From Hyphomonadaceae bacterium (GTDB taxonomy: Bacteria > Pseudomonadota > Alphaproteobacteria > Caulobacterales > Aquidulcibacteraceae): a stretch of DNA of 64,000 nt. The DNA lies in assembly GCA_023384105.1 (NCBI GenBank), contig JAHDXR010000017.1:1-64000 (forward strand), read 5' to 3'. Shown piece after piece: positions 1 to 64,000 of the stretch. The first letter of the stretch is position 1. The number at the start of each line of letters is the position of its first letter. Made by a program: the position numbers and the translations under genes. The notes under the pieces were generated by a model, which did not search any database, had not been told where the DNA came from, and saw only the letters and a list, made by a program, of their open reading frames with translations.

Positions 1-86
1 CATCCTCGATCAGACGACACAGCCTTCAAACCACTGACAGGCGGTCCATAGGGGCTGATCCCTTCGGTCGCGCCGCTTGAGCTTGC

Positions 87-1394
87 CTAAAGCGGGCGGA
101 TGTCGGCGCCCAGGGCGGTCATAAGCTCGACGAAGCCGGGGAACGAGGTGGCGATCATCTCGGCTTCGTCGACTGTGACCGGCTCCTTCGACGCCATGCC
201 CAGCACCAGGAACGACATCGCCACGCGATGGTCGCCCATGGTGCGGATCTGGGCGCCGCCGCGCACGCTCTTGGGACCGCGGCCGCGGATCACCATGCCG
301 TCGGGCAGTTCTTCGGCGTCGACGCCGCAGGCCTTGAGCCCATCGACCATCAGCGTGATGCGGTCGCTTTCCTTCACCCGCAGTTCCGCCGCGCCGGCGA
401 TGCGCGTCTCGCCCTCGGCGAACGCGGCGACGACGGCCAGGATCGGGAACTCGTCGATCATCGACGGCGCCCGCTTCACCGGCGGCGTGACGCCAAAGAG
501 CGGGCTGGCTCGGACGATCAGGTCGGCGATCGGTTCGCCGACCGGATCGCGCCGTTCCTCGTAGCTGATCTTCGCGCCCATCTCGAGCAGCGTCTCGTAG
601 AGGCCCATCCGCAAGGGATTCACCAGCACGTCCGCGACGCTGATCTCGGACTTGCCCAGGATCAGCGCCGCCGCCACCGGGAACGCAGCCGAAGACGGGT
701 CGGCCGGCACGTAGACGTTCGCGCCCTTGAGCTCGCTTGGGCGCACGCGCGGGTGCAGGCCGCCGTCGATCTCGACCATGTCGATGTCGGCGCCGAACAC
801 GCCGAGCATCCGCTCGGTGTGGTCGCGCGAGCGCTCGGGCTCGATCAGGATGGTCTCGCCCTCGGCGCGCAGCCCGGCCAGCAGCACCGCCGACTTCACC
901 TGCGCCGACGACACTGGCGAACGATAAGCGACGCCCTTGAGCTTGCCGCCATGGACGATCAGCGGCAGGCGGTTGTCGGTGGTGTCGAACCGCGCGCCCA
1001 TCTGCGAGAGCGGGGCGATGATGCGGTTCATCGGGCGCTTGCGCAGCGACTGGTCGCCGTCGAAGCGGGCGCTGATCTTGTAGCCGCTGGCCGCGCCGAT
1101 CAGCAGCCGGACCGCGGTGCCGGAATTGCCGCAGTCGATGGTTTCGCTTGGCTGGCTGAAGCCGCCGGCGCCGCGCACCTGCCAGCGCTGCTCGCCGGTC
1201 CGCTCGACCGCGGCGCCGAACTGGCGCGCCGCCTCGGCGCTGCATTTGACGTCCTCGGATTCCAGCAGGCCCTCGACCTCGGTCTGGCCCTGCGCCAGCG
1301 CCCCGAAGATCAGGGCGCGGTGGGAGATGGACTTGTCGCCGGGGGGGCGAGCGCGGCCGCTCAGCGGCCCGGCGAATCGCGCCTTGAGACGCAT
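87..1394 (-). CDS. aroA: 3-phosphoshikimate 1-carboxyvinyltransferase (EPSP synthase)
   Basis: Cytoplasmic enzyme of the shikimate pathway that joins shikimate-3-phosphate and phosphoenolpyruvate to give EPSP. The 435-residue product has the usual length and the family motifs in order: PGDKSISHR near residue 15, NSGTAVRLL near 95, RPMNRI near 125, KESDRI near 345 and MGDHRVAMSF near 390. The start is the ATG at 1394, with an AAAGGTG ribosome site just upstream. The open frame runs on further upstream but loses all similarity, so the longer form is not used. It is divergent from the FYDLN-type gene, an arrangement common in Alphaproteobacteria. It is the clearest housekeeping gene here. Confidence 0.97.
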   Translation of the reverse strand: MRLKARFAGPLSGRARPPGDKSISHRALIFGALAQGQTEVEGLLESEDVKCSAEAARQFGAAVERTGEQRWQVRGAGGFSQPSETIDCGNSGTAVRLLIGAASGYKISARFDGDQSLRKRPMNRIIAPLSQMGARFDTTDNRLPLIVHGGKLKGVAYRSPVSSAQVKSAVLLAGLRAEGETILIEPERSRDHTERMLGVFGADIDMVEIDGGLHPRVRPSELKGANVYVPADPSSAAFPVAAALILGKSEISVADVLVNPLRMGLYETLLEMGAKISYEERRDPVGEPIADLIVRASPLFGVTPPVKRAPSMIDEFPILAVVAAFAEGETRIAGAAELRVKESDRITLMVDGLKACGVDAEELPDGMVIRGRGPKSVRGGAQIRTMGDHRVAMSFLVLGMASKEPVTVDEAEMIATSFPGFVELMTALGADIRPL

Positions 1395-1519
1395 GACGAC
1401 ACCTTTTTGGCAGCCGCTAATATGGAATGACAAAGCTTTTGACAGCAGCGCCCGGAGGTGGCAAGCGAGCGCCCCGCGCGGGGTGCGAGTCACGGCCGCG
1501 GAGCCGAGGGAGAGCCGCT

Positions 1520-2002
1520 TTGGCCAAGACCGATTTGGGCGCGAAGCAAGTGTGCCCGAGCTGCGGAGCGAAGTTCTACGACCTGAACCGTCGCCCGGCG
1601 GTCTGTCCCAAGTGCACCACCAGTTTCGACCCCGCCGAGGAGGGCGTGCGCGTTCGCCGCACCCGGGCGCGGGTGTCCGCCAGCGAGACCGACTACGAGG
1701 ACGAGGACCTCGAAGCCGACGCCAAGGCCAAGAAGGGCGGCGACGAGGACGAGGACGAAGAGGCCGAAGAAACGCCGGAAGTCGACAGCGAGGCCGACGC
1801 CGAGCCGCTGCTGGCCGACGACGAGGAGGACAGCGATGTCGCGCCCTCCGGCGACGATCTGCCGGAAGGCTTCTCGGAAGAGGAAGCCGATCTGGGCGAC
1901 GACGGCGACGACGACAGCGTGCCGATGCTCGAGGACGAGGAGGAGTTCCCCGAGGACGAACTCGGCGACTTGGGCGGCGAAGACGAGGACGACAGCCGCT
2001 GA
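1520..2002 (+). CDS. FYDLN acid domain protein (TIGR02300 family)
   Basis: A 160-residue protein with a zinc-ribbon-like N terminus (Cys12, Cys15, Cys29, Cys32, enclosing the FYDLN motif) and a long C-terminal tail made almost only of Asp and Glu. The family is conserved in Alphaproteobacteria and has no established function. The start is read as TTG at 1520: the protein then opens MAKTDLGAKQ as family members do, and a GAGGGAGAG ribosome site lies about 7 bases upstream. The open frame reaches an ATG at 1427, but those 31 extra residues are basic and unlike the family. A short hairpin follows at 2036-2057, then tRNA-Ala. Confidence 0.9.
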   Translation: MAKTDLGAKQVCPSCGAKFYDLNRRPAVCPKCTTSFDPAEEGVRVRRTRARVSASETDYEDEDLEADAKAKKGGDEDEDEEAEETPEVDSEADAEPLLADDEEDSDVAPSGDDLPEGFSEEEADLGDDGDDDSVPMLEDEEEFPEDELGDLGGEDEDDSR

Positions 2003-2035
2003 GGACACGCCGATTTGGCGGCTTGAACAGAACTG

Positions 2036-2057
2036 GGGCGGAGCGTAGGTTCCGCCC
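2036..2057 (+). terminator. possible terminator after the FYDLN gene
   Basis: A perfect 7-bp stem (GGGCGGA paired with TCCGCCC) closes an 8-base loop 33 bases after the stop codon. Only two T residues follow directly, so intrinsic termination would be weak. It may instead be an RNA-processing or stability element before the tRNA. Confidence 0.4.
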
Positions 2058-2099
2058 TTCCCAAAACCGGGGCGCTCCGGGAAACCGGCGCGCACAATC

Positions 2100-2175
<76 letters not shown>

Positions 2176-2417
2176 ACCATTTCATATGCGTCGGCGGTTC
2201 GCGGCGCGCTCGCCGCAAGCGGCGGACTTCACGGTACTATTCTGAGCAACAGGTGGTCAGAGACGGCGAAGTGCTGGCGTGAAAGCGCGCGACGTGGCGC
2301 CTTTGAGCGCGCGTCTCTCTCACCGTATCGAAAAAGTTAGCAGGCGACTGGTCCCAAAGGCGACAAACCCGCTTTTTGTATGATCGCTGTGCGGATTGGC
2401 GCCGCGTGTCGCTCGGC

Positions 2418-3701
2418 CTAAAGGGCGACTTTCGAAGGGCCGGCGAAGCCGAACAGATAGGCTGCGATCTTGCGCATCTGGATTTCTTCCGAGCCCTCGG
2501 TGATGCGATAGCGCCGGTGATGGCGGTAGATGTGTTCGAACGGCTTGTGGCGCGAATAGCCGATGCCGCCATGCACTTGCATGGCGCGGTCCGCCGCTTG
2601 GCAGACCAGCCGGTTCGCCCAGTAATTGCACATCGAGACCTTGTCGGAGAGCCGACGCTCGATCTGCTTGTGATCGAGGCGGTCCATTTCCCACGCCGTC
2701 TTACGGATAAGGAGGCGCAGCATCTCGGCTTGAGTAGCGAGTTCGACGAGCGGGAATTGGATGCCCTGATTGACGGCGAGCGGTTTGCCGAACGGTTTGC
2801 GTTCGCGTGCGTATTTCACGCTCTCGCTGATGCAATAGACCGCCGCGCCCAGAGACGAAGCGGCCTGGCGTATGCGGTTCTGGTGCACGAAACTTTGCGC
2901 GATGGCGAGGCCGTTGTCCGGCTGTCCCCAATAGGAATCCTCGGGCACCCACACGTCCGTGAACGACACGCGCGGATGATCCGTCGGCATGTTGAAGGTC
3001 CAAAGATATTCCTCGACCTTGAGGCCCGGCGCATCACTCGGAACGATGAAACAGGTGATGCCGCGCGCGTCGCCGTCATTCCCGGAGGTGCGGGCGAAGG
3101 TCATGCAATGGCTCGCCGCATGCATACCCGTCGTCCACATCTTCTCGCCATTGATGCGCCAACCCTTCTTGCCGTCCTTCACGTGGGGGACGGCGCGCGT
3201 TTCCATGTGCGTCGCGTCCGAGCCGTGATTAGGCTCGGTGAGGCCAAACGCCACGAGCATGGTTTTGGCGATCAGCGCTTCGGAATCGCGCGCGTATTGC
3301 TCGAGCGTGGCGAAATGCCTGAACATCTGCACGAACGGATTGTTGCCGACAACGGAATGTTCGTTTTGCAGATCGTTGAAGAGGCCCAAGCCTTTCGCCG
3401 CGAGATGTTCGCGGATGATCGCCATATCGAGCTGCGAGCCGCCTTGGCCGCCAAGCTCTTTCGGCCAGCCATAGCGATAGAAGCCCGCCGCGTCCGCGCG
3501 TCGCACCGCTTCGGCTAGCAGCTTCTCCCAATCGTGGCGAGGGAGTCCCTCGTTCTCCCAATCCGTGCGGGCGTATTCGCGCCGGTGATCGAAGAAGCGG
3601 TTGTTGTCGTTCTCCGCCTGGAGCGGAAGAATCTCGGTCTCGATGAAGGTGTCCAGCTTTGCGAGAAAATCCTTCAGATCTTGGGAAACGTCGAAATCCA
3701 T
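2418..3701 (-). CDS. acyl-CoA dehydrogenase family protein
   Basis: FAD-dependent acyl-CoA dehydrogenase of 427 residues, longer than the usual 380 because of an extended N-terminal region. Visible motifs are the GLTEPNHGSD flavin/substrate segment (near 155), NGEKMWTTG (near 185), RERKPFGKPL (near 300), QVHGGIGY (near 375) and the C-terminal TEGSEEIQ, whose first Glu sits where the catalytic base of medium-chain enzymes lies. The start ATG at 3701 gives the typical MDFDVSQDLKDF opening. It is the last gene of a three-gene operon, 82 bases after an APH-type kinase. That pairing recalls ACAD10/11 and LvaA/LvaC, where a hydroxyacyl-CoA is phosphorylated and then processed by a dehydrogenase-fold partner. 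Substrate unknown. Confidence 0.9.
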   Translation of the reverse strand: MDFDVSQDLKDFLAKLDTFIETEILPLQAENDNNRFFDHRREYARTDWENEGLPRHDWEKLLAEAVRRADAAGFYRYGWPKELGGQGGSQLDMAIIREHLAAKGLGLFNDLQNEHSVVGNNPFVQMFRHFATLEQYARDSEALIAKTMLVAFGLTEPNHGSDATHMETRAVPHVKDGKKGWRINGEKMWTTGMHAASHCMTFARTSGNDGDARGITCFIVPSDAPGLKVEEYLWTFNMPTDHPRVSFTDVWVPEDSYWGQPDNGLAIAQSFVHQNRIRQAASSLGAAVYCISESVKYARERKPFGKPLAVNQGIQFPLVELATQAEMLRLLIRKTAWEMDRLDHKQIERRLSDKVSMCNYWANRLVCQAADRAMQVHGGIGYSRHKPFEHIYRHHRRYRITEGSEEIQMRKIAAYLFGFAGPSKVAL

Positions 3702-3783
3702 GGGTCAGTTCACCTTCGGCCGGTCGGTTGCAGCTCCATCGCTCATGATGAACGGCCTATTTGCCGGCGATCTCACGATGGGG

Positions 3784-4836
3784 CTAGAGAAGCGAAAGAC
3801 TGTCGAGTTCCAGAGCTTGGATGGCTGGCCGCTCGGCCATCACAGCGAACATCTCGTCGCCACGCTCGGTGCGTTTGACGAGCATGGAAGAAATGACAGC
3901 CATGAAGAAACCGGCCAGCGCATAGATTCTATACTCGCGCCAGAAGTCGTCCGCGTCGAATTGGGCGCCGAGCGAGACGAGTGCTTTCTGATAGGCGTCG
4001 ATGAGCTGCTTTTCCTCGCGACGGCGCGTTGCGGGATTGGCGATGCTGGTGCCGATCAGATAGGACACGTCCGCCATCGGATGGCCGATGCCGAGTGTTT
4101 GCCAATCGAGCAGAACCGGGCGTCCTCCGAGGCCGTCGAAGAGAATATTATCGACACGCATATCGTTGTGCGTGACAGTGAAATTTTCCGGATCGCGAAA
4201 GAGGTAGACCTCTATCTTGCGGTTGAAATAATCGCCCATCGCAAGGATGGCTTTGTCCAGCCGCGTAGCGTAGCGTGTCTTGAACTCCGCCCAGAACAGC
4301 TTGAAATACTCGCTCCTCGTTGTTCTGTTGTTCTTGTCGTAAGACAGGCGCGGATAGCTCTTTATTCGCGGATTGCGCAGGAATGGCGCGTGCAGACGCG
4401 CCGCCTCGTGCAGCACTAATGTAAGCGCGCCGGGGCCCGCGCCCTTGAGCTGATCGCCTTGCACGGCCGGCGCGCAATCCTCCAGCAACAGCGCGAAATC
4501 GGCGCCATCTTCGCTGATCTCGGAGGCGTAGCACTGGGGACGGCGCACATCGGTTTGCGGCGCCAGTGTGCGATACCAGAAAATCTCGCGCGCATAAAGT
4601 TCGCCGCTGACGGCGGTGTCGCGGCTGGTTGGGTCCGGACTTGGACACTTTACGATAATGCTGGCTGGACCTGCGCCGGCTTCAGCCCAGTTGAGCGTCA
4701 GGCGATAGGAATCCGCGACCTGGCCTGTGCCGACCGGCTTATAGGTGAAGCCGCGAAGCGATCCCCGCGACGCGCCGAGTTTTTCCTCCAGCCAGGAGGT
4801 CGGATATTCGGCGGGCGATTGCGGAATGGCGCTCAA
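3784..4836 (-). CDS. aminoglycoside-phosphotransferase-fold kinase
   Basis: A 350-residue protein-kinase-like phosphotransferase. The catalytic loop THNDMRVDNILF (HxD with a following Asn) and the metal-binding LLDWQ are present near residues 235-260, and LLLEDC marks the hinge region. The family phosphorylates small hydroxylated substrates. The start is taken as the TTG at 4836, which shares TTGA with the stop of the upstream gene. Longer frames are basic, low-complexity shadow sequence of that gene. Tight coupling to the upstream protein and the dehydrogenase downstream suggests that a hydroxylated acid or hydroxyacyl-CoA is phosphorylated in one pathway. It also has features of the ecdysteroid-kinase-like branch, so a lipid alcohol substrate is possible. 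Confidence 0.85.
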   Translation of the reverse strand: MSAIPQSPAEYPTSWLEEKLGASRGSLRGFTYKPVGTGQVADSYRLTLNWAEAGAGPASIIVKCPSPDPTSRDTAVSGELYAREIFWYRTLAPQTDVRRPQCYASEISEDGADFALLLEDCAPAVQGDQLKGAGPGALTLVLHEAARLHAPFLRNPRIKSYPRLSYDKNNRTTRSEYFKLFWAEFKTRYATRLDKAILAMGDYFNRKIEVYLFRDPENFTVTHNDMRVDNILFDGLGGRPVLLDWQTLGIGHPMADVSYLIGTSIANPATRRREEKQLIDAYQKALVSLGAQFDADDFWREYRIYALAGFFMAVISSMLVKRTERGDEMFAVMAERPAIQALELDSLSLL

Positions 4837-5948
4837 GAGACTGTCTTCGCTGGATCGAGCAGGCCGGTCATGCCGGTCGGCGCATGGGGGCCGATGAAAA
4901 GTTGTTCGACGACGCCGGCGCCCTTGCGCGTTTTGCCGGCGATTTGCAGCTCCGCATCGGCGAGGCCCTGAATGTGCATCCATTGCGGTGCGAGATCGTC
5001 GACGCTCTTGAGGTCGATGATCTCATGTTCGACGGCGAGGTCGCCGTGATCGGTGCCGTGACCCCATGTCGGATGCATATAGCCGATGCCGGGCATGTAG
5101 AAATGACGCCTGATCTTGAATGAAAGTACGGCTTCGTCGCCGCTCTCGCAGCCTTTCAGCGTGAAACGCGCGCCGCGCAGCCGGCGCGTCCCCGCTATCC
5201 AGTCATAGCCGAAATCGACGTGCTCATACTCGCGCTCAGGCTTGCCGAAAATTTCAACGCGGGCGCGGCGATTCCACGGGCGGCCATATGCGTCGTCATT
5301 CGTATGAAGAAACACAACCGCGTCCTTGAAATTGCTCGGCGTCCAGAGCCAGAAAAACTGGCTGAGCGAACCGGCGGGCGGCGGTTGGGAATCGGGTGCG
5401 CCGACCGGGCGCGTCCCCCACGAGCGATCGCGCGTGCCCAAATGGGTTTCGGGCGAAAGCTTCAGCGTGCGGCCGTCGACATTCAGTTTGCCGGACCATG
5501 CGCCGTTCTGCGTCAGGCGTGTATAATCCATAAAGGCGCGTGCGCCGATGCGGCGGGTGAAGCGCGGCTCCGCAAAGGCGGGGTGGCGCGCGACGAAAGT
5601 CGCTTTCCCGGAGAGCGGCCCGTCATTGGGCGCGATCGTGACCGCAAGCGTATAAAGCGGCTCGACGATGTCGATCGAAATTGGACCGACCTGCACATCC
5701 ATGCGTTCGCCGCCCGCAATGCGCCGCGACGCGCGCAGCACATATTGCTTGTCTTCGAAGACGACTGAGACGGCCGCATCCATGATGCCGAGTTGTGGAT
5801 AGACGCCGAAGGCGACGGCGAAGAAAAGCGATCCGTCCGCGGACTGGCAATTGAAGAAATAGCGATCGTAGAAGTTTCGATCGGTGCCGGAGAAGGCGAT
5901 CGGTTCCGGCGTTTGATGGATTGGAAAGTCATCAGCTTTGGTGAGCAT
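4833..5948 (-). CDS. conserved protein of unknown function, possible lipocalin/CrtC-like fold
   Basis: 371 residues with no signal peptide or membrane segment. The sequence is beta-rich with many aromatic residues (for example FFWLWTPSN near 190, HTNDDAYGRPWNR near 215). I do not recognise a catalytic motif. Proteins of this look occur beside APH kinases in acyl-CoA clusters and recall the two-domain lipocalin fold of AttH/CrtC hydratases (tentative DUF7064/7065 type). It is the first gene of the operon with the kinase (4-base overlap) and acyl-CoA dehydrogenase, and starts at ATG 5948. A role as hydratase or lipid-binding partner is inference only. Confidence 0.7.
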   Translation of the reverse strand: MLTKADDFPIHQTPEPIAFSGTDRNFYDRYFFNCQSADGSLFFAVAFGVYPQLGIMDAAVSVVFEDKQYVLRASRRIAGGERMDVQVGPISIDIVEPLYTLAVTIAPNDGPLSGKATFVARHPAFAEPRFTRRIGARAFMDYTRLTQNGAWSGKLNVDGRTLKLSPETHLGTRDRSWGTRPVGAPDSQPPPAGSLSQFFWLWTPSNFKDAVVFLHTNDDAYGRPWNRRARVEIFGKPEREYEHVDFGYDWIAGTRRLRGARFTLKGCESGDEAVLSFKIRRHFYMPGIGYMHPTWGHGTDHGDLAVEHEIIDLKSVDDLAPQWMHIQGLADAELQIAGKTRKGAGVVEQLFIGPHAPTGMTGLLDPAKTVS

Positions 5949-6355
5949 GGCCGTTCACCGCTTAAAAACCAAATCGGCCGCGCGCCTAGCGTTCAGGCGC
6001 ACGGCGCTGGCGGCGACGCGCTTGGCGCACGGCCAGAGCCAGACATGTGTTTTGAGGCGCCCTTTCACGCACTCTGTGAGGCGAATAGGCGACCCTCGAT
6101 CGTTGTCGCGCAACGTTACTCTTCCGTATGATTTCGTCGGCTATTTTACTATATAAAGAACCATTAAATATCTACGGTCAAGCGGCATTCGCCAATTCTG
6201 AAAATGCATTGAACATTGATCGAACTCTCTGGTTTATATGAGGAATATGTAGAAGTGCTGCTTGAACGATTGCGAAGTATGGAATTAGACATACAATTAA
6301 TTTTGAACGCAATAGTTAGCCGCTGGCTGCGGACGATGCAGGGGCAGGAGAAGTC
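5949..6355. promoter_or_regulatory. AT-rich divergent promoter region
   Basis: 407 bases between the leftward kinase/dehydrogenase operon and the rightward TetR gene. The stretch 6120-6330 is strikingly AT-rich for this genome and contains the short inverted repeat TTTACTATATAAA at 6145-6157, a candidate operator. No convincing gene was found; the overlapping frame on the minus strand is a shadow of tetR plus low-quality sequence. Confidence 0.4.
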
Positions 6356-7015
6356 TTGAGAACGATCACCGGTGCGAAACCGAAGGATGGCGGCGAAACT
6401 CGCGCGAGCGCTCGGGATGAGTTCTTGGGGGCTGTGAGCACGCTTATGCGTGAGCGCGACGATCTGGATATTCCGTTGGCCGAGATCGCGGCGCGCGCCG
6501 GCGGCAGTGCGGCGCTCGTAAAATACTATTTCGGCAACAAGGAAGGGCTGTATTTCGCCCTCCTCGAACGTGACGTTAAGGCGTCGCTTGCGTCGATGGA
6601 GGCGTTGCTGGCGACCAAGATGGACCCGCTGCGTATGCTGCGGTCGCACCTCACAGGGCTCGTGCGCGGATACAGTCGCACGCCATACCTCAATCGGCTC
6701 ATTCAGATCATGCTGCGAGAGTGCTCGCCGGAGCGAAGGGAGGTGATCGTCCGTGACTTCGTCGCTCCTGTCGCGCGCGCGCACGAGCACATTCTGACGG
6801 CGGGTATTGAAGCGGGCGTGTTCCGCGTCGTCGACCCGATGTTGTTCTACTTTCAGGCGATCGGATCGGCAGACAGCCTCTACTCACACAAAGCCACGGT
6901 GCGGGAAGTTTTTCATCGCACCAAGATTGATGAGGAGACGCACGAGAAAAATGTCAAACAAGTTGTCGATATTCTTGTGAATGGTGTTCTTAAACATCCA
7001 AAGGATGGGGCTTAA
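6356..7015 (+). CDS. TetR family transcriptional regulator
   Basis: 219-residue regulator. The N-terminal helix-turn-helix includes IPLAEIAARAGGSAALVKYYFGNK, the typical TetR ending with YYF-x-NK (about residues 42-65), followed by a helical ligand domain. The start is the TTG at 6356, preceded by CAGGAG with 5-base spacing; no ATG fits. It is divergent from the operon at 2418-5948, its likeliest target, and 56 bases ahead of a rubredoxin gene. Inducer unknown, probably an acyl-CoA or the pathway substrate. Confidence 0.9.
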   Translation: MRTITGAKPKDGGETRASARDEFLGAVSTLMRERDDLDIPLAEIAARAGGSAALVKYYFGNKEGLYFALLERDVKASLASMEALLATKMDPLRMLRSHLTGLVRGYSRTPYLNRLIQIMLRECSPERREVIVRDFVAPVARAHEHILTAGIEAGVFRVVDPMLFYFQAIGSADSLYSHKATVREVFHRTKIDEETHEKNVKQVVDILVNGVLKHPKDGA

Positions 7016-7071
7016 GCGGCGTTTGCAGCCGCTGCAACGCCGGGGATCGCGGCTGATGATTGCGAGGAACG

Positions 7072-7251
7072 ATGCAAGGCCCGCCCTACAAAGTTTGGCA
7101 ATGCCGCACGTGCGGCTTCATCTACAATGAAGAAGAGGGCGCGCCAGATGAGGGGTTGGCGCCTGGCACGCGCTGGGAGGATTTGCCCGAGGATTGGGTG
7201 TGTCCCATCTGCGGCACGCCCAAATCCGATTTCGACATGATCGAATTGTGA
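7072..7251 (+). CDS. rubredoxin
   Basis: Small iron electron carrier of 59 residues. The two knuckles CRTCG (Cys11, Cys14) and CPICG (Cys44, Cys47) bind one iron, and the intervening sequence with GLAPGTRWEDLPEDWVCP is classic rubredoxin. The ATG at 7072 is preferred because rubredoxins begin just before the first Cys pair; an in-frame TTG at 7060 would add four residues. Rubredoxins commonly feed alkane hydroxylases, but no AlkB is in this window, so the partner is unknown. It probably shares a transcript with the upstream tetR. Confidence 0.93.
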   Translation: MQGPPYKVWQCRTCGFIYNEEEGAPDEGLAPGTRWEDLPEDWVCPICGTPKSDFDMIEL

Positions 7252-7261
7252 GCGCGCGCCA

Positions 7262-7304
7262 GAAAAGGAAAAAGATGGCGAAGGAAGCCGAAACTTCCTT
7301 CGCC
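7262..7304 (-). terminator. intrinsic terminator of the TonB receptor gene
   Basis: A perfect 11-bp stem (GGCGAAGGAAG / CTTCCTTCGCC, 7277-7304) closes a 6-base loop. Read on the minus strand it is followed by ATCTTTTTCCTTTTCT (7261-7276), a good Rho-independent T tract. It lies between the converging rubredoxin and receptor genes and ends receptor transcription; the hairpin could also affect rightward transcripts. Confidence 0.85.
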
Positions 7305-7350
7305 TCGATCGGTGGGGGAGGAGCCGCCGCCTTTAGAGGTTCAGGATCGT

Positions 7351-9603
7351 TTAGAACGACCCCCGCAGCATGATTCCGTAAGTCCGCGGCGCGCCGAGAT
7401 AGGCGTTGATGTCGCCGGTTTGCAGTGGCGTCGCGAAGACCGTCGTCGGATAGGTTTCGTCGGTCGCGTTTTGCACCCAGGCTTCGAGCCGCCACAGACC
7501 GTTCGGATCGCCGATGCCGAGGTTCGCATTGACGAGACCGACGGAGCCGCCTTTCTCGGAGCCGGCGGTGTTGATGAATTGCGGACCCGTATATTGATAC
7601 TGAAGACGGCCGTTCACCGTGAGATTGCCGACCGGGCGCTCGAAAATGACCGCGGCGTTGCCGGCCAGACGCGACGCATAGCGGAAGCGACCTCCGGCTA
7701 GAATCCCGATCGTCGGATCGTCGCCGTATTCCGCATGCGGCAAGTAAGTCGCATCGAGTTGCAGCGTGACGCCGTCGACGACCTCGAACGAGCTTTCGAG
7801 TTCCGCGCCGTAGGTTTCCGCCGAGGCGGCGTTCAGGACGGTGAACTGAAGGCCCACGAATTGGGCGACCTGAAGGTCGGAAATATCATTGTAGAAGATC
7901 GCGAAATTGGTGCGGGCGCGGCGATTCCAGTATTGAAACTTGCCGCCGAGTTCGAACGCGTCCGTGGTTTCCGCGTCGTAGGTGGGATCGAGCGGCGTAC
8001 CGCCATAATCTGGATTGTTCACCAGCACCCCGGCCGCGTTGACGTCCATGTTCACGCCGCCGGCCTTGAAGCCGTGATTGTATGTGGCGTAGAGCATGGC
8101 GTCGTCGCTCAGACGATATTGAACGCCGAGCGTGCCGCTGATGGCTTCGTCGGATGTGCTTGCAGAGTAGGTCGGTCCCGGCATGAGGCCGATAGCCCGG
8201 AACGCTTCGTTCGGAATGGGGCTGTAATAGGGATTGGCGAAGGCGCCTTCCTTCTCTTCGCGCGAATAGCGCAGGCCCGCGATCAAGCTCCATGCTCGCG
8301 AAAGCTCCAGTTCGTCGTGGGCGAAAGCCGCGATCGATTCAGCCGAGCCGCTAAGCACTTCGTTTGACCACAAGCCGGGCGTCGCATCGAGCGCGCCGGG
8401 TATGCCAATAACCGTATCCCAGTAGATTTGGCCCTGCGTTCCCCAATAGAGGTCGCGCGTCATGTCGAGGTTTTCGTTGGAGTAGAAGACGCCGAGGACG
8501 TAATTATGCGAGCCCCATTCGCCTGTGAGCGTGAGTTCTTGCGAGAAGAACTGGCTGGCGAACGATTCATCGAGGGAGAAAATGTCGGCGCCGGAGAAGT
8601 CCGGGTCGACCTCGACTTGATCGACCTCAAACTCGCGATAAGCGGTGATCGAGCGCAGCATCGGGCCGCCGAGGAAATCGTAATCAATGATCGCCGTGAG
8701 GCCCATGTCCGTAATGGTTTGATCGTTCGGATGATTGAGCGCTTGCTCGAAATCCTCGGGATTGCCGGACGGCAGCGAAAGGCCATTGAGCAGCGTCAGG
8801 TAGTCGACAAGCGGCTGGGTCGGACCGTCCAAATAATTCGCCGTCGCGTAGCAGCAATTGCCTTCGCTGTCGGAATAATCCCCGATGAGGCGGATCGACA
8901 GGTTCGGCGTTGCGTCGAGCAGGAATTGGATCTTTCCCGCGTTCGTCTCGTTGCCGTTCAAATCTTCGCCGGTGTTGGGATCGGTGAAGAAGCCTTCGCG
9001 TTCAGTGTGAAGAGCGGCTATGCGCACGGCGGCCTGATCGCCCAGCGGCAGATTGAGCGCGCCGCGCGCTTCGATCGCGTCGTAATTGCCGTAGCCAAGC
9101 GTGTAATTGCCGCGGAAGCCGTCCAGCGACGGGGCCGCAGAGTTTAGCAGCACGGCGCCGGCGGTGGTGTTCTTGCCGAACAGCGTGCCTTGCGGGCCGC
9201 GCAGCACTTGCAGCCCGTCGATATCGAGGAAGTTCTGCAACGCCGCCGCGGCGCGGGTGCGATAGACGCCGTCGATGAACACGCCGACCGCGCCTTCGAA
9301 GCTGCGGCTGTTGCCGACCGTGCCGATGCCGCGGATGCTGATGCTGGCGGTGGAGGATGAAATATTGGCGGCGCCGGCTCGGATGCTCGGGGAGATCGTC
9401 GCGACGTTGTCGAGGTTCAGAACGCGCGCTTGAGCGAGCACTTCCGCGTTGGCGGCGGTGACGGCGATCGGTACGTCCTGCAGCCGCTCTTCCCGGCGCT
9501 GCGCCGTGACGACGATTTCGCCATCCTCGCCAGCCGTTTGTGCGAATGCCGGCGCGGCGACCGCCGCAAGACAGAGTCCGCACGTGATGCTGAGCTTCTT
9601 CAT
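7351..9603 (-). CDS. TonB-dependent outer-membrane receptor
   Basis: 750-residue receptor for energised uptake across the outer membrane. It has a signal peptide ending AAPAFAQ (about residues 1-22), a TonB-box-like EIVVTAQRREERLQDVP, a plug domain with SIRGIG and RGPQGTLFGKNTTAG, and a long beta-barrel ending in Phe (GIMLRGSF). The start ATG at 9603 follows GGGGAGGAC; upstream in-frame codons would precede the signal peptide and are rejected. There is no N-terminal STN signalling domain. It is divergent from the ligase/ADH/ALDH operon and has its own terminator. The ligand is unknown; this receptor type in Caulobacterales and Sphingomonads imports hydrophobic substrates as well as iron chelates. 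Confidence 0.93.
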   Translation of the reverse strand: MKKLSITCGLCLAAVAAPAFAQTAGEDGEIVVTAQRREERLQDVPIAVTAANAEVLAQARVLNLDNVATISPSIRAGAANISSSTASISIRGIGTVGNSRSFEGAVGVFIDGVYRTRAAAALQNFLDIDGLQVLRGPQGTLFGKNTTAGAVLLNSAAPSLDGFRGNYTLGYGNYDAIEARGALNLPLGDQAAVRIAALHTEREGFFTDPNTGEDLNGNETNAGKIQFLLDATPNLSIRLIGDYSDSEGNCCYATANYLDGPTQPLVDYLTLLNGLSLPSGNPEDFEQALNHPNDQTITDMGLTAIIDYDFLGGPMLRSITAYREFEVDQVEVDPDFSGADIFSLDESFASQFFSQELTLTGEWGSHNYVLGVFYSNENLDMTRDLYWGTQGQIYWDTVIGIPGALDATPGLWSNEVLSGSAESIAAFAHDELELSRAWSLIAGLRYSREEKEGAFANPYYSPIPNEAFRAIGLMPGPTYSASTSDEAISGTLGVQYRLSDDAMLYATYNHGFKAGGVNMDVNAAGVLVNNPDYGGTPLDPTYDAETTDAFELGGKFQYWNRRARTNFAIFYNDISDLQVAQFVGLQFTVLNAASAETYGAELESSFEVVDGVTLQLDATYLPHAEYGDDPTIGILAGGRFRYASRLAGNAAVIFERPVGNLTVNGRLQYQYTGPQFINTAGSEKGGSVGLVNANLGIGDPNGLWRLEAWVQNATDETYPTTVFATPLQTGDINAYLGAPRTYGIMLRGSF

Positions 9604-9644
9604 AATATGTCCTCCCCGGAGCCTTATGGCCCTCATTAAATGAA

Positions 9645-9662
9645 CAATTAACTAGTATATTG
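9645..9662. promoter_or_regulatory. candidate operator palindrome
   Basis: CAATTAACTAGTATATTG is an 18-base near-palindrome (7 of 9 pairs match, with the perfect core ACTAGT) in the divergent region between the TonB receptor and the acyl-CoA ligase. Its position could let one regulator control both sides. It resembles the ACTATATA stretch at 6148-6155 upstream of the TetR gene, which would fit shared control, but this is weak. Confidence 0.4.
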
Positions 9663-9802
9663 GGTGCGGTCAAGGTAATTTGGTGTTCTGTACGCATCGG
9701 TCGGCGGATTGCGCATATTGGCTGAATGTGCATTAAAATCAAAAGCAAGACCTGTCTTGCTAACAATGCCGACAAAACAAGGTCGTAGACGGGAGGCGCA
9801 GG

Positions 9803-11347
9803 GTGCATCCAAGTGTCCATGCCGCGCGTGCGCCGGACAGACTCGCCCTCATCATGGGGACGAGTGGGGAGGCGGTGACGTTCGGAGAGCTTGAGGCGCA
9901 GTCCAATCGCGGTGCGCACCTGTTTCGGAAGCTCGGACTCCGGATCGGCGATGTGGTCGCCGCCTCGTTGGAGAATTGCCCGGCGTTTTTGGAGATTGCT
10001 TGGGCAGCGCAGCGCTCGGGCCTCTATTTCGTCGCCATATCGGCGCGGCTCACAGCGGGCGAGGTCGCCTATATCGTCCGAGACAGCGGCGCCAAGGCCG
10101 TGATCGTATCCAAGGGGATCGAAGCTTTCGGCCCGGATCTGCAAAAAGAGATCGGCGACGTTCCGCTGTTCTATGCCGGCGACGCGGCGCTTGCGGGCGC
10201 GCGCTCGTGGGACGCTGAAATCATCCCGATGCCGTCGACACCGATCGTGGACGAACGCGCCGGCGGCGACATGCTCTATTCGTCGGGCACGACGGGCAAG
10301 CCAAAAGGCGTGCGCGTGGCCTTGCCGGAAGACTCCAGTCTGCACGCGCCGACGAGCCTGGCGACGATCGCCTCGCAGCTTTTCGGCTTCAATGAGGACA
10401 CGGTCTATCTCTGTCCCGCGCCGCTCTATCACGCCGCGCCGTTGCGCTGGGCGATGGCGGTGCAAAAGCTAGGCGGCACGGTCGTGGTGATGGAGAAATT
10501 CGACCCCGAGAAAGCGCTCGCTCTGATCGAGAAACATCGCGTGACCGCGAGTCAATGGGTGCCGACCCATTTCATTCGCATGCTGAAGCTGCCGCGCGAG
10601 ATTCGCGGCAAGTATGACTTCAGCTCCTTGAAAACGGCGATCCATGCGGCGGCGCCGTGTCCCGTGCCGGTCAAGCAGGAAATGTTCGCATGGTGGGGCC
10701 CGATCATCTGGGAATATTACGCTGGCACCGAAGGCAACGGTCTGACATTGATCGGCCCGACGGATTGGCTCGCGCATCCGGGCTCGGTGGGCAAGGCGGT
10801 CTCGGGAATCCTGCACATCTGCAATGATGAAGGCGAGGAAGTTCCGCCGCGTACCGAAGGCCTCGTTTATTTCGAAAGCGAGGCCGTGTTCGCCTATCAC
10901 AACGATCCGGAAAAGACCGCCGCGGCCAAACATCCGAAGGGCTGGACCACGCTCGGCGATGTCGGCTGGGTCGATGAACAGGGCTTTCTCTATCTCACCG
11001 ACCGCAAGAGCTTCATGATCATCTCCGGCGGCGTGAATATCTATCCGCAGGAGATCGAGAACATCGTCGTCACACATCCCAAGGTCGCTGACGTTGCCGT
11101 GATCGGCGCACCCGATCCCGAAATGGGCGAGAAAGTCATCGCCGTGGTTCAGCCGCTGAATTGGGCGAACGCGACCGACGAATTCCGCGCGGAACTCCAA
11201 TCGTGGCTGCGGCCGCAGCTCTCGGGCGTGAAGATGCCGCGTCAGATCGATTTCATGCAGGAGCTGCCCCGCCATCCGACCGGCAAATTGTACAAGCGGC
11301 TCATTCGCGATTCGTATTGGGGGTCGAGCAATTCGCGCATCGTGTGA
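9803..11347 (+). CDS. AMP-dependent acyl-CoA synthetase
   Basis: 514-residue ANL-superfamily ligase that activates a carboxylic acid with ATP and CoA. Core motifs are YSSGTTGKPKG (near 155), YYAGTEGNG (near 310), the hinge LTDRKSFMIISGGVNIYPQEIE (about 400-420) and the catalytic PTGKLYKR near the C terminus. The start is GTG 9803 with GGGAGG 6 bases upstream. It is first in an operon with an alcohol and an aldehyde dehydrogenase, which together would turn an alcohol into an acyl-CoA. The acid is unknown. Confidence 0.93.
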   Translation: MHPSVHAARAPDRLALIMGTSGEAVTFGELEAQSNRGAHLFRKLGLRIGDVVAASLENCPAFLEIAWAAQRSGLYFVAISARLTAGEVAYIVRDSGAKAVIVSKGIEAFGPDLQKEIGDVPLFYAGDAALAGARSWDAEIIPMPSTPIVDERAGGDMLYSSGTTGKPKGVRVALPEDSSLHAPTSLATIASQLFGFNEDTVYLCPAPLYHAAPLRWAMAVQKLGGTVVVMEKFDPEKALALIEKHRVTASQWVPTHFIRMLKLPREIRGKYDFSSLKTAIHAAAPCPVPVKQEMFAWWGPIIWEYYAGTEGNGLTLIGPTDWLAHPGSVGKAVSGILHICNDEGEEVPPRTEGLVYFESEAVFAYHNDPEKTAAAKHPKGWTTLGDVGWVDEQGFLYLTDRKSFMIISGGVNIYPQEIENIVVTHPKVADVAVIGAPDPEMGEKVIAVVQPLNWANATDEFRAELQSWLRPQLSGVKMPRQIDFMQELPRHPTGKLYKRLIRDSYWGSSNSRIV

Positions 11348-11403
11348 GCGACGCAAACGATCCGGCGAAAGACTGGCTGGCGTATAAAGGGAGCGAGAAG
11401 AAC

Positions 11404-12510
11404 ATGAGAACGGAGGCGGCAGTCGCCTATCCCCAGCGCGAAGGCTTCGCGCATGAGTCTGTCGAAATCGCCGCGCCCAATCCGGACGAGATTCTCGTGC
11501 GCGTGTTGGGCGTCGGCCTCTGCCATACCGATCTCGTATTCGCGACCGGCGCAGGCGGCTATCCGCTGCCCGCCGTTCTGGGGCACGAAGGCGCGGGGAT
11601 CGTCGAGCAGGTGGGCGCCGCCGTCACCAAGGTGAAGCCGGGCGACAAGGTGGTGATGACGTTCCGCTCGTGCGGCGCGTGCGACCGTTGCGCCTCCGGC
11701 GACGCCGCCTATTGCCGAACCATGCCGCAGCTCAATTACGCCGGCATGCGCACCGACGGCACGTCGCCGCTGAGCGGCGAAGCGGGGCGGCTTGGTTCTA
11801 ATTTCTTCGGTCAATCCTCGTTCGCGGGGCTGGCGCTCACTTATGAGCGCAACGTGGTCAAGGTCGACGTCGATATCGAGACGCTGAAGATTCTCGGGCC
11901 GCTCGGCTGCGGCGTCCAGACCGGCGTCGGGGCGATGCTGAACTCGATGGATGTGCGCCCCGGTTCGACGGTGCTCGTGCTGGGCGGCGGCTCGGTCGGC
12001 TTGAGCGGCGTCATTGGCGCCAAATTACGCGAATGCGCGCATATTATTGTGGTCGAGCCGCAAGCCTCGCGCCGTGCGTTGGCGCTGGAATTGGGGGCTA
12101 CGGAAACGATCGACCCGAAGGAGGCCGCGGATTTGAGCGCGGCGATCCGCGAGAAACATCCATTCGGCGTCGACTACGCATTCGAGACTACCGGCGCGCC
12201 GGCGGTGCTCAACGCGGCCGCCGCGTGCCTCGGCTCGAAAGGCGTGCTCGGCGTCGTTGGCATTTGTCCGCCCGGCACGCCGCCGCCCGGCGAAATGATC
12301 AGCATGGTGACGTTCGGCCAAAGCATTCGCGGCATCATCGAAGGCGACAGCGATCCGGACGTGTTCATTCCCGAGTTGATTTCACTGTTCAAGGCGGGGC
12401 GGCTGCCGTTCGACAAGATGGTTCGCACCTATCCGCTGAACCAGATCAACCAAGCGATCCGCGATCAACACGAAGGGCGCTGCATAAAGGCTGTGCTGCT
12501 GCCGCAATAA
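11404..12510 (+). CDS. zinc-dependent alcohol dehydrogenase
   Basis: 368-residue medium-chain dehydrogenase. Catalytic zinc ligands Cys40 and His61 (GVGLCHTD, LGHEGAG), the structural zinc cluster Cys90/93/96/104, and the Rossmann motif LGGGSVGLSG near 195 are all visible. It resembles the aryl/benzyl-alcohol (XylB/AdhC-like) branch and oxidises a primary alcohol to an aldehyde with NAD. The ATG at 11404 has AAAGGGAG about 9 bases before it. It sits between the ligase and aldehyde dehydrogenase, 17 bases from the latter, so the three act in sequence. Confidence 0.93.
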   Translation: MRTEAAVAYPQREGFAHESVEIAAPNPDEILVRVLGVGLCHTDLVFATGAGGYPLPAVLGHEGAGIVEQVGAAVTKVKPGDKVVMTFRSCGACDRCASGDAAYCRTMPQLNYAGMRTDGTSPLSGEAGRLGSNFFGQSSFAGLALTYERNVVKVDVDIETLKILGPLGCGVQTGVGAMLNSMDVRPGSTVLVLGGGSVGLSGVIGAKLRECAHIIVVEPQASRRALALELGATETIDPKEAADLSAAIREKHPFGVDYAFETTGAPAVLNAAAACLGSKGVLGVVGICPPGTPPPGEMISMVTFGQSIRGIIEGDSDPDVFIPELISLFKAGRLPFDKMVRTYPLNQINQAIRDQHEGRCIKAVLLPQ

Positions 12511-12527
12511 GTCTAGGAAGAAGTGCA

Positions 12528-13976
12528 ATGGCGTTTTCAGATCAAGTAGCCATGACCATAGGCGAACGCGCCGTCGCCGGCCGCGAGCGCTTGCCTGTCG
12601 TCAATCCCGCGACGGGTGCGGTGTTCACGAGCGTGCCGGATTGCACGATGGCGGAACTGGATGAAGCGGTGAAAGCGGCGCGCGAAGCGCAAGCCAGTTG
12701 GGCGCAAACGCCGATCGAGAAGCGTCGCCAGGCGCTGCTGGCCGTCGCCGGCGCGCTTTCCGAAAACGCGCAAGCGCTGGCGCACGAACTCACGCTCGAA
12801 CAGGGCAAACCATTCCAGGACGCGCTGATGGAAGTTTACGGCGCAGCCTTCTGGATGGCGGAAACGACCAAGCTTGATCTGCCCGAGCATGTCACGGAAG
12901 ATAGCGAAGAGCGGCTCGCGGTGACGAAGCGCCGTCCGGTTGGCGTCGTCGCGGCCCTTGTGCCGTGGAATTATCCGATTCTGCTGGCGGCGTTCAAACT
13001 TGCGCCAGCCTTACTTGCGGGCAACACTGTGGTGCTGAAGCCCGCGCCGACGACGCCGACGACGCCGCTGACGACGTTGCGCGTTGGCGAAATTCTGCGC
13101 GGCGTGCTGCCGCCCGGCGCGCTGAACGTTGTCAGCGGCGGCGACCGGCTAGGTCCATGGATGACGGCGCATGCGGGCTTCGACAAGATCAGCTTCACCG
13201 GCTCGACCCAAACCGGTCGGCGCGTCATGGAAAGCGCCGCCGCGGCGCTGAAGCGCGTGACGCTCGAGCTTGGCGGCAACGACGCGGCCATAGTGCTTCC
13301 CGATATCGACGTCGCGGCGATGGCGGAGCCGCTGTTCTGGGCCGCGTTCAAGAATTCCGGCCAAATCTGCATCGCGGCGAAGCGCTTCTATATCCACAAG
13401 GACGTGCATGAGCCGGTGAAAAACGCGCTGATGAATTACGCGAAATCGGTGCGCATCGGCGACGGGCTGGAGCAGGGTTCGCAAATCGGGCCGGTGCAGA
13501 ACAAGGCGCAGTACGAGCGCATTCGTTCGCTTGTGGAGGATGCGGAAGCTTCCGGCGCCAAGGTGTCGCGCTTCGGCGAAACGCCGCAAGGCGATGGCTA
13601 TTTCCTGCCGATTACGTTCGTCGAGGACGCCAAGGAAAAAAGCCGCGTCGTGCGGGAAGAGCAGTTCGGCCCGGTTCTGCCTTTGATCCGCGTCGAGAGC
13701 GCCGACGAAGCTATCGCGCGCGCCAATGACAGCGAATACGGCCTCGGCGCGTCGATTTGGACCTCCCATATCGAAAGTGCGCAAACGCTTGCCGAGCGTC
13801 TCAACGCCGGCACGGTTTGGATCAACGAAAGCCAACATCTCTCGCCGCATGCGGCGTTCGGCGGCTGGAAGCAATCGGGCCTGGGCGTCGAAGGCGGGAT
13901 CGAAGGCCTCGCCGAGTTCACGCAGGCGCAGACGGTTTTCGTGCGGCGCAAGCAGGCGGCGCCCGCGCAAGGCTGA
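12528..13976 (+). CDS. NAD(P)-dependent aldehyde dehydrogenase
   Basis: 482-residue aldehyde dehydrogenase that oxidises an aldehyde to the acid used by the ligase upstream in this operon. Catalytic Cys281 (NSGQICIAAKR), Glu247 (TLELGGND) and Asn148 (VPWNYP) are intact, as is the FTGSTQTG cofactor motif near 224. The start ATG at 12528 follows TAGGAAGAAG. The gene ends 3 bases before the converging tetR stop, leaving no room for a separate terminator. Confidence 0.95.
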   Translation: MAFSDQVAMTIGERAVAGRERLPVVNPATGAVFTSVPDCTMAELDEAVKAAREAQASWAQTPIEKRRQALLAVAGALSENAQALAHELTLEQGKPFQDALMEVYGAAFWMAETTKLDLPEHVTEDSEERLAVTKRRPVGVVAALVPWNYPILLAAFKLAPALLAGNTVVLKPAPTTPTTPLTTLRVGEILRGVLPPGALNVVSGGDRLGPWMTAHAGFDKISFTGSTQTGRRVMESAAAALKRVTLELGGNDAAIVLPDIDVAAMAEPLFWAAFKNSGQICIAAKRFYIHKDVHEPVKNALMNYAKSVRIGDGLEQGSQIGPVQNKAQYERIRSLVEDAEASGAKVSRFGETPQGDGYFLPITFVEDAKEKSRVVREEQFGPVLPLIRVESADEAIARANDSEYGLGASIWTSHIESAQTLAERLNAGTVWINESQHLSPHAAFGGWKQSGLGVEGGIEGLAEFTQAQTVFVRRKQAAPAQG

Positions 13977-13979
13977 TCG

Positions 13980-14603
13980 TCAGAGTCCGCGTTCGATCAG
14001 ATCTATGGCCGCGGCTTTCATCGCCGCGAGATCGGCGTCGGGGTCCAGGAGAGAGTGGATTGCGGCGCCGAGCAGAAGGCTGCCGAGAATGAGCGCTGTC
14101 GGTTCGACGCTGACCGACTTGTTGATACTGCCGTCTTCCTGGCCTCGGCGGATGAAGCCCGCGAGCAAGTCGCGCGCGTTCCCGTGGGCTTCGGCGAAAG
14201 CGGCGCGCAGATCGCCGCCTTCGGCGGCGGCCCCGCCAGCGAGCGAGAAGTAGGCGCGGAATTCCGGCATATCGACCAGTTCGTCGAAATTGAGCTGCAC
14301 ATAGGTCTCGATAGCTTCGCGGCCGGTGAGGGTGTCGGTATGATGCTCAGCCAGCGTGGCCCTGCGCCAGGCATCGAGCCGCGCGATGAGCGCGCGCGTC
14401 ATGCCGTCCTTCGAGCCGAATTTCTGCGATGCGAGCCCGCGGCTAAAGCCGGCGCGCCCCGCGACGCTCTCGAATGTCGCAGCAGACACGCCTTGCTCGG
14501 CGATGATCTGCGTCAGGGCCTCCAGCAAGCGACGTTCCGACTCCTCCCGTCGCGACGCCTGGGTGCGCCTCGGCCGGCGGTTTCGATGTGTTGAGCTGGT
14601 CAT
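13980..14603 (-). CDS. TetR family transcriptional regulator
   Basis: 207-residue regulator with a TetR helix-turn-helix (SAATFESVAGRAGFSRGL, then FGSKDG; about residues 38-66) and a C-terminal domain ending in SLLLGAAIHSLLDP. It is clearly paralogous to the regulator at 18854-19480. It is divergent from the P450 operon, with the palindrome AAGTTCAAACTT in between, so it probably represses that operon and itself. Confidence 0.9.
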   Translation of the reverse strand: MTSSTHRNRRPRRTQASRREESERRLLEALTQIIAEQGVSAATFESVAGRAGFSRGLASQKFGSKDGMTRALIARLDAWRRATLAEHHTDTLTGREAIETYVQLNFDELVDMPEFRAYFSLAGGAAAEGGDLRAAFAEAHGNARDLLAGFIRRGQEDGSINKSVSVEPTALILGSLLLGAAIHSLLDPDADLAAMKAAAIDLIERGL

Positions 14604-14635
14604 GGACTTCCATAGTTGTTGATTGAATGTATAGT

Positions 14636-14647
14636 AAGTTCAAACTT
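14636..14647. promoter_or_regulatory. candidate TetR operator upstream of P450
   Basis: Perfect inverted repeat AAGTT-CA-AACTT in the 99-base gap between divergent tetR and P450 genes, 55 bases before the P450 start. A related AGAGTCAAAAACTTGG lies at 19566-19582 after the paralogous tetR, before the flavoprotein operon. Confidence 0.5.
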
Positions 14648-14702
14648 GGAACGACTGCCCTTTGGCTGCCGTTTCATCAATAAAATCAATGGGAGGACCG
14701 GC

Positions 14703-15977
14703 ATGTTCATTTCCAAGGAATTGTCCAACACGATTGTAGACCCCAAAGCCTACGCGGCTTGGGAGCCGATCGAGGAGGCGTTCCGGACACTAAGGCGTGA
14801 CGCGCCTCTGGCAAAGGCGCAACCGGATGGGTTCGGCGATTTCTGGGTGGTGACGCGCTACGAAGATGTCAGAACCGTCGAGAAGCAGAACGAGCTGTTT
14901 CATAGCGGCGACCGTAGCCCGACGCTGCTGCCGCTCAAGGCCGAGGACTTGTTCAGACAGATGACGGGCGGCTCGCCGCACCTCATCCGCTCGCTGGTGC
15001 AGATGGATAATCCAGACCATTTCAACCACCGCATCCTCACCCAATCCTGGTTCATGCCGCAGAACCTGAAAAAGCTGGAGGATCGAATCCGGCAGATCGC
15101 CCGCTCATTCGTCAACACGATGCTGGAGAAGGGCGGCGAGTGCGATTTCGCGCGCGATGTCGCGTTTCTTTATCCGCTTCATGTGGTGATGGAAGTCATC
15201 GGCGTTCCGGAAGCGGACGAACCGCGCATGCTTATGCTGACGCAGCAGCTCTTCGGCAATCAAGATTCGGAGGTGAACCGCGACGGTTTAAAAGATGTCA
15301 GTCCCGAAGCGATGGCGAAAAGTCTCGGCGAGGTGGTGAAGGATTTCCACGAATATTTCTCGGCGATTTCCGAGGATCGCCGCAAGAACCCAAGAAACGA
15401 TCTCGCCACCATCATCGCTAATGGACAGGTTGGCGGCGAGCCGATCAAATTCTTCGAGGCGATGTCGTATTACATCATTGCCGCGACCGCGGGCCACGAC
15501 ACGACGTCGGCTTCGACCGCGAGCGCAGGATGGTGTTTGGCGGAATATCCCGACCAGTTCGCAAAGGTGAAGGCCGATCCTTCCTTGATCCCGGGATTGG
15601 TGGAGGAATCAATCCGCTGGGAAACCCCGGTGAAGCACTTCATGCGCACGGCCACCGCCGCTACGGAATTGGCCGGCCAGGCCATCGCCAAGGACGATTA
15701 CGTGATGCTGGCGTATCAATCGGCCAATCGCGACGAAGACATTTTCGATGATCCCTACGCCTTCAAGGCCGAGCGTACGCCGAACAAGCAAATCGCCTTC
15801 GGCTACGGTCCGCACATTTGCCTTGGCCAGCATCTTGCGCGCATGGAAATGCGCATCCTGTGGGAAGAATTGCTGCCGCGGCTCAAGAGCCTTGAACTCA
15901 ACGGAACGCCGCGCCGTTTGGAAGCGACCTTTGTCAGCGGCCCGAAGTCGGTGCCGATTCGATTCAAGGCCGCCTAG
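14703..15977 (+). CDS. cytochrome P450
   Basis: 424-residue soluble bacterial P450 that inserts oxygen using electrons from a ferredoxin. The I-helix AGHDTT (263-268), ExxR (Glu302-Arg305) and heme loop FGYGPHICLG with Cys373 are complete. The sequence looks like class I terpene- or steroid-type enzymes (CYP111/CYP125-like grouping is tentative). The ATG at 14703 has GGGAGG 6 bases upstream. No reductase is nearby; the [2Fe-2S] ferredoxin at 23834-24163 is a candidate donor. It begins the rightward cluster continuing with a kinase, a DUF6285-type protein and an SDR. Confidence 0.95.
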   Translation: MFISKELSNTIVDPKAYAAWEPIEEAFRTLRRDAPLAKAQPDGFGDFWVVTRYEDVRTVEKQNELFHSGDRSPTLLPLKAEDLFRQMTGGSPHLIRSLVQMDNPDHFNHRILTQSWFMPQNLKKLEDRIRQIARSFVNTMLEKGGECDFARDVAFLYPLHVVMEVIGVPEADEPRMLMLTQQLFGNQDSEVNRDGLKDVSPEAMAKSLGEVVKDFHEYFSAISEDRRKNPRNDLATIIANGQVGGEPIKFFEAMSYYIIAATAGHDTTSASTASAGWCLAEYPDQFAKVKADPSLIPGLVEESIRWETPVKHFMRTATAATELAGQAIAKDDYVMLAYQSANRDEDIFDDPYAFKAERTPNKQIAFGYGPHICLGQHLARMEMRILWEELLPRLKSLELNGTPRRLEATFVSGPKSVPIRFKAA

Positions 15978-16024
15978 GAGTAACTGTTGGTGCGTGCGGG
16001 CGGCTCACGGGAGAATTCTCTGCG

Positions 16025-17017
16025 ATGACGCAGGAAAGTGTGCATGAAGCTCTTGTGCGACTGGCCGACAGGCTTTGGCCTGGCGCTTCTATCGACGGGG
16101 CGACGCGCCTATCTGGGGGCGCCACGCAGGAGACCTGGTCGTTTGACGTCGTACAGGGGGAGGAGCGGAGGGGTTTCATCTTGCGCCGGCGTGCGCAGGG
16201 AAAGCGCGTGCAGACCGAAGGCATGGACCTTTCCGACGAAGCGCGGGTCATTGCGATAGTTCGCGAAGCAGGCGTTCCTGCGCCGGAAGTCGAGTATGTG
16301 CTGTCGACGGAGGATGGGCTCGGAGACGGGTTCATCATGCACCGCATCGAGGGAGAAACCATTCCAGCCCGAATACTCCGAGAGCCCCGTTTCGGAAGCG
16401 CACGTCAGGTCATGGCGCGCCAATGCGGCGAGATTCTCGCCAGGATACATCGCGTCAAAATCGAAGCGCTCCCCCCGCTTGGCGCCTTCGACGCCGACAG
16501 TGAAGTCGACCGGCTTACGCGGTCGGTTGAAACCGGCGCCAATCCGCGGCCCGTCTTTGTGCTTGCACTGCGGTGGCTCAGACAGAACAGGCCGGTCGAA
16601 GAGGGGCGGCGGGTTCTCACGCACGGCGATTTTCGTATGGGCAATCTGATGATCGGCGAGGAGGGGATTCGGGCCGTACTCGATTGGGAATTGGCGCGGA
16701 TCGGCGACCCGATGTCGGACCTCGCTTGGCTCTGCGTGCCAAGCTGGCGATTTGGGCGGATTGACCAGCCCGTGGGCGGCGTCGGTGTGCGCGAGGATCT
16801 TTTCGTTGCGTATGAGGCGGCTTCCGGCAAGCGGGTGGATCGCGCCGCCGTCCGCTTTTGGGAGGTGGTCGGCGCTCTCCGCTGGGGCCTCATATGCGAA
16901 AGCAATCTGGCGGCGTTGCGCAATGAGCAACCGATTTCTGTTGAACGAGCCGTAATCGCGCGGCGCAGCTCGGAAACCGAAATCGACCTACTTCGCTACA
17001 TGGCAGGTCTGGAGTGA
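16025..17017 (+). CDS. APH-family kinase, LvaA-like
   Basis: 330-residue phosphotransferase with LSGGATQETW (nucleotide loop, near 30), THGDFRMGN (catalytic loop, near 200) and VLDWELARIGDP (metal binding, near 220). It is followed 4 bases later by a small DUF6285-type protein. The same pair in Pseudomonas putida (LvaA/LvaB) phosphorylates 4-hydroxyacyl-CoA in levulinate catabolism, and human ACAD10/11 carry a related kinase domain. The pairing supports a hydroxyacyl-CoA kinase role here, the substrate perhaps produced by the P450 upstream. Start ATG 16025. Confidence 0.87.
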   Translation: MTQESVHEALVRLADRLWPGASIDGATRLSGGATQETWSFDVVQGEERRGFILRRRAQGKRVQTEGMDLSDEARVIAIVREAGVPAPEVEYVLSTEDGLGDGFIMHRIEGETIPARILREPRFGSARQVMARQCGEILARIHRVKIEALPPLGAFDADSEVDRLTRSVETGANPRPVFVLALRWLRQNRPVEEGRRVLTHGDFRMGNLMIGEEGIRAVLDWELARIGDPMSDLAWLCVPSWRFGRIDQPVGGVGVREDLFVAYEAASGKRVDRAAVRFWEVVGALRWGLICESNLAALRNEQPISVERAVIARRSSETEIDLLRYMAGLE

Positions 17018-17021
17018 GTGG

Positions 17022-17441
17022 ATGCAGGATGAGCCGAGGGCGCCGGAAATCATCGGCGTTGTGAGAACGTTCCTCCAGGAGCGGATTGCGCCCTGCCTGG
17101 AGGGGCGAGAGGCGTTCGATCTGCGCGTCGCTGTGAGAGCGCTTGAACTGGTCGAGCGGGAGCTGGCGATCGCGCCGCGCGCGCATCATGAGGAAGCGCA
17201 ACGCCTTGAGAAGCTGCTGGGCGCGTCAGGCTCTCTCGGAGAGCTGAACAGGCGACTGATTGAATTCATTGCGACCGATGCGGATCCACTCGGAAACGCG
17301 GCGCTCATGCGTCACTTATGGAAGACGACGGCGGACAAGCTGGCGGTGGATCAACCCCGGTATGCGGCTTTCGTCGCCAGCCAGGCGCATATTGAATCGT
17401 TGATTGCGCAGGAAGCGAGGACGGAGCGGGAAGAGAGATGA
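17022..17441 (+). CDS. DUF6285-type small protein, LvaB-like kinase partner
   Basis: 139-residue, mostly helical protein opening with PRAPEIIGVVRTFLQERIAP and containing the conserved ALELVERELA segment near 45. No signal peptide or membrane segment. Proteins of this type almost always follow an APH-type acyl-CoA kinase; in the levulinate system the corresponding LvaB is required for kinase activity. The 4-base spacing from the kinase supports the same role. Family assignment is from memory of the motif pattern. Confidence 0.8.
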   Translation: MQDEPRAPEIIGVVRTFLQERIAPCLEGREAFDLRVAVRALELVERELAIAPRAHHEEAQRLEKLLGASGSLGELNRRLIEFIATDADPLGNAALMRHLWKTTADKLAVDQPRYAAFVASQAHIESLIAQEARTEREER

Positions 17442-17587
17442 GGGTGTGATCCACTCGTTGCGGGCGTGAAGAATGCAACCGTGCTCTGCTGACGGCGGGC
17501 ATGTGGGACGCCGCTGCGGAAGCGTTTTGAACGGTCCAAATTGAGTGACCGTGGGCATTTATCGATTGGTAATTGGAGATAAAGGGC

Positions 17588-18370
17588 ATGCAATTGAACT
17601 CTGGCGTTTCAGCCGTCGTGACCGGCGGCGCAAGCGGCCTGGGCGCGGCCACCGCGCGTGCGCTGGCGAAAGAAGGCGTGAAAGTCGCCATCTTCGATCT
17701 GAACGAAGAAAAAGGCGAAGCGGTCGCCAAGGAAATCGGCGGCGTATTCTGCAAAGTGAACGTCACCAACGATCAGAGCGTCGATGAAGGCTTCGCCAAG
17801 GCGCGCGCAGCGAACGGCCAAGAGCGCATCCTGATCAATTGCGCCGGCGCCGGCAATGCTACCAAGACTGTCAGCCGCGATAAGCAGACCGGCGAGATCA
17901 AGCATTTCCCGCTCGAAAATTTCGACCGCATCATCCAGATCAATCTTATCGGCACGTTCCGCTGCATCGCCAAGTCGGCGGCCGGCATGCTGACGCTCGA
18001 TGCCGGCGAAGACGGCGAACGCGGCGCCATCGTCAACACGGCGTCTGTCGCCGCTGAAGATGGCCAAATCGGTCAGGCCGCCTATTCCGCTTCAAAGGGC
18101 GGTGTTGTCGGCATGACGCTGCCGATCGCGCGCGATCTTTCTAGCGAAGGCATTCGTGTCAACACGATCCTGCCGGGCATCTTCAACACGCCGCTGCTGC
18201 AAGGCGCGCCGGAGAATGTGAAGGCCGCGCTTGGCGCCTCGGTGCCGTTCCCGAAGCGCCTTGGTGCGCCGGAAGAATATGCGAGCCTTGCGGTCGAGAT
18301 GTGCCGCAACTCGTATTTCAACGGCGAAGACGTGCGCCTCGACGGCGCGATCCGCATGGCGCCGCGCTAA
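17588..18370 (+). CDS. short-chain dehydrogenase, 3-hydroxyacyl-CoA dehydrogenase type 2-like
   Basis: 260-residue SDR with TGGASGLG (about 13-20), NCAGAG near 88, the catalytic Ser and YSASKGG (near 167), and LPGIFNTPLL (near 197). It resembles HSD17B10-type 3-hydroxyacyl-CoA dehydrogenases. The ATG at 17588 follows GGAG with about 9-base spacing. It lies 146 bases after the kinase/DUF6285 pair; the gap holds no visible gene. It may reduce or oxidise a keto/hydroxyacyl-CoA in the same pathway, as an SDR does in the levulinate operon. Confidence 0.92.
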   Translation: MQLNSGVSAVVTGGASGLGAATARALAKEGVKVAIFDLNEEKGEAVAKEIGGVFCKVNVTNDQSVDEGFAKARAANGQERILINCAGAGNATKTVSRDKQTGEIKHFPLENFDRIIQINLIGTFRCIAKSAAGMLTLDAGEDGERGAIVNTASVAAEDGQIGQAAYSASKGGVVGMTLPIARDLSSEGIRVNTILPGIFNTPLLQGAPENVKAALGASVPFPKRLGAPEEYASLAVEMCRNSYFNGEDVRLDGAIRMAPR

Positions 18371-18410
18371 AGCGAGATCACGCAGTGGATCGCAGCGAGC
18401 GCGGGCGGAA

Positions 18411-18771
18411 GATCTCCTCACCTTCGCGGCGGCTGGAGACAACAGGGGCGGGCGTCCGTATGCGGCGGTGCTGCTCGCGGACCTTGGAACGAGGTGCTTC
18501 GCAACGGTCGGGTTGCAGACGATGGTTGGCCCTATCCGACTTTCCGCTCACGGGCGCCATCGCTTGGAGTTGGACATTTGCAGCGATGAGGGGTTGTACG
18601 CGCGCTTAAGGCTCGCGCTGGCGGATGTTCTGATCGAAGGGTTTCGGCCCCCCGGCGTTGGGAAGGCTTGCGTCTGGGGCTGGAACTGGCGCTCATGCGC
18701 AACCCGCGGCTTGTCGCGTGCCGGAGCGGCGCGCCTACCGGATTGACCTGCGGCGACGAAGCTCGTTAGGC
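18411..18771 (+). pseudogene. relic of a family III CoA-transferase (CaiB/AMACR-like)
   Basis: The 483-base stretch between the SDR and the next tetR has no intact gene but keeps pieces of a CaiB/BaiF-type protein. One frame reads GRPYAAVLLADLG at 18450 and, about 20 residues later, LELDICSDEG and LADVLIEGFRP. After a frameshift near 18655 another frame continues EGLRLGLELALMRNPRLVACR before a TAG near 18770. Order and spacing match the first 110 or so residues of alpha-methylacyl-CoA racemases; the rest of the gene is gone. It marks decay or a recombination junction next to region E. Confidence 0.7.
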
Positions 18772-18853
18772 GAAGGGGCGGGGGCGTTTGGGCGATCGGA
18801 CCGGAGCGCCGAGGCGTCGTTCGCCCCGCCGAGATGCACCTGGAAGCCCGTCG

Positions 18854-19480
18854 ATGCCCGTCAACACGGTTTCACCCCGTCCCCGCCGCCCACAGGCCGA
18901 ACGCCGCGCCGAGTCGGAGAACCGTCTCCTGACGGCCTCCGCCGAGTTGCTCGTGGAGAGCGGCATCAGCGCGGCCACCTTCAAGAACATCGCTCGGCGC
19001 GCCGGCCTCAGTCGTGGCTTGGTGACGCGCCGGTTCGGCTCCAAAAGCGGCATCATCGAGGCGCTGATTGAGCGGCTGCAGACCCGCGTCTACACCGAAC
19101 TTGAAGGTCGCCTCCTCGCAGAGGCCTCGGGACTGGACGCAGTGATCGGCTATGTGAACGCCTTCCTCGACAACTTTCAGGGGGACCGTGAGCAGCGCGC
19201 CTATTTCGTTCTGCTGGCGGCCTCGGTCGCGGATGTTTCGGACCTGCGCGTGCCCTTCTACCGGACCCATGAGGTCATGGCTGATCTCCTGCAGAACCTC
19301 CTGCGCCGCGGCGTCGCCGAGGGCAGCGTCCGCCAGGATCTGGACCTGCGCTCCGCCGCTCTGATGGTCGGCTCGCTACTGTTTGGTCTGGCGATGCAAT
19401 CCCTGCTTGATCCCAAGATGGATCTGGAGAGCCTTCGACGTACAGTGATCGAAACCGTCCGGCGCGGCCTAGCCGCCTGA
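18854..19480 (+). CDS. TetR family transcriptional regulator
   Basis: 208-residue regulator with the helix-turn-helix ISAATFKNIARRAGLSRGLV followed by RFGSKSG, and a C-terminal domain ending SLLFGLAMQSLLDP. It is a close relative of the regulator at 13980-14603. The ATG at 18854 follows GGAAG; the in-frame codon at 18788 would add 22 proline/arginine-rich residues and is less likely. It precedes the flavoprotein operon by 247 bases on the same strand. Confidence 0.88.
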   Translation: MPVNTVSPRPRRPQAERRAESENRLLTASAELLVESGISAATFKNIARRAGLSRGLVTRRFGSKSGIIEALIERLQTRVYTELEGRLLAEASGLDAVIGYVNAFLDNFQGDREQRAYFVLLAASVADVSDLRVPFYRTHEVMADLLQNLLRRGVAEGSVRQDLDLRSAALMVGSLLFGLAMQSLLDPKMDLESLRRTVIETVRRGLAA

Positions 19481-19565
19481 GGCCTCTCACAGCCTGATTT
19501 TGCCATTCCGTAGAGCACCTGAGGACGTCAGGCCGTCGCCCGGCGCGACACAGCGCCATGCGCGC

Positions 19566-19596
19566 AGAGTCAAAAACTTGGTGGTTGACTAGCAAC
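19566..19596. promoter_or_regulatory. candidate operator ahead of the flavoprotein operon
   Basis: Within the 247-base gap before the flavoprotein operon lie AGAGTCAAAAACTTGG (19566-19582), similar to the perfect palindrome at 14636-14647, and the inverted repeat GTTGACTAGCAAC (19584-19596). Both are plausible sites for the adjacent TetR. Confidence 0.35.
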
Positions 19597-19727
19597 AAAA
19601 TAGCTGCAATCGTCGCGCTCATGGACGGCGCGAGGAGGTCTCGCCGCGACCTCCGGGACTCACAAACGATTAGGCGAGGCGCCCGCGAAGACCGTCTGCG
19701 ATGCGCAAGTCGAGAGAAGGGGAGGCC

Positions 19728-21431
19728 ATGCCCGGTCCAAAGCAGGAATACGATGTGATCGTCGTGGGCGGCGGGATAAACGGCCTTACGACCGCGGCCT
19801 ATCTGCAGAAGGCCGGCATGTCAGTCGCCGTGTTCGAGAAGCGCGACGAGTCCGGCACTTTCTGTTCGACCGAGGAGGTCATGCATCCGGGCGTGAAGGT
19901 AAACATGCATGCCTCGCTGCTGCTCGCACACTTCGGCCCGGCGTATGTGGACCTCGAGCTTGAGCGATTCGGTTTGGAACTGCTGCGGCCGCCGGGTGCG
20001 AAGTACGCGTATTTCTACCCGTTCCTGGACGGCAATGCTCTACTGTTTTCCGGGCGCGACGCGCGGGAGACCTACGAGGCCTGGGCCAGAATTTCACCGA
20101 AGGATGCCGAGACCTACCGTTCGATCGTCAACTATTTCGGCCCGATGACGCCGGCCATCGCCCATGCGGGTCTCGTCAACAAGCAGACCGACGAGAGCTT
20201 CCTCGAGCTCCTTGAGGCCAACGCCAACGTGCCGGTCATGCCGAAGGACTGGCTCTACATGACCGGTGTCGAGCTGATCGAATGTCTGTTCGAGAACGAG
20301 CAGATCAAGGTTGGCATGCTGAGCTATCCGGCCACGTCAGGCCTGGACGTAATCAGCAGCCGCTTCACCGGGCCGCTGGCGGTCCTGCACTTCCTGACCA
20401 TGTTCACGGTCGACGGAGGCTACACCGCGCGTGGCGGAAGCCATGACCTAGTGCACTCGCTGGTCCGCTGTTTCGTCCACCACGGCGGCAAAATCTACTA
20501 TAACTGCCCCGTTGAGCGCGTGCTGATCGAGAGCGGCGAGGCCAAGGGGATCGCCCTGTCGAAGCTCGCCTCCTATCCCGAGGCTGTGTTCAAGGCCTCA
20601 AAGGCGGTCATCAGCGACCTCAGCGCCAAGCCGACTTTCCTGAGCCTGATCGGTAAGGAGCACCTGCCCGCGTCGGCGCAGGCGGCGCTGGCGCGTTTCG
20701 ACTATCGGGGATCGACGCTCTTCACGAACTACTACGTGATGTCCGAGCGGCCGAACTTCGCTGCGGCGGCGAAGTTTCCGGAGGTTAACAACACTTTCGT
20801 CTTCAACTGCGGCGCCGAGACGATGCGCGACGTAACGCGCCTAATAGACGCCTGCCTCGTGCGCGACGTGCTGCCCGATCCCCCAGTCGTGTGGGGCGCT
20901 GCTTTCAACTACTGCATCGCCGATCCGACCCAGGCGCCGCCCGGTCAGTACACTATCCTGACCTGGGCGATGGTCCCCTACGATTTGCGTCCCCTGGGCG
21001 GCCCGGAGAAGTGGGACGATATCCGCGAGGACTATGGCGACAAGGTCGAGGACGTGCTCGTCCAGTACCTGCCCAATCTGAAGACCTCCAAGATCGCCAG
21101 GTACGTCAACACTCCGCACGACTATATGCGGCGCAATCCACACTGCGGCGGGAATATGCACCCGAGTGGGGCGGTGACCGAAGGCCAGATGTGGAGTTGG
21201 AAGCCGTTTTCCGGCTGCAACGCGCCGAGCACGCCGATCGACCGCTTCTTCATCTGCCAGTCGATGGGGGTCAGCAATTACACCAATCTTGGCGCCGGCT
21301 ACGTCGCCGCGGGCGAGGTCATGAGCGTACTCGGCATCGAAAAGCCTGAGTGGTGGAAAGCACAGTGCTTCGATGGCGCAGCAGAGCTGATCCGGCGTGA
21401 AGGCGCCGTCCAGCGCTTCACTGTCGATTGA
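19728..21431 (+). CDS. phytoene-dehydrogenase-like FAD oxidoreductase (first of pair)
   Basis: 567-residue flavoprotein. The N-terminal dinucleotide-binding motif [15 protein letters not shown] (about 12-26) followed by an acidic strand end (VFEKRDE) and the C-terminal [14 protein letters not shown] identify the phytoene desaturase/PYROXD2-like group. Members dehydrogenate or isomerise hydrophobic polyene or lipid substrates; this one cannot be assigned. The ATG at 19728 follows GGGGAGG. It is 39 bases ahead of a second, distinct member. Glu codons are mostly GAG, unlike the GAA-rich region 9.8-14 kb. Confidence 0.88.
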
Positions 21432-21470
21432 AGCCGGGTCTCGCCAAATATTTCCCCAGGGAGTGATGAG

Positions 21471-23120
21471 ATGTCCCAAGAGATGAATTACGACGTCGTG
21501 GTTGTCGGCGCGGGACACAACGGCCTGACGGCCGGCGCCTATCTCAGCCGGGCGGGCGCCAAGGTGCTTGTCGTCGAGCGACGCCACGAGACGGGCGGAG
21601 CGCTGGTGACGGAGGAGTTCTCCGGCTACCGTTTCAACTTGCACGCCAACTACATGATGATGTTGGACGTGGCGCCACCCTTCAAGGATCTCGGGCTGGG
21701 CGAGGACGGTTGCGTCTATCTGCGTCCGGAGGCTCAGGCCGCGCTTTTGCGGAAGGACGGTTCGGCGATCACGATCTATGCGGACTTGGCGCGCACGGTC
21801 GCGGACATCGCTGCCTATTCCGAACACGACGCCAAAAGGTTCGAGCAGATTTATCTAGAGTACAAGGAGATCGCCGAAGAGTACCTAATCCCGGCGACCT
21901 ATGGTCGGCCGGTGGGTTCGGCCGAGCTTGCGGCCAACTACATGAAGAGCGAAGTCGGTCGCCGGGTGCTCGAGATTTCCGAGAAGACGCCGGCGGAAAT
22001 TTGCGAGAGCTGGGGCTTCGAGACTCCCGGACTCGGTGCCCTGCTGCTCTACATCATCTGCATGTGGGGCATCGACCCGGAGGAGACCAACGCCAGCTAT
22101 CTGGTGCCGCTTTATTTCAACCGTTTGCTGAACGCGACCCTGGTGCGGGGCGGTTCGCACCGCCTGTCGTCCACCCTGCAGAAGGCGGGCGTGATCGCGG
22201 GTATGAGTGTGCTCGAAAGCCACGAGGTGAAGCGCTTCATCGTCGAGAATGGGGCGGTGACGGGAGTGGAGGCCGCGCCGACCGGCACCGATGGGCCGAT
22301 CACGCGGATTAAGGCGCGGGCCGTCGTCACCTCGACGGACCCCACGACCACTTTCGGGACCTTCATGCCCGAGGCCGACGTCGCCAAAGCCTCCAAGCAG
22401 TGCCTGAACACGGCGCGCAACTGGGAATGGGAGCAGAGTTCGCTCTTCCTGTGCCATCTGGCGCTACGCCGCCGCCCTGAGCCGATGGCTTTCCCTAAGG
22501 GCGCGGGGCCGAAGAGCGCTTTCATCAACGTCTTCGGCGTCGAGACGCCGCAAGACGTGGTGCGCCACATCCGCGAGGTGATGCAGGATGGCGCGCTGCA
22601 CGACATCGGCCACTTCACTCTGACGAGTGACATCGATCCGGCCATGGCGCCGATCGACATCGATCCGGACGGCGCGGTCTGCCGCATCGAGGCCTGCGTG
22701 CCCTACCAGCCGGCGGACGGAGACTGGCCTGCTCAGTCCAGGGCCTATGGCGACCGTCTGATCGCCCGGCTCGCGGACTATGTGACCGGCCTGGACGAGT
22801 CCGCGATCGTGCGGCGTTACGACTATACGCCGAAGGACATCGAGGCGAAGATTCCGCAGATGAAGCGCGGCTCGTTCAAGCACGGCGCCTATGTCATGAC
22901 GCAGATGGGCTATTCGCGGCCCAATGTTCAGTGTTCGTCGTACAAGACGCCGATCGAAAATCTCTATGTGTGCGGCGCGAGCACTTTTCCCGGCGGGATG
23001 ATCACTTTCGGCGGTGGGTACAACGTCTCGAAGGTCGTCGCCGAGGCCCTAGGGCTCGACATCTGGTGGCGCGAACCCGACTCGGTTGCGACCGCCCGCG
23101 AGAAGGGGCTCCTGCTATGA
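21471..23120 (+). CDS. phytoene-dehydrogenase-like FAD oxidoreductase (second of pair)
   Basis: 549-residue flavoprotein with VVGAGHNGLTAGAYLSRAG (about 12-30), VVERRHETGGAL, and a C-terminal flavin segment ASTFPGGMITFGGGYN near 510, typical of PYROXD2/CrtI-like oxidoreductases. It differs clearly from its upstream neighbour, so the two may form a heteromer or act in sequence. Its stop overlaps the next start by 4 bases (ATGA). Start ATG 21471 after GGGAGTGATGAG. Confidence 0.9.
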   Translation: MSQEMNYDVVVVGAGHNGLTAGAYLSRAGAKVLVVERRHETGGALVTEEFSGYRFNLHANYMMMLDVAPPFKDLGLGEDGCVYLRPEAQAALLRKDGSAITIYADLARTVADIAAYSEHDAKRFEQIYLEYKEIAEEYLIPATYGRPVGSAELAANYMKSEVGRRVLEISEKTPAEICESWGFETPGLGALLLYIICMWGIDPEETNASYLVPLYFNRLLNATLVRGGSHRLSSTLQKAGVIAGMSVLESHEVKRFIVENGAVTGVEAAPTGTDGPITRIKARAVVTSTDPTTTFGTFMPEADVAKASKQCLNTARNWEWEQSSLFLCHLALRRRPEPMAFPKGAGPKSAFINVFGVETPQDVVRHIREVMQDGALHDIGHFTLTSDIDPAMAPIDIDPDGAVCRIEACVPYQPADGDWPAQSRAYGDRLIARLADYVTGLDESAIVRRYDYTPKDIEAKIPQMKRGSFKHGAYVMTQMGYSRPNVQCSSYKTPIENLYVCGASTFPGGMITFGGGYNVSKVVAEALGLDIWWREPDSVATAREKGLLL

Positions 23121-23452
23121 TTGTCTGGTCGAAGGGATTGGGGAAGCAGAGGCTTCCCCTCGATCTGGGCGCGGCGGAGCTGAGCGTTGAGTCCGACTAT
23201 CTGAAGATGACTGGGGTCATCGAGCCCGTCTGCTGGAACTATGCGATCCGGCTGGGCGTGACAGACATCGCCGCCTTCTTGAAGTTCATGTCCCGGCCCA
23301 TGACCGCCCGCTACCTAGCTCAGAGGGAAGGGCTCCTAGGCCCGCTCGTCCTGGGCTTGCTGCGGCAGGCGCCGCGGCTGATCGTGGTGACGATCGCCGC
23401 GCACTTCAGCCGCGATCGCCATAAGGGAGGAGAAGATGCGCTTCTGGTCTGA
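23117..23452 (+). CDS. small conserved protein, first of a tandem paralogous pair
   Basis: 111 residues, no known family recognised. It shares with the next gene the opening W4-S-x-G-L-G, a GV-x2-P-x2-W-x-Y segment near 33-42, an AA-x-LK segment near 52-56 and RPMT near 60, followed by a hydrophobic stretch (about residues 73-97) that may be a membrane anchor or amphipathic helix. It overlaps the flavoprotein stop by 4 bases and its own 3' end overlaps the next start by 17 bases, so all are co-translated. Confidence 0.75.
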   Translation: MIVWSKGLGKQRLPLDLGAAELSVESDYLKMTGVIEPVCWNYAIRLGVTDIAAFLKFMSRPMTARYLAQREGLLGPLVLGLLRQAPRLIVVTIAAHFSRDRHKGGEDALLV

Positions 23453-23837
23453 AGGCCTAGGCGACCGTGAACTGGTCATCAACCTCGATCGCGCCGACTT
23501 GGCCGCCAAGGAGGATCGGCTGGAGCTCGGCGGTGTGGTCGATGCACCGGCGCCTTGGGAATACAATATCAAGATGCAGGTCGACGACTGGGCCGCGATC
23601 TTGAAGACCGCAGCACGGCCAGACACTGGCGAGTTCATCGCCTCGCGGGCGTCCCTGCCGCTGCTGATCCGGATCTTCGGCGGATTGGTGGTCTTCGTCG
23701 TGATGCTGGCGGTCTTTCGCTTGCGGCGCAGGATCGGTCTTGACCGCACCGCGCCAGCTGAGCAGGCCGCCGCGGCGCCTGCCGGCGCCTCCATCACCGA
23801 AGCGCGCGTCGCCTCGAGGCTCAGAGAGAGCGCATGA
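23436..23837 (+). CDS. small membrane-anchored protein, second of the tandem pair
   Basis: 133 residues. The N-terminal 70 residues align with the preceding protein (FWSEGLGDREL, PAPWEYNIKM, AAILKTAARPDT). A strong transmembrane helix (about 74-95, IFGGLVVFVVMLAVF) is followed by RLRRR and an Ala-rich tail, suggesting a cytoplasmic C terminus. I recognise no family. The stop overlaps the ferredoxin start (ATGA). A membrane docking role for the flavoproteins or ferredoxin is inference. Confidence 0.78.
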   Translation: MRFWSEGLGDRELVINLDRADLAAKEDRLELGGVVDAPAPWEYNIKMQVDDWAAILKTAARPDTGEFIASRASLPLLIRIFGGLVVFVVMLAVFRLRRRIGLDRTAPAEQAAAAPAGASITEARVASRLRESA

Positions 23838-24163
23838 CTGTGCGACTCAGGTTCGTCCAGTCCACGGGCGACACGCGCGAGCTGAGTGTGGAGGTGGGCC
23901 GTACGGCGCTGGAGGCGGGACTGGCCGCAGGCGTCCCCGAACTTGAGTCCGAATGTGGCGGCGCCTGCACCTGCGCAGCCTGCCACGTGCGGGTGGAGCC
24001 CGCCTGGTTCGACCGGCTCCCGCCGCCCTCGAAGATCGAGGCCGGCGTACTCTCCATAGTCGAGGAGGCCGGCCCGGAGTCGCGCCTGTCGTGCCAGATC
24101 AGGCTGACCGAAGAGCTGGATGGCCTCATCCTGCACACCATGGCGCGGGCGGCGGAGGCCTGA
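23834..24163 (+). CDS. [2Fe-2S] ferredoxin, adrenodoxin/putidaredoxin type
   Basis: 109 residues with the cluster ligands Cys41-x5-Cys47-x2-Cys50-x36-Cys87, exactly the adrenodoxin-type spacing; an extra Cys45 lies inside the loop. Such ferredoxins carry electrons to P450s and other oxygenases. It is last in the twin-flavoprotein operon, overlapping the upstream stop by 4 bases, so its natural partner may be one of those flavoproteins; the P450 at 14703 is another candidate. No ferredoxin reductase was found. Confidence 0.95.
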   Translation: MTVRLRFVQSTGDTRELSVEVGRTALEAGLAAGVPELESECGGACTCAACHVRVEPAWFDRLPPPSKIEAGVLSIVEEAGPESRLSCQIRLTEELDGLILHTMARAAEA

Positions 24164-24279
24164 TCGGGAAGGCGTGAATGCGCGCGCCTTGTGGAGATTT
24201 CGCATGTGCCGAGGCGCTTGCCCAGCATAGGTGGTTGCGATGCCCGACGATCAATCGCCAAGCGCGCCGCCGCCGGCCG

Positions 24280-25920
24280 TCACTCCTTTCTGCTGATCTG
24301 AATCCCGGCGGCCTCGCGATCCCATGTATCGGCCGTGACGCCCGCGTTGCGGAGCTCTGCTTTCAGCACTTTCGCCGTCGGCGTTTTAGGCAAGTCGGAG
24401 AGGATACGTACGAACCGTGGCACCATGAAGTATGGCATGCGGTCCTTCAGATAGAGGACGAGCTGTGCGGGATCGATCGATTGCGCTTCGGCGGGAGAGA
24501 CGACGATCATCACCTCGTCCTCGCCATACTCGCTTGGCACCCCGACCGCTGCGCACTCTCGCACCAGCGGATGGTTTAAGACTTCCGCCTCGACTTCGAA
24601 CGATGAGATGTTCTCGCCGCGACGACGGATGGCGTCCTTCATGCGGTCCACGAAGTAGAAATTGCCGCGCGCGTCTTGACGAAACCCGTCTCCCGTATGG
24701 AACCAGCCATTTCGCCATGCTTTCGCGCTCGCCTCCGGCATCGCATTGTATCCGTGCATCATGGACCAAGGCCTGTTCGAACGCAGGATCAGCTCACCAA
24801 CCGCGCCGCGCTCGACTTCAAGATCATTCTCATCGACCAAACGCGCCTCAATACCCAAGCGAGGACGGCCGCAGCTGCCAGCGGCGGCAGGGTTCTTTTC
24901 GGATAGGATCGGACAGGAGACTTCGGTCATATTGAACATGGTGAGGATCGTGACGCCGAATCGTTTGCGGAACGCTTCGGCGTTTTCGAGCAAGGGCACC
25001 ATGAACACCCAGTCTAAGCTGTGCCTTCGATCGGAAGAGCTGACGGGCGTCTTGAGCAAGAACGTAGCCATGGCGCCGAGAAGCGTGCAGCATGTCGCGC
25101 GCGTGCGTCTGATGATGTCCCAAAAGTCCTGCGTGCGAAACCCGCTGGTCATGGCGCAGGAACGACCCAGGAGAAGCATCCCATAAACACCGATCGTTCC
25201 TCCGACATGAAACAGCGGAAGCGTGATCAGATAGCGCATGCCTTCTTTGTCGCGCTCCTCGAAGCCGACGAGCGCCGCTGTGGCCAGATGACAATATGAA
25301 CTGAGGACGCCCTTGGACGGGCCAGTCGTGCCTGAAGTGAAGATGATCGACTGTTCATCCCATGGCTCGATCTCCGGATCAAAGTCGTCGCTGTCTGAGA
25401 CCGGCAATGGCAGGTCCGATGGCGCGTGGAGACGAAGAGATCCGAGGTTCGCCGTAGGCTTCGCGTTGTCCACGAGAACCAAGTGGGCCAATTGACCTAA
25501 TCCAATTCCGATCAGGCGATCAGCCAGGTCGCCAGTCGTAAAGATAACGCGTGCGCCGCTATTGGAGATCACATGTTCAAGCAGGCCGCCCTTGTATGCG
25601 GGGTTGATCGGAACATAGACGGCGCCGATCCAGTTCGCTCCAAACCAGACGCGCAGCGCGTCCGGGCCCGTAGGCAGCCATGAGAGGACACGATCCCCTT
25701 TCGCTACGCCCAGCGCCCGCAACCAGGCGCCTGCTCTGCCTGCTTCTTCACACGCTTGCGCATAGGTCCATTCGGCGCCGTTTTCGAAGACGACAAACAC
25801 ATCGTTTGGGCGCGTTTCAGCTTGGTGTCTCAGCACGTAACGCAGCACGCATTGATCGCGGGAAGGCGGCGTCGAAGACGCCCAAGAAGGGAGTGTTTTC
25901 TTCTGCATGGAAACCTTCAT
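24280..25920 (-). CDS. AMP-dependent acyl-CoA ligase (CaiC-like)
   Basis: 546-residue ANL ligase with FTSGTTGPSKG (near 200), FNMTEVSCP (near 335), GWFHTGDGFRQD (near 420), the hinge DRMKDAIRRRGENISSFEVE (about 438-457) and a C-terminal TPTAKVLK retaining the catalytic Lys. It resembles crotonobetaine/carnitine-CoA ligases. It overlaps the upstream hydrolase stop by 4 bases, so the acid released by that hydrolase is its likely substrate. Start ATG 25920; a second in-frame ATG lies 4 codons on. Confidence 0.92.
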   Translation of the reverse strand: MKVSMQKKTLPSWASSTPPSRDQCVLRYVLRHQAETRPNDVFVVFENGAEWTYAQACEEAGRAGAWLRALGVAKGDRVLSWLPTGPDALRVWFGANWIGAVYVPINPAYKGGLLEHVISNSGARVIFTTGDLADRLIGIGLGQLAHLVLVDNAKPTANLGSLRLHAPSDLPLPVSDSDDFDPEIEPWDEQSIIFTSGTTGPSKGVLSSYCHLATAALVGFEERDKEGMRYLITLPLFHVGGTIGVYGMLLLGRSCAMTSGFRTQDFWDIIRRTRATCCTLLGAMATFLLKTPVSSSDRRHSLDWVFMVPLLENAEAFRKRFGVTILTMFNMTEVSCPILSEKNPAAAGSCGRPRLGIEARLVDENDLEVERGAVGELILRSNRPWSMMHGYNAMPEASAKAWRNGWFHTGDGFRQDARGNFYFVDRMKDAIRRRGENISSFEVEAEVLNHPLVRECAAVGVPSEYGEDEVMIVVSPAEAQSIDPAQLVLYLKDRMPYFMVPRFVRILSDLPKTPTAKVLKAELRNAGVTADTWDREAAGIQISRKE

Positions 25921-27623
25921 GCGCAGGGACGGGCAGGCATTGAAACGGAGGAAGGAAACTGGTCGGAGTGAAGCAACTGCACGTCCACGATCGGGCCGGG
26001 CATGCCCGCACCGGGCTCTGCGTCAGTTCCCAAATTGGGATCCAAGTGAGGATAGTCTCCCGAACAGATGGAGACCCTAAGCGCTTGTCCCTTCGCAATG
26101 CGCTGGGCGGTGTGTCCCAACGAAATGCGATAGAGCGCCGGCTTTTCAGCTTCGAGAAAATCCGTTTTGTCCGGCGCGGAAGGGTCATTGCGAAATCGCC
26201 CTCTCAACGCACCATAAGCGAACACACGCGAGCAAGCGTTCTCGTCAACAACCGAGAGCCGGACCACGATATCCAGGTCGATCGCGGAGCACAGAATCCA
26301 CAGTGCGGCGATGGGTTCGCCGACAATGTCATAGGGAGCAACGGCAGGTTCGGACGTGAACACCAACACATCCGAGCGCTCTTCGAATTGCGCGGCATCG
26401 ACGGGGCCTGGAACGAGCCCGCCCAGGTACAATACTCTTCCACCTATGCTGGGCGTGGGATTAGAGGGGTCGTATTGGTAGGAGGCCGTCGTACCGCCTT
26501 GTAGCGGCCGCGTGGTCGAAAGCACTCCGCTCTTGCGCGCCGCATTTCCGTCGGACCCCAGATAGTAGGTCCGTTCCAAATCGTCGAACGGCGGCCAGTC
26601 GGATGCAACTTCCCATTTGTTCGCGCCCATAAGGAAGTATCGAATGGCTGGAAGGTCGGCCTTTGCGCCGTCGAGATAGCGTTGGAAGAACCGCACATGC
26701 GCGCCCGAAATGTCGGCGGCTCGCCCCGATGCGAACAGTCCGTAGTTCATGTCGGCCACGAGCTGAGACAGATGCGCGATATGCACCCATGGCCCCATCA
26801 GGAGATGCGAAGGTGCGCCAATCTTGCGCGCGTTCTGGAACAACCCGACCGTCGATCGCTGGAAGCAATCGAACCATCCGCCCGAATGGAGGCTCGGCAC
26901 ACGAATGCGCGTCAGATCCAGCGCCCGCACTTCTTGCCCAAACGAACGGTCGAAAATCGCGGCCGGCGCCAGTGGAAAGCCCGGCGCATCGAAGGCCGGC
27001 GTCTCGCGCAGGGGCCGATGATCCATAGCCGCGCGCGGGTTCAAGACGACGCTTGTCAGCAACGCCGCAAGTTCTGGACTAGCAGGGTTTCCTTCCGCCG
27101 CGCGCTTCGACAGCCAATCCGGCGCCATGAACGCGAGCCATGAGTAGAGGTGATCGAGTCTCAGGGCGCCGCCTGTCTCCTGCGCATCGAACGGCCATGC
27201 GCTTGCCATGTGTGGCGCGATCGCCGCGAGCGATGGCGGTTGCAGTGCAGCCGCGAACAGCTGCGCAATGCCGAGATAGGATTGACCAGCCATTCCCACG
27301 CGGCCGGAACACCAGTCCTGGCGCGCCGTCCATTCGACTGTGTCGAAACCGTCTCTGCCTTCCTGCTCCCAGGCGATCGGCGACCAGGCGCCGCCAGAGC
27401 GGAAGCGCCCTCGCGTGTCCTGCACAACCGCGGCAAAGCCTGCACGCGCCAAAGTCTCTGGGCGTATCGCTTCGATGTTGGCGATCGCGCTTTTGTCGTA
27501 GGGCGTGCGGAAGATGACTGCGGAGCGGGGCGACGCGCCCACTGGACGCCACACGTCCGCCTTCAGCGCCACGCCATCGCGCATCGGTACATCGACGTCG
27601 ATGTCAACAATCAATCCGCCCAA
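25917..27623 (-). CDS. CocE/NonD-type serine esterase
   Basis: 568-residue alpha/beta hydrolase with a C-terminal jelly-roll domain, as in cocaine esterase and X-Pro dipeptidyl peptidases. Visible are RTPYDKSA (near 40), the nucleophile motif AGQSYLG (Ser115), MGPWVH holding the probable catalytic His, and the C-terminal SVVDENA/VSICSGDYPHLDPN segment. No signal peptide, so it acts in the cytoplasm unless exported otherwise. The TTG at 27623 is chosen because AGGAG lies 6 bases upstream; a GTG at 27641 is the alternative. First gene of the leftward hydrolase/ligase operon, with an operator-like repeat at 27680-27696 just upstream. Confidence 0.9.
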   Translation of the reverse strand: MGGLIVDIDVDVPMRDGVALKADVWRPVGASPRSAVIFRTPYDKSAIANIEAIRPETLARAGFAAVVQDTRGRFRSGGAWSPIAWEQEGRDGFDTVEWTARQDWCSGRVGMAGQSYLGIAQLFAAALQPPSLAAIAPHMASAWPFDAQETGGALRLDHLYSWLAFMAPDWLSKRAAEGNPASPELAALLTSVVLNPRAAMDHRPLRETPAFDAPGFPLAPAAIFDRSFGQEVRALDLTRIRVPSLHSGGWFDCFQRSTVGLFQNARKIGAPSHLLMGPWVHIAHLSQLVADMNYGLFASGRAADISGAHVRFFQRYLDGAKADLPAIRYFLMGANKWEVASDWPPFDDLERTYYLGSDGNAARKSGVLSTTRPLQGGTTASYQYDPSNPTPSIGGRVLYLGGLVPGPVDAAQFEERSDVLVFTSEPAVAPYDIVGEPIAALWILCSAIDLDIVVRLSVVDENACSRVFAYGALRGRFRNDPSAPDKTDFLEAEKPALYRISLGHTAQRIAKGQALRVSICSGDYPHLDPNLGTDAEPGAGMPGPIVDVQLLHSDQFPSSVSMPARPCA

Positions 27624-27679
27624 CGGGTTGCTCCTTCGCACTTCAGTGCGGAAACGCCGGTTTCCATCCCTATTCCACT

Positions 27680-27698
27680 ATATAAATAAGCGGTTATT
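27680..27698. promoter_or_regulatory. TetR-type operator copy 1 (hydrolase/ligase promoter)
   Basis: ATATAAATAAGCGGTTA (27680-27696) occurs identically at 28478-28494; the inner AATAAGCGGTTATT is a near-palindrome. It lies 57 bases upstream of the esterase start, within a 108-base gap, suiting a repressor site. Confidence 0.65.
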
Positions 27699-27731
27699 AT
27701 TCGCGCCGAACTCGGAATTGCTCTCCCGCGC

Positions 27732-28430
27732 TCACTCCTTCGACACCATGCCCAGGACAAGATCGGCATGCCAATCCGCCAACGCTTCCGGGCCAAGTGG
27801 TCCGGATGGGCTAAACCATTCCGACACGCGCAAGCACATGTTGGTGATGGACGTCGCCAGAAGTCCCACCCCGGTTGCACGCGAAGGGCTGGAAACCTTG
27901 AACGCGCCTGCTTGCATGCCTGCGCTCAATATTTGCTCCAAGAGCGTCCGAATTTTGCGACGAGCCCGGCGCACATGCTCGCGCGGCTTGCCCGATAGAA
28001 ACTTGAACTCCTGGTTTGCAACGAGCGCCGCCTCGCGGCGATCAATGTGAAAGAGAACGAAAGCTCTAACGTAGCTGGACAGGCGATCCGCCGGCTTGCC
28101 TGTCTCCGGCACAGCCTCCTGAAGCGTCCGCCACAATTCCTCGTGCGTTTCGTTGATGATCGCGAACAGCAAGGCATCTTTCGAGCCGAAGTGATTGTAC
28201 AGCGCCCCAGGCGTTAAGGCGCATTCCTCAGTGATGTCCCGCGTCGTCGTCGCGTTGAAGCCGCGCTCAAAAAACAAACGCGTGGCCGTGGTTTTAATCC
28301 GCTCGTCCGTTGGAGCGTCATGCCGTCCCTTGGCTGGAGGGCGCCCCAGAGGGCGTCCTTTCTTGGGGGGCGGCGCAGCGCTCTTGGTCTCCGTCGCCTC
28401 GCGCCGCCGGCGCACCTGAGCTTGTCTCAT
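27732..28430 (-). CDS. TetR family transcriptional regulator
   Basis: 232-residue regulator. A basic, proline-rich N-terminal extension (about 40 residues) precedes the helix-turn-helix TTRDITEECALTPGALYNHFGSKD (about 62-85). The ATG at 28430 has AAGGA 6 bases upstream. It sits between the leftward esterase/ligase operon and the rightward TonB-receptor operon, and identical operator-like sequences occur on both sides, so it probably controls itself and both operons. Confidence 0.92.
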   Translation of the reverse strand: MRQAQVRRRREATETKSAAPPPKKGRPLGRPPAKGRHDAPTDERIKTTATRLFFERGFNATTTRDITEECALTPGALYNHFGSKDALLFAIINETHEELWRTLQEAVPETGKPADRLSSYVRAFVLFHIDRREAALVANQEFKFLSGKPREHVRRARRKIRTLLEQILSAGMQAGAFKVSSPSRATGVGLLATSITNMCLRVSEWFSPSGPLGPEALADWHADLVLGMVSKE

Positions 28431-28477
28431 TCGCGATCCTTTTCCCGCCTGCGCCGCCTGGGACCGGCGCTGATGGA

Positions 28478-28496
28478 ATATAAATAAGCGGTTACT
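28478..28496. promoter_or_regulatory. TetR-type operator copy 2 (tetR promoter)
   Basis: Second exact copy of ATATAAATAAGCGGTTA, 48 bases upstream of the tetR start, where a repressor could act on its own promoter. Confidence 0.65.
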
Positions 28497-28562
28497 CCTG
28501 TCACCGTCGAGCGCCGCGGGCTGAATGTTCGCTCTTGACGCCGTCATTCCCCTCTGTCTATT

Positions 28563-28582
28563 AATATATAAGCGCTTGTTAT
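28563..28582. promoter_or_regulatory. TetR-type operator copy 3 (TonB receptor promoter)
   Basis: AATATATAAGCGCTTGTTAT contains the perfect palindrome AAGCGCTT and matches the core ATAAGCG-TT of the other two copies. It lies about 80 bases before the TonB receptor start, beside that operon's likely promoter. Confidence 0.55.
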
Positions 28583-28662
28583 CTAGCGCAAGCTGAAGCG
28601 TGGCGCCTTTCAGAGGCCGGCGCCCGAGAACAAACGAGCTAAACCCGAATGGGGAGGGGAAA

Positions 28663-30813
28663 ATGAACAGTCGCATACGGCCGGGTTCGCCGGCTCTTCT
28701 GCAAGCGTCGGGCCTTGCGCTCGCGATCTCCCTAATTCCAACCGGCGTCAACGCACAAGCGGCTGCAGAGCCCGAAGAGGAAATCGTTGTGACCGCGAGG
28801 CGCGTCACGGAATCGCTGCAGGATGTCCCTCTAGCGGTTACCGTGCTTGGAGCGGCGGACCTTGAGAGATTGCAGGTTTCCGACATCGCCGACCTGAGCG
28901 GCCGCGTGCCGAATCTGCATGTGTTCTCCACGGCGGGCGCGAACAACGCAACAGCGTATATCCGCGGCATCGGTCAAGATAACCAGCTCTATGCGTTCGA
29001 ACCTGGCGTCGGCATCTATCTGGACGACGTTTACATGGCGCGCATGCAGCTTTCGCTCTTGGAGGCGTTGGATCTTGAGCGCGTCGAGGTACTCCGAGGT
29101 CCGCAAGGCGTGCTCTACGGGAAGAACACGAATGGCGGCGCTATCCGCTTCGTAACGCGCGATCCGGCTGATGTCCCCGAAGGCTCAGCGCGCGTCACCC
29201 TAGGCGACTATGGCCGGATGGATGCGCGGGGCATGTTCAATGCGCCGCTCGGTGAAGGCATTGCGTTGCGTGGCAACGTGCTCGCCCGAGTGCGGGACGG
29301 ATATTATCACAACCTTGTGGATAGCGACGATCAGGGTGGTGTCGATCTGCTCGTGGGTCGTCTGTCCTTGGGACTACAGCCCGCCGACGCTCTGGATGTC
29401 CAGCTGGCTGTGGACGCTACGCGCGATCGTTCCGACTCCGTCTTCGGAACGCCGCTTGTGGAAACGCTCAACCCATATTTTGGCCTGCCTGGCCAGCCGC
29501 TCATGCTGTCGGCGCTTGAGCCGTTCCAGGCCAACTCCGACATGGACAGCCTCAATGACCAGGATGTCTGGGGCGCTTCGCTCAACGCCACCTGGGATTT
29601 GGGCGGCGTGGTTCTGAAGTCCGTAACCGGCTATCGCGATCTGCAATTCCAGCAAAACCTTGATCTCGACGGCCACCCTGTCCCGATCCTTCACAGTCGC
29701 CAGCGCCAGGACTCCAATCAGTTCAGTCAAGAGCTCCAGGCGCAGTTTGCTGTTGGCGACAGCATCGAGACAGTCGCCGGCGTCTACTATTTTGAGGAAC
29801 GCTCGCATCAAACCACTCTGACCGAAGGGCTGGTGCTCTCAGAAAACGAGAGCGAGCTTGAAACCACCTCTTACGCTGCGTTTCTGAGTGCAACATTTGC
29901 GCTGAGCGAAAACTGGTCGGCCTCCGCGGGCGTTCGTTACACGAGAGAGAGCAAGGACTTCGTCAATTCACTTTCGCTGTTCGGGGCGCCGCTGTTCGTG
30001 GGGCAAACGGGGGATAACGAATGGGAGCGGTGGCTGCCAAGCGCCTCGTTGGAGTATCATTTCAGCGAAGCGACGATGGCCTATCTGCGATACGCGGAAG
30101 GCTTCAAGTCGGGCGGCTTCAACCCACAATATATCGGCGATCCAAATCAGGCGTCTTTCTACGACGAGGAAACTGTCGCCACGTATGAACTGGGGCTCAA
30201 GACGCGATCCGGCCGCATGTACGTCAATCTGGCGGCGTTCTATAATGATTTTGAGGACTATCAGGCCGCTGTGAGCATTATCGGCTTCGGTGGATTTCCC
30301 GTCAGCACATTCACCAACGCCGCAGCCTATACATCCTATGGAGCGGAGCTGGAGTTTTTCGGTCGGCTGATCGATCAGCTCTACGTGTCTGGTTCGCTCG
30401 CCTATTTTGAAGGCGAGTTCGACAGCTTCATCAATCCGGGGACCGGCGCGGATCTGAGCGATAACGACCTCGCCAACGCGCCGGAATTCCGAGCGAGCCT
30501 CGCTGCGGAGTATTCCGTGCCTCTGTCCTCATCCTTCGGCTTGCGGTTTGGAGCGTCAGCCGCCTACCAAACTAGCTATTTCACCGAGGTCAGCAACACG
30601 CCGGAACTCCATCAAGACGCGTTTACGCTGCTGAACGCGCATGTCGCCTTGGATGTCGGAGATCATGTGACAGTTGAACTCGCCGGTCGCAACCTGACGG
30701 ACGAACACTACCTCACCGACGGCTTCCCGCTCGACTTCACGCCAATCGTCATGCGGAACGCTTATTTTGGCGATCCGCGCACAGTGACACTGTCCGTGAG
30801 CGCCCGCTTCTGA
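28663..30813 (+). CDS. TonB-dependent outer-membrane receptor
   Basis: 716-residue receptor: signal peptide ending IPTGVNAQA (about 1-33), TonB-box-like EEEIVVTARRVTESLQDVP, plug with YIRGIGQD and RGPQGVLYGKNTNGG, and a beta-barrel ending SVSARF with terminal Phe. The ATG at 28663 follows GGGGAGGGGA. It begins a tightly packed eight-gene operon reaching 37069, so the imported molecule is probably the substrate of those enzymes. No STN signalling domain. Confidence 0.94.
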   Translation: MNSRIRPGSPALLQASGLALAISLIPTGVNAQAAAEPEEEIVVTARRVTESLQDVPLAVTVLGAADLERLQVSDIADLSGRVPNLHVFSTAGANNATAYIRGIGQDNQLYAFEPGVGIYLDDVYMARMQLSLLEALDLERVEVLRGPQGVLYGKNTNGGAIRFVTRDPADVPEGSARVTLGDYGRMDARGMFNAPLGEGIALRGNVLARVRDGYYHNLVDSDDQGGVDLLVGRLSLGLQPADALDVQLAVDATRDRSDSVFGTPLVETLNPYFGLPGQPLMLSALEPFQANSDMDSLNDQDVWGASLNATWDLGGVVLKSVTGYRDLQFQQNLDLDGHPVPILHSRQRQDSNQFSQELQAQFAVGDSIETVAGVYYFEERSHQTTLTEGLVLSENESELETTSYAAFLSATFALSENWSASAGVRYTRESKDFVNSLSLFGAPLFVGQTGDNEWERWLPSASLEYHFSEATMAYLRYAEGFKSGGFNPQYIGDPNQASFYDEETVATYELGLKTRSGRMYVNLAAFYNDFEDYQAAVSIIGFGGFPVSTFTNAAAYTSYGAELEFFGRLIDQLYVSGSLAYFEGEFDSFINPGTGADLSDNDLANAPEFRASLAAEYSVPLSSSFGLRFGASAAYQTSYFTEVSNTPELHQDAFTLLNAHVALDVGDHVTVELAGRNLTDEHYLTDGFPLDFTPIVMRNAYFGDPRTVTLSVSARF

Positions 30814-32067
30814 ATGACGTCTCCAGCTATGGCCTCCGATCCGGCGATTTTCGGTCACGTCGCCTCCGGATTCGAGCCGGTGCGGGCGGCGTTCGAAGAG
30901 AACTTCCGCCTGCGCAGTGAGATCGGCGCCGCATGTGCGGCGGTGGTCGAGGGTGAGGTCGTTGTCGACCTTTGGGGCGGCGTTCTCGATGCCGCTCGTC
31001 CGGATGAACCATGGCGGGAAGACAGCTTGGTTGTCGTCTATTCGATGACCAAGGGTTTAGCCGCCATGGTTGTGGCCTTGGCGCATTCGAGAGGGCAGAT
31101 CGACTACGATGCGCCGGTTGCGCAATACTGGCCGGAGTTTGCGCAGAACGGCAAAGACAGAGTGACCGTCCGCCAATTGCTTGGTCACGAGGCCGGACTC
31201 TGTGCGATCGACGAATCCCTCCATTGGGAAACGCTCGCCGACCTTGACCGGCTCGCGAGCATTCTCGCAAAGCAAAAGCCGGCATGGCGTGTTGGAGAGC
31301 GCCACGGCTATCATTCCCTGAGCATCGGCCTTTACAAGAATGAGCTTGTTCGACGCGTCGATCCTGCTCATCGCACAATCGGCCAGATTCTCCGCGAGGA
31401 CATTTGCGAGCCGCTCGATGCGGAACTCTATATCGGCTTGCCGCACACGGTTCCTGGGGATCGGCTGGCGACGCTCCATGCCGGCGCACGCGCCGATATG
31501 TTCAGAGCGCTTGATACGCTGACGCCCGCTTTTGTTTTCGCTTCTGTCATACCGGGCAACATCACGTACAAAACATTCCGCAATCCGCGGCTCAAGAGCG
31601 CGCTCGAGCTGGCGGCGCGGCCATGGCTTGACCTCGAACTCGCAGCTGCAAACGGCGTTGCATCCGCGCGTGGCGCCGCCAAGGCGTATGGCGCATTTGC
31701 CGTTGGCGGCGGGAAGCTGGGAATCTCAAAACGAACCCTCGATGAGCTGGAAGCCGAACCTCCTCTGCCCCGAAAGGGGAGGCTTAGAGACGCCGTTCTG
31801 AGAGCCGACACAAAATTCTCGCTTGGATTCTGGAAGCCGTACGCGGGTTATCCGTTCGGTTCTGATCATCGCGCCTACGGGACGCCGGGCGCCGGCGGCT
31901 CGATGGCCTTCGCCGATCCGTCAACGCGCCTGGGGTTTGCCTACACGCCGAACAAATTGGGTCTCCACATGTGGAACGACCCCCGCGAAGCGTCGCTGCG
32001 AGACGCAATCTATCGGTGTCTGGGCGTCGACCCCGGCACTTCACACACGGCTGGAAGAAACGCATGA
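30814..32067 (+). CDS. serine hydrolase of the beta-lactamase/esterase (EstB) family
   Basis: 417-residue class-C-beta-lactamase-like hydrolase with the nucleophile motif Ser77-Met-Thr-Lys80, a Tyr-containing GYHSLSIG loop near 170 and GTPGAGGS near 358. Such proteins usually act as esterases. No signal peptide, implying a cytoplasmic lipid ester or lactone substrate. The start ATG follows the receptor stop without a gap; an ATG at 30829 is also possible. Its stop overlaps the thiolase start (ATGA). Together with the CocE-type esterase this regulon has two ester hydrolases. Confidence 0.88.
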   Translation: MTSPAMASDPAIFGHVASGFEPVRAAFEENFRLRSEIGAACAAVVEGEVVVDLWGGVLDAARPDEPWREDSLVVVYSMTKGLAAMVVALAHSRGQIDYDAPVAQYWPEFAQNGKDRVTVRQLLGHEAGLCAIDESLHWETLADLDRLASILAKQKPAWRVGERHGYHSLSIGLYKNELVRRVDPAHRTIGQILREDICEPLDAELYIGLPHTVPGDRLATLHAGARADMFRALDTLTPAFVFASVIPGNITYKTFRNPRLKSALELAARPWLDLELAAANGVASARGAAKAYGAFAVGGGKLGISKRTLDELEAEPPLPRKGRLRDAVLRADTKFSLGFWKPYAGYPFGSDHRAYGTPGAGGSMAFADPSTRLGFAYTPNKLGLHMWNDPREASLRDAIYRCLGVDPGTSHTAGRNA

Positions 32068-33242
32068 GCGACGTCTCCGTCATGATCGCCGGCGTCGGGA
32101 TGACGCGCCATGGTTTCTTTGCCGACAAGAGTTGGCGTGATCTTGTTTCGGAAGCGGGCCTGGCCGCAATAGCGGACGCCGGTATTGACGCCGCTTCGGT
32201 CGACGGCGGAGTTGTCTCAGTTACCGCCCCGGAGGCGTTCGAGCAGCAGAATCTTGGGCCGCTTGTTGCGGACGAGTTGGGGCTCCAGCCGGGAAGCTTC
32301 AGCCAGGTGGTGGCGGCTTGCGCAGGCGGCACGCTCGCGTTGCAGCATGCGGCGAACATGGTGCGCTCCGGCCGGCATCAATGTGTGTTGGCGTTGGGCG
32401 TGGAGAAGCTCTCCGATGCGGCCTCTCCGTCCGATGCGCTGCTGTCCTATCTTGATCAGGAATTCGAGTCGCCAGCGGGCTTCGACTACGTCGATACGAT
32501 GGCTCTCATGCACGCGCGATATATGCAGAAATATGGCGCGTCACCTGAGCAGATCGCTTCCTTCGTCGTTCGTGATCGCTGGTATGCGAGCCGGAATCCG
32601 AAATCCCCCGACTATCGGCGCCCCGAAACGAACATCGACGAGATATTTGAGAGTGGCTGGGCGTCGCGTCCAATCCATCGTGCGGAATGTGCGCGCGGCT
32701 GCGACGGTTCGTCGGCTGTTGTCGTAATGAGGAAGGATCGGGCGGCTTCCGCCAGCCGCGCCGTTCGTCTTGCTGGAATTTCCGCTGCGCACGGCGCGAA
32801 CTATTTGGGGAACAAGTTTATTCCGGGCAGCGATGGCGACATCGCCGAGGCGCCCCAAACCCGCTTGGCGGCGGAGCGCGCCTATGCGGAAGCTGGAATC
32901 GCGGCGGCGGATGTCGATGTCGCCCAGGTGCATGATTGCTTCAGCGTTATGGGAGCGATCCATCTTGAGGGCCTGGGGCTGTTCGCAAAGGGGCGCGCGG
33001 CCGGCGCAGTTGCGGAGGGGGCGACGGCGCTAGATGGAATCGTCCCCGCCAACACGGATGGCGGCCGCATCGGCCTCGGGCATCCAACCGGAGCGACGGG
33101 ATTATCGATCATCGTAGAGACGGTGTCGCAGCTGCGCGGCGAGGCGGGACAACGTCAAGTTCGCGACGCCGAGGTCGGCGTCGCGCAATCGATGGGCGGC
33201 AACAACGCAATCAGCGCTGTCGCCGTGCTGCGGAAAGACTGA
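32064..33242 (+). CDS. thiolase family protein (SCP2/acetoacetyl-CoA thiolase type)
   Basis: 392-residue thiolase-fold protein. The nucleophilic Cys86 (VAACAGGTLAL), the VHDCFS motif near 292 and IGLGHPTGATG near 345 are intact, so Claisen-type cleavage or condensation is plausible. It is followed after 4 bases by a DUF35 protein and then an HMG-CoA-synthase-like protein. In archaea a thiolase, DUF35 and HMG-CoA synthase form one complex; in steroid catabolism a thiolase-fold aldolase pairs with DUF35. Either precedent could apply. Confidence 0.9.
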   Translation: MSDVSVMIAGVGMTRHGFFADKSWRDLVSEAGLAAIADAGIDAASVDGGVVSVTAPEAFEQQNLGPLVADELGLQPGSFSQVVAACAGGTLALQHAANMVRSGRHQCVLALGVEKLSDAASPSDALLSYLDQEFESPAGFDYVDTMALMHARYMQKYGASPEQIASFVVRDRWYASRNPKSPDYRRPETNIDEIFESGWASRPIHRAECARGCDGSSAVVVMRKDRAASASRAVRLAGISAAHGANYLGNKFIPGSDGDIAEAPQTRLAAERAYAEAGIAAADVDVAQVHDCFSVMGAIHLEGLGLFAKGRAAGAVAEGATALDGIVPANTDGGRIGLGHPTGATGLSIIVETVSQLRGEAGQRQVRDAEVGVAQSMGGNNAISAVAVLRKD

Positions 33243-33246
33243 GGTT

Positions 33247-33675
33247 ATGTGGGCGCCGAGCGATCCTCCCTATCGGCAAGCAACGGCGACGGGTGCGCGC
33301 GCATGGCGCGGACGTCTGGCGCGCTACGCCATGGTTGGCGGACATTGCGGCGAGTGCCAAGCGTACATGTTCCCGCCGAGACGCGTGTGTCCGAATTGCA
33401 GGTCACAGGCCATTTCCCAGCGCGCGTTCAGTGGACGGGGCGTCTTGCTGGTTGCTGCGGAGGATCACTCCCCTTTGATGGGCCACGGAGGCAGGTCAAA
33501 ACGCCCATTTGGCATGGTGCGCCTCGAGGAGGGGCCAACCATCATGGCGGAACTCGTTGATGTCGAATTCAATGCCGTGACAGAGGGGATGCCTGTCGAA
33601 ATGGTCGTGCGTCAGTGGCGGCGAGAGCAGTCAGGCATGCCGCAATATGGCTTCAAGTTTCGGCCAGTTCGATGA
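33247..33675 (+). CDS. DUF35 Zn-ribbon/OB-fold protein
   Basis: 142 residues. The zinc ribbon uses Cys34, Cys37, Cys48 and Cys51 (GHCGEC...CPNC), followed by an OB-fold domain with RPFGMVRLEEGPTIMAELVD. DUF35 proteins bind CoA esters and hold thiolase-fold enzymes together. It lies between the thiolase and the HMGS-like gene and overlaps the latter by 4 bases (ATGA), the expected position of a scaffold for both. Confidence 0.93.
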   Translation: MWAPSDPPYRQATATGARAWRGRLARYAMVGGHCGECQAYMFPPRRVCPNCRSQAISQRAFSGRGVLLVAAEDHSPLMGHGGRSKRPFGMVRLEEGPTIMAELVDVEFNAVTEGMPVEMVVRQWRREQSGMPQYGFKFRPVR

Positions 33676-34739
33676 GCGAACAGAAAATCGGCATCTCCGG
33701 CGCCGGCGTTGCGCTTCCTTATCACCGCATCAAAGTTGCAGCTATACGCGATGCCTGGGACAACACGCCTGAGAGCGTCGCCCAGCGACTCGGGGTTGTC
33801 GAACGAGGGGTAATCGATCCTGACGCGGATGTTGTCACGCTTGCAATCGAGGCAGGCCATCAAGCGCTGGAAGGCGTTGCGCCCGAAAGCGTTGGAGCGG
33901 TATTTCTCGGCACGCAGAGCGGACCTTATGTCGACCGCGCCAATGCAGCCATTGTCGCCGAAGCGTTGCTCTGCGGCCTAGACACCTTCGCAACCGACGT
34001 TCAGTTTAGCGGAAAGTCCGGGACTTCCGCATTGCTGGCCGCGCTCGCATTTGTACGAGCCGGGATGGCGGACGCCGCATTGGCGATTGGTGCGGATGCA
34101 ATCGACATTCATGTGGCGCCCGGCGATCCCGCAGAGCTCACGGCTTCGTGCGGCGCCGCTGCGTTGCTCGTTACGCGCTCCCCCACGCTTGCACAATTCG
34201 AAGCGCATTCATCTGTCTCATCCGATACGCCCGACAGTTTTCGTTTGGATGGCGAGCGCTACATCCGCAACACCGGCGCCGTGATGACCGCCACGGGCGT
34301 TGGTGAACTGGCGCATGTTCGCGCGGCGTGGGAACGCCTGGGAGCCAAGCTTGCCTGGCCAACGGATGGCATAGCGCATCTCGCCTGCCACCAGCGGGAT
34401 GGAGCCGGACCGGGACGATTGGCGAAGGCTCTTGGACTTGGACCCAACGTAACGAAGGCCGGCATGATCGCCGATCGTCTCGGCGATGCCGGGGCGGCTG
34501 CCCCGTTACTTTCCCTGATACGGGTGCTCGATCTTTCGCAAGCAGGCGATCATGCGGTTCTCATTGCTTACGGCGCGGGGGCGGGCGCTGACGCGCTAGC
34601 TTTCCAGATTTGCTCATCGACGGTCACGCCGCGCGTCGAATCAAAACTCCGCATTCGGAAGCTCATCGACTACGCCACCGCTGTTCGTTTTGAACGGCGT
34701 TATCACGGCCATGAACGTCCTTCGAGTGCATTTGAATGA
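33672..34739 (+). CDS. HMG-CoA-synthase-like protein lacking the catalytic cysteine
   Basis: 355 residues that follow the archaeal-type HMG-CoA synthase pattern along the length: RLGVVERG near 40, AFVRAGMADAALAIGAD near 126-142, APGDPAELTASCGAAALLV near 149, a catalytic-type His240 in CHQRDG, and YGAGAGADAL near the C terminus. At the active site the family sequence FACKAGT is here FSGKSGT (112-118), replacing the nucleophilic Cys with Gly114. It should therefore not form the usual acyl-enzyme. It may be a structural partner, or catalyse a retro-aldol or decarboxylation step. Start ATG 33672, overlapping the DUF35 stop; stop overlaps the next SDR. Confidence 0.85.
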   Translation: MSEQKIGISGAGVALPYHRIKVAAIRDAWDNTPESVAQRLGVVERGVIDPDADVVTLAIEAGHQALEGVAPESVGAVFLGTQSGPYVDRANAAIVAEALLCGLDTFATDVQFSGKSGTSALLAALAFVRAGMADAALAIGADAIDIHVAPGDPAELTASCGAAALLVTRSPTLAQFEAHSSVSSDTPDSFRLDGERYIRNTGAVMTATGVGELAHVRAAWERLGAKLAWPTDGIAHLACHQRDGAGPGRLAKALGLGPNVTKAGMIADRLGDAGAAAPLLSLIRVLDLSQAGDHAVLIAYGAGAGADALAFQICSSTVTPRVESKLRIRKLIDYATAVRFERRYHGHERPSSAFE

Positions 34740-35491
34740 AGCACGGACTCCTCGCGGATAAAGTCGTCCTTGTAACCGGGGCTGCGCGCGGCATTGGGCG
34801 TGCGATCGCGCTGTGCGCTAGCGCTGAAGGAGCGAGCCTATTCCTCACCGATCGCGACGAGCGCGGCGTCCGAGAAACGTCGGCCGCAATCGAAGGAGCG
34901 GGCGGCCGTGCACATGCGCTTGCCGGCGATCTCACAGCGCCCGAGTTTCCTGAACGTCTCTCCTTGGAAGTCGCAGAGAAATTTCACCGCCTCGACGTGC
35001 TCGTGAACAATGCGGGCGTTGAGCATCGCGGGAGTGTTGCCGAACACACGCCGGATGCGTGGAGTAGAGTGATCGCCATCAATCTTACCGCGCCTTTTCT
35101 GATCACTCGGGCGATGCTCGGTCTGCTGGAAAAGTCGAACGCCGGCGCAATCGTAAACATCGCTTCCACCGCCGTTGCGGGATTTCCTGGTCAAGTCGCC
35201 TACGACAGCTCGAAAGGCGGCATATTAAGTATGACACGTTCCTTGGCGATGGATCTGGCCCGTCACAGAATACGGGCGAACGCGGTTTGTCCCGGCTTTA
35301 TTGCAACGGACATGGTCCTTCAGGATTCTGAACTGAAGCGTCTGGGCGAATTGACCACGCGAGCGCTCCCCATTCGGCGCATGGGCGCCCCCGAAGAAAT
35401 TGCAGAAGCTGTGATCTGGCTCGCGTCGGATCGCGCAAGCTACGTGACGGGGCAAGCCCTGTTTGTGGATGGAGGATGGATCCGGACATGA
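34736..35491 (+). CDS. short-chain dehydrogenase/reductase
   Basis: 251-residue SDR: TGAARGIGRA (14-23), NNAGVEH near 90, a catalytic Ser in NIASTAV, YDSSKGG (near 160) and PGFIATDM. It resembles FabG/3-hydroxyacyl or hydroxysteroid dehydrogenases using NAD(P). ATGA overlap with the HMGS-like gene. A second SDR follows at once, so two alcohol/ketone interconversions may be needed. Confidence 0.92.
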   Translation: MKHGLLADKVVLVTGAARGIGRAIALCASAEGASLFLTDRDERGVRETSAAIEGAGGRAHALAGDLTAPEFPERLSLEVAEKFHRLDVLVNNAGVEHRGSVAEHTPDAWSRVIAINLTAPFLITRAMLGLLEKSNAGAIVNIASTAVAGFPGQVAYDSSKGGILSMTRSLAMDLARHRIRANAVCPGFIATDMVLQDSELKRLGELTTRALPIRRMGAPEEIAEAVIWLASDRASYVTGQALFVDGGWIRT

Positions 35492-36240
35492 CGATCTATG
35501 AGGGGATCAGCGGAAAGAAGGTGTTGATCACGGGCGCCGCGGGCGGCATGGGACAAGAAATGGCCCGCGTTCTCGCTGAGCGGGGAGCAATTGTACTGCT
35601 TACGGATGTTGTCGAGCAGCGTCTTCAGGAGGTTCGCGAGAGCCTTGGCGCCGCCGCCATCGCGCGGAGCGCCGATCTGACGGACCCTGAAGCGGTCGAT
35701 GCGTTGTTTGCTTGGGCCGATGATGAGTGTGAAGGTGTCGATCATCTCATAAACAATGCTGGCGTCCTATCTCAGGCAAAAATCGAGAACTTTCCGGATG
35801 AGGACTGGGATCGCGTCATCAGCGTCAATCTCACGTCGGTATACCGCTGCACCAAAGCTTACGCTCGCGCACGTATTGCAAGAGGGGGAGGCGGCGCGAT
35901 CGTGAACATCGCATCGATGGCCTATAAAGGCATGACCCAGCAAATCGCTTATTCGTCATCCAAGGGCGGTGTCGTGAGTATGACCCGCTCCACGGCGATG
36001 GAGCTGGCGCGTCACGGCGTTCGAGCCAACGCCATCGCGCCTGGCATGATCGAAACCCCGATGATTGCCGTTGCGAACAGCCAGCGTGACCCTCTGCGCG
36101 AAAAAATGCTGCCTCAGATCCCGTTGCGCAGGTATGGCCACCCAAGGGAGATCGCATGCGTCGCCGCATTCCTTCTGTCGCACGACGCATCTTATCTAAC
36201 CGGAGAAATCGTGCACGTGTCAGGCGGCGCCCGGCTCTAA
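35488..36240 (+). CDS. short-chain dehydrogenase/reductase
   Basis: 250-residue SDR with TGAAGGMGQEMA near 15, NNAGVLSQ near 87, NIASMAYKG with the catalytic Ser, YSSSKGG near 155 and PGMIETPM. The ATG at 35488 is favoured because it shares ATGA with the previous stop, as elsewhere in this operon; an ATG at 35476 is the alternative. Substrate unknown. Confidence 0.9.
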   Translation: MTIYEGISGKKVLITGAAGGMGQEMARVLAERGAIVLLTDVVEQRLQEVRESLGAAAIARSADLTDPEAVDALFAWADDECEGVDHLINNAGVLSQAKIENFPDEDWDRVISVNLTSVYRCTKAYARARIARGGGGAIVNIASMAYKGMTQQIAYSSSKGGVVSMTRSTAMELARHGVRANAIAPGMIETPMIAVANSQRDPLREKMLPQIPLRRYGHPREIACVAAFLLSHDASYLTGEIVHVSGGARL

Positions 36241-36265
36241 CGTCGCATTGAGAAGGACTGCCCCC

Positions 36266-37069
36266 GTGGACGAAAAAGCGATTCTGACTGAGTTCGATAA
36301 CGGCGTGCTTTGGATACGCCTCAATAGGCCGGGTGCTCGCAACGCATTCAATCGCGCCTTGGGCGAGCAATTGCTGGACAGCCTCATCGAGGTGGACCGG
36401 GACCCCAAAGTGCGATGCGCTGTCATCATCGGCAGCGAGCCCGCATTCTGCGCCGGCGACGACATCGGTGGTATAAAAGTCTTGCTTGGCTTGGCGCCGC
36501 CTTCTCCCGGTTCGGCTGGCGATTCAGCACGCGATGGATCCATCCTTTACTTGGCGTGCGCGCGCCGCGTGCTGAGATCGCCAAAGCCGATACTTGCCGC
36601 GATAAATGGGCCGGCGGCGGGTGCGGGAACGGAGTTCGCTTGCGCCGCTGATTTGCGATTGGCGTCATCAACGGCTCGGATCGGCAGCGGCCTCATCAGT
36701 ATCGGCCAGATGGGAAATGCTGTCCTGATGACAAGGCTGATCGGCCCAGCGCGGGCGACGGCGCTTTTCCTAGACGGCTCTCTCATCTCGGCGGAAGAAG
36801 CTAAAGGCATCGGCCTTGTGGATTACGTGTTCGACAGCGAGACCTTTGAGCAGGACGTAAGAAGTTTCGCCTTGCGGATAGCGAGCCTTCCCACGAAGGC
36901 CATCGGCCTCTTCAAGGAAACCCGCGAGAAAGCGCTCTCGGCCCATTGGGAAGTCGCACTCGGTGAGCAAGAGAAGGCGCACTGGCGCAACATGGCTGAA
37001 GTCGAAGATTCCGTAGAAGGCGCCCGCGCCTTCCTTGAGAAGCGCAAGCCCCACTTTGTGGGTAGGTAG
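36266..37069 (+). CDS. enoyl-CoA hydratase/isomerase family protein
   Basis: 267-residue crotonase-fold protein. The oxyanion-hole segments PAFCAGDDIGG and INGPAAGAGTEFACAADL are present. Of the two catalytic Glu of canonical hydratases, the first is kept (GAGTEF) while the second position in IGSGLISIG is not Glu, so hydratase activity is uncertain and isomerase or hydrolase activity is possible. GTG 36266 is chosen for its AAGGA site 8 bases upstream; a TTG at 36248 is possible. Last gene of the operon that starts with the TonB receptor. Confidence 0.87.
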   Translation: MDEKAILTEFDNGVLWIRLNRPGARNAFNRALGEQLLDSLIEVDRDPKVRCAVIIGSEPAFCAGDDIGGIKVLLGLAPPSPGSAGDSARDGSILYLACARRVLRSPKPILAAINGPAAGAGTEFACAADLRLASSTARIGSGLISIGQMGNAVLMTRLIGPARATALFLDGSLISAEEAKGIGLVDYVFDSETFEQDVRSFALRIASLPTKAIGLFKETREKALSAHWEVALGEQEKAHWRNMAEVEDSVEGARAFLEKRKPHFVGR

Positions 37070-37240
37070 CCAAACCGGTAGTGGCCAACGTGCAATTTCT
37101 GGAAGATCATGCCGCCAACGAGTCTTCGCTTTTGCGGCCCACCATCTGATCAAGCTCCTGGCGGCCTGCACTACGGAGTTCATGATGAAGGAGGCGTCCT
37201 CGGCGCGGCCATGGCGTTTGGCGGCACCCCGCGACGAGCT

Positions 37241-38662
37241 TCAGAGTGGGGCGATGCGATTGAACCAGGGTTGGGCTGTCTCAAGCTGGCCCGCGAGACG
37301 GAAAAGCAGAGCTTCGCCGCTCGCCTTGGTCACGAACTGAACCCCGATCGGCAGACCGTCATCAGACCATGAAAGCGGCACGCTCATCGCCGGCTGGCCC
37401 CCGACGTTGAAGGGTTGGGTGTTCGGAATAAAGCTGTAGAGGCGTTCCGCGTAGTCGGTGAGATCCGCAGCGTCCGCGTGAATGTCGAAATGTTTGACTG
37501 GCTTCTTTGCGACCGTCGGCAAGACCAGCACATCGTAAGTTTCGAAGAATGCGGCGAGCTGGCGCGCGAGCGCATGCAGGTTCTGCAGCGCGATGGCGGC
37601 GGTGACGCCATCGACTTTCGCGGCCGCCTCTGCGAGCGACCAGGTGAGATGTTCCACCTCTTCACGTTTCACCGCCGCACCGCGCCTTTCGCTTTCGCGC
37701 TTGAGCGTTGCGGCGACAGAGCAAGTGACGAGCGTGTTGGCGTGCACCGCCATAGCTTGAAAATCGACGTCTGGCCGCGCTTCCTCGATGTCGTGACCAA
37801 GCGAAGCGCAAAGTTTCACAGCATCGCGTACGGCCTGCGCCGGATCGCGTTCTGTTTCGCCCCAAATCAAAGTCGACGTGGTGTAAGCGATGCGAAGCTT
37901 TCCGGGCGGCTTGCTTACCTCTTCCAGGAACGGCGTCGCCGGCGGATCGAGCCAATAAGGATCGCCGGGTTGAGGGATGCAGACTGCGTCGAGCAAGGCG
38001 GCGCTGTCGCGAACTGAGCGTGTGAGTGCATGCTGCACGCTGAGTCCGCCCCAACCTTCACCGGCGGGAGCGAGTGAAACGCGCCCGCGTGAAGGTTTCA
38101 TTCCGAACAGACCGCAGCAGGAAGCGGGAATGCGGATGGAGCCGCCGCCGTCGCTGCCATGCGCTGCGGGTACGACGCCCGCTGCGACCGCTGCAGCGGC
38201 GCCTCCGGACGAGCCGCCGCTCGTATGTTCGAGATTCCAGGGGTTCCGCGTGATGCCGTTGGCGGTCGGTTCGGTGACGCAGGCGAGACCGAACTCCGGT
38301 GTGTTCGTCTTCGCGAAAAGGACGAGCCCGGCTTTGCGATAGAGCGCGATGATCGAACTCTCTTCGGGCTGGATGAAATCCTTGAACACGCGCGAGCCCG
38401 CCCCGGTCGGCACGCCCTTCATGTGGACGCTGATGTCCTTGATCGGATAAGGCACGCCGGCGAACGGACCTGCCGGAAGGCCATCCCGGATTGCGGCGCG
38501 GGCTTCCCCTTCGAGATCGCGGATGATGGCGTTGATCTTTGGGTTGACCTCGCCCGCGCGCTCAAGCGCGCAATCCAGCAATTCATCCGCGCTCACATCG
38601 CCATTGGCCACCAGCTCAGCCAAACCAACCGCGTCGAACTTACGATAATCGCCGAACTTCAT
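37241..38662 (-). CDS. amidase (amidase signature family)
   Basis: 473-residue amidase with the Ser-Ser-Lys triad: Lys75 (PIKDI), the cis-Ser in TSGGSSGG (about 151) and nucleophile Ser175 (DGGGSIRIP). No signal peptide. It is closely related to the amidase at 55412-56854. Its start overlaps the MFS carrier stop by 4 bases, which suggests uptake of an amide followed by hydrolysis. It ends a long leftward gene series. Confidence 0.93.
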   Translation of the reverse strand: MKFGDYRKFDAVGLAELVANGDVSADELLDCALERAGEVNPKINAIIRDLEGEARAAIRDGLPAGPFAGVPYPIKDISVHMKGVPTGAGSRVFKDFIQPEESSIIALYRKAGLVLFAKTNTPEFGLACVTEPTANGITRNPWNLEHTSGGSSGGAAAAVAAGVVPAAHGSDGGGSIRIPASCCGLFGMKPSRGRVSLAPAGEGWGGLSVQHALTRSVRDSAALLDAVCIPQPGDPYWLDPPATPFLEEVSKPPGKLRIAYTTSTLIWGETERDPAQAVRDAVKLCASLGHDIEEARPDVDFQAMAVHANTLVTCSVAATLKRESERRGAAVKREEVEHLTWSLAEAAAKVDGVTAAIALQNLHALARQLAAFFETYDVLVLPTVAKKPVKHFDIHADAADLTDYAERLYSFIPNTQPFNVGGQPAMSVPLSWSDDGLPIGVQFVTKASGEALLFRLAGQLETAQPWFNRIAPL

Positions 38663-40062
38663 GACGCAGGCTCCGGATTGGCCGACGGTGCAGGAGGGGG
38701 ACGCGGCGCATCGATCGGATCGGCGATAGTCTTGCGACGCGATTCGAGACGCCGGCGAATGATGCCATGGCGACGCGCATCGAGTGGGAAGCGCAGGAGC
38801 ATGAGCGCGCCGACCAGAAAGAGCGGCGCCGGCGCGAGGCAGTAGATGTATTTGAGCGCCTGCAGCGCTTGCGGCGAGTTCTCGCCGCTGGCGTCAAATC
38901 CGAACGCGTGCAGCACCGGCAATGTCACGCCAATGGCGAGCGCCGGCGAGACGTTTTGGAAGAATGACCACACGCCGAAATAGAGGCCCCCGCGCGATTC
39001 CCCTGTTCGCAGCGTGTCATAATCGATGATGTCGCCGACGATGCCGAGCGGCAGCGTCAGATATGCGGCGCTGATAGCGCCCAAGACCGCCATGAGAGCG
39101 ACAAACAACCAACCGTCTCCAGGCTGCAATTGAGTGGCGACGAGGACGCTCAAGCAAATCGCGATAAGCAGCGAATAGCCTGCCGCACGGTGTTTTCCGA
39201 TCCGCCGGCTCATCCACACCCAGAACGGAACGCCCAGAAGCACGGCGCCGAACGAGCCGAGCAGGACAGGCCCGATGACTTCAGGCTGGCCGAGATAGTG
39301 GGAAATGAAGAAGATCAGAGTGGAATTGGTGACGCTTGCGCCGATGTTCATCACGAAATAGGCGATGCAAAGCAACACGAAGGGCCGGTTGGCCAGCACG
39401 GTGCGCAAGGTGGTCAGCCATGGCGTCACCGGTTGGCGTTGTTGCCTGGGCTCGGGCACCCAGAGCAAAGACGCAAGCACTGCAAGCGGCGTCATGATGA
39501 TGACCGACCAACCCATGACGCTCATAGTGAAGCGGTCGACGCCGTGTCCTGAGAGCGCGGTGATCGCCGGCACCGCCGAGGCAATGACGATGCCCAGCAC
39601 GTTGGCCGCTTCGCGAAAGCCCGCGACCTTGGAGCGTCCATGATAGCTCTCAACGATCTCGGCGCCCCAGGCGGAGTAGGCGAGGCCCAAGATCGAGGCG
39701 CCCAGATAAATGACGCTGGTGGCGATCAACAGGTGCGCGCCCGCGGCGCCGTCCGGCGGCATGAAAACGAGCCAGGCCCCAAGCATGAGGATCGGCGTGC
39801 CGATCACCATCCAGGGTCGACGTCGGCCGAAGCGCGATTGGGTGTTGTCCGACCAGCGGCCAAGAATCGGGTCGATGAATATGTCGAACAGACGCGAGAC
39901 AAGCAGAAAGACGCCGACTACGCGCAGATCGACACCGAGTTCCTGGGCGTAGAATGCGGGCAACAAGGCTGTGAGCGGCACGAACAAGAAGGCGAGCGGC
40001 ACTGCGGGCAATCCGTAGATCGCCAGGCGCCATGTGTGCAGTTCGGGCGAATTAGACGCCAT
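38659..40062 (-). CDS. MFS transporter, GPH (sugar:cation symporter-like) family
   Basis: 467-residue inner-membrane carrier with about 12 hydrophobic helices. DPILGRWSDNTQSRFGRRRPWM (about 57-78) is the signature loop of the glycoside-pentoside-hexuronide/cation symporter group (DP..G..SD..  RxGRRRP). In this setting the cargo need not be a sugar; similar carriers occur in steroid and terpene clusters. The ATG at 40062 lies inside the 3' end of the enoyl-CoA hydratase gene (11-base overlap). Confidence 0.9.
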   Translation of the reverse strand: MASNSPELHTWRLAIYGLPAVPLAFLFVPLTALLPAFYAQELGVDLRVVGVFLLVSRLFDIFIDPILGRWSDNTQSRFGRRRPWMVIGTPILMLGAWLVFMPPDGAAGAHLLIATSVIYLGASILGLAYSAWGAEIVESYHGRSKVAGFREAANVLGIVIASAVPAITALSGHGVDRFTMSVMGWSVIIMTPLAVLASLLWVPEPRQQRQPVTPWLTTLRTVLANRPFVLLCIAYFVMNIGASVTNSTLIFFISHYLGQPEVIGPVLLGSFGAVLLGVPFWVWMSRRIGKHRAAGYSLLIAICLSVLVATQLQPGDGWLFVALMAVLGAISAAYLTLPLGIVGDIIDYDTLRTGESRGGLYFGVWSFFQNVSPALAIGVTLPVLHAFGFDASGENSPQALQALKYIYCLAPAPLFLVGALMLLRFPLDARRHGIIRRRLESRRKTIADPIDAPRPPPAPSANPEPAS

Positions 40063-40860
40063 TGAAGGTGGGCGGACGGCGTTCGCGGAAGGCGCGCACG
40101 CCCTCAAGCCCATCTGGCGTGCGGAAGGAATTGACGATGGCGTCTGCCTCGGCGGCGAGGTGCTCGCTGTAGCTGTTGTGATGGGCTTGGCGCAGCAGAC
40201 GGCGCGCCGTCACATAAGCTGCAGTGGGACCGCGCGCGAGATCGCCGGCGATCTCTTGAGCGCGCTCCATCAATTTGTCTTCTGGCACAACCTCGGTGAC
40301 GAGCCCCAGGTTCAGCGCCTCCGCGGCCGAAAGCGTGCGGTTCATAAGCGTTAGCTCAAGCGCTCGGCGCAGTCCAACTAGATGCGGCAGCACCCAGCTC
40401 GTGCCCCCGTCCGGTGTCAAGCCGGCGCGCGTATAGGCCATCACGAAACGGCTAGCTTCGTCGGCAAGCACGATGTCGGCGGTCAGCGCCAATCCCATGC
40501 CGGCGCCGGCCGCCGCGCCATGCACGGCGCTTATGATTGGCGCGCGGAAGTTCTCAAGCACGGCGAGACCGGCATGCAGATCGTGAATCAGGCCCTCGAC
40601 GTAGGTCGCGGCGCCGCTCGACTCGCGCGCGAAGCGTTGAAGATCGCCGCCGGCGCAGAACATCTTGCCCGCACCGCTGATGACGAGGACGCGAACGCCC
40701 GTATCGGCATTCAAGACAGTGATTGCCTCGCGGAAGGCGCGCGCCATCGGCGCATCGATAGTGTTGGCCGCATCGGGGCGGTTCAGCGTCAGCCAGGCGA
40801 CGCCGGCCTCGCGCCGAACCAGCAGCAATTCGTCATGGGACTGAGGATCGGCGGCCGCTG

Positions 40861-40864
<4 letters not shown>
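40052..40864 (-). CDS. enoyl-CoA hydratase/isomerase family protein (PaaG-like)
   Basis: 270-residue crotonase-fold protein with MFCAGGDLQRF and VHGAAAGAGMGLALTADI. Both canonical hydratase Glu positions differ (GAGMGLAL and YTRAGLTPDGG), and the TPDGG segment recalls PaaG/ECI-type isomerases with a single acidic residue. Enoyl-CoA isomerisation is therefore more likely than hydration. It overlaps the stop of the upstream acyl-CoA dehydrogenase by 4 bases. Confidence 0.88.
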
Positions 40865-42011
<1,147 letters not shown>

Positions 42012-42015
<4 letters not shown>

Positions 42016-43154
42016 AGCGCCCGACCGATGAGATCTTTCATGATCTCGTTTGTGCCGCCGGCGATTCGGCCGAGGCGGGCGTCCGTCCAGCGTCGTGCGA
42101 TCGGCGTCTCGCGCATATAGCCGTAGCCGCCGAAGAGCTGGAGGCAATTGTCGATCACCTCGCAGCACTTTTCGGTCGTCCACCACTTGACCATGGCGCC
42201 GGCCTCGGCGTCGAAGCGGTCTTCGACGAAGAGGTCGATACAGCGCTCGAGATAGGCGCGAGCGACGGTCGTCGTCGTCTTGGCTTCCGCCAGCGTGAAG
42301 CGTGCGCTCTGGTGGTCGATGATGCGCTTGCCGAAAGTGCGCCGGTCCTTGCAATAGGCGATAGCTTCGTCGCATGCTGCTTCCATATTGACGACGGCGG
42401 ACATCGCCATAATGAGCCGCTCTTCCGGCAGCCGCTGCATCAATTGATAAAAGCCGCGCCCCTCGACGCCGCCGAGCAGATTTTCAGCCGGAATGCGCAC
42501 ATTTTCGAAGAACAGCTCGGAGGTATCCTGCACCTTGCAGCCGATCTTCTTCAGATTGCGGCCAAGCGCGAACCCCTTCGCATCGGCGGTTTCGAGAATC
42601 AGAAGACTGACGCCGCGCGCACCGGCCGAAGGATCGGTCTTGGCGGCGACGAGAATGAAATCCGCAGTCTGAGCGTTGCTGATGAAGGTCTTTTGGCCGT
42701 TGAGCACGTAGTGACCGCCTTCACGCACCGCGCGCGTGCGCATGGCCTGGAGATCCGAGCCGCCGCTCGGCTCGGTCATGGCGATGGCGGCGGTGAATTC
42801 GCCGGTAATCATCCTCGGCAGATAGCGCGTGCGCTGATCTTCGGTGCCGTAGAGTTCGATATAAGGCGCGATAATGTCGCTGTGCAGATAAAAGGCGAGT
42901 TCGTTGAAGCAGGCGCGCGTCTGCTCCTCGATAATGATCATGCAATGATAGAGATCGCCGCCCGCGCCGCCGTAGCGGGGGGCCGCCTTCGGACAAAGCA
43001 ATCCCGCTTCTCCAGCTCTGGTCCAAAGCTCGTGAGGCGGCGCGCAATTCTCCTGCCATGCCTTCCGGTTCGGCAGGCATTCACGCTCGATGAAGCGACG
43101 GACGTTCGTCCGGAACACTTCGTGCTCAGGCGTATAGTGGGAGGAGGAGATCAT
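42012..43154 (-). CDS. acyl-CoA dehydrogenase
   Basis: 380-residue flavoprotein similar to its downstream neighbour ([49 protein letters not shown]). The likely catalytic Glu is again in RLPEERL, as in isovaleryl-CoA-type enzymes. Two adjacent homologues with coupled translation may be isoenzymes or a heteromeric complex. The ATG at 43154 is chosen by homology; a GTG three codons upstream is possible. Confidence 0.92.
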
Positions 43155-43207
43155 GATGTCCACGAAGCCCTGAGCGGGCCAACTGTGTTGGCCCGCTCCT
43201 ATGCTAT

Positions 43208-45463
43208 TCAGAATTCCGCTCGCAGTTCCACCCCCCATGTGCGGCCGAAGCCCGGCGCGCGCGTGGTGATCTGGGCGAACGGGAAGGGGAAGAGTTGGCC
43301 CTGGCTGATGGCGATCTCATCGGTGATGTTGCGTCCCCAGAGATAGAAGCCATAGCGGCCGTCTTCAGCCTGCAGGCCGATGCGCCCGTTCACCGTCGTG
43401 ATGGCGTCGTTCGTGAGAGCGTTGGTGACGTTCACGAACGATTCGCCGCGATAGATGACATCTACCCGCGAGAATATCTCCAAGCCGTCTTGCCAAGCTG
43501 GCATGATGTATTGAATGCCGGCGCTGCCGGAATATTCGGGCTGGTTGGGGATCGCGCGACCGACTGCGCCCGGACTGCCGGCAAACTCCTCATAGTGCGC
43601 GTCAAGGTAGGCGAGGTTTGCATCCAGCGTAAGCCCTTCGATCGGGCGCGCCGTAAGTTCGACCTCGATCCCTTCCGATGTTGCAGAAGCGGCGTTGTCG
43701 ATCACGAACGAAAGGCCGGTGAAGACCTGCTCCTGCTTGTCTTTCCAGTCCATATGGAACACCGCCAGATTGAATTCCAAGCGGCGGTCGAACAGGAACG
43801 ACTTGTAGCCGATCTCGTAATTGTCGACCGTTTCCGGATCGAAGCCGAATTGGGTCGCAGGGTCGAAGGGGGGCGAGATCACGTCGGTTTGGAATCCGCC
43901 GGCTTTGAAGCCGCGGCTGTAGCGCGCAAAGATCATCTGATCGTCGCTGAGATCGTAGCTGATGCTCAAATCGCCGGTGACGCGGCCGTCGTCATAGGTC
44001 TCGTTCCGACGCGGAATATTGACGGCGAAGTTCGGGATAAGCGATGGCCCGGGGCCGGCGGTGTAGGTTTGCGTATGAAACTGGATGTAGGAGAATTCCT
44101 TGCTCTCATCCGTGTAGCGCAGACCCGCGGAGAGATGCAGATTAGACGTCAGGTCATAGGTAAAGGAGCCGAACGCGGCCCAGCTCTGCGCTTCGATCGT
44201 TGACTCCGTGCTCCCGGCTTCGCCGGCATACGTCGGATAGGCGAATGCAGCGGCATTGCCGGCCAAGAGAAGCGGGAATACCGGACCGAGCTGGATGCGG
44301 CGGTTGTTCTCGGTGTTCTCGTTGTAGAAGTAGAGGCCGACAAGCCAGCTCAGCGGCCCGTCGCCATTCGAGGCGAGACGCAACTCCTGACTGAAGTTCT
44401 CGCCATTCTCCTCGCGGCCGACGTTGAAGGCGTTGATCGGCAGACCGTCGGAATCGTCGCCGAAGTTTGAATCATATCGCCGATAGGACGTGATCGAGGT
44501 GAGCGTCGCGCCATCGAACTCCCAATCGAAGCGTGCGGCCGCGCCATAGAGGGAACGCTGTGCGAACTCGTCGCCGTCGAGGCCCACCACATTGTCGCTG
44601 GCGTCTTGCGGAGGGATGGCTGCAAGGATCGGCACCGCCGCGCTCAGCACGGCGGGGCCCGTTTCAAGAGCGCTCGTGCCACTTTCGTTGAAATGGTCGA
44701 CGCTGAAGCGTGCGCGCAGACGCGAACTCAGGTCCGATGTCAGTACTAGGCGCGCGCCTGTGGCTTCGATGTCGTTGAGCTCCCCGCCTGTGAAGCTGTT
44801 GTCGAGATAGCCATCGCGGCTGCGGTGCGCCAGCGACAAGCGCGCCTGCAGCCGTTCCGGGACAATCGCGCCGCCGATGGATGCGCGGGCCTGGACGAGC
44901 CCAAGATTGCCGAAGGTCACATCGCCGTTGGCGGTGAAGTCGTCAGTCGGATCGGCCGTGATGATGTTAATGGCGCCGCCGATCGTATTCTTGCCATAGA
45001 GGGTGCCTTGCGGGCCGCGCAGGATTTCAATGCGCGAGACGTCGTTCAGGATAGTGTTGAAGGTCGGATCTCGGCCCTGATAGACCTCATCGACATAGAC
45101 CCCGATGGCGGGTGGAAACCCCGCATTGATGTTGCTCTGCGATGTTACGCCGCGAATGCTGATCCGGGGAGAGATCGAACTCTGATCCATGATGACGTTC
45201 GGCGCCTTGACGCCAACATCGGTCATGTAGCCGGCGGTGGTGTTCTGGATTTCACTCGCGCCGATGGCGGTGATGGCGATCGGCACGTCGATCAGTTGTT
45301 GTTCGCGGCGCTGCGCCGTCACCACGATCTGTTCGACTTGCGTATCGTCCGTGGTTTGCGCCGAAACCGGAACTGCGTTGAGGGCGCACAATGATGCGCC
45401 TAGAAGCAAGCTTTTGCCGGTCAATCCCTTGGTGTGCGAAAAGCGCGCATTGTTCCTGGACAT
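43208..45463 (-). CDS. TonB-dependent outer-membrane receptor
   Basis: 751-residue receptor with signal peptide ending AVPVSAQT (about 1-36), TonB-box-like VEQIVVTAQRREQQLIDVP, plug with SIRGVTSQSN and RGPQGTLYGKNTIGG, and barrel ending VELRAEF with terminal Phe. The ATG at 45463 has a GGGGAGGGA site. It lies inside a long leftward series, 104 bases from the preceding crotonase gene, so it may have its own promoter. Ligand unknown. Confidence 0.94.
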   Translation of the reverse strand: MSRNNARFSHTKGLTGKSLLLGASLCALNAVPVSAQTTDDTQVEQIVVTAQRREQQLIDVPIAITAIGASEIQNTTAGYMTDVGVKAPNVIMDQSSISPRISIRGVTSQSNINAGFPPAIGVYVDEVYQGRDPTFNTILNDVSRIEILRGPQGTLYGKNTIGGAINIITADPTDDFTANGDVTFGNLGLVQARASIGGAIVPERLQARLSLAHRSRDGYLDNSFTGGELNDIEATGARLVLTSDLSSRLRARFSVDHFNESGTSALETGPAVLSAAVPILAAIPPQDASDNVVGLDGDEFAQRSLYGAAARFDWEFDGATLTSITSYRRYDSNFGDDSDGLPINAFNVGREENGENFSQELRLASNGDGPLSWLVGLYFYNENTENNRRIQLGPVFPLLLAGNAAAFAYPTYAGEAGSTESTIEAQSWAAFGSFTYDLTSNLHLSAGLRYTDESKEFSYIQFHTQTYTAGPGPSLIPNFAVNIPRRNETYDDGRVTGDLSISYDLSDDQMIFARYSRGFKAGGFQTDVISPPFDPATQFGFDPETVDNYEIGYKSFLFDRRLEFNLAVFHMDWKDKQEQVFTGLSFVIDNAASATSEGIEVELTARPIEGLTLDANLAYLDAHYEEFAGSPGAVGRAIPNQPEYSGSAGIQYIMPAWQDGLEIFSRVDVIYRGESFVNVTNALTNDAITTVNGRIGLQAEDGRYGFYLWGRNITDEIAISQGQLFPFPFAQITTRAPGFGRTWGVELRAEF

Positions 45464-45567
45464 TCGATCCCTCCCCTGGGACAGCGCTCTTGCTCTATTG
45501 CCGTGGAGCGCCCCTGACCAATGACACGATCCGTTCGCCAACCCGCCATCGGCGGCGCCGGCTTCGC

Positions 45568-46458
45568 TCACTTCTTCTTCGGTTGCGCGCGGAAAGGTTC
45601 GTTGCCGGCATCGTAGTTCTTCTTCACGCTGCCATGAATCCCGCTCGGATCGACAGGCAGACCGTAGATTTCCATCCAATGGCTGTGGGCGAGGTGATGC
45701 AGCGCGAAAGCGATTTGCATCGCCGCGGGGCGACCTTGCGCGTCCTGTGCGCCGTTCACGGCCTGCTTGACCATCTTGGCGGCGAACGTCGGCTGTCTGG
45801 AGATCTTTCGCGCGAGCTCCAGCGTAGAGTCCTGCAATTGCTCGCGCGGCACGACGCGGTTGACCATGCCGAGCTGGAGCGCGTCCGCGGCGGTGATCGG
45901 CTCGCCCGTCAGCAGCATTTCCTTGGCCTTGCGCGGGTTCATCTCCCAGGGATGGGCGAACCATTCAACGCCGGCCACGCCCATCGCGACGGTGACTTCC
46001 TGAAACTGCGCATCGTCGCTGGCGACGATGAGGTCGCACGGCCAGCACAGCAGTAGGCCGCCGGAGACGCACTTGCCTTGCACGGCGGCGATCGTGATCT
46101 TCGGAATGTTGCGCCAGCGTTCGCAGAAGCCTGTGTAAAGTTCTTCCTCGCGTGACATTCGCCCTTCGGCGCCGGGACGGCGATGCTGCTGGAAGGGAGT
46201 GACCGGCTCACGCCGGTCCTGATTGTCGTGATGGTTCTGTTCGAGAACATCATGGCCGGACGAGAAGTGCTTGCCGTTGGCGGCCAGAATGATGACGCGG
46301 ACATCGTTGTCGCGTGCGGCGCGGTCGAATGCCTCGTTGAGATCGTAAAGGAGGTCGGTGTTTTGCGCGTTCGCCGTGCTTGCCCGGTTGAGCACGATGC
46401 GTGCAATCTCAGGCTCAGGCGTTTCATAAAGAACAAGATCTGTGGACGATGCGGACAT
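45568..46458 (-). CDS. enoyl-CoA hydratase/isomerase family protein
   Basis: 296-residue crotonase-fold protein, with an insertion around residues 75-105 and an oxyanion segment VQGKCVSGGLLLCWPCDL. The canonical Glu positions are not conserved (GGLLLCW; FQEVTVAMG), so the reaction is uncertain. The C terminus KKNYDAGNEPF is shared by crotonase relatives often found in steroid-type clusters. ATG 46458 is preferred over TTG 46467; neither has a strong ribosome site. Confidence 0.85.
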   Translation of the reverse strand: MSASSTDLVLYETPEPEIARIVLNRASTANAQNTDLLYDLNEAFDRAARDNDVRVIILAANGKHFSSGHDVLEQNHHDNQDRREPVTPFQQHRRPGAEGRMSREEELYTGFCERWRNIPKITIAAVQGKCVSGGLLLCWPCDLIVASDDAQFQEVTVAMGVAGVEWFAHPWEMNPRKAKEMLLTGEPITAADALQLGMVNRVVPREQLQDSTLELARKISRQPTFAAKMVKQAVNGAQDAQGRPAAMQIAFALHHLAHSHWMEIYGLPVDPSGIHGSVKKNYDAGNEPFRAQPKKK

Positions 46459-46472
46459 GAGGCTCAACCAAG

Positions 46473-46895
46473 CTAGAGTGTGAGATCGGCAAGTTCATTG
46501 TGCATGCCGTAGAAAGCCGCCGGCACCTTGGAGCGGTCGCCTTCGTGTGTGACCAAGCCCCGCCGTGCGCCTTCGGCCTGCTGGGCTTGGTATTCGGCCA
46601 TGTTGCCCGGCTCGATCTTCGTGCGCGCGAAGGGCAAGATGAACGCATAGTCTGCAACCGTCTTGATGTCGGCGTCGTCAATGGCGCCATCGCGGAACTC
46701 AAGTTTGCCGTTCTTGATGCGGCAGTGCCAGGCGATGATTCCGTCTCCGTTCCTGTCGAGATGCGCGGGAACGGAGGTAAAAACTTCGCATATGCTGAGT
46801 TCAAGCTCCGGCGGGCTGAGCGCTATGTAACGCTCGATCATGTTGCGCAGCATTTTGAGCCATTCCGGGCTCGCGAACTCGACTTTTTGCGTCAT
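46473..46895 (-). CDS. SCP2-like lipid-binding protein (tentative)
   Basis: 140 residues. The pattern GIIAWHCRIKNGKLEFRDGAIDDADIKTVADY followed by FILPFAR recalls SCP2-domain sterol/acyl carrier proteins, but similarity is judged by eye. It is 3 bases after the PhyH gene and 14 before the crotonase, clearly one transcript. It may hold the hydrophobic pathway substrate. Confidence 0.65.
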   Translation of the reverse strand: MTQKVEFASPEWLKMLRNMIERYIALSPPELELSICEVFTSVPAHLDRNGDGIIAWHCRIKNGKLEFRDGAIDDADIKTVADYAFILPFARTKIEPGNMAEYQAQQAEGARRGLVTHEGDRSKVPAAFYGMHNELADLTL

Positions 46896-46898
46896 CGC

Positions 46899-47798
46899 TC
46901 AACCGTATTGCGTTTGGTAGGCGGCGCGCACCAGCGCCATGTTTTCGAGCTTCGGCCCCTCGACACCGTAGCCTTGCCAGGCTTTGCGGCCGACAAGCCG
47001 TGCGAGTTCGGGGCCGCCGTGTGCGAGGACTTCGTCCGGCACGTCCGAATAATCCTCCGCCGGCGCGATGAAGTTGCGGCAGAAGGCGGTGGCGATGTGC
47101 GCACGCACGCCTTCGCTCGTTTTCGGATAGGTGCAGTGCCAGGTATTGCCGGTGAACACGACAAGCGAGCCCGGCTCGGCGATGATGGGCGTGACCATAT
47201 CATCGTCCATGCCGCCACCGATGAATTTCGGCTGCTCGAACTGGGTTGGATGGCGGCAGAGGCGATGGCTGCCTGGGACCATGCCGAGCGTGCCGGTTTC
47301 TTCGCGATAGGGGGTGAGAATCCAGCTCACATTGCAGACCGTGCTGTATGTCGGCAGCGGCGAGGGAACGCCGACGCAGTCGCAGTGCATGTGCGTCGAG
47401 CGCGCCGGGCCGTCCTTATAGAAGGCCACCATGCTGAACATGCGGTAGCTTTGGCCCATCATATAAGCGCCCATCGCGCGCACCGCGGGATTCATCACCG
47501 CGTCGATGAACAGTGGGTCTCGCTCGAGCAGATGGAAGAATTGACGGCCGTAGGCAGGCTTTTCCGCGTCGCTGTGCTTGTTGAGCTCGACGCTGAGTTC
47601 GTCCTCCCTACGCGCCATCTCCAACAGCTTGTCATAAAGCTTCTTGGCGAAATCCTTCGGCGCGCCGGTTTTTTCCGGCGGGATGATGGTAAAACCGAAG
47701 GCTTCTAGTTCAGCGATATTGGTCTCGATGCCGAGTCTGCGAGCCTCGCGATAAGTGTCCGCCATTCCGGCGACCGATTTCCAGTCTCCGATTTCCAT
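46899..47798 (-). CDS. phytanoyl-CoA dioxygenase (PhyH) family protein
   Basis: 299-residue Fe(II)/2-oxoglutarate oxygenase. The iron ligands His138-x-Asp140 (STHMHCDC) and His221 (NTWHCTYP) and the 2-oxoglutarate Arg232 (EGVRAH) are present. Family members hydroxylate acyl-CoAs or free acids next to branches, bypassing blocks to beta-oxidation. The ATG at 47798 has a strong GGAGGAGAGG site. Position between SnoaL- and SCP2-like genes fits alpha-hydroxylation of a branched or polycyclic acid. Confidence 0.92.
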   Translation of the reverse strand: MEIGDWKSVAGMADTYREARRLGIETNIAELEAFGFTIIPPEKTGAPKDFAKKLYDKLLEMARREDELSVELNKHSDAEKPAYGRQFFHLLERDPLFIDAVMNPAVRAMGAYMMGQSYRMFSMVAFYKDGPARSTHMHCDCVGVPSPLPTYSTVCNVSWILTPYREETGTLGMVPGSHRLCRHPTQFEQPKFIGGGMDDDMVTPIIAEPGSLVVFTGNTWHCTYPKTSEGVRAHIATAFCRNFIAPAEDYSDVPDEVLAHGGPELARLVGRKAWQGYGVEGPKLENMALVRAAYQTQYG

Positions 47799-47874
47799 GC
47801 GCCTCTCCTCCACCTGCCGTTAGTTCGTTTTGTCGACACCCTGAACGGCGGCAGTCCGCCAGGATGCGCCGAAA

Positions 47875-48342
47875 TCAGCCGCTGCGCGCGGCGGCCAGGA
47901 CGGGATCGTCCATCTTGCGCAGCACGCGCGTCAGCACGCGGGAGGCAAACCGCCATCCGTCGGGCGTGCGCCGAAATTCGTCCTCGTAGTGCCCCACCGT
48001 GCTTGGCGTTTCCATCGGCCGCCAGCCGGAAGCATCCGCCGGCGCCGTGCTGCCATAGGCGATGAGGTAACAAAGACCGGTCGCATTGTTGTTGTCTCGG
48101 ATGTCAACCAAGCTGTTGGTCATGATATGGCGCATTGTGACGCCGGTGGCGGCGAGCGCCTGCATCGAGGCGCGAATGGCGGCGCGCCCTACGAAGGCGG
48201 GGTGTTCCGGCACTTTGATGGACGCATCCTCCGTAAAGAGCGAAACGAAACCCTCGATGTCGCAGCGATCTGCACAGACGCAATATTGCGTCTGCAGGCG
48301 CACACAGGCGTGTTCGATGGCGAGAATGTCGAGGTCCGTCAT
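47875..48342 (-). CDS. SnoaL-like/NTF2-fold polyketide-cyclase-type protein
   Basis: 155 residues typical of the cone-shaped NTF2 fold: an N-terminal helix with YCVCADRCDIEGFVSLFTEDASIKVP and the later GHYEDEFRRTPDGWRFASRVLTRVL. Such proteins include isomerases and dehydratases acting on hydrophobic substrates, but no catalytic residue can be assigned. The ATG at 48342 overlaps the ligase stop by one base (TGATG). Confidence 0.85.
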   Translation of the reverse strand: MTDLDILAIEHACVRLQTQYCVCADRCDIEGFVSLFTEDASIKVPEHPAFVGRAAIRASMQALAATGVTMRHIMTNSLVDIRDNNNATGLCYLIAYGSTAPADASGWRPMETPSTVGHYEDEFRRTPDGWRFASRVLTRVLRKMDDPVLAAARSG

Positions 48343-49976
48343 CAGTTCACTTGCCGGTCTTTGCCCGCCCAATAGGGCGCGCGGAGCTCTTTCTTCAGAA
48401 TCTTGCCGGTGGCGCTACGGGGCAGTGCATCCACGAAATCGATCGATTTTGGCACTTTATAGCCGGCCACCCGCTCGCGCGTGTACGCGAGGATATCTTC
48501 CGCAGACGGCGTATGTCCCGCGCGCGGCACGATGATCGCCTTGACGGCTTCGCCCCATTTCGGATCGGGTACGCCGATGACCGCCACTTCGGCGATGTCG
48601 GGGTGAGCGTGCATCGCGTTCTCCACTTCAGCGGGATAGATGTTCTCGCCGCCGGAGACGATCATGTCCTTCACGCGATCCTGGATGAAGACGTAGCCAT
48701 CCTCGTCCATGTAGCCGGCGTCGCCGCTGCGTACCCAGCCGTTATCGCGGATGACGCGTGCAGTCTCGTCGTCCTGCTTCCAGTAGCCGAGCATCGTGCC
48801 CGGCGCGCGGATACAGATTTCGCCGACCTTGCCCGGCGGATAGAGCGTGTCGCTCTCGGGGTCCATGATCCTGATCTCGGCCCCGGGGATCGCCTTGCCG
48901 GCCGAGCGCATGCGTGGGTTGCCGGCGACGTGATCTTCGCGCGGTAAATACGTGACCGCGCCGCAGGTCTCAGTCATGCCGTAAAGCTGAACGAACCCGC
49001 AATTGAACACGGCAACCGCGCGCTCGAGCAGGTCGAGCGGGATAGGCGAGGCGCCGTAGAGAAAATCCGTCATTGACGCGAAATCGCCCGGCTCGAGACC
49101 CGGATAGTCGAGCATCATCTGGATCGTGGTCGGGACCAGCACCGTTTTGGACACCTTGAATCGGCGCACGGTGTCGATCACCGCCGCATTGTCGAACTCG
49201 CGCAGCACCACGGTGAAAGCGCCGCTATAGACGCCGACAATGCCCCAGCCCGTGCCGCTTATATGGAACACAGGCATGGCGACGAGGCTCACGTCGCTGC
49301 TGACCCAATCATTCCAATCCATATCGCGTCCGAACGCGCCCGGATGAGTTCCGGCATATTCGTTGAAGGCGGAAAAGCTCGAATGCTTGAGCTGCACGCC
49401 TTTCGGGCGACCGGTCGTACCGCTGGTGTAGAGCTGAATCGCGACATCGTCCGGCGATACGTCGACACGACGATCGGCCGAGCTCTGCTGGTCACGCCAG
49501 GCTTTGTAATTCTCCCAGCGCTCGCCCTGGTCCATGGCGATGATCTTGCGTACGCGCGGCAGCTTGTGCGCGATTTTCGCCGCCATGGGCGCGCAATGTT
49601 CGTCAACGAATAGAATTTCGGCTTCGGAATCGTTGGTGATGTAAACGACTTCCGGCTCGGCGAGACGCCAGTTGACCGGAGCAAGGACCGCGCCGATGCG
49701 CCCCGCGCCATAAAGGATCTCGAAATAGCGGTCGGAGTTCTTTCCAAGATAGGCGACACGGGAGCCCTGCTTCAGGCCAAGCTCCGTCAATCCGTTGGCG
49801 ACGCGCGCTGTGTGTTGGTCAAACTCCGCGTACGTTGTAGTATGCCCTTCGAAATGGAACGCGCGTTCGCCGCCGCGATCGCGGCCGTGCACGCGCGGGG
49901 CGTCCGCCAGCGTGCGTATCTCCGGAAAATACGCAATCGGCGGCTTCTTGGGAGATGCCTTCAAGGCGTTCGACAT
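48342..49976 (-). CDS. AMP-dependent acyl-CoA ligase
   Basis: 544-residue ANL ligase with YTSGTTGRPKGVQ (near 185), LYGMTETCGAVTYLP (near 325), the hinge DRVKDMIVSGGENIYPAEVE (about 442-461) and PRSATGKILKKELR with the catalytic Lys. It resembles FadD3/FadK-type fatty acid or steroid-acid ligases. It follows another ligase by 25 bases in the same leftward series; two ligases suggest two acid intermediates. Confidence 0.93.
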   Translation of the reverse strand: MSNALKASPKKPPIAYFPEIRTLADAPRVHGRDRGGERAFHFEGHTTTYAEFDQHTARVANGLTELGLKQGSRVAYLGKNSDRYFEILYGAGRIGAVLAPVNWRLAEPEVVYITNDSEAEILFVDEHCAPMAAKIAHKLPRVRKIIAMDQGERWENYKAWRDQQSSADRRVDVSPDDVAIQLYTSGTTGRPKGVQLKHSSFSAFNEYAGTHPGAFGRDMDWNDWVSSDVSLVAMPVFHISGTGWGIVGVYSGAFTVVLREFDNAAVIDTVRRFKVSKTVLVPTTIQMMLDYPGLEPGDFASMTDFLYGASPIPLDLLERAVAVFNCGFVQLYGMTETCGAVTYLPREDHVAGNPRMRSAGKAIPGAEIRIMDPESDTLYPPGKVGEICIRAPGTMLGYWKQDDETARVIRDNGWVRSGDAGYMDEDGYVFIQDRVKDMIVSGGENIYPAEVENAMHAHPDIAEVAVIGVPDPKWGEAVKAIIVPRAGHTPSAEDILAYTRERVAGYKVPKSIDFVDALPRSATGKILKKELRAPYWAGKDRQVN

Positions 49977-50001
49977 GAGCGCGCTTCTTCCCTTTGTTGT
50001 G

Positions 50002-51645
50002 TCAAGCTGCGCCGGCTGCGGCCATCAAATGGCTCTCATACCGAGCGCGCAAGACCTTCTTGTCGATCTTTCCAGTTGCCGTCAGCGGAAGCGCCTCAAC
50101 GAAAACCACATCGTCGGGCATCTGCCATTTCGCGAGCTTTCCACGTATCGCCTCAAGCACGGCGCTCTTGCTGGGCTGCGCGCCGCGGGCTGGCACAACC
50201 AAGAGAAGCGGGCGCTCTTGCCAGTGAGGATGCTTCACCGCGATCGCCGCCGCCTGAGCGACGCCTTCGCAATCGGTCGCGGCTTTCTCGATATCGGCTG
50301 AGCTGATCCACTCGCCGCCGGATTTGATCAGATCCTTGACCCGATCGGTGATGGCGATTGAACCATGCTCGTCGATCGAGCCGACGTCGCCGGTCGGGAA
50401 CCATCCTTGCTGGTCGAGCATCTCTCCGCCTTCGCCGCGGAAGTAGCCGGCCGCAACGCAAGGGCCGCGCACCCAAACGTCGCCGGCGGTTCGCCCATCG
50501 TGCGGCGCTGCATCGCCGCTCGACATGACGATCTTGACTTCGAGCGGGAAAAGAACGCGTCCGGCGCGGTGATGGAGCGCAGCTTCGCGAGCCTCGCCGG
50601 GAAGGGCGTCGATCTCCGGCGTTAGGCCGGTGAACGATCCAAGCGGCGACAATTCCGTCATGCCCCACCCGGTCACAGGCTCGACGCCATATTGCTCGCG
50701 CAAACGCCGGCTCATTGAGGGCGGCATCGCCGAACCGCCAATCAGCGCGCGCTTCAGGGTCCCAAGGTTGCGTTCGGTTTCGTCGAGATTGTCGAATACG
50801 CCGGTCCAGACCGTCGGCACGCCGGTGGCGAGCGTTACGCCCTCGTCATGGATCATGTCGACGATATTTGCGCTCGTAGCTGCGGCGCCTGGCAGCGCGA
50901 GTTTGGCGCCGGCGATCGCGCACACATAAGGAAGCGACCAACCGTAGGCGTGAAACATCGGAACGACGAGAAGTACGCAATCGAGCGGCGTCAGTCCAAA
51001 AGCCACAGCCGATTGTGCGTAGAGCGCGTGCAGCACCGTTGAGCGGTGCGAGCACAGCACCCCTTTGGGCATGCCTGTCGTCCCCGACGTGTAGCAAAGA
51101 ATGGCGGCCGTACGCTCGTCGAATTCCGGCCAGGCGAAATCGTCGTCGGCGAGAATGTCCTCGAAACAAAGCCAATTATGCCCGTTCGCCGGCATTTCCG
51201 CACGTTCGCAAAGCACGATGAAGGTTTTTACCGAGGGCGTTTGCGGCGCGAACCGTTCGACAAGAGGCGCGAGGTCGGGATCAAAGCAGATCACGCGATC
51301 TTCCGCATGATTGATGATGTAGACGAGTTGTTCTTCCCAGAGCCGGGGATTAAGCGTGTGTAGCACCGCGCCCATGCCGGGCGCGGCATAGAAGAGCTCA
51401 AAATGGCGGTGCGTGTTCCAAGCGAGGCTCGCGACCCGGTCTCCAGCACGAACGCCAAGCTTTTCAAGCCCTTTTGCGAGCCGGCGCACGCGACTTTCGG
51501 CCTGCTTGAACGTATAGCGAAAGACTTGGTTTGGCAGGCGCGAAACGATCTCGCGAGGTTGGTTGAAACGCGCGGCGTGCTGCAGCATGGCGCTGATCTG
51601 CAGCGGACGATCCTGCATGAGGCCGTAAAGCGGAGGGACGGTCAT
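50002..51645 (-). CDS. AMP-dependent long-chain-type acyl-CoA ligase
   Basis: 547-residue ANL ligase with [16 protein letters not shown] (near 185), [13 protein letters not shown] (near 330), [20 protein letters not shown] (about 445-465) and [11 protein letters not shown]. The GGEW-S variant of the hinge is typical of medium/long-chain (AlkK-like) ligases. The ATG at 51645 has CGGAGGGAC upstream. It starts 13 bases after the ECF sigma factor gene, so the two are co-transcribed. Confidence 0.93.
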
Positions 51646-51658
51646 GGCGCGTTCCGCC

Positions 51659-52231
51659 TCAGGCGGCCGCCATAGTGCGCCAATCGGCAACCAGGTCAGC
51701 GCAGGTGCGCTTTCCGCGAACCACATGCTTTTCAAGCGTGCTGATCGACAGCCCCAGCGTGTCGGAGATTTCCTTGTAGGAGAGTTCTGAAACGGTGCGC
51801 AGCTCGATCACTTGCCGGCAGCGCGGAGAGAGCTGCGCGATCGCGCGCATATAGATCGCAGCCTGCTCTTCAGCGATCAGCGCTTCCTCGGGTGACGGCG
51901 TTGAGGAGGGCGCCTCGTCGAATGTGTCGGCGCCGGAGCGGTCGAGCGCATCACTGCGCCGGCGGCGTATTACGTTCAGGGCAAGCCGTTTTCCCGTCTT
52001 GAAAACCACGGCGCGCAGATTGTCGTAGGCCGCGAGATTCCCGCTCCTATGAAGCCGGAGGAAGGCGTCCTGAACGACGTCCTCGGCGTCCGTCGATGAA
52101 TTGAGGATGCGCGTGAGATAAGCCCTAAGCGGCCCCGCGAACTCGGCATAAGCCTGGGCGAGCCGCGCCGGGCAGCTTTCCCCGATCGGTTGAGTGCTTT
52201 CACTGGTGCACGGGCCACGACCCTCGTCCAC
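51659..52231 (-). CDS. RNA polymerase ECF-type sigma factor
   Basis: 190-residue sigma-70 factor with region 2 (about 26-92, including STDAEDVVQDAFLRLH) and region 4 (about 133-175, LSPRCRQVIELR and LSYKEISDTLGLSISTLEKHV). It is FecI-like. The GTG at 52231 has AGGAG 6 bases upstream; an ATG at 52291 would add 20 residues. Unusually, no FecR-type anti-sigma gene or STN-domain receptor is adjacent; instead it leads into an acyl-CoA ligase. It may drive the leftward catabolic genes. Confidence 0.9.
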   Translation of the reverse strand: MDEGRGPCTSESTQPIGESCPARLAQAYAEFAGPLRAYLTRILNSSTDAEDVVQDAFLRLHRSGNLAAYDNLRAVVFKTGKRLALNVIRRRRSDALDRSGADTFDEAPSSTPSPEEALIAEEQAAIYMRAIAQLSPRCRQVIELRTVSELSYKEISDTLGLSISTLEKHVVRGKRTCADLVADWRTMAAA

Positions 52232-52306
52232 GCGATGCTCCTCCCGCTTGGAACCGACGTCTTCGACCCATGAGTCAACAAAACATCGCATTAGTCAAGT
52301 CATCTT

Positions 52307-52318
52307 CCGGCTAGTCGG
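52307..52318. promoter_or_regulatory. possible operator between sigma factor and tetR
   Basis: CCGGCTAGTCGG is an imperfect palindrome (core CTAG, one mismatched pair) in the 149-base divergent gap between the ECF sigma and TetR genes. The adjacent TetR could act here on both; weak evidence. Confidence 0.3.
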
Positions 52319-52380
52319 CTTCGATTCATTCGCGTATGCTTTCGGCTAAGGGGCCTTTCCCTGCTGCTGGGAGCACGTTG

Positions 52381-53019
52381 ATGCCAAAGCCGACGCCGAA
52401 GCGTGCCTGGGGGAAAGCGATCCCCAACCGCGACGAGCAGTTCGAGATGAAGCGGCAGGTGGCGCTGCGGACAGCGGCGCGCACTTACAGCAAGCGTGGC
52501 TTCCACGAGACGACGCTCGCTGACATTGCCGAAGAGCTGAACATCTCGAAGCCGACGCTTTATTACTATTTCAAGAGCAAGGACGAGATCCTGTTCGAGT
52601 GCCACCGCCTCGGCATCGAAGCGATCACCGATGGCGAAACGCCCATGCCGGCCGCGGGCTCATGCACTGCGCGTGAGCGGCTCGAGGAGTTTCTGCGCCG
52701 CTATGTGCGCATGGTGATCGACGATTTCGGCACCTGCCTTGTCATGACCGGCACGAATGCGCTGGAGCCTGAAAATCGCGGCCGGGTGATCGAGGGACGG
52801 CGCAAGATCGACCAGATGCTGCGCGACATCATCGCCGAAGGCGCTGAGGACGGCACGCTCGATTGTCCTGATCCCAAGTTGACGGCGATGTTCGTGTTCG
52901 GCGCGATGAACTGGATTCCGCGCTGGTATCATACCGATGGCGGTCTCAGCGTCGATGAGCTGAGCGAGCGCCTCATTGCATTCGTTATGCGCGCAATCGG
53001 CGCCGACCGCTGCGGCTAA
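52381..53019 (+). CDS. TetR family transcriptional regulator
   Basis: 212-residue regulator with helix-turn-helix TTLADIAEELNISKPTLYYYFKSKDE (about 44-69) and a C-terminal domain of the KstR2/FadR type (VFGAMNWIPRWYHTDGGLS), often tuned to acyl-CoA ligands. The ATG at 52381 has GGGAG upstream. It is divergent from the sigma factor/ligase series and ahead of a kinase/PLP pair, so it could control either or both. Confidence 0.92.
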   Translation: MPKPTPKRAWGKAIPNRDEQFEMKRQVALRTAARTYSKRGFHETTLADIAEELNISKPTLYYYFKSKDEILFECHRLGIEAITDGETPMPAAGSCTARERLEEFLRRYVRMVIDDFGTCLVMTGTNALEPENRGRVIEGRRKIDQMLRDIIAEGAEDGTLDCPDPKLTAMFVFGAMNWIPRWYHTDGGLSVDELSERLIAFVMRAIGADRCG

Positions 53020-53023
53020 ATTT

Positions 53024-54013
53024 GTGAACGCTGTGCTTGAAACCGCAGCGCCAAATTGGACGGCGGTGGATGCGTCCGCATTCGCGACGCAGTGCTTTGG
53101 CGTCGCTGGACAGGCGCGTTTGCTGACTGGTGAACGCGACCAGAATTTCCACATCAGCGCGGCCGATGGCGGCGAATACGTACTCAAGATCGCCAATGCC
53201 GCCGAAAACCCCGTGCTCATCAAGTCCCAAAGCGACGTGCTCGAGTATCTGGCGCGCACAGACGCGGCCTTGCCGACGCCGCGCGTCGTGCGCTCGCGCG
53301 GTGGCGCACAGTTTGTGCGCGAACGCGGCAACATCGTTCGCGTGCTGACCTGGCTCCCGGGGCGATTGATGCACCAGGCGCCGCGAACTCAGACCTTGCG
53401 CGAGAGCTTGGGGGATCTGCACGCGCGCCTGAGCGTTGCGCTCGCGACCTGCACGGCGACATTGCCGCGCGGCGATCTGCTTTGGGATCTGCAGCACGCC
53501 CAACGGCTGAGGCCGTTGCTCGCCCATGTCGCGGCGCCCGAGCCGCGAGACCTCGTCTCCACGGCTCTTGATCGATTCGAGTCTGTAGCCTTGCCGGCCC
53601 TCGCGGGCTTCGAAAACCAGATCATCCACAACGATCTCAATCCATACAACGTCGTGGTCGGCGGTGGAGGGCGGATCTCCGGCGTCATCGACTTTGGCGA
53701 CATGGTGTATGCGCCTCTTGTCTGCGATGTCGCGGTCGCCGCCGCCTATCATGTGCGGTCCGATCGCCGCCCGTTTGCCGATGTTGCAGAATATCTGGCC
53801 GCCTTTCTCAAGCGGCGTTCGCTCTCGCGAGAAGAACAAGTCATCATTCCAGATCTGGTGCGCATGCGCCTTGCGATGACGGTGCTCATCACCAATTGGC
53901 GGGCTGGCCTCTACCCAGAGAACCGCGCCTATATTCTCCGCAATGAGCCGGCGGCCGTAGCGGCGCTCAAGGCATTGTCGGCAGGCGCTGGAGCGTTGGA
54001 GACGCTAAATTGA
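53024..54013 (+). CDS. APH-family kinase resembling hydroxylysine kinase
   Basis: 329-residue phosphotransferase. TGERDQNFHI near 35 and GEYVLKIANAAE near 50 match the kinase domain of bacterial kinase-aminotransferase fusions; the catalytic loop is His202-Asn-Asp204 with Asn209, and Asp223 lies in VIDFGDM. Human HYKK, of this group, phosphorylates 5-hydroxylysine. The stop overlaps the start of an AGXT2L-type PLP enzyme, giving a kinase plus phospho-lyase pair. Start taken as GTG 53024; the ribosome site is weak. Confidence 0.85.
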   Translation: MNAVLETAAPNWTAVDASAFATQCFGVAGQARLLTGERDQNFHISAADGGEYVLKIANAAENPVLIKSQSDVLEYLARTDAALPTPRVVRSRGGAQFVRERGNIVRVLTWLPGRLMHQAPRTQTLRESLGDLHARLSVALATCTATLPRGDLLWDLQHAQRLRPLLAHVAAPEPRDLVSTALDRFESVALPALAGFENQIIHNDLNPYNVVVGGGGRISGVIDFGDMVYAPLVCDVAVAAAYHVRSDRRPFADVAEYLAAFLKRRSLSREEQVIIPDLVRMRLAMTVLITNWRAGLYPENRAYILRNEPAAVAALKALSAGAGALETLN

Positions 54014-55290
54014 CGATGATCAACGCCTATACCGCGGACGACGAAAACCGCCTTTCGGACGTCGAGCGCGATCTCGTTGAGCGACGGATCCGCGTGCTTG
54101 GGCCTTCTTACCGCCTGTTCTACGAGCACCCGGTTCACGTCGTACGCGGGGAGGGCGTATGGCTCTATGGTCCAAACGGCGAGTGCTATCTCGACGTCTA
54201 CAACAATGTCGCGGTGGCGGGTCATTGCCATCCTCACATCGTGGCTGCGATCGCCAGGCAGGCGGCGATCCTCAATACGCATACGCGCTATCTCACTGAG
54301 GGCGTAATCGACTACGCCGAGCGGCTGATCACGAAATTCCCGCCTCCCATCAGTCAACTGATGTTCGCATGCACCGGCAGCGAGGCCAACGATCTCGCCG
54401 TGCGCGTCGCACGCGCCCACACCGGCGGAAGCGGCCTGATCGTCACCGAGACCGCCTATCATGGCGTCACGCAAGCGATTGCCGAATTGTCGCCGTCGTT
54501 GGGGCGGCATGTGGAGATTGGCGCGCATGTGCGCACCGTGCCTGCGCCTCGCACAAGCGGCGATGTCGGCCGCGCGTTTGCAGATGGCGTCAGCGCCGCT
54601 TTGGAGGATATGCGCAGGGCGAGCGTAAAGCCTGCGGCGCTTCTTGTCGATACTGTCTTCGCGAGCGATGGCGTGTTTGCTCATCCGCCGGGATTCCTGG
54701 GCGAGGCCGTTGAACGGGTTCGCGCCGCGGGCGCTGTCTTTATCGCCGACGAAGTGCAGGCTGGCTTCGCGCGCTTGGGCGATGCGTTCTTTGGATTCGA
54801 GCGGCACGGGCTTACCCCCGACCTCGTCACCATGGGCAAGCCGATGGGCGCCGGACACCCGCTTTCCGCATTGGCAGGCAAACCGGAAGTGCTGGAGAAA
54901 TTCGGCCATATGAGCCGCTACTTCAATACGTTCGGAGGCAATCCCGTCTCCTGCGCTGCGGGCATGGCGGTGCTCGATGTCATCGAGGGTGAGGATCTGA
55001 TGGGGAATGCGCGACGCGTCGGCGTATTGCTCAAGAACGCGCTTTTGGAGCTTGCCGCTCGCTATGGCGCGATTGCCGATGTCCGCGGCGTCGGCCTTTT
55101 TATCGGCGCTGAGATGGAGAACGAGCGGATCGCTGCGCGCATCGTGAACGGCTTGCGCGAGCGGCGCATTCTCATCAGCGCCACCGGGCCGGGCGCGAAC
55201 ATACTGAAAATTCGCCCGCCTCTCGTCTTCAGCGAGGCCAATCTGGATCAGTTCATCAGCGCGCTCGGCGCGGAGCTGGCGGTGCTCTAA
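54010..55290 (+). CDS. class III PLP enzyme, AGXT2L/ETNPPL-type phospho-lyase
   Basis: 426-residue fold-type I PLP enzyme. Lys277 (VTMGKPMGAGHP) binds PLP, with Asp247 in FIADEVQ. Several stretches (LFYEHPVHVVRGEG, GHCHPHIV, ILNTHTRYL, YFNTFGGNPVSCA, VRGVGLFIG, GPGANILKIRPP) are typical of ethanolamine-phosphate and phosphohydroxylysine phospho-lyases rather than ordinary transaminases. With the kinase upstream it would convert an amino alcohol via its phosphate ester to an aldehyde or ketone, ammonia and phosphate. Start TTG 54010 (TTGA overlap) or ATG 54016. Confidence 0.87.
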   Translation: MTMINAYTADDENRLSDVERDLVERRIRVLGPSYRLFYEHPVHVVRGEGVWLYGPNGECYLDVYNNVAVAGHCHPHIVAAIARQAAILNTHTRYLTEGVIDYAERLITKFPPPISQLMFACTGSEANDLAVRVARAHTGGSGLIVTETAYHGVTQAIAELSPSLGRHVEIGAHVRTVPAPRTSGDVGRAFADGVSAALEDMRRASVKPAALLVDTVFASDGVFAHPPGFLGEAVERVRAAGAVFIADEVQAGFARLGDAFFGFERHGLTPDLVTMGKPMGAGHPLSALAGKPEVLEKFGHMSRYFNTFGGNPVSCAAGMAVLDVIEGEDLMGNARRVGVLLKNALLELAARYGAIADVRGVGLFIGAEMENERIAARIVNGLRERRILISATGPGANILKIRPPLVFSEANLDQFISALGAELAVL

Positions 55291-55411
55291 TCAAAGCCGA
55301 AGATACGGGACGACTCCGTGTTGCCCACTGCGCCGCTGAATTGCGTGCAGTCCTCTAAGATGGCGGGTTTGCGCCGGCGAGCGTGTCTTGCCTTCGCGGG
55401 GAGGCGGACAC

Positions 55412-56854
55412 ATGACACCCGACGAGTATGTTCAGTATGACGCGGTGGGCTTGGCGGAGCTCGTCCGGACCGGAGAAGTGACGCCGACGGAGGTGCTGAA
55501 CGGAGCGATCGAGCGTATGCGGGCGGTCAATCAAGCGATCAACGCCGTCGTCGTCGATCTCGAACATCTGGCCCGCGCGGCGATCGATAGCGGCCTGCCT
55601 GAAGGGCCGCTGCACGGCGTGCCGACCCTCTTGAAGGACATCAGCACGCAGCTGCAGGGGGTGCGGACGACTGCGGGCTCGCATCTGTTTGACGGGGCGC
55701 CGCCCGCCGACGCCGATAGTGCGCTCGTCGCCGCGTATAAGGCCAGCGGGCTGAACATCTTCGGCAAGTCGAACACGCCGGAATTCGGACTCGCACCGGT
55801 GACCGAGCCGCGCCTCTACGGCAAGACACGAAATCCCTGGAATCTCGCCCTGACCCCAGGCGGGTCCTCCGGCGGGGCCGCCGCTGCGGTGGCGGCCGGC
55901 ATCGTACCCGCCGCGCAGGCGAGCGACGGCGGCGGCTCGATACGCATTCCGGCCGCGTGCTGCGGCCTTGTCGGCTTGAAGCCGTCGCGGGGACGGATCT
56001 CGCTCGCGCCGAACGGCGAGGGTTGGGGCGGCATGACCGTGTTGAACGCCGTGAGCCGCACTGTACGCGATAGCGCAATGTTCCTGGACATTTCATGTGT
56101 GCCGCAGACCGGCGATCCTTATGCGCTGCCGGCGCCGTGGCGGCCATTTCTGGAAGAAGCGTCGACGCCGCCGGAGCGGCTGCGCATCGGCTTCACCACT
56201 GCCGCTCTCGGCATGGGCCGCGATGTCGATGCGCCGTGTGCAGAGGCGGTGCGTGACACAGCGCGTTTATGCGAGCAACTGGGCCATAGCGTGGAGGAGG
56301 TTACGCTGGCGTTCGACTTTGCTTCCGCCGTCAGCGCCGGCGGCGTGCTGGTGGCGGCGAATGTCGCGGACACAATTGATCGGGAGGCCGAGCGGCGTGG
56401 CCGTCCCGCGGCGCCGGAAGAGGTCGAGAAGCTCACGTGGCTGACCTATCAGCGAGGCCAAACGGTGACAGGGGCCAACTATGTCCGCGCCTTGTCGATA
56501 ATGCACAAATTCGGCCGCGAACTGGCGGGCGCGTTCGAGCAATGCGATGTCATATTGTTATCCACGCTAGGCAGCTTGCCGATTTCGCTTGGCGCTCTCG
56601 ACGCGAATGCCGAGGATTTCTCCGCCTATATGGAACAATTCTATAGCTTCGTGCCGAACACGCAGGCTTTCAACGCATCCGGCTTGCCCGCCATCTCGCT
56701 GCCGCTGTCCTGGTCCGAAGATGGGCTTCCGATCGGGCTGCAATTCGCGGCCGGGTATGGACGCGAGGATTTGCTGTTTCGCCTTGCGGGCCAGTTGGAA
56801 GAAGCGCGGCCTTGGCGCCATCGTTGCCCAGACTTGACGCAGGCCGCCTCGTAA
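55412..56854 (+). CDS. amidase (amidase signature family)
   Basis: 480-residue amidase with Lys75 (LLKDI), cis-Ser in TPGGSSGG (about 152) and nucleophile Ser176 (DGGGSIRIP). It is highly similar along its length to the amidase at 37241-38662, including the SFVPNTQAFN/SFIPNTQPFN and PLSWSEDGLPIG segments, so the two are paralogues. ATG 55412 has GGGGAGGCGG upstream. A 280-base gap follows in which no supported gene was found. Confidence 0.93.
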   Translation: MTPDEYVQYDAVGLAELVRTGEVTPTEVLNGAIERMRAVNQAINAVVVDLEHLARAAIDSGLPEGPLHGVPTLLKDISTQLQGVRTTAGSHLFDGAPPADADSALVAAYKASGLNIFGKSNTPEFGLAPVTEPRLYGKTRNPWNLALTPGGSSGGAAAAVAAGIVPAAQASDGGGSIRIPAACCGLVGLKPSRGRISLAPNGEGWGGMTVLNAVSRTVRDSAMFLDISCVPQTGDPYALPAPWRPFLEEASTPPERLRIGFTTAALGMGRDVDAPCAEAVRDTARLCEQLGHSVEEVTLAFDFASAVSAGGVLVAANVADTIDREAERRGRPAAPEEVEKLTWLTYQRGQTVTGANYVRALSIMHKFGRELAGAFEQCDVILLSTLGSLPISLGALDANAEDFSAYMEQFYSFVPNTQAFNASGLPAISLPLSWSEDGLPIGLQFAAGYGREDLLFRLAGQLEEARPWRHRCPDLTQAAS

Positions 56855-57134
56855 GCGCCGCAGACGCACGATTGCGTTGAACGCGTTATGCGCTGCGCGA
56901 CGGCGGTGCATTGTTCATGTAGCGCACTTCTTTGGTGTGAGACATTGAGCGATCGAGTGGATCAACGCTGCGTATCCCTTTGGCGATCCGGCAACGGGAA
57001 GGCGTCACAAACGGCGACATGACAGACGACACCGCCGCCGCATGGACCCGCCAATCGCGCGGCGTTTTCCCACGTCGTGATCGGCGCACGAACATGCGCA
57101 TACTTCATGTTGTTGCGGCAATGAGAGCGAGAAG

Positions 57135-58319
57135 ATGGCGGGAAGAGCGCGTGTCGCCGGCGTAGGCATGGTTCCGTTCAAGAAGCCTGGCGCCAGCGAC
57201 GGTTATCAGGAAATGGGCGAGGCGGCGATCAGAGCGGCGTTAGAGGACGCCGGATTGCCGTACTCTGCGGTTCAGCAGGTTTACGCGGGGTACGTCTATG
57301 GCGACTCAACATGCGGTCAGGCCGTGGCCTATCGCGCCGGAACGACAGGCGTGCCGATCGTCAACGTGAACAATAATTGCTCGACCGGATCCACCGCGTT
57401 GTTTCTTGCCAGGCAAGCAGTGGAAGCGGGTGTGGTGGAGTGCGCGCTCGCCGTCGGCTTCGAGGAGATGCGCCCGGGCGCGCTTGGTTCGAGCTTTGCC
57501 GATCGTGCGAACCCCATGGTGCGCCACTTGGAGGCGATGACGGGGCTTCAGGAGTACAGCGCCAGTGCGCCGGTGGCGGCGCAATTCTTCGGCGGTGCCG
57601 GGCAGGAGTACGCGGACAAATATGGCGCCCGGCCGGAGACGTTCGCCAAGATCTCCGTGAAAGCGCGCCGGCATGCCGCCAACAATCCGCTTGCGCTGTT
57701 TCGCGATCCCGTGACGGTGGATCAGGTGCTGGCCTCGCCGCATCTCTACGGACCGATCACGCGGCTCCAATCATGTCCGCCGACCTGCGGCGCTGCGGCG
57801 GCGGTGATCGTTTCGCCGGAATTCGCACGCAAGCACGGCTTAGAAGCGCCAGTCGAGATCGTCGCACAGGCGATGACGACCGACACGTCGGCGACGTTCG
57901 AGGCGAAGTCGATGATGCAAGTCGTCGGATACGACATGAGCAAGGAAGCGGCGCGCGAAGTGTACGAGAAGGCGGGGATAGGGCCCAGCGAAGTGCAGGT
58001 CGCGGAGTTACACGACTGCTTCACGGCGAACGAACTGCTTCTCTACGAGGCGCTCGGTTTCACGCCTGAGGCCACGGCGGAGAAGTTCATCAACGACGAA
58101 GACAACACCTACGGCGGAAAGATCGTGACCAACCCCTCCGGAGGCTTGCTGTCGAAGGGCCATCCGCTTGGCGCAACGGGGTTGGCGCAATGCGCCGAAT
58201 TGGTCTGGCAGCTGCGCGGACAGGCGGACAGGCGCCAAGTCGACGATGTACGCTTTGCGTTACAACACAACATCGGATTGGGCGGCGCTGCGGTCGTCAC
58301 GCTGTACGGCCGGGCATAG
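57135..58319 (+). CDS. thiolase, SCPx/lipid-transfer-protein type
   Basis: 394-residue thiolase. Cys82 (NVNNNCSTGSTAL), ELHDCFTANE near 295 and LSKGHPLGATG near 340 form an intact active site. It resembles the thiolase domain of peroxisomal SCPx, which cleaves branched-chain and sterol side-chain 3-ketoacyl-CoAs. Downstream are two acyl-CoA dehydrogenases and an MFE-2-type dehydrogenase, giving nearly a full beta-oxidation set for branched substrates. Confidence 0.93.
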   Translation: MAGRARVAGVGMVPFKKPGASDGYQEMGEAAIRAALEDAGLPYSAVQQVYAGYVYGDSTCGQAVAYRAGTTGVPIVNVNNNCSTGSTALFLARQAVEAGVVECALAVGFEEMRPGALGSSFADRANPMVRHLEAMTGLQEYSASAPVAAQFFGGAGQEYADKYGARPETFAKISVKARRHAANNPLALFRDPVTVDQVLASPHLYGPITRLQSCPPTCGAAAAVIVSPEFARKHGLEAPVEIVAQAMTTDTSATFEAKSMMQVVGYDMSKEAAREVYEKAGIGPSEVQVAELHDCFTANELLLYEALGFTPEATAEKFINDEDNTYGGKIVTNPSGGLLSKGHPLGATGLAQCAELVWQLRGQADRRQVDDVRFALQHNIGLGGAAVVTLYGRA

Positions 58320-58402
58320 GCTATGGTGATGGCGATCCGAAACCATAGGAGCGTCGGTTCGCGAAGCCGATCTGTCGGCGGCGGCGCTATCGGGAGTGTA
58401 TC

Positions 58403-59506
58403 GTGAACTTCGATTTCTCGGACGATCAGAAGGCGCTCGGCGAACAGCTGCGCCGTGCGCTCGATAAGGCGTCGCCGCTCGGCGAGACGCGGCGTGTCAT
58501 GATGGAGCGCGAGCCTTATTCGAGAGCTGCGTGGACGGTGCTTGCCGAAGCGGGTGCGCTCGGCGCCGCGATTCCAGAGGCGTATGGCGGTGTCGGAGCA
58601 GGCCCGCTTGAAGTCTGTATCGCCGCCTACGAATTGGGCTTTGCGCTGGCTTCGACAGCATACGCGTCGAGCTTCCAATGCAGTTCGGCTCTGCTGCGCT
58701 GGGGCTCGGATCTGCAAAAGGAAAAGTGGCTTCCGGCGCTGGCGTCGGGTGCGGCGATCGGGACCGTGGCGTTCAGCGAGAATGGCGCCGGTATCGAAGC
58801 GAGCGCCATCTCCACGGTGGTGCGCGAGGGCAAGCTCTATGGCGCCAAGCAGGCCGTTCTCGACGCCATGTCCGCCGACGTCGCTGTTGTGTCGGCGCTG
58901 CAAGATGGGAAGCCGCTCCTGTGCGTCGTTGATCTGCACAGCGTGGGCGTGACGCGCGTGCCCCACGATTGCATCGATCCGACGCGACCGAGCGGCGATC
59001 TCGTATTCGAAGATGCACCATGCTCCGTTCTTCAGAACACTGGCTTTTCAAGCGCACAGGAGATTCTCAATCTCGGCGCCGTGGTGCTGGCATTCGAGCA
59101 GATCGGCGCGGCTGAACGCGCGCTGTTCATGGCGCGCGATTACGCGCTGGTTCGCAAGGCGTTCGGCCAGCAGATCGGGGCCTATCAGGGCATCAAGCAC
59201 AAGCTTGCCGATATGTATCTGAAGATCGAGACCGCCCGCGTGCACGCCTATTGGGGAGCGTGGGCGATTTCAACCAACGCAGCGGAATTGCCGCTCGCGG
59301 CAGCCGGCGCACGCGTCATGGCGACCGAGGCGCTCGACTCTGCCGCGAAGGAGAACGTCCAGGTGCATGGCGGGATCGGCTTCACCTGGGAGCATGATTG
59401 CCATCTCTTCTACAAGCGCTCTCGAGCCTACGCTTTAGCTCTGGGTCCGGCCCTTCGTTGGAAAGAGCAAATCATGCGTCAACTCGAACGCGCCAATGTG
59501 AGCTAG
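58403..59506 (+). CDS. acyl-CoA dehydrogenase, small-subunit style
   Basis: 367-residue flavoprotein-fold protein with AFSENGAGIEASAI in place of the usual TEPxxGSD segment, RKAFGQQIGAYQGIKHKLADM near 250 and QVHGGIGFTWEHD near 320. Shorter and more divergent than its neighbour, it resembles the partner subunits of heterotetrameric steroid-type dehydrogenases (ChsE/FadE28-like). GTG 58403 has GGGAG 7 bases upstream. Stop is 4 bases from the next dehydrogenase. Confidence 0.9.
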   Translation: MNFDFSDDQKALGEQLRRALDKASPLGETRRVMMEREPYSRAAWTVLAEAGALGAAIPEAYGGVGAGPLEVCIAAYELGFALASTAYASSFQCSSALLRWGSDLQKEKWLPALASGAAIGTVAFSENGAGIEASAISTVVREGKLYGAKQAVLDAMSADVAVVSALQDGKPLLCVVDLHSVGVTRVPHDCIDPTRPSGDLVFEDAPCSVLQNTGFSSAQEILNLGAVVLAFEQIGAAERALFMARDYALVRKAFGQQIGAYQGIKHKLADMYLKIETARVHAYWGAWAISTNAAELPLAAAGARVMATEALDSAAKENVQVHGGIGFTWEHDCHLFYKRSRAYALALGPALRWKEQIMRQLERANVS

Positions 59507-59510
59507 ACAA

Positions 59511-60722
59511 ATGGATTTCAGCGATTCACCAGAAGAGCGCGTCTACCGCGAGAAAGTGCATGCTTGGCTTTCGGCGAACGCGTCTCCGGCCGTCGCCGAG
59601 CAGGATCTCTCGGTTGTGGCCGATGCCGACAACGTGCCGCGGGCGAAGGAGTGGCAGGCCAGAAAGTGGGCTGCGGGCTACGCAGCGCTGACCATCGCGA
59701 AAGAATATGGCGGCGGCGGCGAGGCGCCGATCAAGCAGGTCATCTACGAACAGGAAGAGGCAAAGTTCGATGTGGCGCGCGGCACGCTCGACATCGGCCT
59801 GGGCATTTGCATTCCGACGGTTGTCGTCTGGGGTTCGGACGCCCAGCGTGACCGCTATGTTAAGAAAGCGCTCTCGGGCGAAGAGGTCTGGTGTCAATTG
59901 TTTTCGGAGCCGAGCGGGGGCTCCGACCTCGCGGCTTTGCGCACCCGTGCGGTCCGCGATGGTGAGCGCTGGATCGTGAACGGGCAGAAGGTTTGGACAT
60001 CCGGCGCACACTTTGCCGACTATGGGCTGCTGTTGGCGCGCACCGATCCCGCAGCGCCGAAGCACAAGGGCATCACGGCGTTCATCGTCAACATGAAGGC
60101 AGCCGGCGTCGAGGTGCGCCCTATTCGTACGATGGCTGGCAGCGCCGAGTTCAACGAAGTCTTTTTTTCCGACGTTTCGATTCCCGACAGCGATCGGCTG
60201 GGGCCGCCCGGTCAGGGGTGGCAGGTGGGCCTGTCGACCTTGATGCATGAGCGCATGAAGGCGGGAAAAGGCTTTGGCCTCGCCGGCTGGAAAAAGATGC
60301 TCGACATCGCCAGGAACGCCCGGATCGACGGCGCTCCTGCGCTGAAGGACAGCCGCGTGCGCGAGCGCATCGCCGACAATTGGGCGCAGGAGCAGGCTTT
60401 GCGTCTGTTGAGTTTCCGGGCGCAAACTGCTCTCTCTCAAGGCGGAATCCCGGGGCCCGAACAATCCATCAGCAAACTTGTCGACGGGACTCTCGCGCAA
60501 CAGGCGGCCGCTTTCATGCTCGATCTCGTGGGGGAGCCCGCCGTGTACGCCGCCGGGTCCGACAGTCCGTTGCGCAGCGTGTACAGCAGCTGGATGTGGG
60601 CCGCGGCCACGCGTATTGCGGGCGGATCGGACGAGATTCTCCGCAACGTCATCGCCGAACGCGTGCTTGGCCTGCCCACCGATGCGCGTCCTGACAAGAA
60701 CACGCCGTTCAACGAATTGTAG
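59511..60722 (+). CDS. acyl-CoA dehydrogenase, large-subunit style
   Basis: 403-residue flavoprotein with [17 protein letters not shown] (near 128), [21 protein letters not shown] near 157, GITAFIVNM and a C-terminal [22 protein letters not shown]. This long form with an N-terminal AWLSANA-type helix is the typical partner of the shorter subunit encoded just upstream. Together they probably form an alpha2beta2 enzyme for CoA esters with bulky or branched tails. Confidence 0.92.
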
Positions 60723-60748
60723 GCCAAAAGCGCCAAGAGGATCATCGC

Positions 60749-61654
60749 ATGCACGATCAGTCCATCCGTTTCGACGAGCGCGTCGTCGTCGTTACAGGCG
60801 CCGGCGGCGGCTTGGGGCGCGCGCATGCCCTGGCGTTCGGTCGGCGCGGGGCCAAGGTTGTAGTGAACGATCTGGGCGGCAGTGCGAGCGGGGTAGGCGT
60901 TGACGCGGCGCCAGCGGAGAAGGTTGTAGCGGAGATCAAGGCGGGCGGCGGCGAAGCCGCCGCCAATTACGACTCCGTCGAAAGCGGCGACAAGATCGTC
61001 CAATGCGCCATGGACATCTATGGCCGTGTCGATGTCGTCGTGAACAATGCAGGTATTTTGCGCGACGTATCGTTCCATAAGATGACGGACGACGATTGGG
61101 CGATGGTGCTGCGCGTGCATCTCTTCGGCGCATACCAAGTGACCCGCGCAGCATGGCCGCACATGCGCGAGCAAGGTTACGGCCGCATCGTGATGACGGC
61201 GTCCGGCGCCGGCATCTATGGCAATTTCGGGCAGGCGAACTACAGCGCGGCCAAACTCGGGCTGCACGGATTGGCGCAGACGCTTGCTATCGAAGGAAGC
61301 GGCAAGGGAATTCGCGTCAACACGATTGCGCCGCTCGCGGCCTCGCGCCTCACCGAAGGGATCATGCCGCCTCATCTGCTGGAGGCGTTAAAGCCGGAGC
61401 TGGTTTCGCCGTTGGTGCTGTGGCTGTCGAGCGAGGGCTGCGAGGCCACGGGGAAGCTGATCGAGGTCGGCGGCGGGTGGTTTGCGGAAGTGTCGTGGGA
61501 GCGTTCTCCGGGCGCAGGGCTTGGGCCCAAGACGTCGATCACGCCGGAGATGGTGCGCGACAATTGGACGAAGATCACGGATTTCTCGGCGCCCACGCAT
61601 CCGCGTTCGATCATCGACACCATGACCGCGCTGGGCGAACATATCGCCCCTTAG
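60749..61654 (+). CDS. SDR, (3R)-hydroxyacyl-CoA dehydrogenase of MFE-2 type
   Basis: 301-residue SDR with [30 protein letters not shown], the signature of the dehydrogenase domain of multifunctional enzyme 2, NNAGILRD near 93, a catalytic Ser, YSAAKLGL near 165 and a C-terminal extension containing GGWFAEV. It oxidises (3R)-hydroxyacyl-CoA with NAD. No MaoC-type hydratase is seen next to it, so hydration must come from elsewhere. Confidence 0.92.
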
Positions 61655-61728
61655 CGCGCCCTCATTGAAGTTTGAGTCACGTTCGGCGAATCTCACGTCA
61701 CCTGCGCGGCATGAGTATGACGCATCGC

Positions 61729-62739
<1,011 letters not shown>

Positions 62740-62881
62740 TCATCATCGTCCGATCGCGCACGAAACCTAGCACATTGCGTTGCGGGACAAAAGGTTCACG
62801 CATGCGGCATCAGCGCCATCTTGTACGTGTTGCTTCGCATGCGCCATGCCGCCAATGTCGCTGTATTGGAGTGATTGCGTG

Positions 62882-63703
62882 ATGGCGGAATCGGCGATGC
62901 TGCAGCAAGCCCGCGACTTCGTGGAAGAAAGCGACGCGCTCGCGGCGCTCGTCGAGCGCATTCCCGCAAGCGCGTGGCTCAGCGAGACGCAATTCAAGCG
63001 CTGGACGTTCGCCGACATCGTTGCGCATCTGCACATCGGCAATCATCTCGCCCTGCTGTCGTTGACCGAGCCCCCGGCATACTGGGCGCTGGTGAGCCGC
63101 TTGATGGCTGCGCATCAGGGGGAGGGGCACTTGGCCATGACCCACGCCTGGTTGGGACACGCAAGCGGTCCGGAGATCTTCTCGCTCTGGCGCGAGTTCT
63201 ACCCGGAAGTGGCGCAACGTTTTGGCGAAACCGATCCGGCGACGCGCGTGCCGTGGGCGGGAGCCGAAATGAGCGCGCGCTCGAGCATCACCGCGCGGAT
63301 CATGGAAACCTGGGCGCACGGGCACGCCATCTTCGACGCGCTGGGGCAGACGCGGGTTGAATCGGACCGCATCCGCGCCATTGCGCATCTAGGGGTCAAA
63401 ACGTTCGCGTGGGCGTTCAGGATACGCAACCTGCCTGTCCCGGCCGCTGCGCCGCTCGTGCGCTTGGAGGCGCCGTCGGGCGCCGTGTGGGAATGGAACG
63501 CAGCCAGCACTGGCGGGCGCGTTGAAGGTAGCGCTGTCGAGTTCTGCCAAGTCGTGACCCAGGTGCGAAACGTCGCCGACACGACGCTTCGCGTCGAGGG
63601 CGAAAAGGCGCGGCAATGGATGTCGATCGCGCAATGCTTTGCCGGCCCGCCCGAGGCGCCGCCCGCGCCCGGCGCACGCTACCGGATCAGCCGCGCGAAT
63701 TGA
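62882..63703 (+). CDS. DinB-fold metal-binding protein (TIGR03084-like)
   Basis: 273 residues. The N-terminal four-helix domain carries IVAHLHIGNH (His49, His51, His55) and a later METWAHGHAI, resembling metal-dependent DinB/mycothiol-isomerase-fold proteins. A C-terminal domain (RLEAPSGAVWEWN, DTTLRVEGEKARQW) resembles the SCP2-like ends of this family. Function unknown. Start ATG 62882, or the GTG one codon earlier, after GGAGTG. Divergent from the nitronate-type gene by 169 bases. Confidence 0.82.
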   Translation: MAESAMLQQARDFVEESDALAALVERIPASAWLSETQFKRWTFADIVAHLHIGNHLALLSLTEPPAYWALVSRLMAAHQGEGHLAMTHAWLGHASGPEIFSLWREFYPEVAQRFGETDPATRVPWAGAEMSARSSITARIMETWAHGHAIFDALGQTRVESDRIRAIAHLGVKTFAWAFRIRNLPVPAAAPLVRLEAPSGAVWEWNAASTGGRVEGSAVEFCQVVTQVRNVADTTLRVEGEKARQWMSIAQCFAGPPEAPPAPGARYRISRAN

Positions 63704-64000
63704 TCAACGTCGATCTGCATCGGGGCCGAGATACCGGCCCGTGACATGATCCCAGGTACGCTCTGTGAAGGCTTTCGCCCGCAGTTCGACCTTGCGCACA
63801 CGCGCTGTCTGCGTCTTCGGCAAATCCTCGACGATCTCGACATATCGCGGCAGCATGAATCTCGGCATGCTGGGCTCCAGGAAGTCGAGAAGCGCCGATG
63901 GCTCGAGCGCAGCTCCGGGCCGCAGCACGACGAGCACTTTCACCTCGTCTTCGCCGGGTCCGAACTCCGATGGCGCCGCAATGGCGGCGACTTCAAGAAC
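63704..64000 (-). CDS. acyl-CoA ligase, C-terminal part (runs off the window)
   Basis: Only the last 98 codons are inside the window; the gene continues past base 64000. VLEVAAIAAPSEFGPGEDEVKVLVVL, PRFMLPRYVEIVEDLPKTQTARVRKVELR and the end AFTERTWDHVTGR match the C-terminal domain of CaiC-like AMP-dependent ligases. The catalytic Lys region, usually TPTGKV, reads TQTARV, with Arg in place of Lys. It converges on the DinB-fold gene with no gap. Confidence 0.85.
   Translation of the reverse strand, partial: VLEVAAIAAPSEFGPGEDEVKVLVVLRPGAALEPSALLDFLEPSMPRFMLPRYVEIVEDLPKTQTARVRKVELRAKAFTERTWDHVTGRYLGPDADRR

Follow-up and report, generated by a model that had tools for sequence, protein, structure and literature searches.

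The window, that is, the whole 64,000-nucleotide stretch of a Hyphomonadaceae contig analysed here, carries three adjacent genes that probably encode one enzyme complex, namely a thiolase, a DUF35 protein and an HMG-CoA-synthase-like (HMGCS-like) protein (Table 1). All three lie on the forward strand; a 4-base gap separates the thiolase gene from the DUF35 gene, which in turn overlaps the HMGCS-like gene by 4 bases. The thiolase subunit matches Pfam family PF22691 at 4.4e-38, and the DUF35 subunit matches PF01796 at 8.1e-11 and zf-ChsH2 at 2.1e-8. The HMGCS-like protein passes the model NF003274 (266.4 bits, cut-off 244) and stays below the cut-off of TIGR00748 (208.7 bits, cut-off 353.35), and its kinship with the family is far above chance, given E-values of 1.5e-71 to PhlA and 1.6e-49 to archaeal HMG-CoA synthase. 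The first-pass annotation of this DNA had allowed that another KAS-III-type family might fit this protein better; we rejected this, as KAS III/FabH models and chains score far lower. When AF2 single-chain models were compared with known structures, the top match of the thiolase was the archaeal thiolase 6esq_A (TM 0.89), and that of the HMGCS-like protein was PhlA 5mg5_A (TM 0.92). The coordinates and motifs given in the first-pass annotation for the triad, including Cys86 of the thiolase, the DUF35 protein and Gly114 of the HMGCS-like protein, were all borne out, and its view of an archaeal-type family likely forming a three-protein complex in a bacterial catabolic setting is likely to be right.

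Table 1. Triad genes and neighbouring genes in the window
Feature	Position	Strand	Remarks
Acyl-CoA ligase, AMP-forming	24280..25920	-	Homologue 3' of the triad in 4/4 Streptomyces loci, 53-55% identical
CocE/NonD family hydrolase	25917..27641	-	Homologue 3' of the triad in 4/4 Streptomyces loci, 39-41% identical
TetR-family regulator	27732..28970	-	Between the two arms
TonB-dependent receptor-like gene	28663..30813	+	Heads the same-strand run; assigned from translation; plasmid TonB receptor match 4e-51
Beta-lactamase-fold esterase	30814..32067	+	Directly upstream of the thiolase gene, 4-base overlap
Thiolase subunit, 392 aa	32064..33242	+	SCP2-type site: Cys86, His290 and Cys292 (HDCF), His340 (GHP)
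DUF35 linker, 142 aa	33247..33675	+	Four zinc-ribbon Cys; PhlB-like N-terminal tail
HMG-CoA-synthase-like pseudoenzyme, 355 aa	33672..34739	+	Gln82, Gly114, His240 and Asp272 where the archaeal synthase has Glu, Cys, His and Asn
SDR1	34736..35491	+	47-49% identical to the SDR adjoining the triad in 4/4 Streptomyces loci
SDR2	35476..36240	+	50% identical to an SDR of L055 only (1/4 loci)
Crotonase (ECH)	36248..37069	+	Homologue in L055 only (1/4 loci), a crotonase, 48% identical

The thiolase has the active-site motifs of an SCP2-type enzyme, with the nucleophilic Cys86 within AACAGG, HDCF at residues 290-293 and the GHP His at residue 340. At PhlC positions 87-88, 298 and 347, the thiolases of the window and of four Streptomyces relatives show Ala-Cys, His and His, respectively, which is the archaeal thiolase pattern. 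Compared with PhlC, His56 is replaced by Thr, Tyr124 by Pro, His144 by Tyr, Tyr298 by His, and Trp211 by Gly or Cys depending on the alignment; the Trp211 and His56 columns move between alignments, and the window never shows Trp or His there. An identity as a Sal/Ltp2-type retro-aldolase was rejected, because such enzymes, as far as the available part of PMC12329534 describes them, carry YDCY or YDHF motifs, and the nucleophile of CtSal is replaced by Gly, whereas the window has HDCF and Cys86.

The HMGCS-like protein has lost most of its catalytic set. Where the archaeal synthase (6esq) reads FACKAGT, it reads FSGKSGT with Gly114, and the first-pass annotation overlooked that Glu82 and Asn272 are also replaced, by Gln and Asp, respectively. 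Thus, the archaeal-type set of Glu, Cys, His and Asn is not intact: the window keeps one of the four residues, and none survives in any of the four Streptomyces relatives. The family alignment proposed in that annotation places Gly at the nucleophile position in 21 of 42 rows, which form one supported clade. Throughout these 21 rows Glu82, Cys114 and Asn272 are replaced. His240 is replaced in 20 of them: the four Streptomyces relatives have Pro there, and the remaining 16 rows have Gln. The annotated CHQ (residues 239-241) and GAGAGADAL (301-309) segments are both present in the window, but among the 21 Gly rows His240 occurs in the window alone. A local mutation to Gly114 can be dismissed, since none of the four close relatives found retains Cys; all have Gly, as do the PhlA-like rows throughout. 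The dN/dS ratios of six Streptomyces pairs for each gene were 0.29-0.35 for the synthase-like gene versus 0.13-0.20 for the thiolase gene, and by this measure the former is under constraint, although looser than the latter. The synthase-like subunit, having lost catalytic residues, probably serves as a scaffold for the intact thiolase, an alternative that the first-pass annotation had already offered. A protein may pass the HMG-CoA synthase model NF003274 without catalytic residues, which calls for caution in its use.

We searched genome contigs with the peptide pattern [AT]DVQF[SA]GK plus an N-terminal pattern and obtained 19 loci, which are biased towards Gly because the pattern itself requires it; L034 and the Chloroflexota rows came from searches free of this bias. 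Our searches by class, genus and phylum each covered a sample, and mostly no more than 5 to 8 candidates per genome were scored. From the synthase-like tree we left out L019, L020, L022, L024, L027 and L031 (near duplicates or partial) as well as L035 (the same gene as L018), and six fused proteins were added; the thiolase tree was built without these seven and also without L042 and L049. Both trees recovered the same clade, and in both L036 is a long branch of uncertain placement. A pattern scan of viral contigs matched 95 stretches, none of them a relative, and a search of plasmids with the thiolase at 1e-40 gave no match. Our literature searches found nothing on this gene cluster.

Beyond the triad, the window and all four Streptomyces loci have in common the ligase, the CocE/NonD hydrolase and SDR1, and the best matches in the host genome to the ligase, hydrolase and crotonase of one of these loci (L055) are the window copies. 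However, ligases about 50% alike are common, and the crotonase and SDR2 are absent from the stretches of three of the four Streptomyces loci; both points count against the catabolic reading given below. A Georgenia plasmid carries homologues of the ligase, hydrolase, crotonase and SDR1 and of an acyl-CoA dehydrogenase, with no triad gene in the stretches read; thus, the triad is not required wherever this type of pathway occurs. The true start of the TetR gene probably lies downstream of its first codon, since the TetR domains cover residues 228-409 only. The G+C content (cluster 60.5%, triad 62.4%, window 62.1%) gives by itself no clear sign of foreign origin.

The same three families stand side by side in PhlACB, the bacterial Friedel-Crafts acylase of DAPG biosynthesis (PpATase and CsATase; 5m3k, 5mg5, 9skh), which forms an A4B4C4 dodecamer and transfers acyl groups independently of CoA. 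PhlA is the nearest solved relative of the HMGCS-like protein (40-41% identical); both have Gly at the Cys position and neither has the Glu. Indeed, PhlA was published as a non-catalytic subunit required for assembly, without the catalytic Cys (Gly115) and Glu, and it is PhlC, the thiolase subunit, that was held to be catalytic (Pavkov-Keller et al. 2018, PMC6392133). Therefore, the Gly variant is not undescribed, contrary to the first-pass annotation; the loss had been described before in an antibiotic-making relative, and the new part appears to be a catabolic subclade with an ordinary thiolase site. As in PhlB, the window DUF35 protein has four zinc Cys and, by alignment, an N-terminal tail of a type with a role in PhlACB (PMC6392133), which the archaeal DUF35 fragment does not have. 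PhlC likewise keeps the thiolase Cys. The window triad differs from PhlACB in lacking the five special PhlC residues, in its gene order (thiolase-DUF35-synthase rather than A-C-B) and in its catabolic neighbours. A dead synthase-like subunit also occurs in the tetramate acyltransferase MucABC (9vbo, 9vbt), where MucA has Cys at the Glu place and Glu at the Cys place, and in a muc-like Priestia triad (L060), with Ser, Gly, Gln and Asp at the four positions; unlike in the window, the thiolase of both carries the Asn-Cys and Tyr of PhlC, and the setting is that of an NRPS (PMC10161427). The archaeal acetoacetyl-CoA thiolase/DUF35/HMG-CoA synthase complex (6esq, 6et9), known to us through PMC6392133 and part of PMC12329534, has the same three families and a thiolase site matching that of the window, whereas its synthase keeps Glu, Cys, His and Asn.

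On balance we favour, at a probability of roughly 60%, a PhlACB-like assembly in which DUF35 ties a dead HMG-CoA synthase to a thiolase that uses CoA to cleave a bulky 3-ketoacyl-CoA within a catabolic cluster. The sequence itself shows the intact thiolase site, the lost synthase site of a conserved clade and the neighbours in common with Streptomyces; how the subunits assemble, which way the reaction runs, how the steps follow each other and what kind of substrate is used are inferred as follows. DUF35 would link thiolase dimers to dimers of the catalytically dead synthase, which would be a conserved scaffold or cavity wall. An ester-type compound may be hydrolysed by the CocE/NonD hydrolase or the esterase, the product activated by the acyl-CoA ligase, and the crotonase and SDRs would then hydrate and oxidise it to the 3-ketoacyl-CoA. 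This would be cleaved with CoA by the thiolase, in which Cys86 would accept the acyl group, and His340 and Cys292/His290 would provide the base and acid. Cocaine-type esters as the substrate are only a thought, prompted by the name CocE alone. Thiolase folds also act on bulky CoA esters in catabolism in BbsAB, Ltp2-ChsH2, Sal-Shy and the ibuprofen-degrading IpfDE, the first three with a DUF35 partner as in the window, and IpfE is presumably also a DUF35 protein. Sal differs from the window thiolase in having Gly at the nucleophile position. IpfD is called an SCPx thiolase in the consulted part of PMC6063337, and the portions of the sources at hand mention no synthase-like third subunit for any of the four systems, unlike the window.

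The strongest competitor is that the complex resembles PhlACB or MucABC in function, as a C-acyltransferase or C-deacylase. It would then attack a carbon of a 1,3-dicarbonyl or polyphenol and deacylate a compound under degradation. PhlA and PhlB are the closest solved relatives of two of the subunits, the PhlACB reaction is reversible, and the characterised dead-synthase triads (Phl, Muc) are all C-acyltransferases, not thiolases, which counts against the thiolytic reading. However, His56, Tyr124, His144, Trp211 and Tyr298 of PhlC have no counterpart in the window or Streptomyces thiolases, and the window thiolase is most like archaeal CoA thiolases; we regard this explanation as unlikely. The Pfam scan, which covered 19 window proteins, showed no linked phlD type III polyketide synthase. 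It is more doubtful still that the thiolase condenses acyl-CoAs in a cluster that makes rather than degrades its product. Thiolases are reversible, and the Streptomyces loci have a FabF-like synthase and a CoA-transferase-domain protein, to which the divergent arm of L055 adds a KAS III gene; but no FabF-like or KAS III gene is among the same 19 proteins, and the cluster has instead a TonB receptor-like gene, an esterase, a CocE/NonD hydrolase, a ligase and a crotonase. The suggestion of the first-pass annotation that the synthase had been turned towards aldol cleavage or decarboxylation, for example through His240, appears very improbable. Although the window retains His240 and GAGAGADAL, and purifying selection acts on the gene in Streptomyces, the 20 other Gly rows have Pro (the four Streptomyces relatives) or Gln instead of this His, and the PhlACB papers place catalysis in PhlC; the replaced catalytic residues and the complete SCP2-type site in the adjacent thiolase leave such chemistry unsupported.

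The evolutionary extension of the thiolytic reading is about an even bet: a separate clade of three-part complexes in which the HMG-CoA synthase died before the thiolase changed. The dead protein would have been retained because an ordinary CoA-dependent thiolase needs it as a scaffold, and this thiolase would serve a catabolic pathway of which this bacterium and Streptomyces share the core genes. Judged by its residues, the subclade of the window and the four Streptomyces loci, with an ordinary SCP2-type thiolase site and without the special residues of PhlC, is what is new here; this catabolic version looks like a separate, little-studied branch, and the loss of the synthase seems to predate the remodelling of PhlC. 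Since the dead subunit adjoins an unmodified thiolase site here, the triad offers a natural test of what such a subunit is for. If the extended reading is true, the triad would be the missing step from the archaeal mevalonate complex to the Friedel-Crafts acylases, and a first catabolic member of that line. It would suggest an order for the origin of a biocatalyst of aryl-ketone synthesis from a complex of central metabolism, in which the synthase died and the thiolase was remodelled afterwards.

The first-pass annotation described three adjacent genes, a thiolase with Cys86, a DUF35 protein and an HMG-CoA-synthase-like (HMGCS-like) protein with Gly114, and we found this layout as stated. The triad lies in a same-strand run (28663-37069) encoding a TonB receptor-like protein, an esterase, the triad, SDR1, SDR2 and a crotonase; an acyl-CoA ligase and a CocE/NonD hydrolase are encoded upstream of the run on the opposite strand, and a TetR-family regulator is placed between the two arms.

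Triad genes and possible further members of the catabolic island
Feature	Position in window	Strand	Residue
Thiolase	32064-33242	+	Cys86 present
DUF35 protein	33247-33675	+	
HMGCS-like protein	33672-34739	+	Gly114
Acyl-CoA dehydrogenase	40861-42375	-	
Acyl-CoA dehydrogenase	42012-43238	-	
TonB receptor	43208-45964	-	

We aligned 42 synthase rows, namely, the window protein, 19 pattern-scan loci, L034, L035, 19 Chloroflexota-group loci and archaeal HMGCS. Position 114 is Gly in 21 rows, Cys in 20 and Asp in one (L036). Some of the Gly rows depend on each other: L018 and L035 represent a single gene, L029 and L031 derive from the same MAG, and Pseudomonas supplies 11. The pattern-scan loci also lean towards Gly, as the peptide pattern [AT]DVQF[SA]GK itself demands it. 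Changes at positions 82, 240 and 272 go along with Gly114: the 21 Gly rows have Gln (five, the window and Streptomyces), Cys (14) or Tyr (two) and never Glu at 82, His (window), Pro (four Streptomyces) or Gln (16) at 240, and Asp throughout at 272. We did not class the window protein as an HMG-CoA synthase, as its set of catalytic residues is incomplete. In the 41-row synthase tree, drawn with a midpoint root that leaves six fused proteins outermost, 14 Gly rows and L036 form one clade (support 99/97) beside 20 Cys rows (95/96), and the window groups with four Streptomyces (100/99). The 33-row thiolase tree has the same pattern, with a 15-row clade (100/100) and the window and Streptomyces together (100/98). 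Judged from sequence, Gly114 is a feature of a conserved clade and no mutation. L036 (genome G1504, Chloroflexota group) is a long branch of unsure placement; its synthase-like protein lacks catalytic residues, Asp replacing the Cys and Gly the Glu, and the adjoining thiolase retains Cys.

The first-pass annotation knew of no description of this variant; Gly at the Cys place is, however, already published for PhlA, the synthase-like subunit of PhlACB, the Friedel-Crafts acylase of DAPG biosynthesis. According to Pavkov-Keller et al. 2018 (PMC6392133), the crucial Cys is Gly115 and the catalytic Glu is Cys83 in PhlA, substrate contacts come only from residues of PhlC (the thiolase), and PhlA and PhlB (DUF35) are very likely required for a properly folded complex; a 2026 paper on CsATase (PMC12955522) likewise puts catalysis down to PhlC. 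PhlA is the best solved match of the window protein (40-41% identity; 5m3k, E 1.5e-71; 9skh, E 1.4e-70), followed by archaeal HMGCS (6esq, E 1.6e-49), and the matched PhlA proteins read FAGKSGT and FSGKSGT. For the catabolic subclade of the window and Streptomyces, no description was found in the literature searched, most subscription papers lying outside it.

Across six Streptomyces pairs, the synthase-like gene has a dN/dS of 0.29-0.35 and the thiolase one of 0.13-0.20, with DUF35 at 0.17-0.34 and SDR1 at 0.20-0.34; the synthase-like gene is kept, under looser constraint than the thiolase. The predicted single-chain folds, silent on the complex, best match PhlA for the synthase-like protein (mean pLDDT 84.3, TM 0.92) and archaeal thiolase for the thiolase (78.1, TM 0.89). 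The synthase-like gene is rare among the genomes sampled: at E 1e-35 it occurred in 1 of 385 genomes of the class sample and 1 of 349 of the phylum sample, each time the window's own, and in 2 of 343 from the Streptomyces albicerus genus group, including the centre; at E 1e-30 the phylum of that species gave only the centre (1/346). Among 61 genomes searched for relatives, the best match other than the window's own had 31% identity.

At PhlC positions 87, 88, 298 and 347, the thiolases of the window and four Streptomyces read Ala, Cys, His and His, as does archaeal thiolase, whereas PhlC reads Asn, Cys, Tyr and His; PhlC His56, Tyr124, His144 and Trp211 also have no counterpart in them (the L034 row is gapped at 56). 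We did not class the window triad as a PhlACB acylase either, the PhlC residues checked being absent. A dead synthase is paired with a remodelled thiolase in Phl, Muc (the acyltransferase of tetramate biosynthesis), Priestia, L018 and L029, and with an ordinary one in the window clade. In the simplest order of events, which holds if the root separates the Gly group from the Cys group, the synthase would have been lost before the thiolase took on its PhlC-type changes.

Related triads vary further. On a Priestia megaterium plasmid (L060:4992-7770), a triad with a Gly-type dead synthase lies beside condensation-domain and NRPS genes, and its thiolase reads Asn-Cys and Tyr, same as PhlC; it looks like the muc-type tetramate clusters of Priestia, and muc-like clusters have been reported in another Priestia strain (PMC10161427). 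One Bacillota MAG carries the dead-synthase triad in two copies (L029:7231-9551 and L031), its thiolase having kept Cys and also lost the GHP His (GFASG). As a mirror image, the 18 Chloroflexota-group loci L037-L054, several of them near-identical relatives, have a synthase with full Glu/Cys/His/Asn and, in 12, an adjoining thiolase without Cys (Gly in 10, Asp in one, Glu in one). The Cys-less thiolase adjoins the synthase in all four genomes checked (G1534, G1582, G1484 and G1648), and, at 1e-25, only G1648 had one further match.

All four Streptomyces loci share the order thiolase, DUF35, synthase-like, SDR1, ligase and CocE/NonD hydrolase; L055 additionally has the crotonase (48%) and SDR2 (50%), which are absent from the stretches of L013, L014 and L015. 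The host genome's best matches to the L055 ligase (46 matches), hydrolase (5) and crotonase (32) are the window copies; the ligase carries less weight here, as plasmids often encode ligases about 50% alike (85 plasmid records at 1e-60). A divergent arm of the Streptomyces loci (L055:13472-18320, L013:2948-5970) encodes a FabF-like synthase and a CoA-transferase-domain protein, with a KAS III gene and an SDR also in L055. Homologues of the ligase, hydrolase, crotonase and SDR1, and an acyl-CoA dehydrogenase, also occur on a Georgenia plasmid, of which two stretches were read and gave no match to any triad gene at 1e-6; therefore, the triad may be a module that can be swapped within a broader type of pathway. 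Since the first tabulated dehydrogenase is 45% identical to that of this plasmid, the genes at 40861-45964 could form part of the same catabolic island.

The first-pass annotation had proposed a synthase turned to aldol cleavage or decarboxylation, or a scaffold only. In our reading, the triad is a predicted CoA-dependent thiolase for which a conserved pseudo-HMGCS would provide the scaffold; it would resemble PhlACB in architecture and an SCP2-type thiolase in chemistry, and would serve in the breakdown of an ester-type compound.
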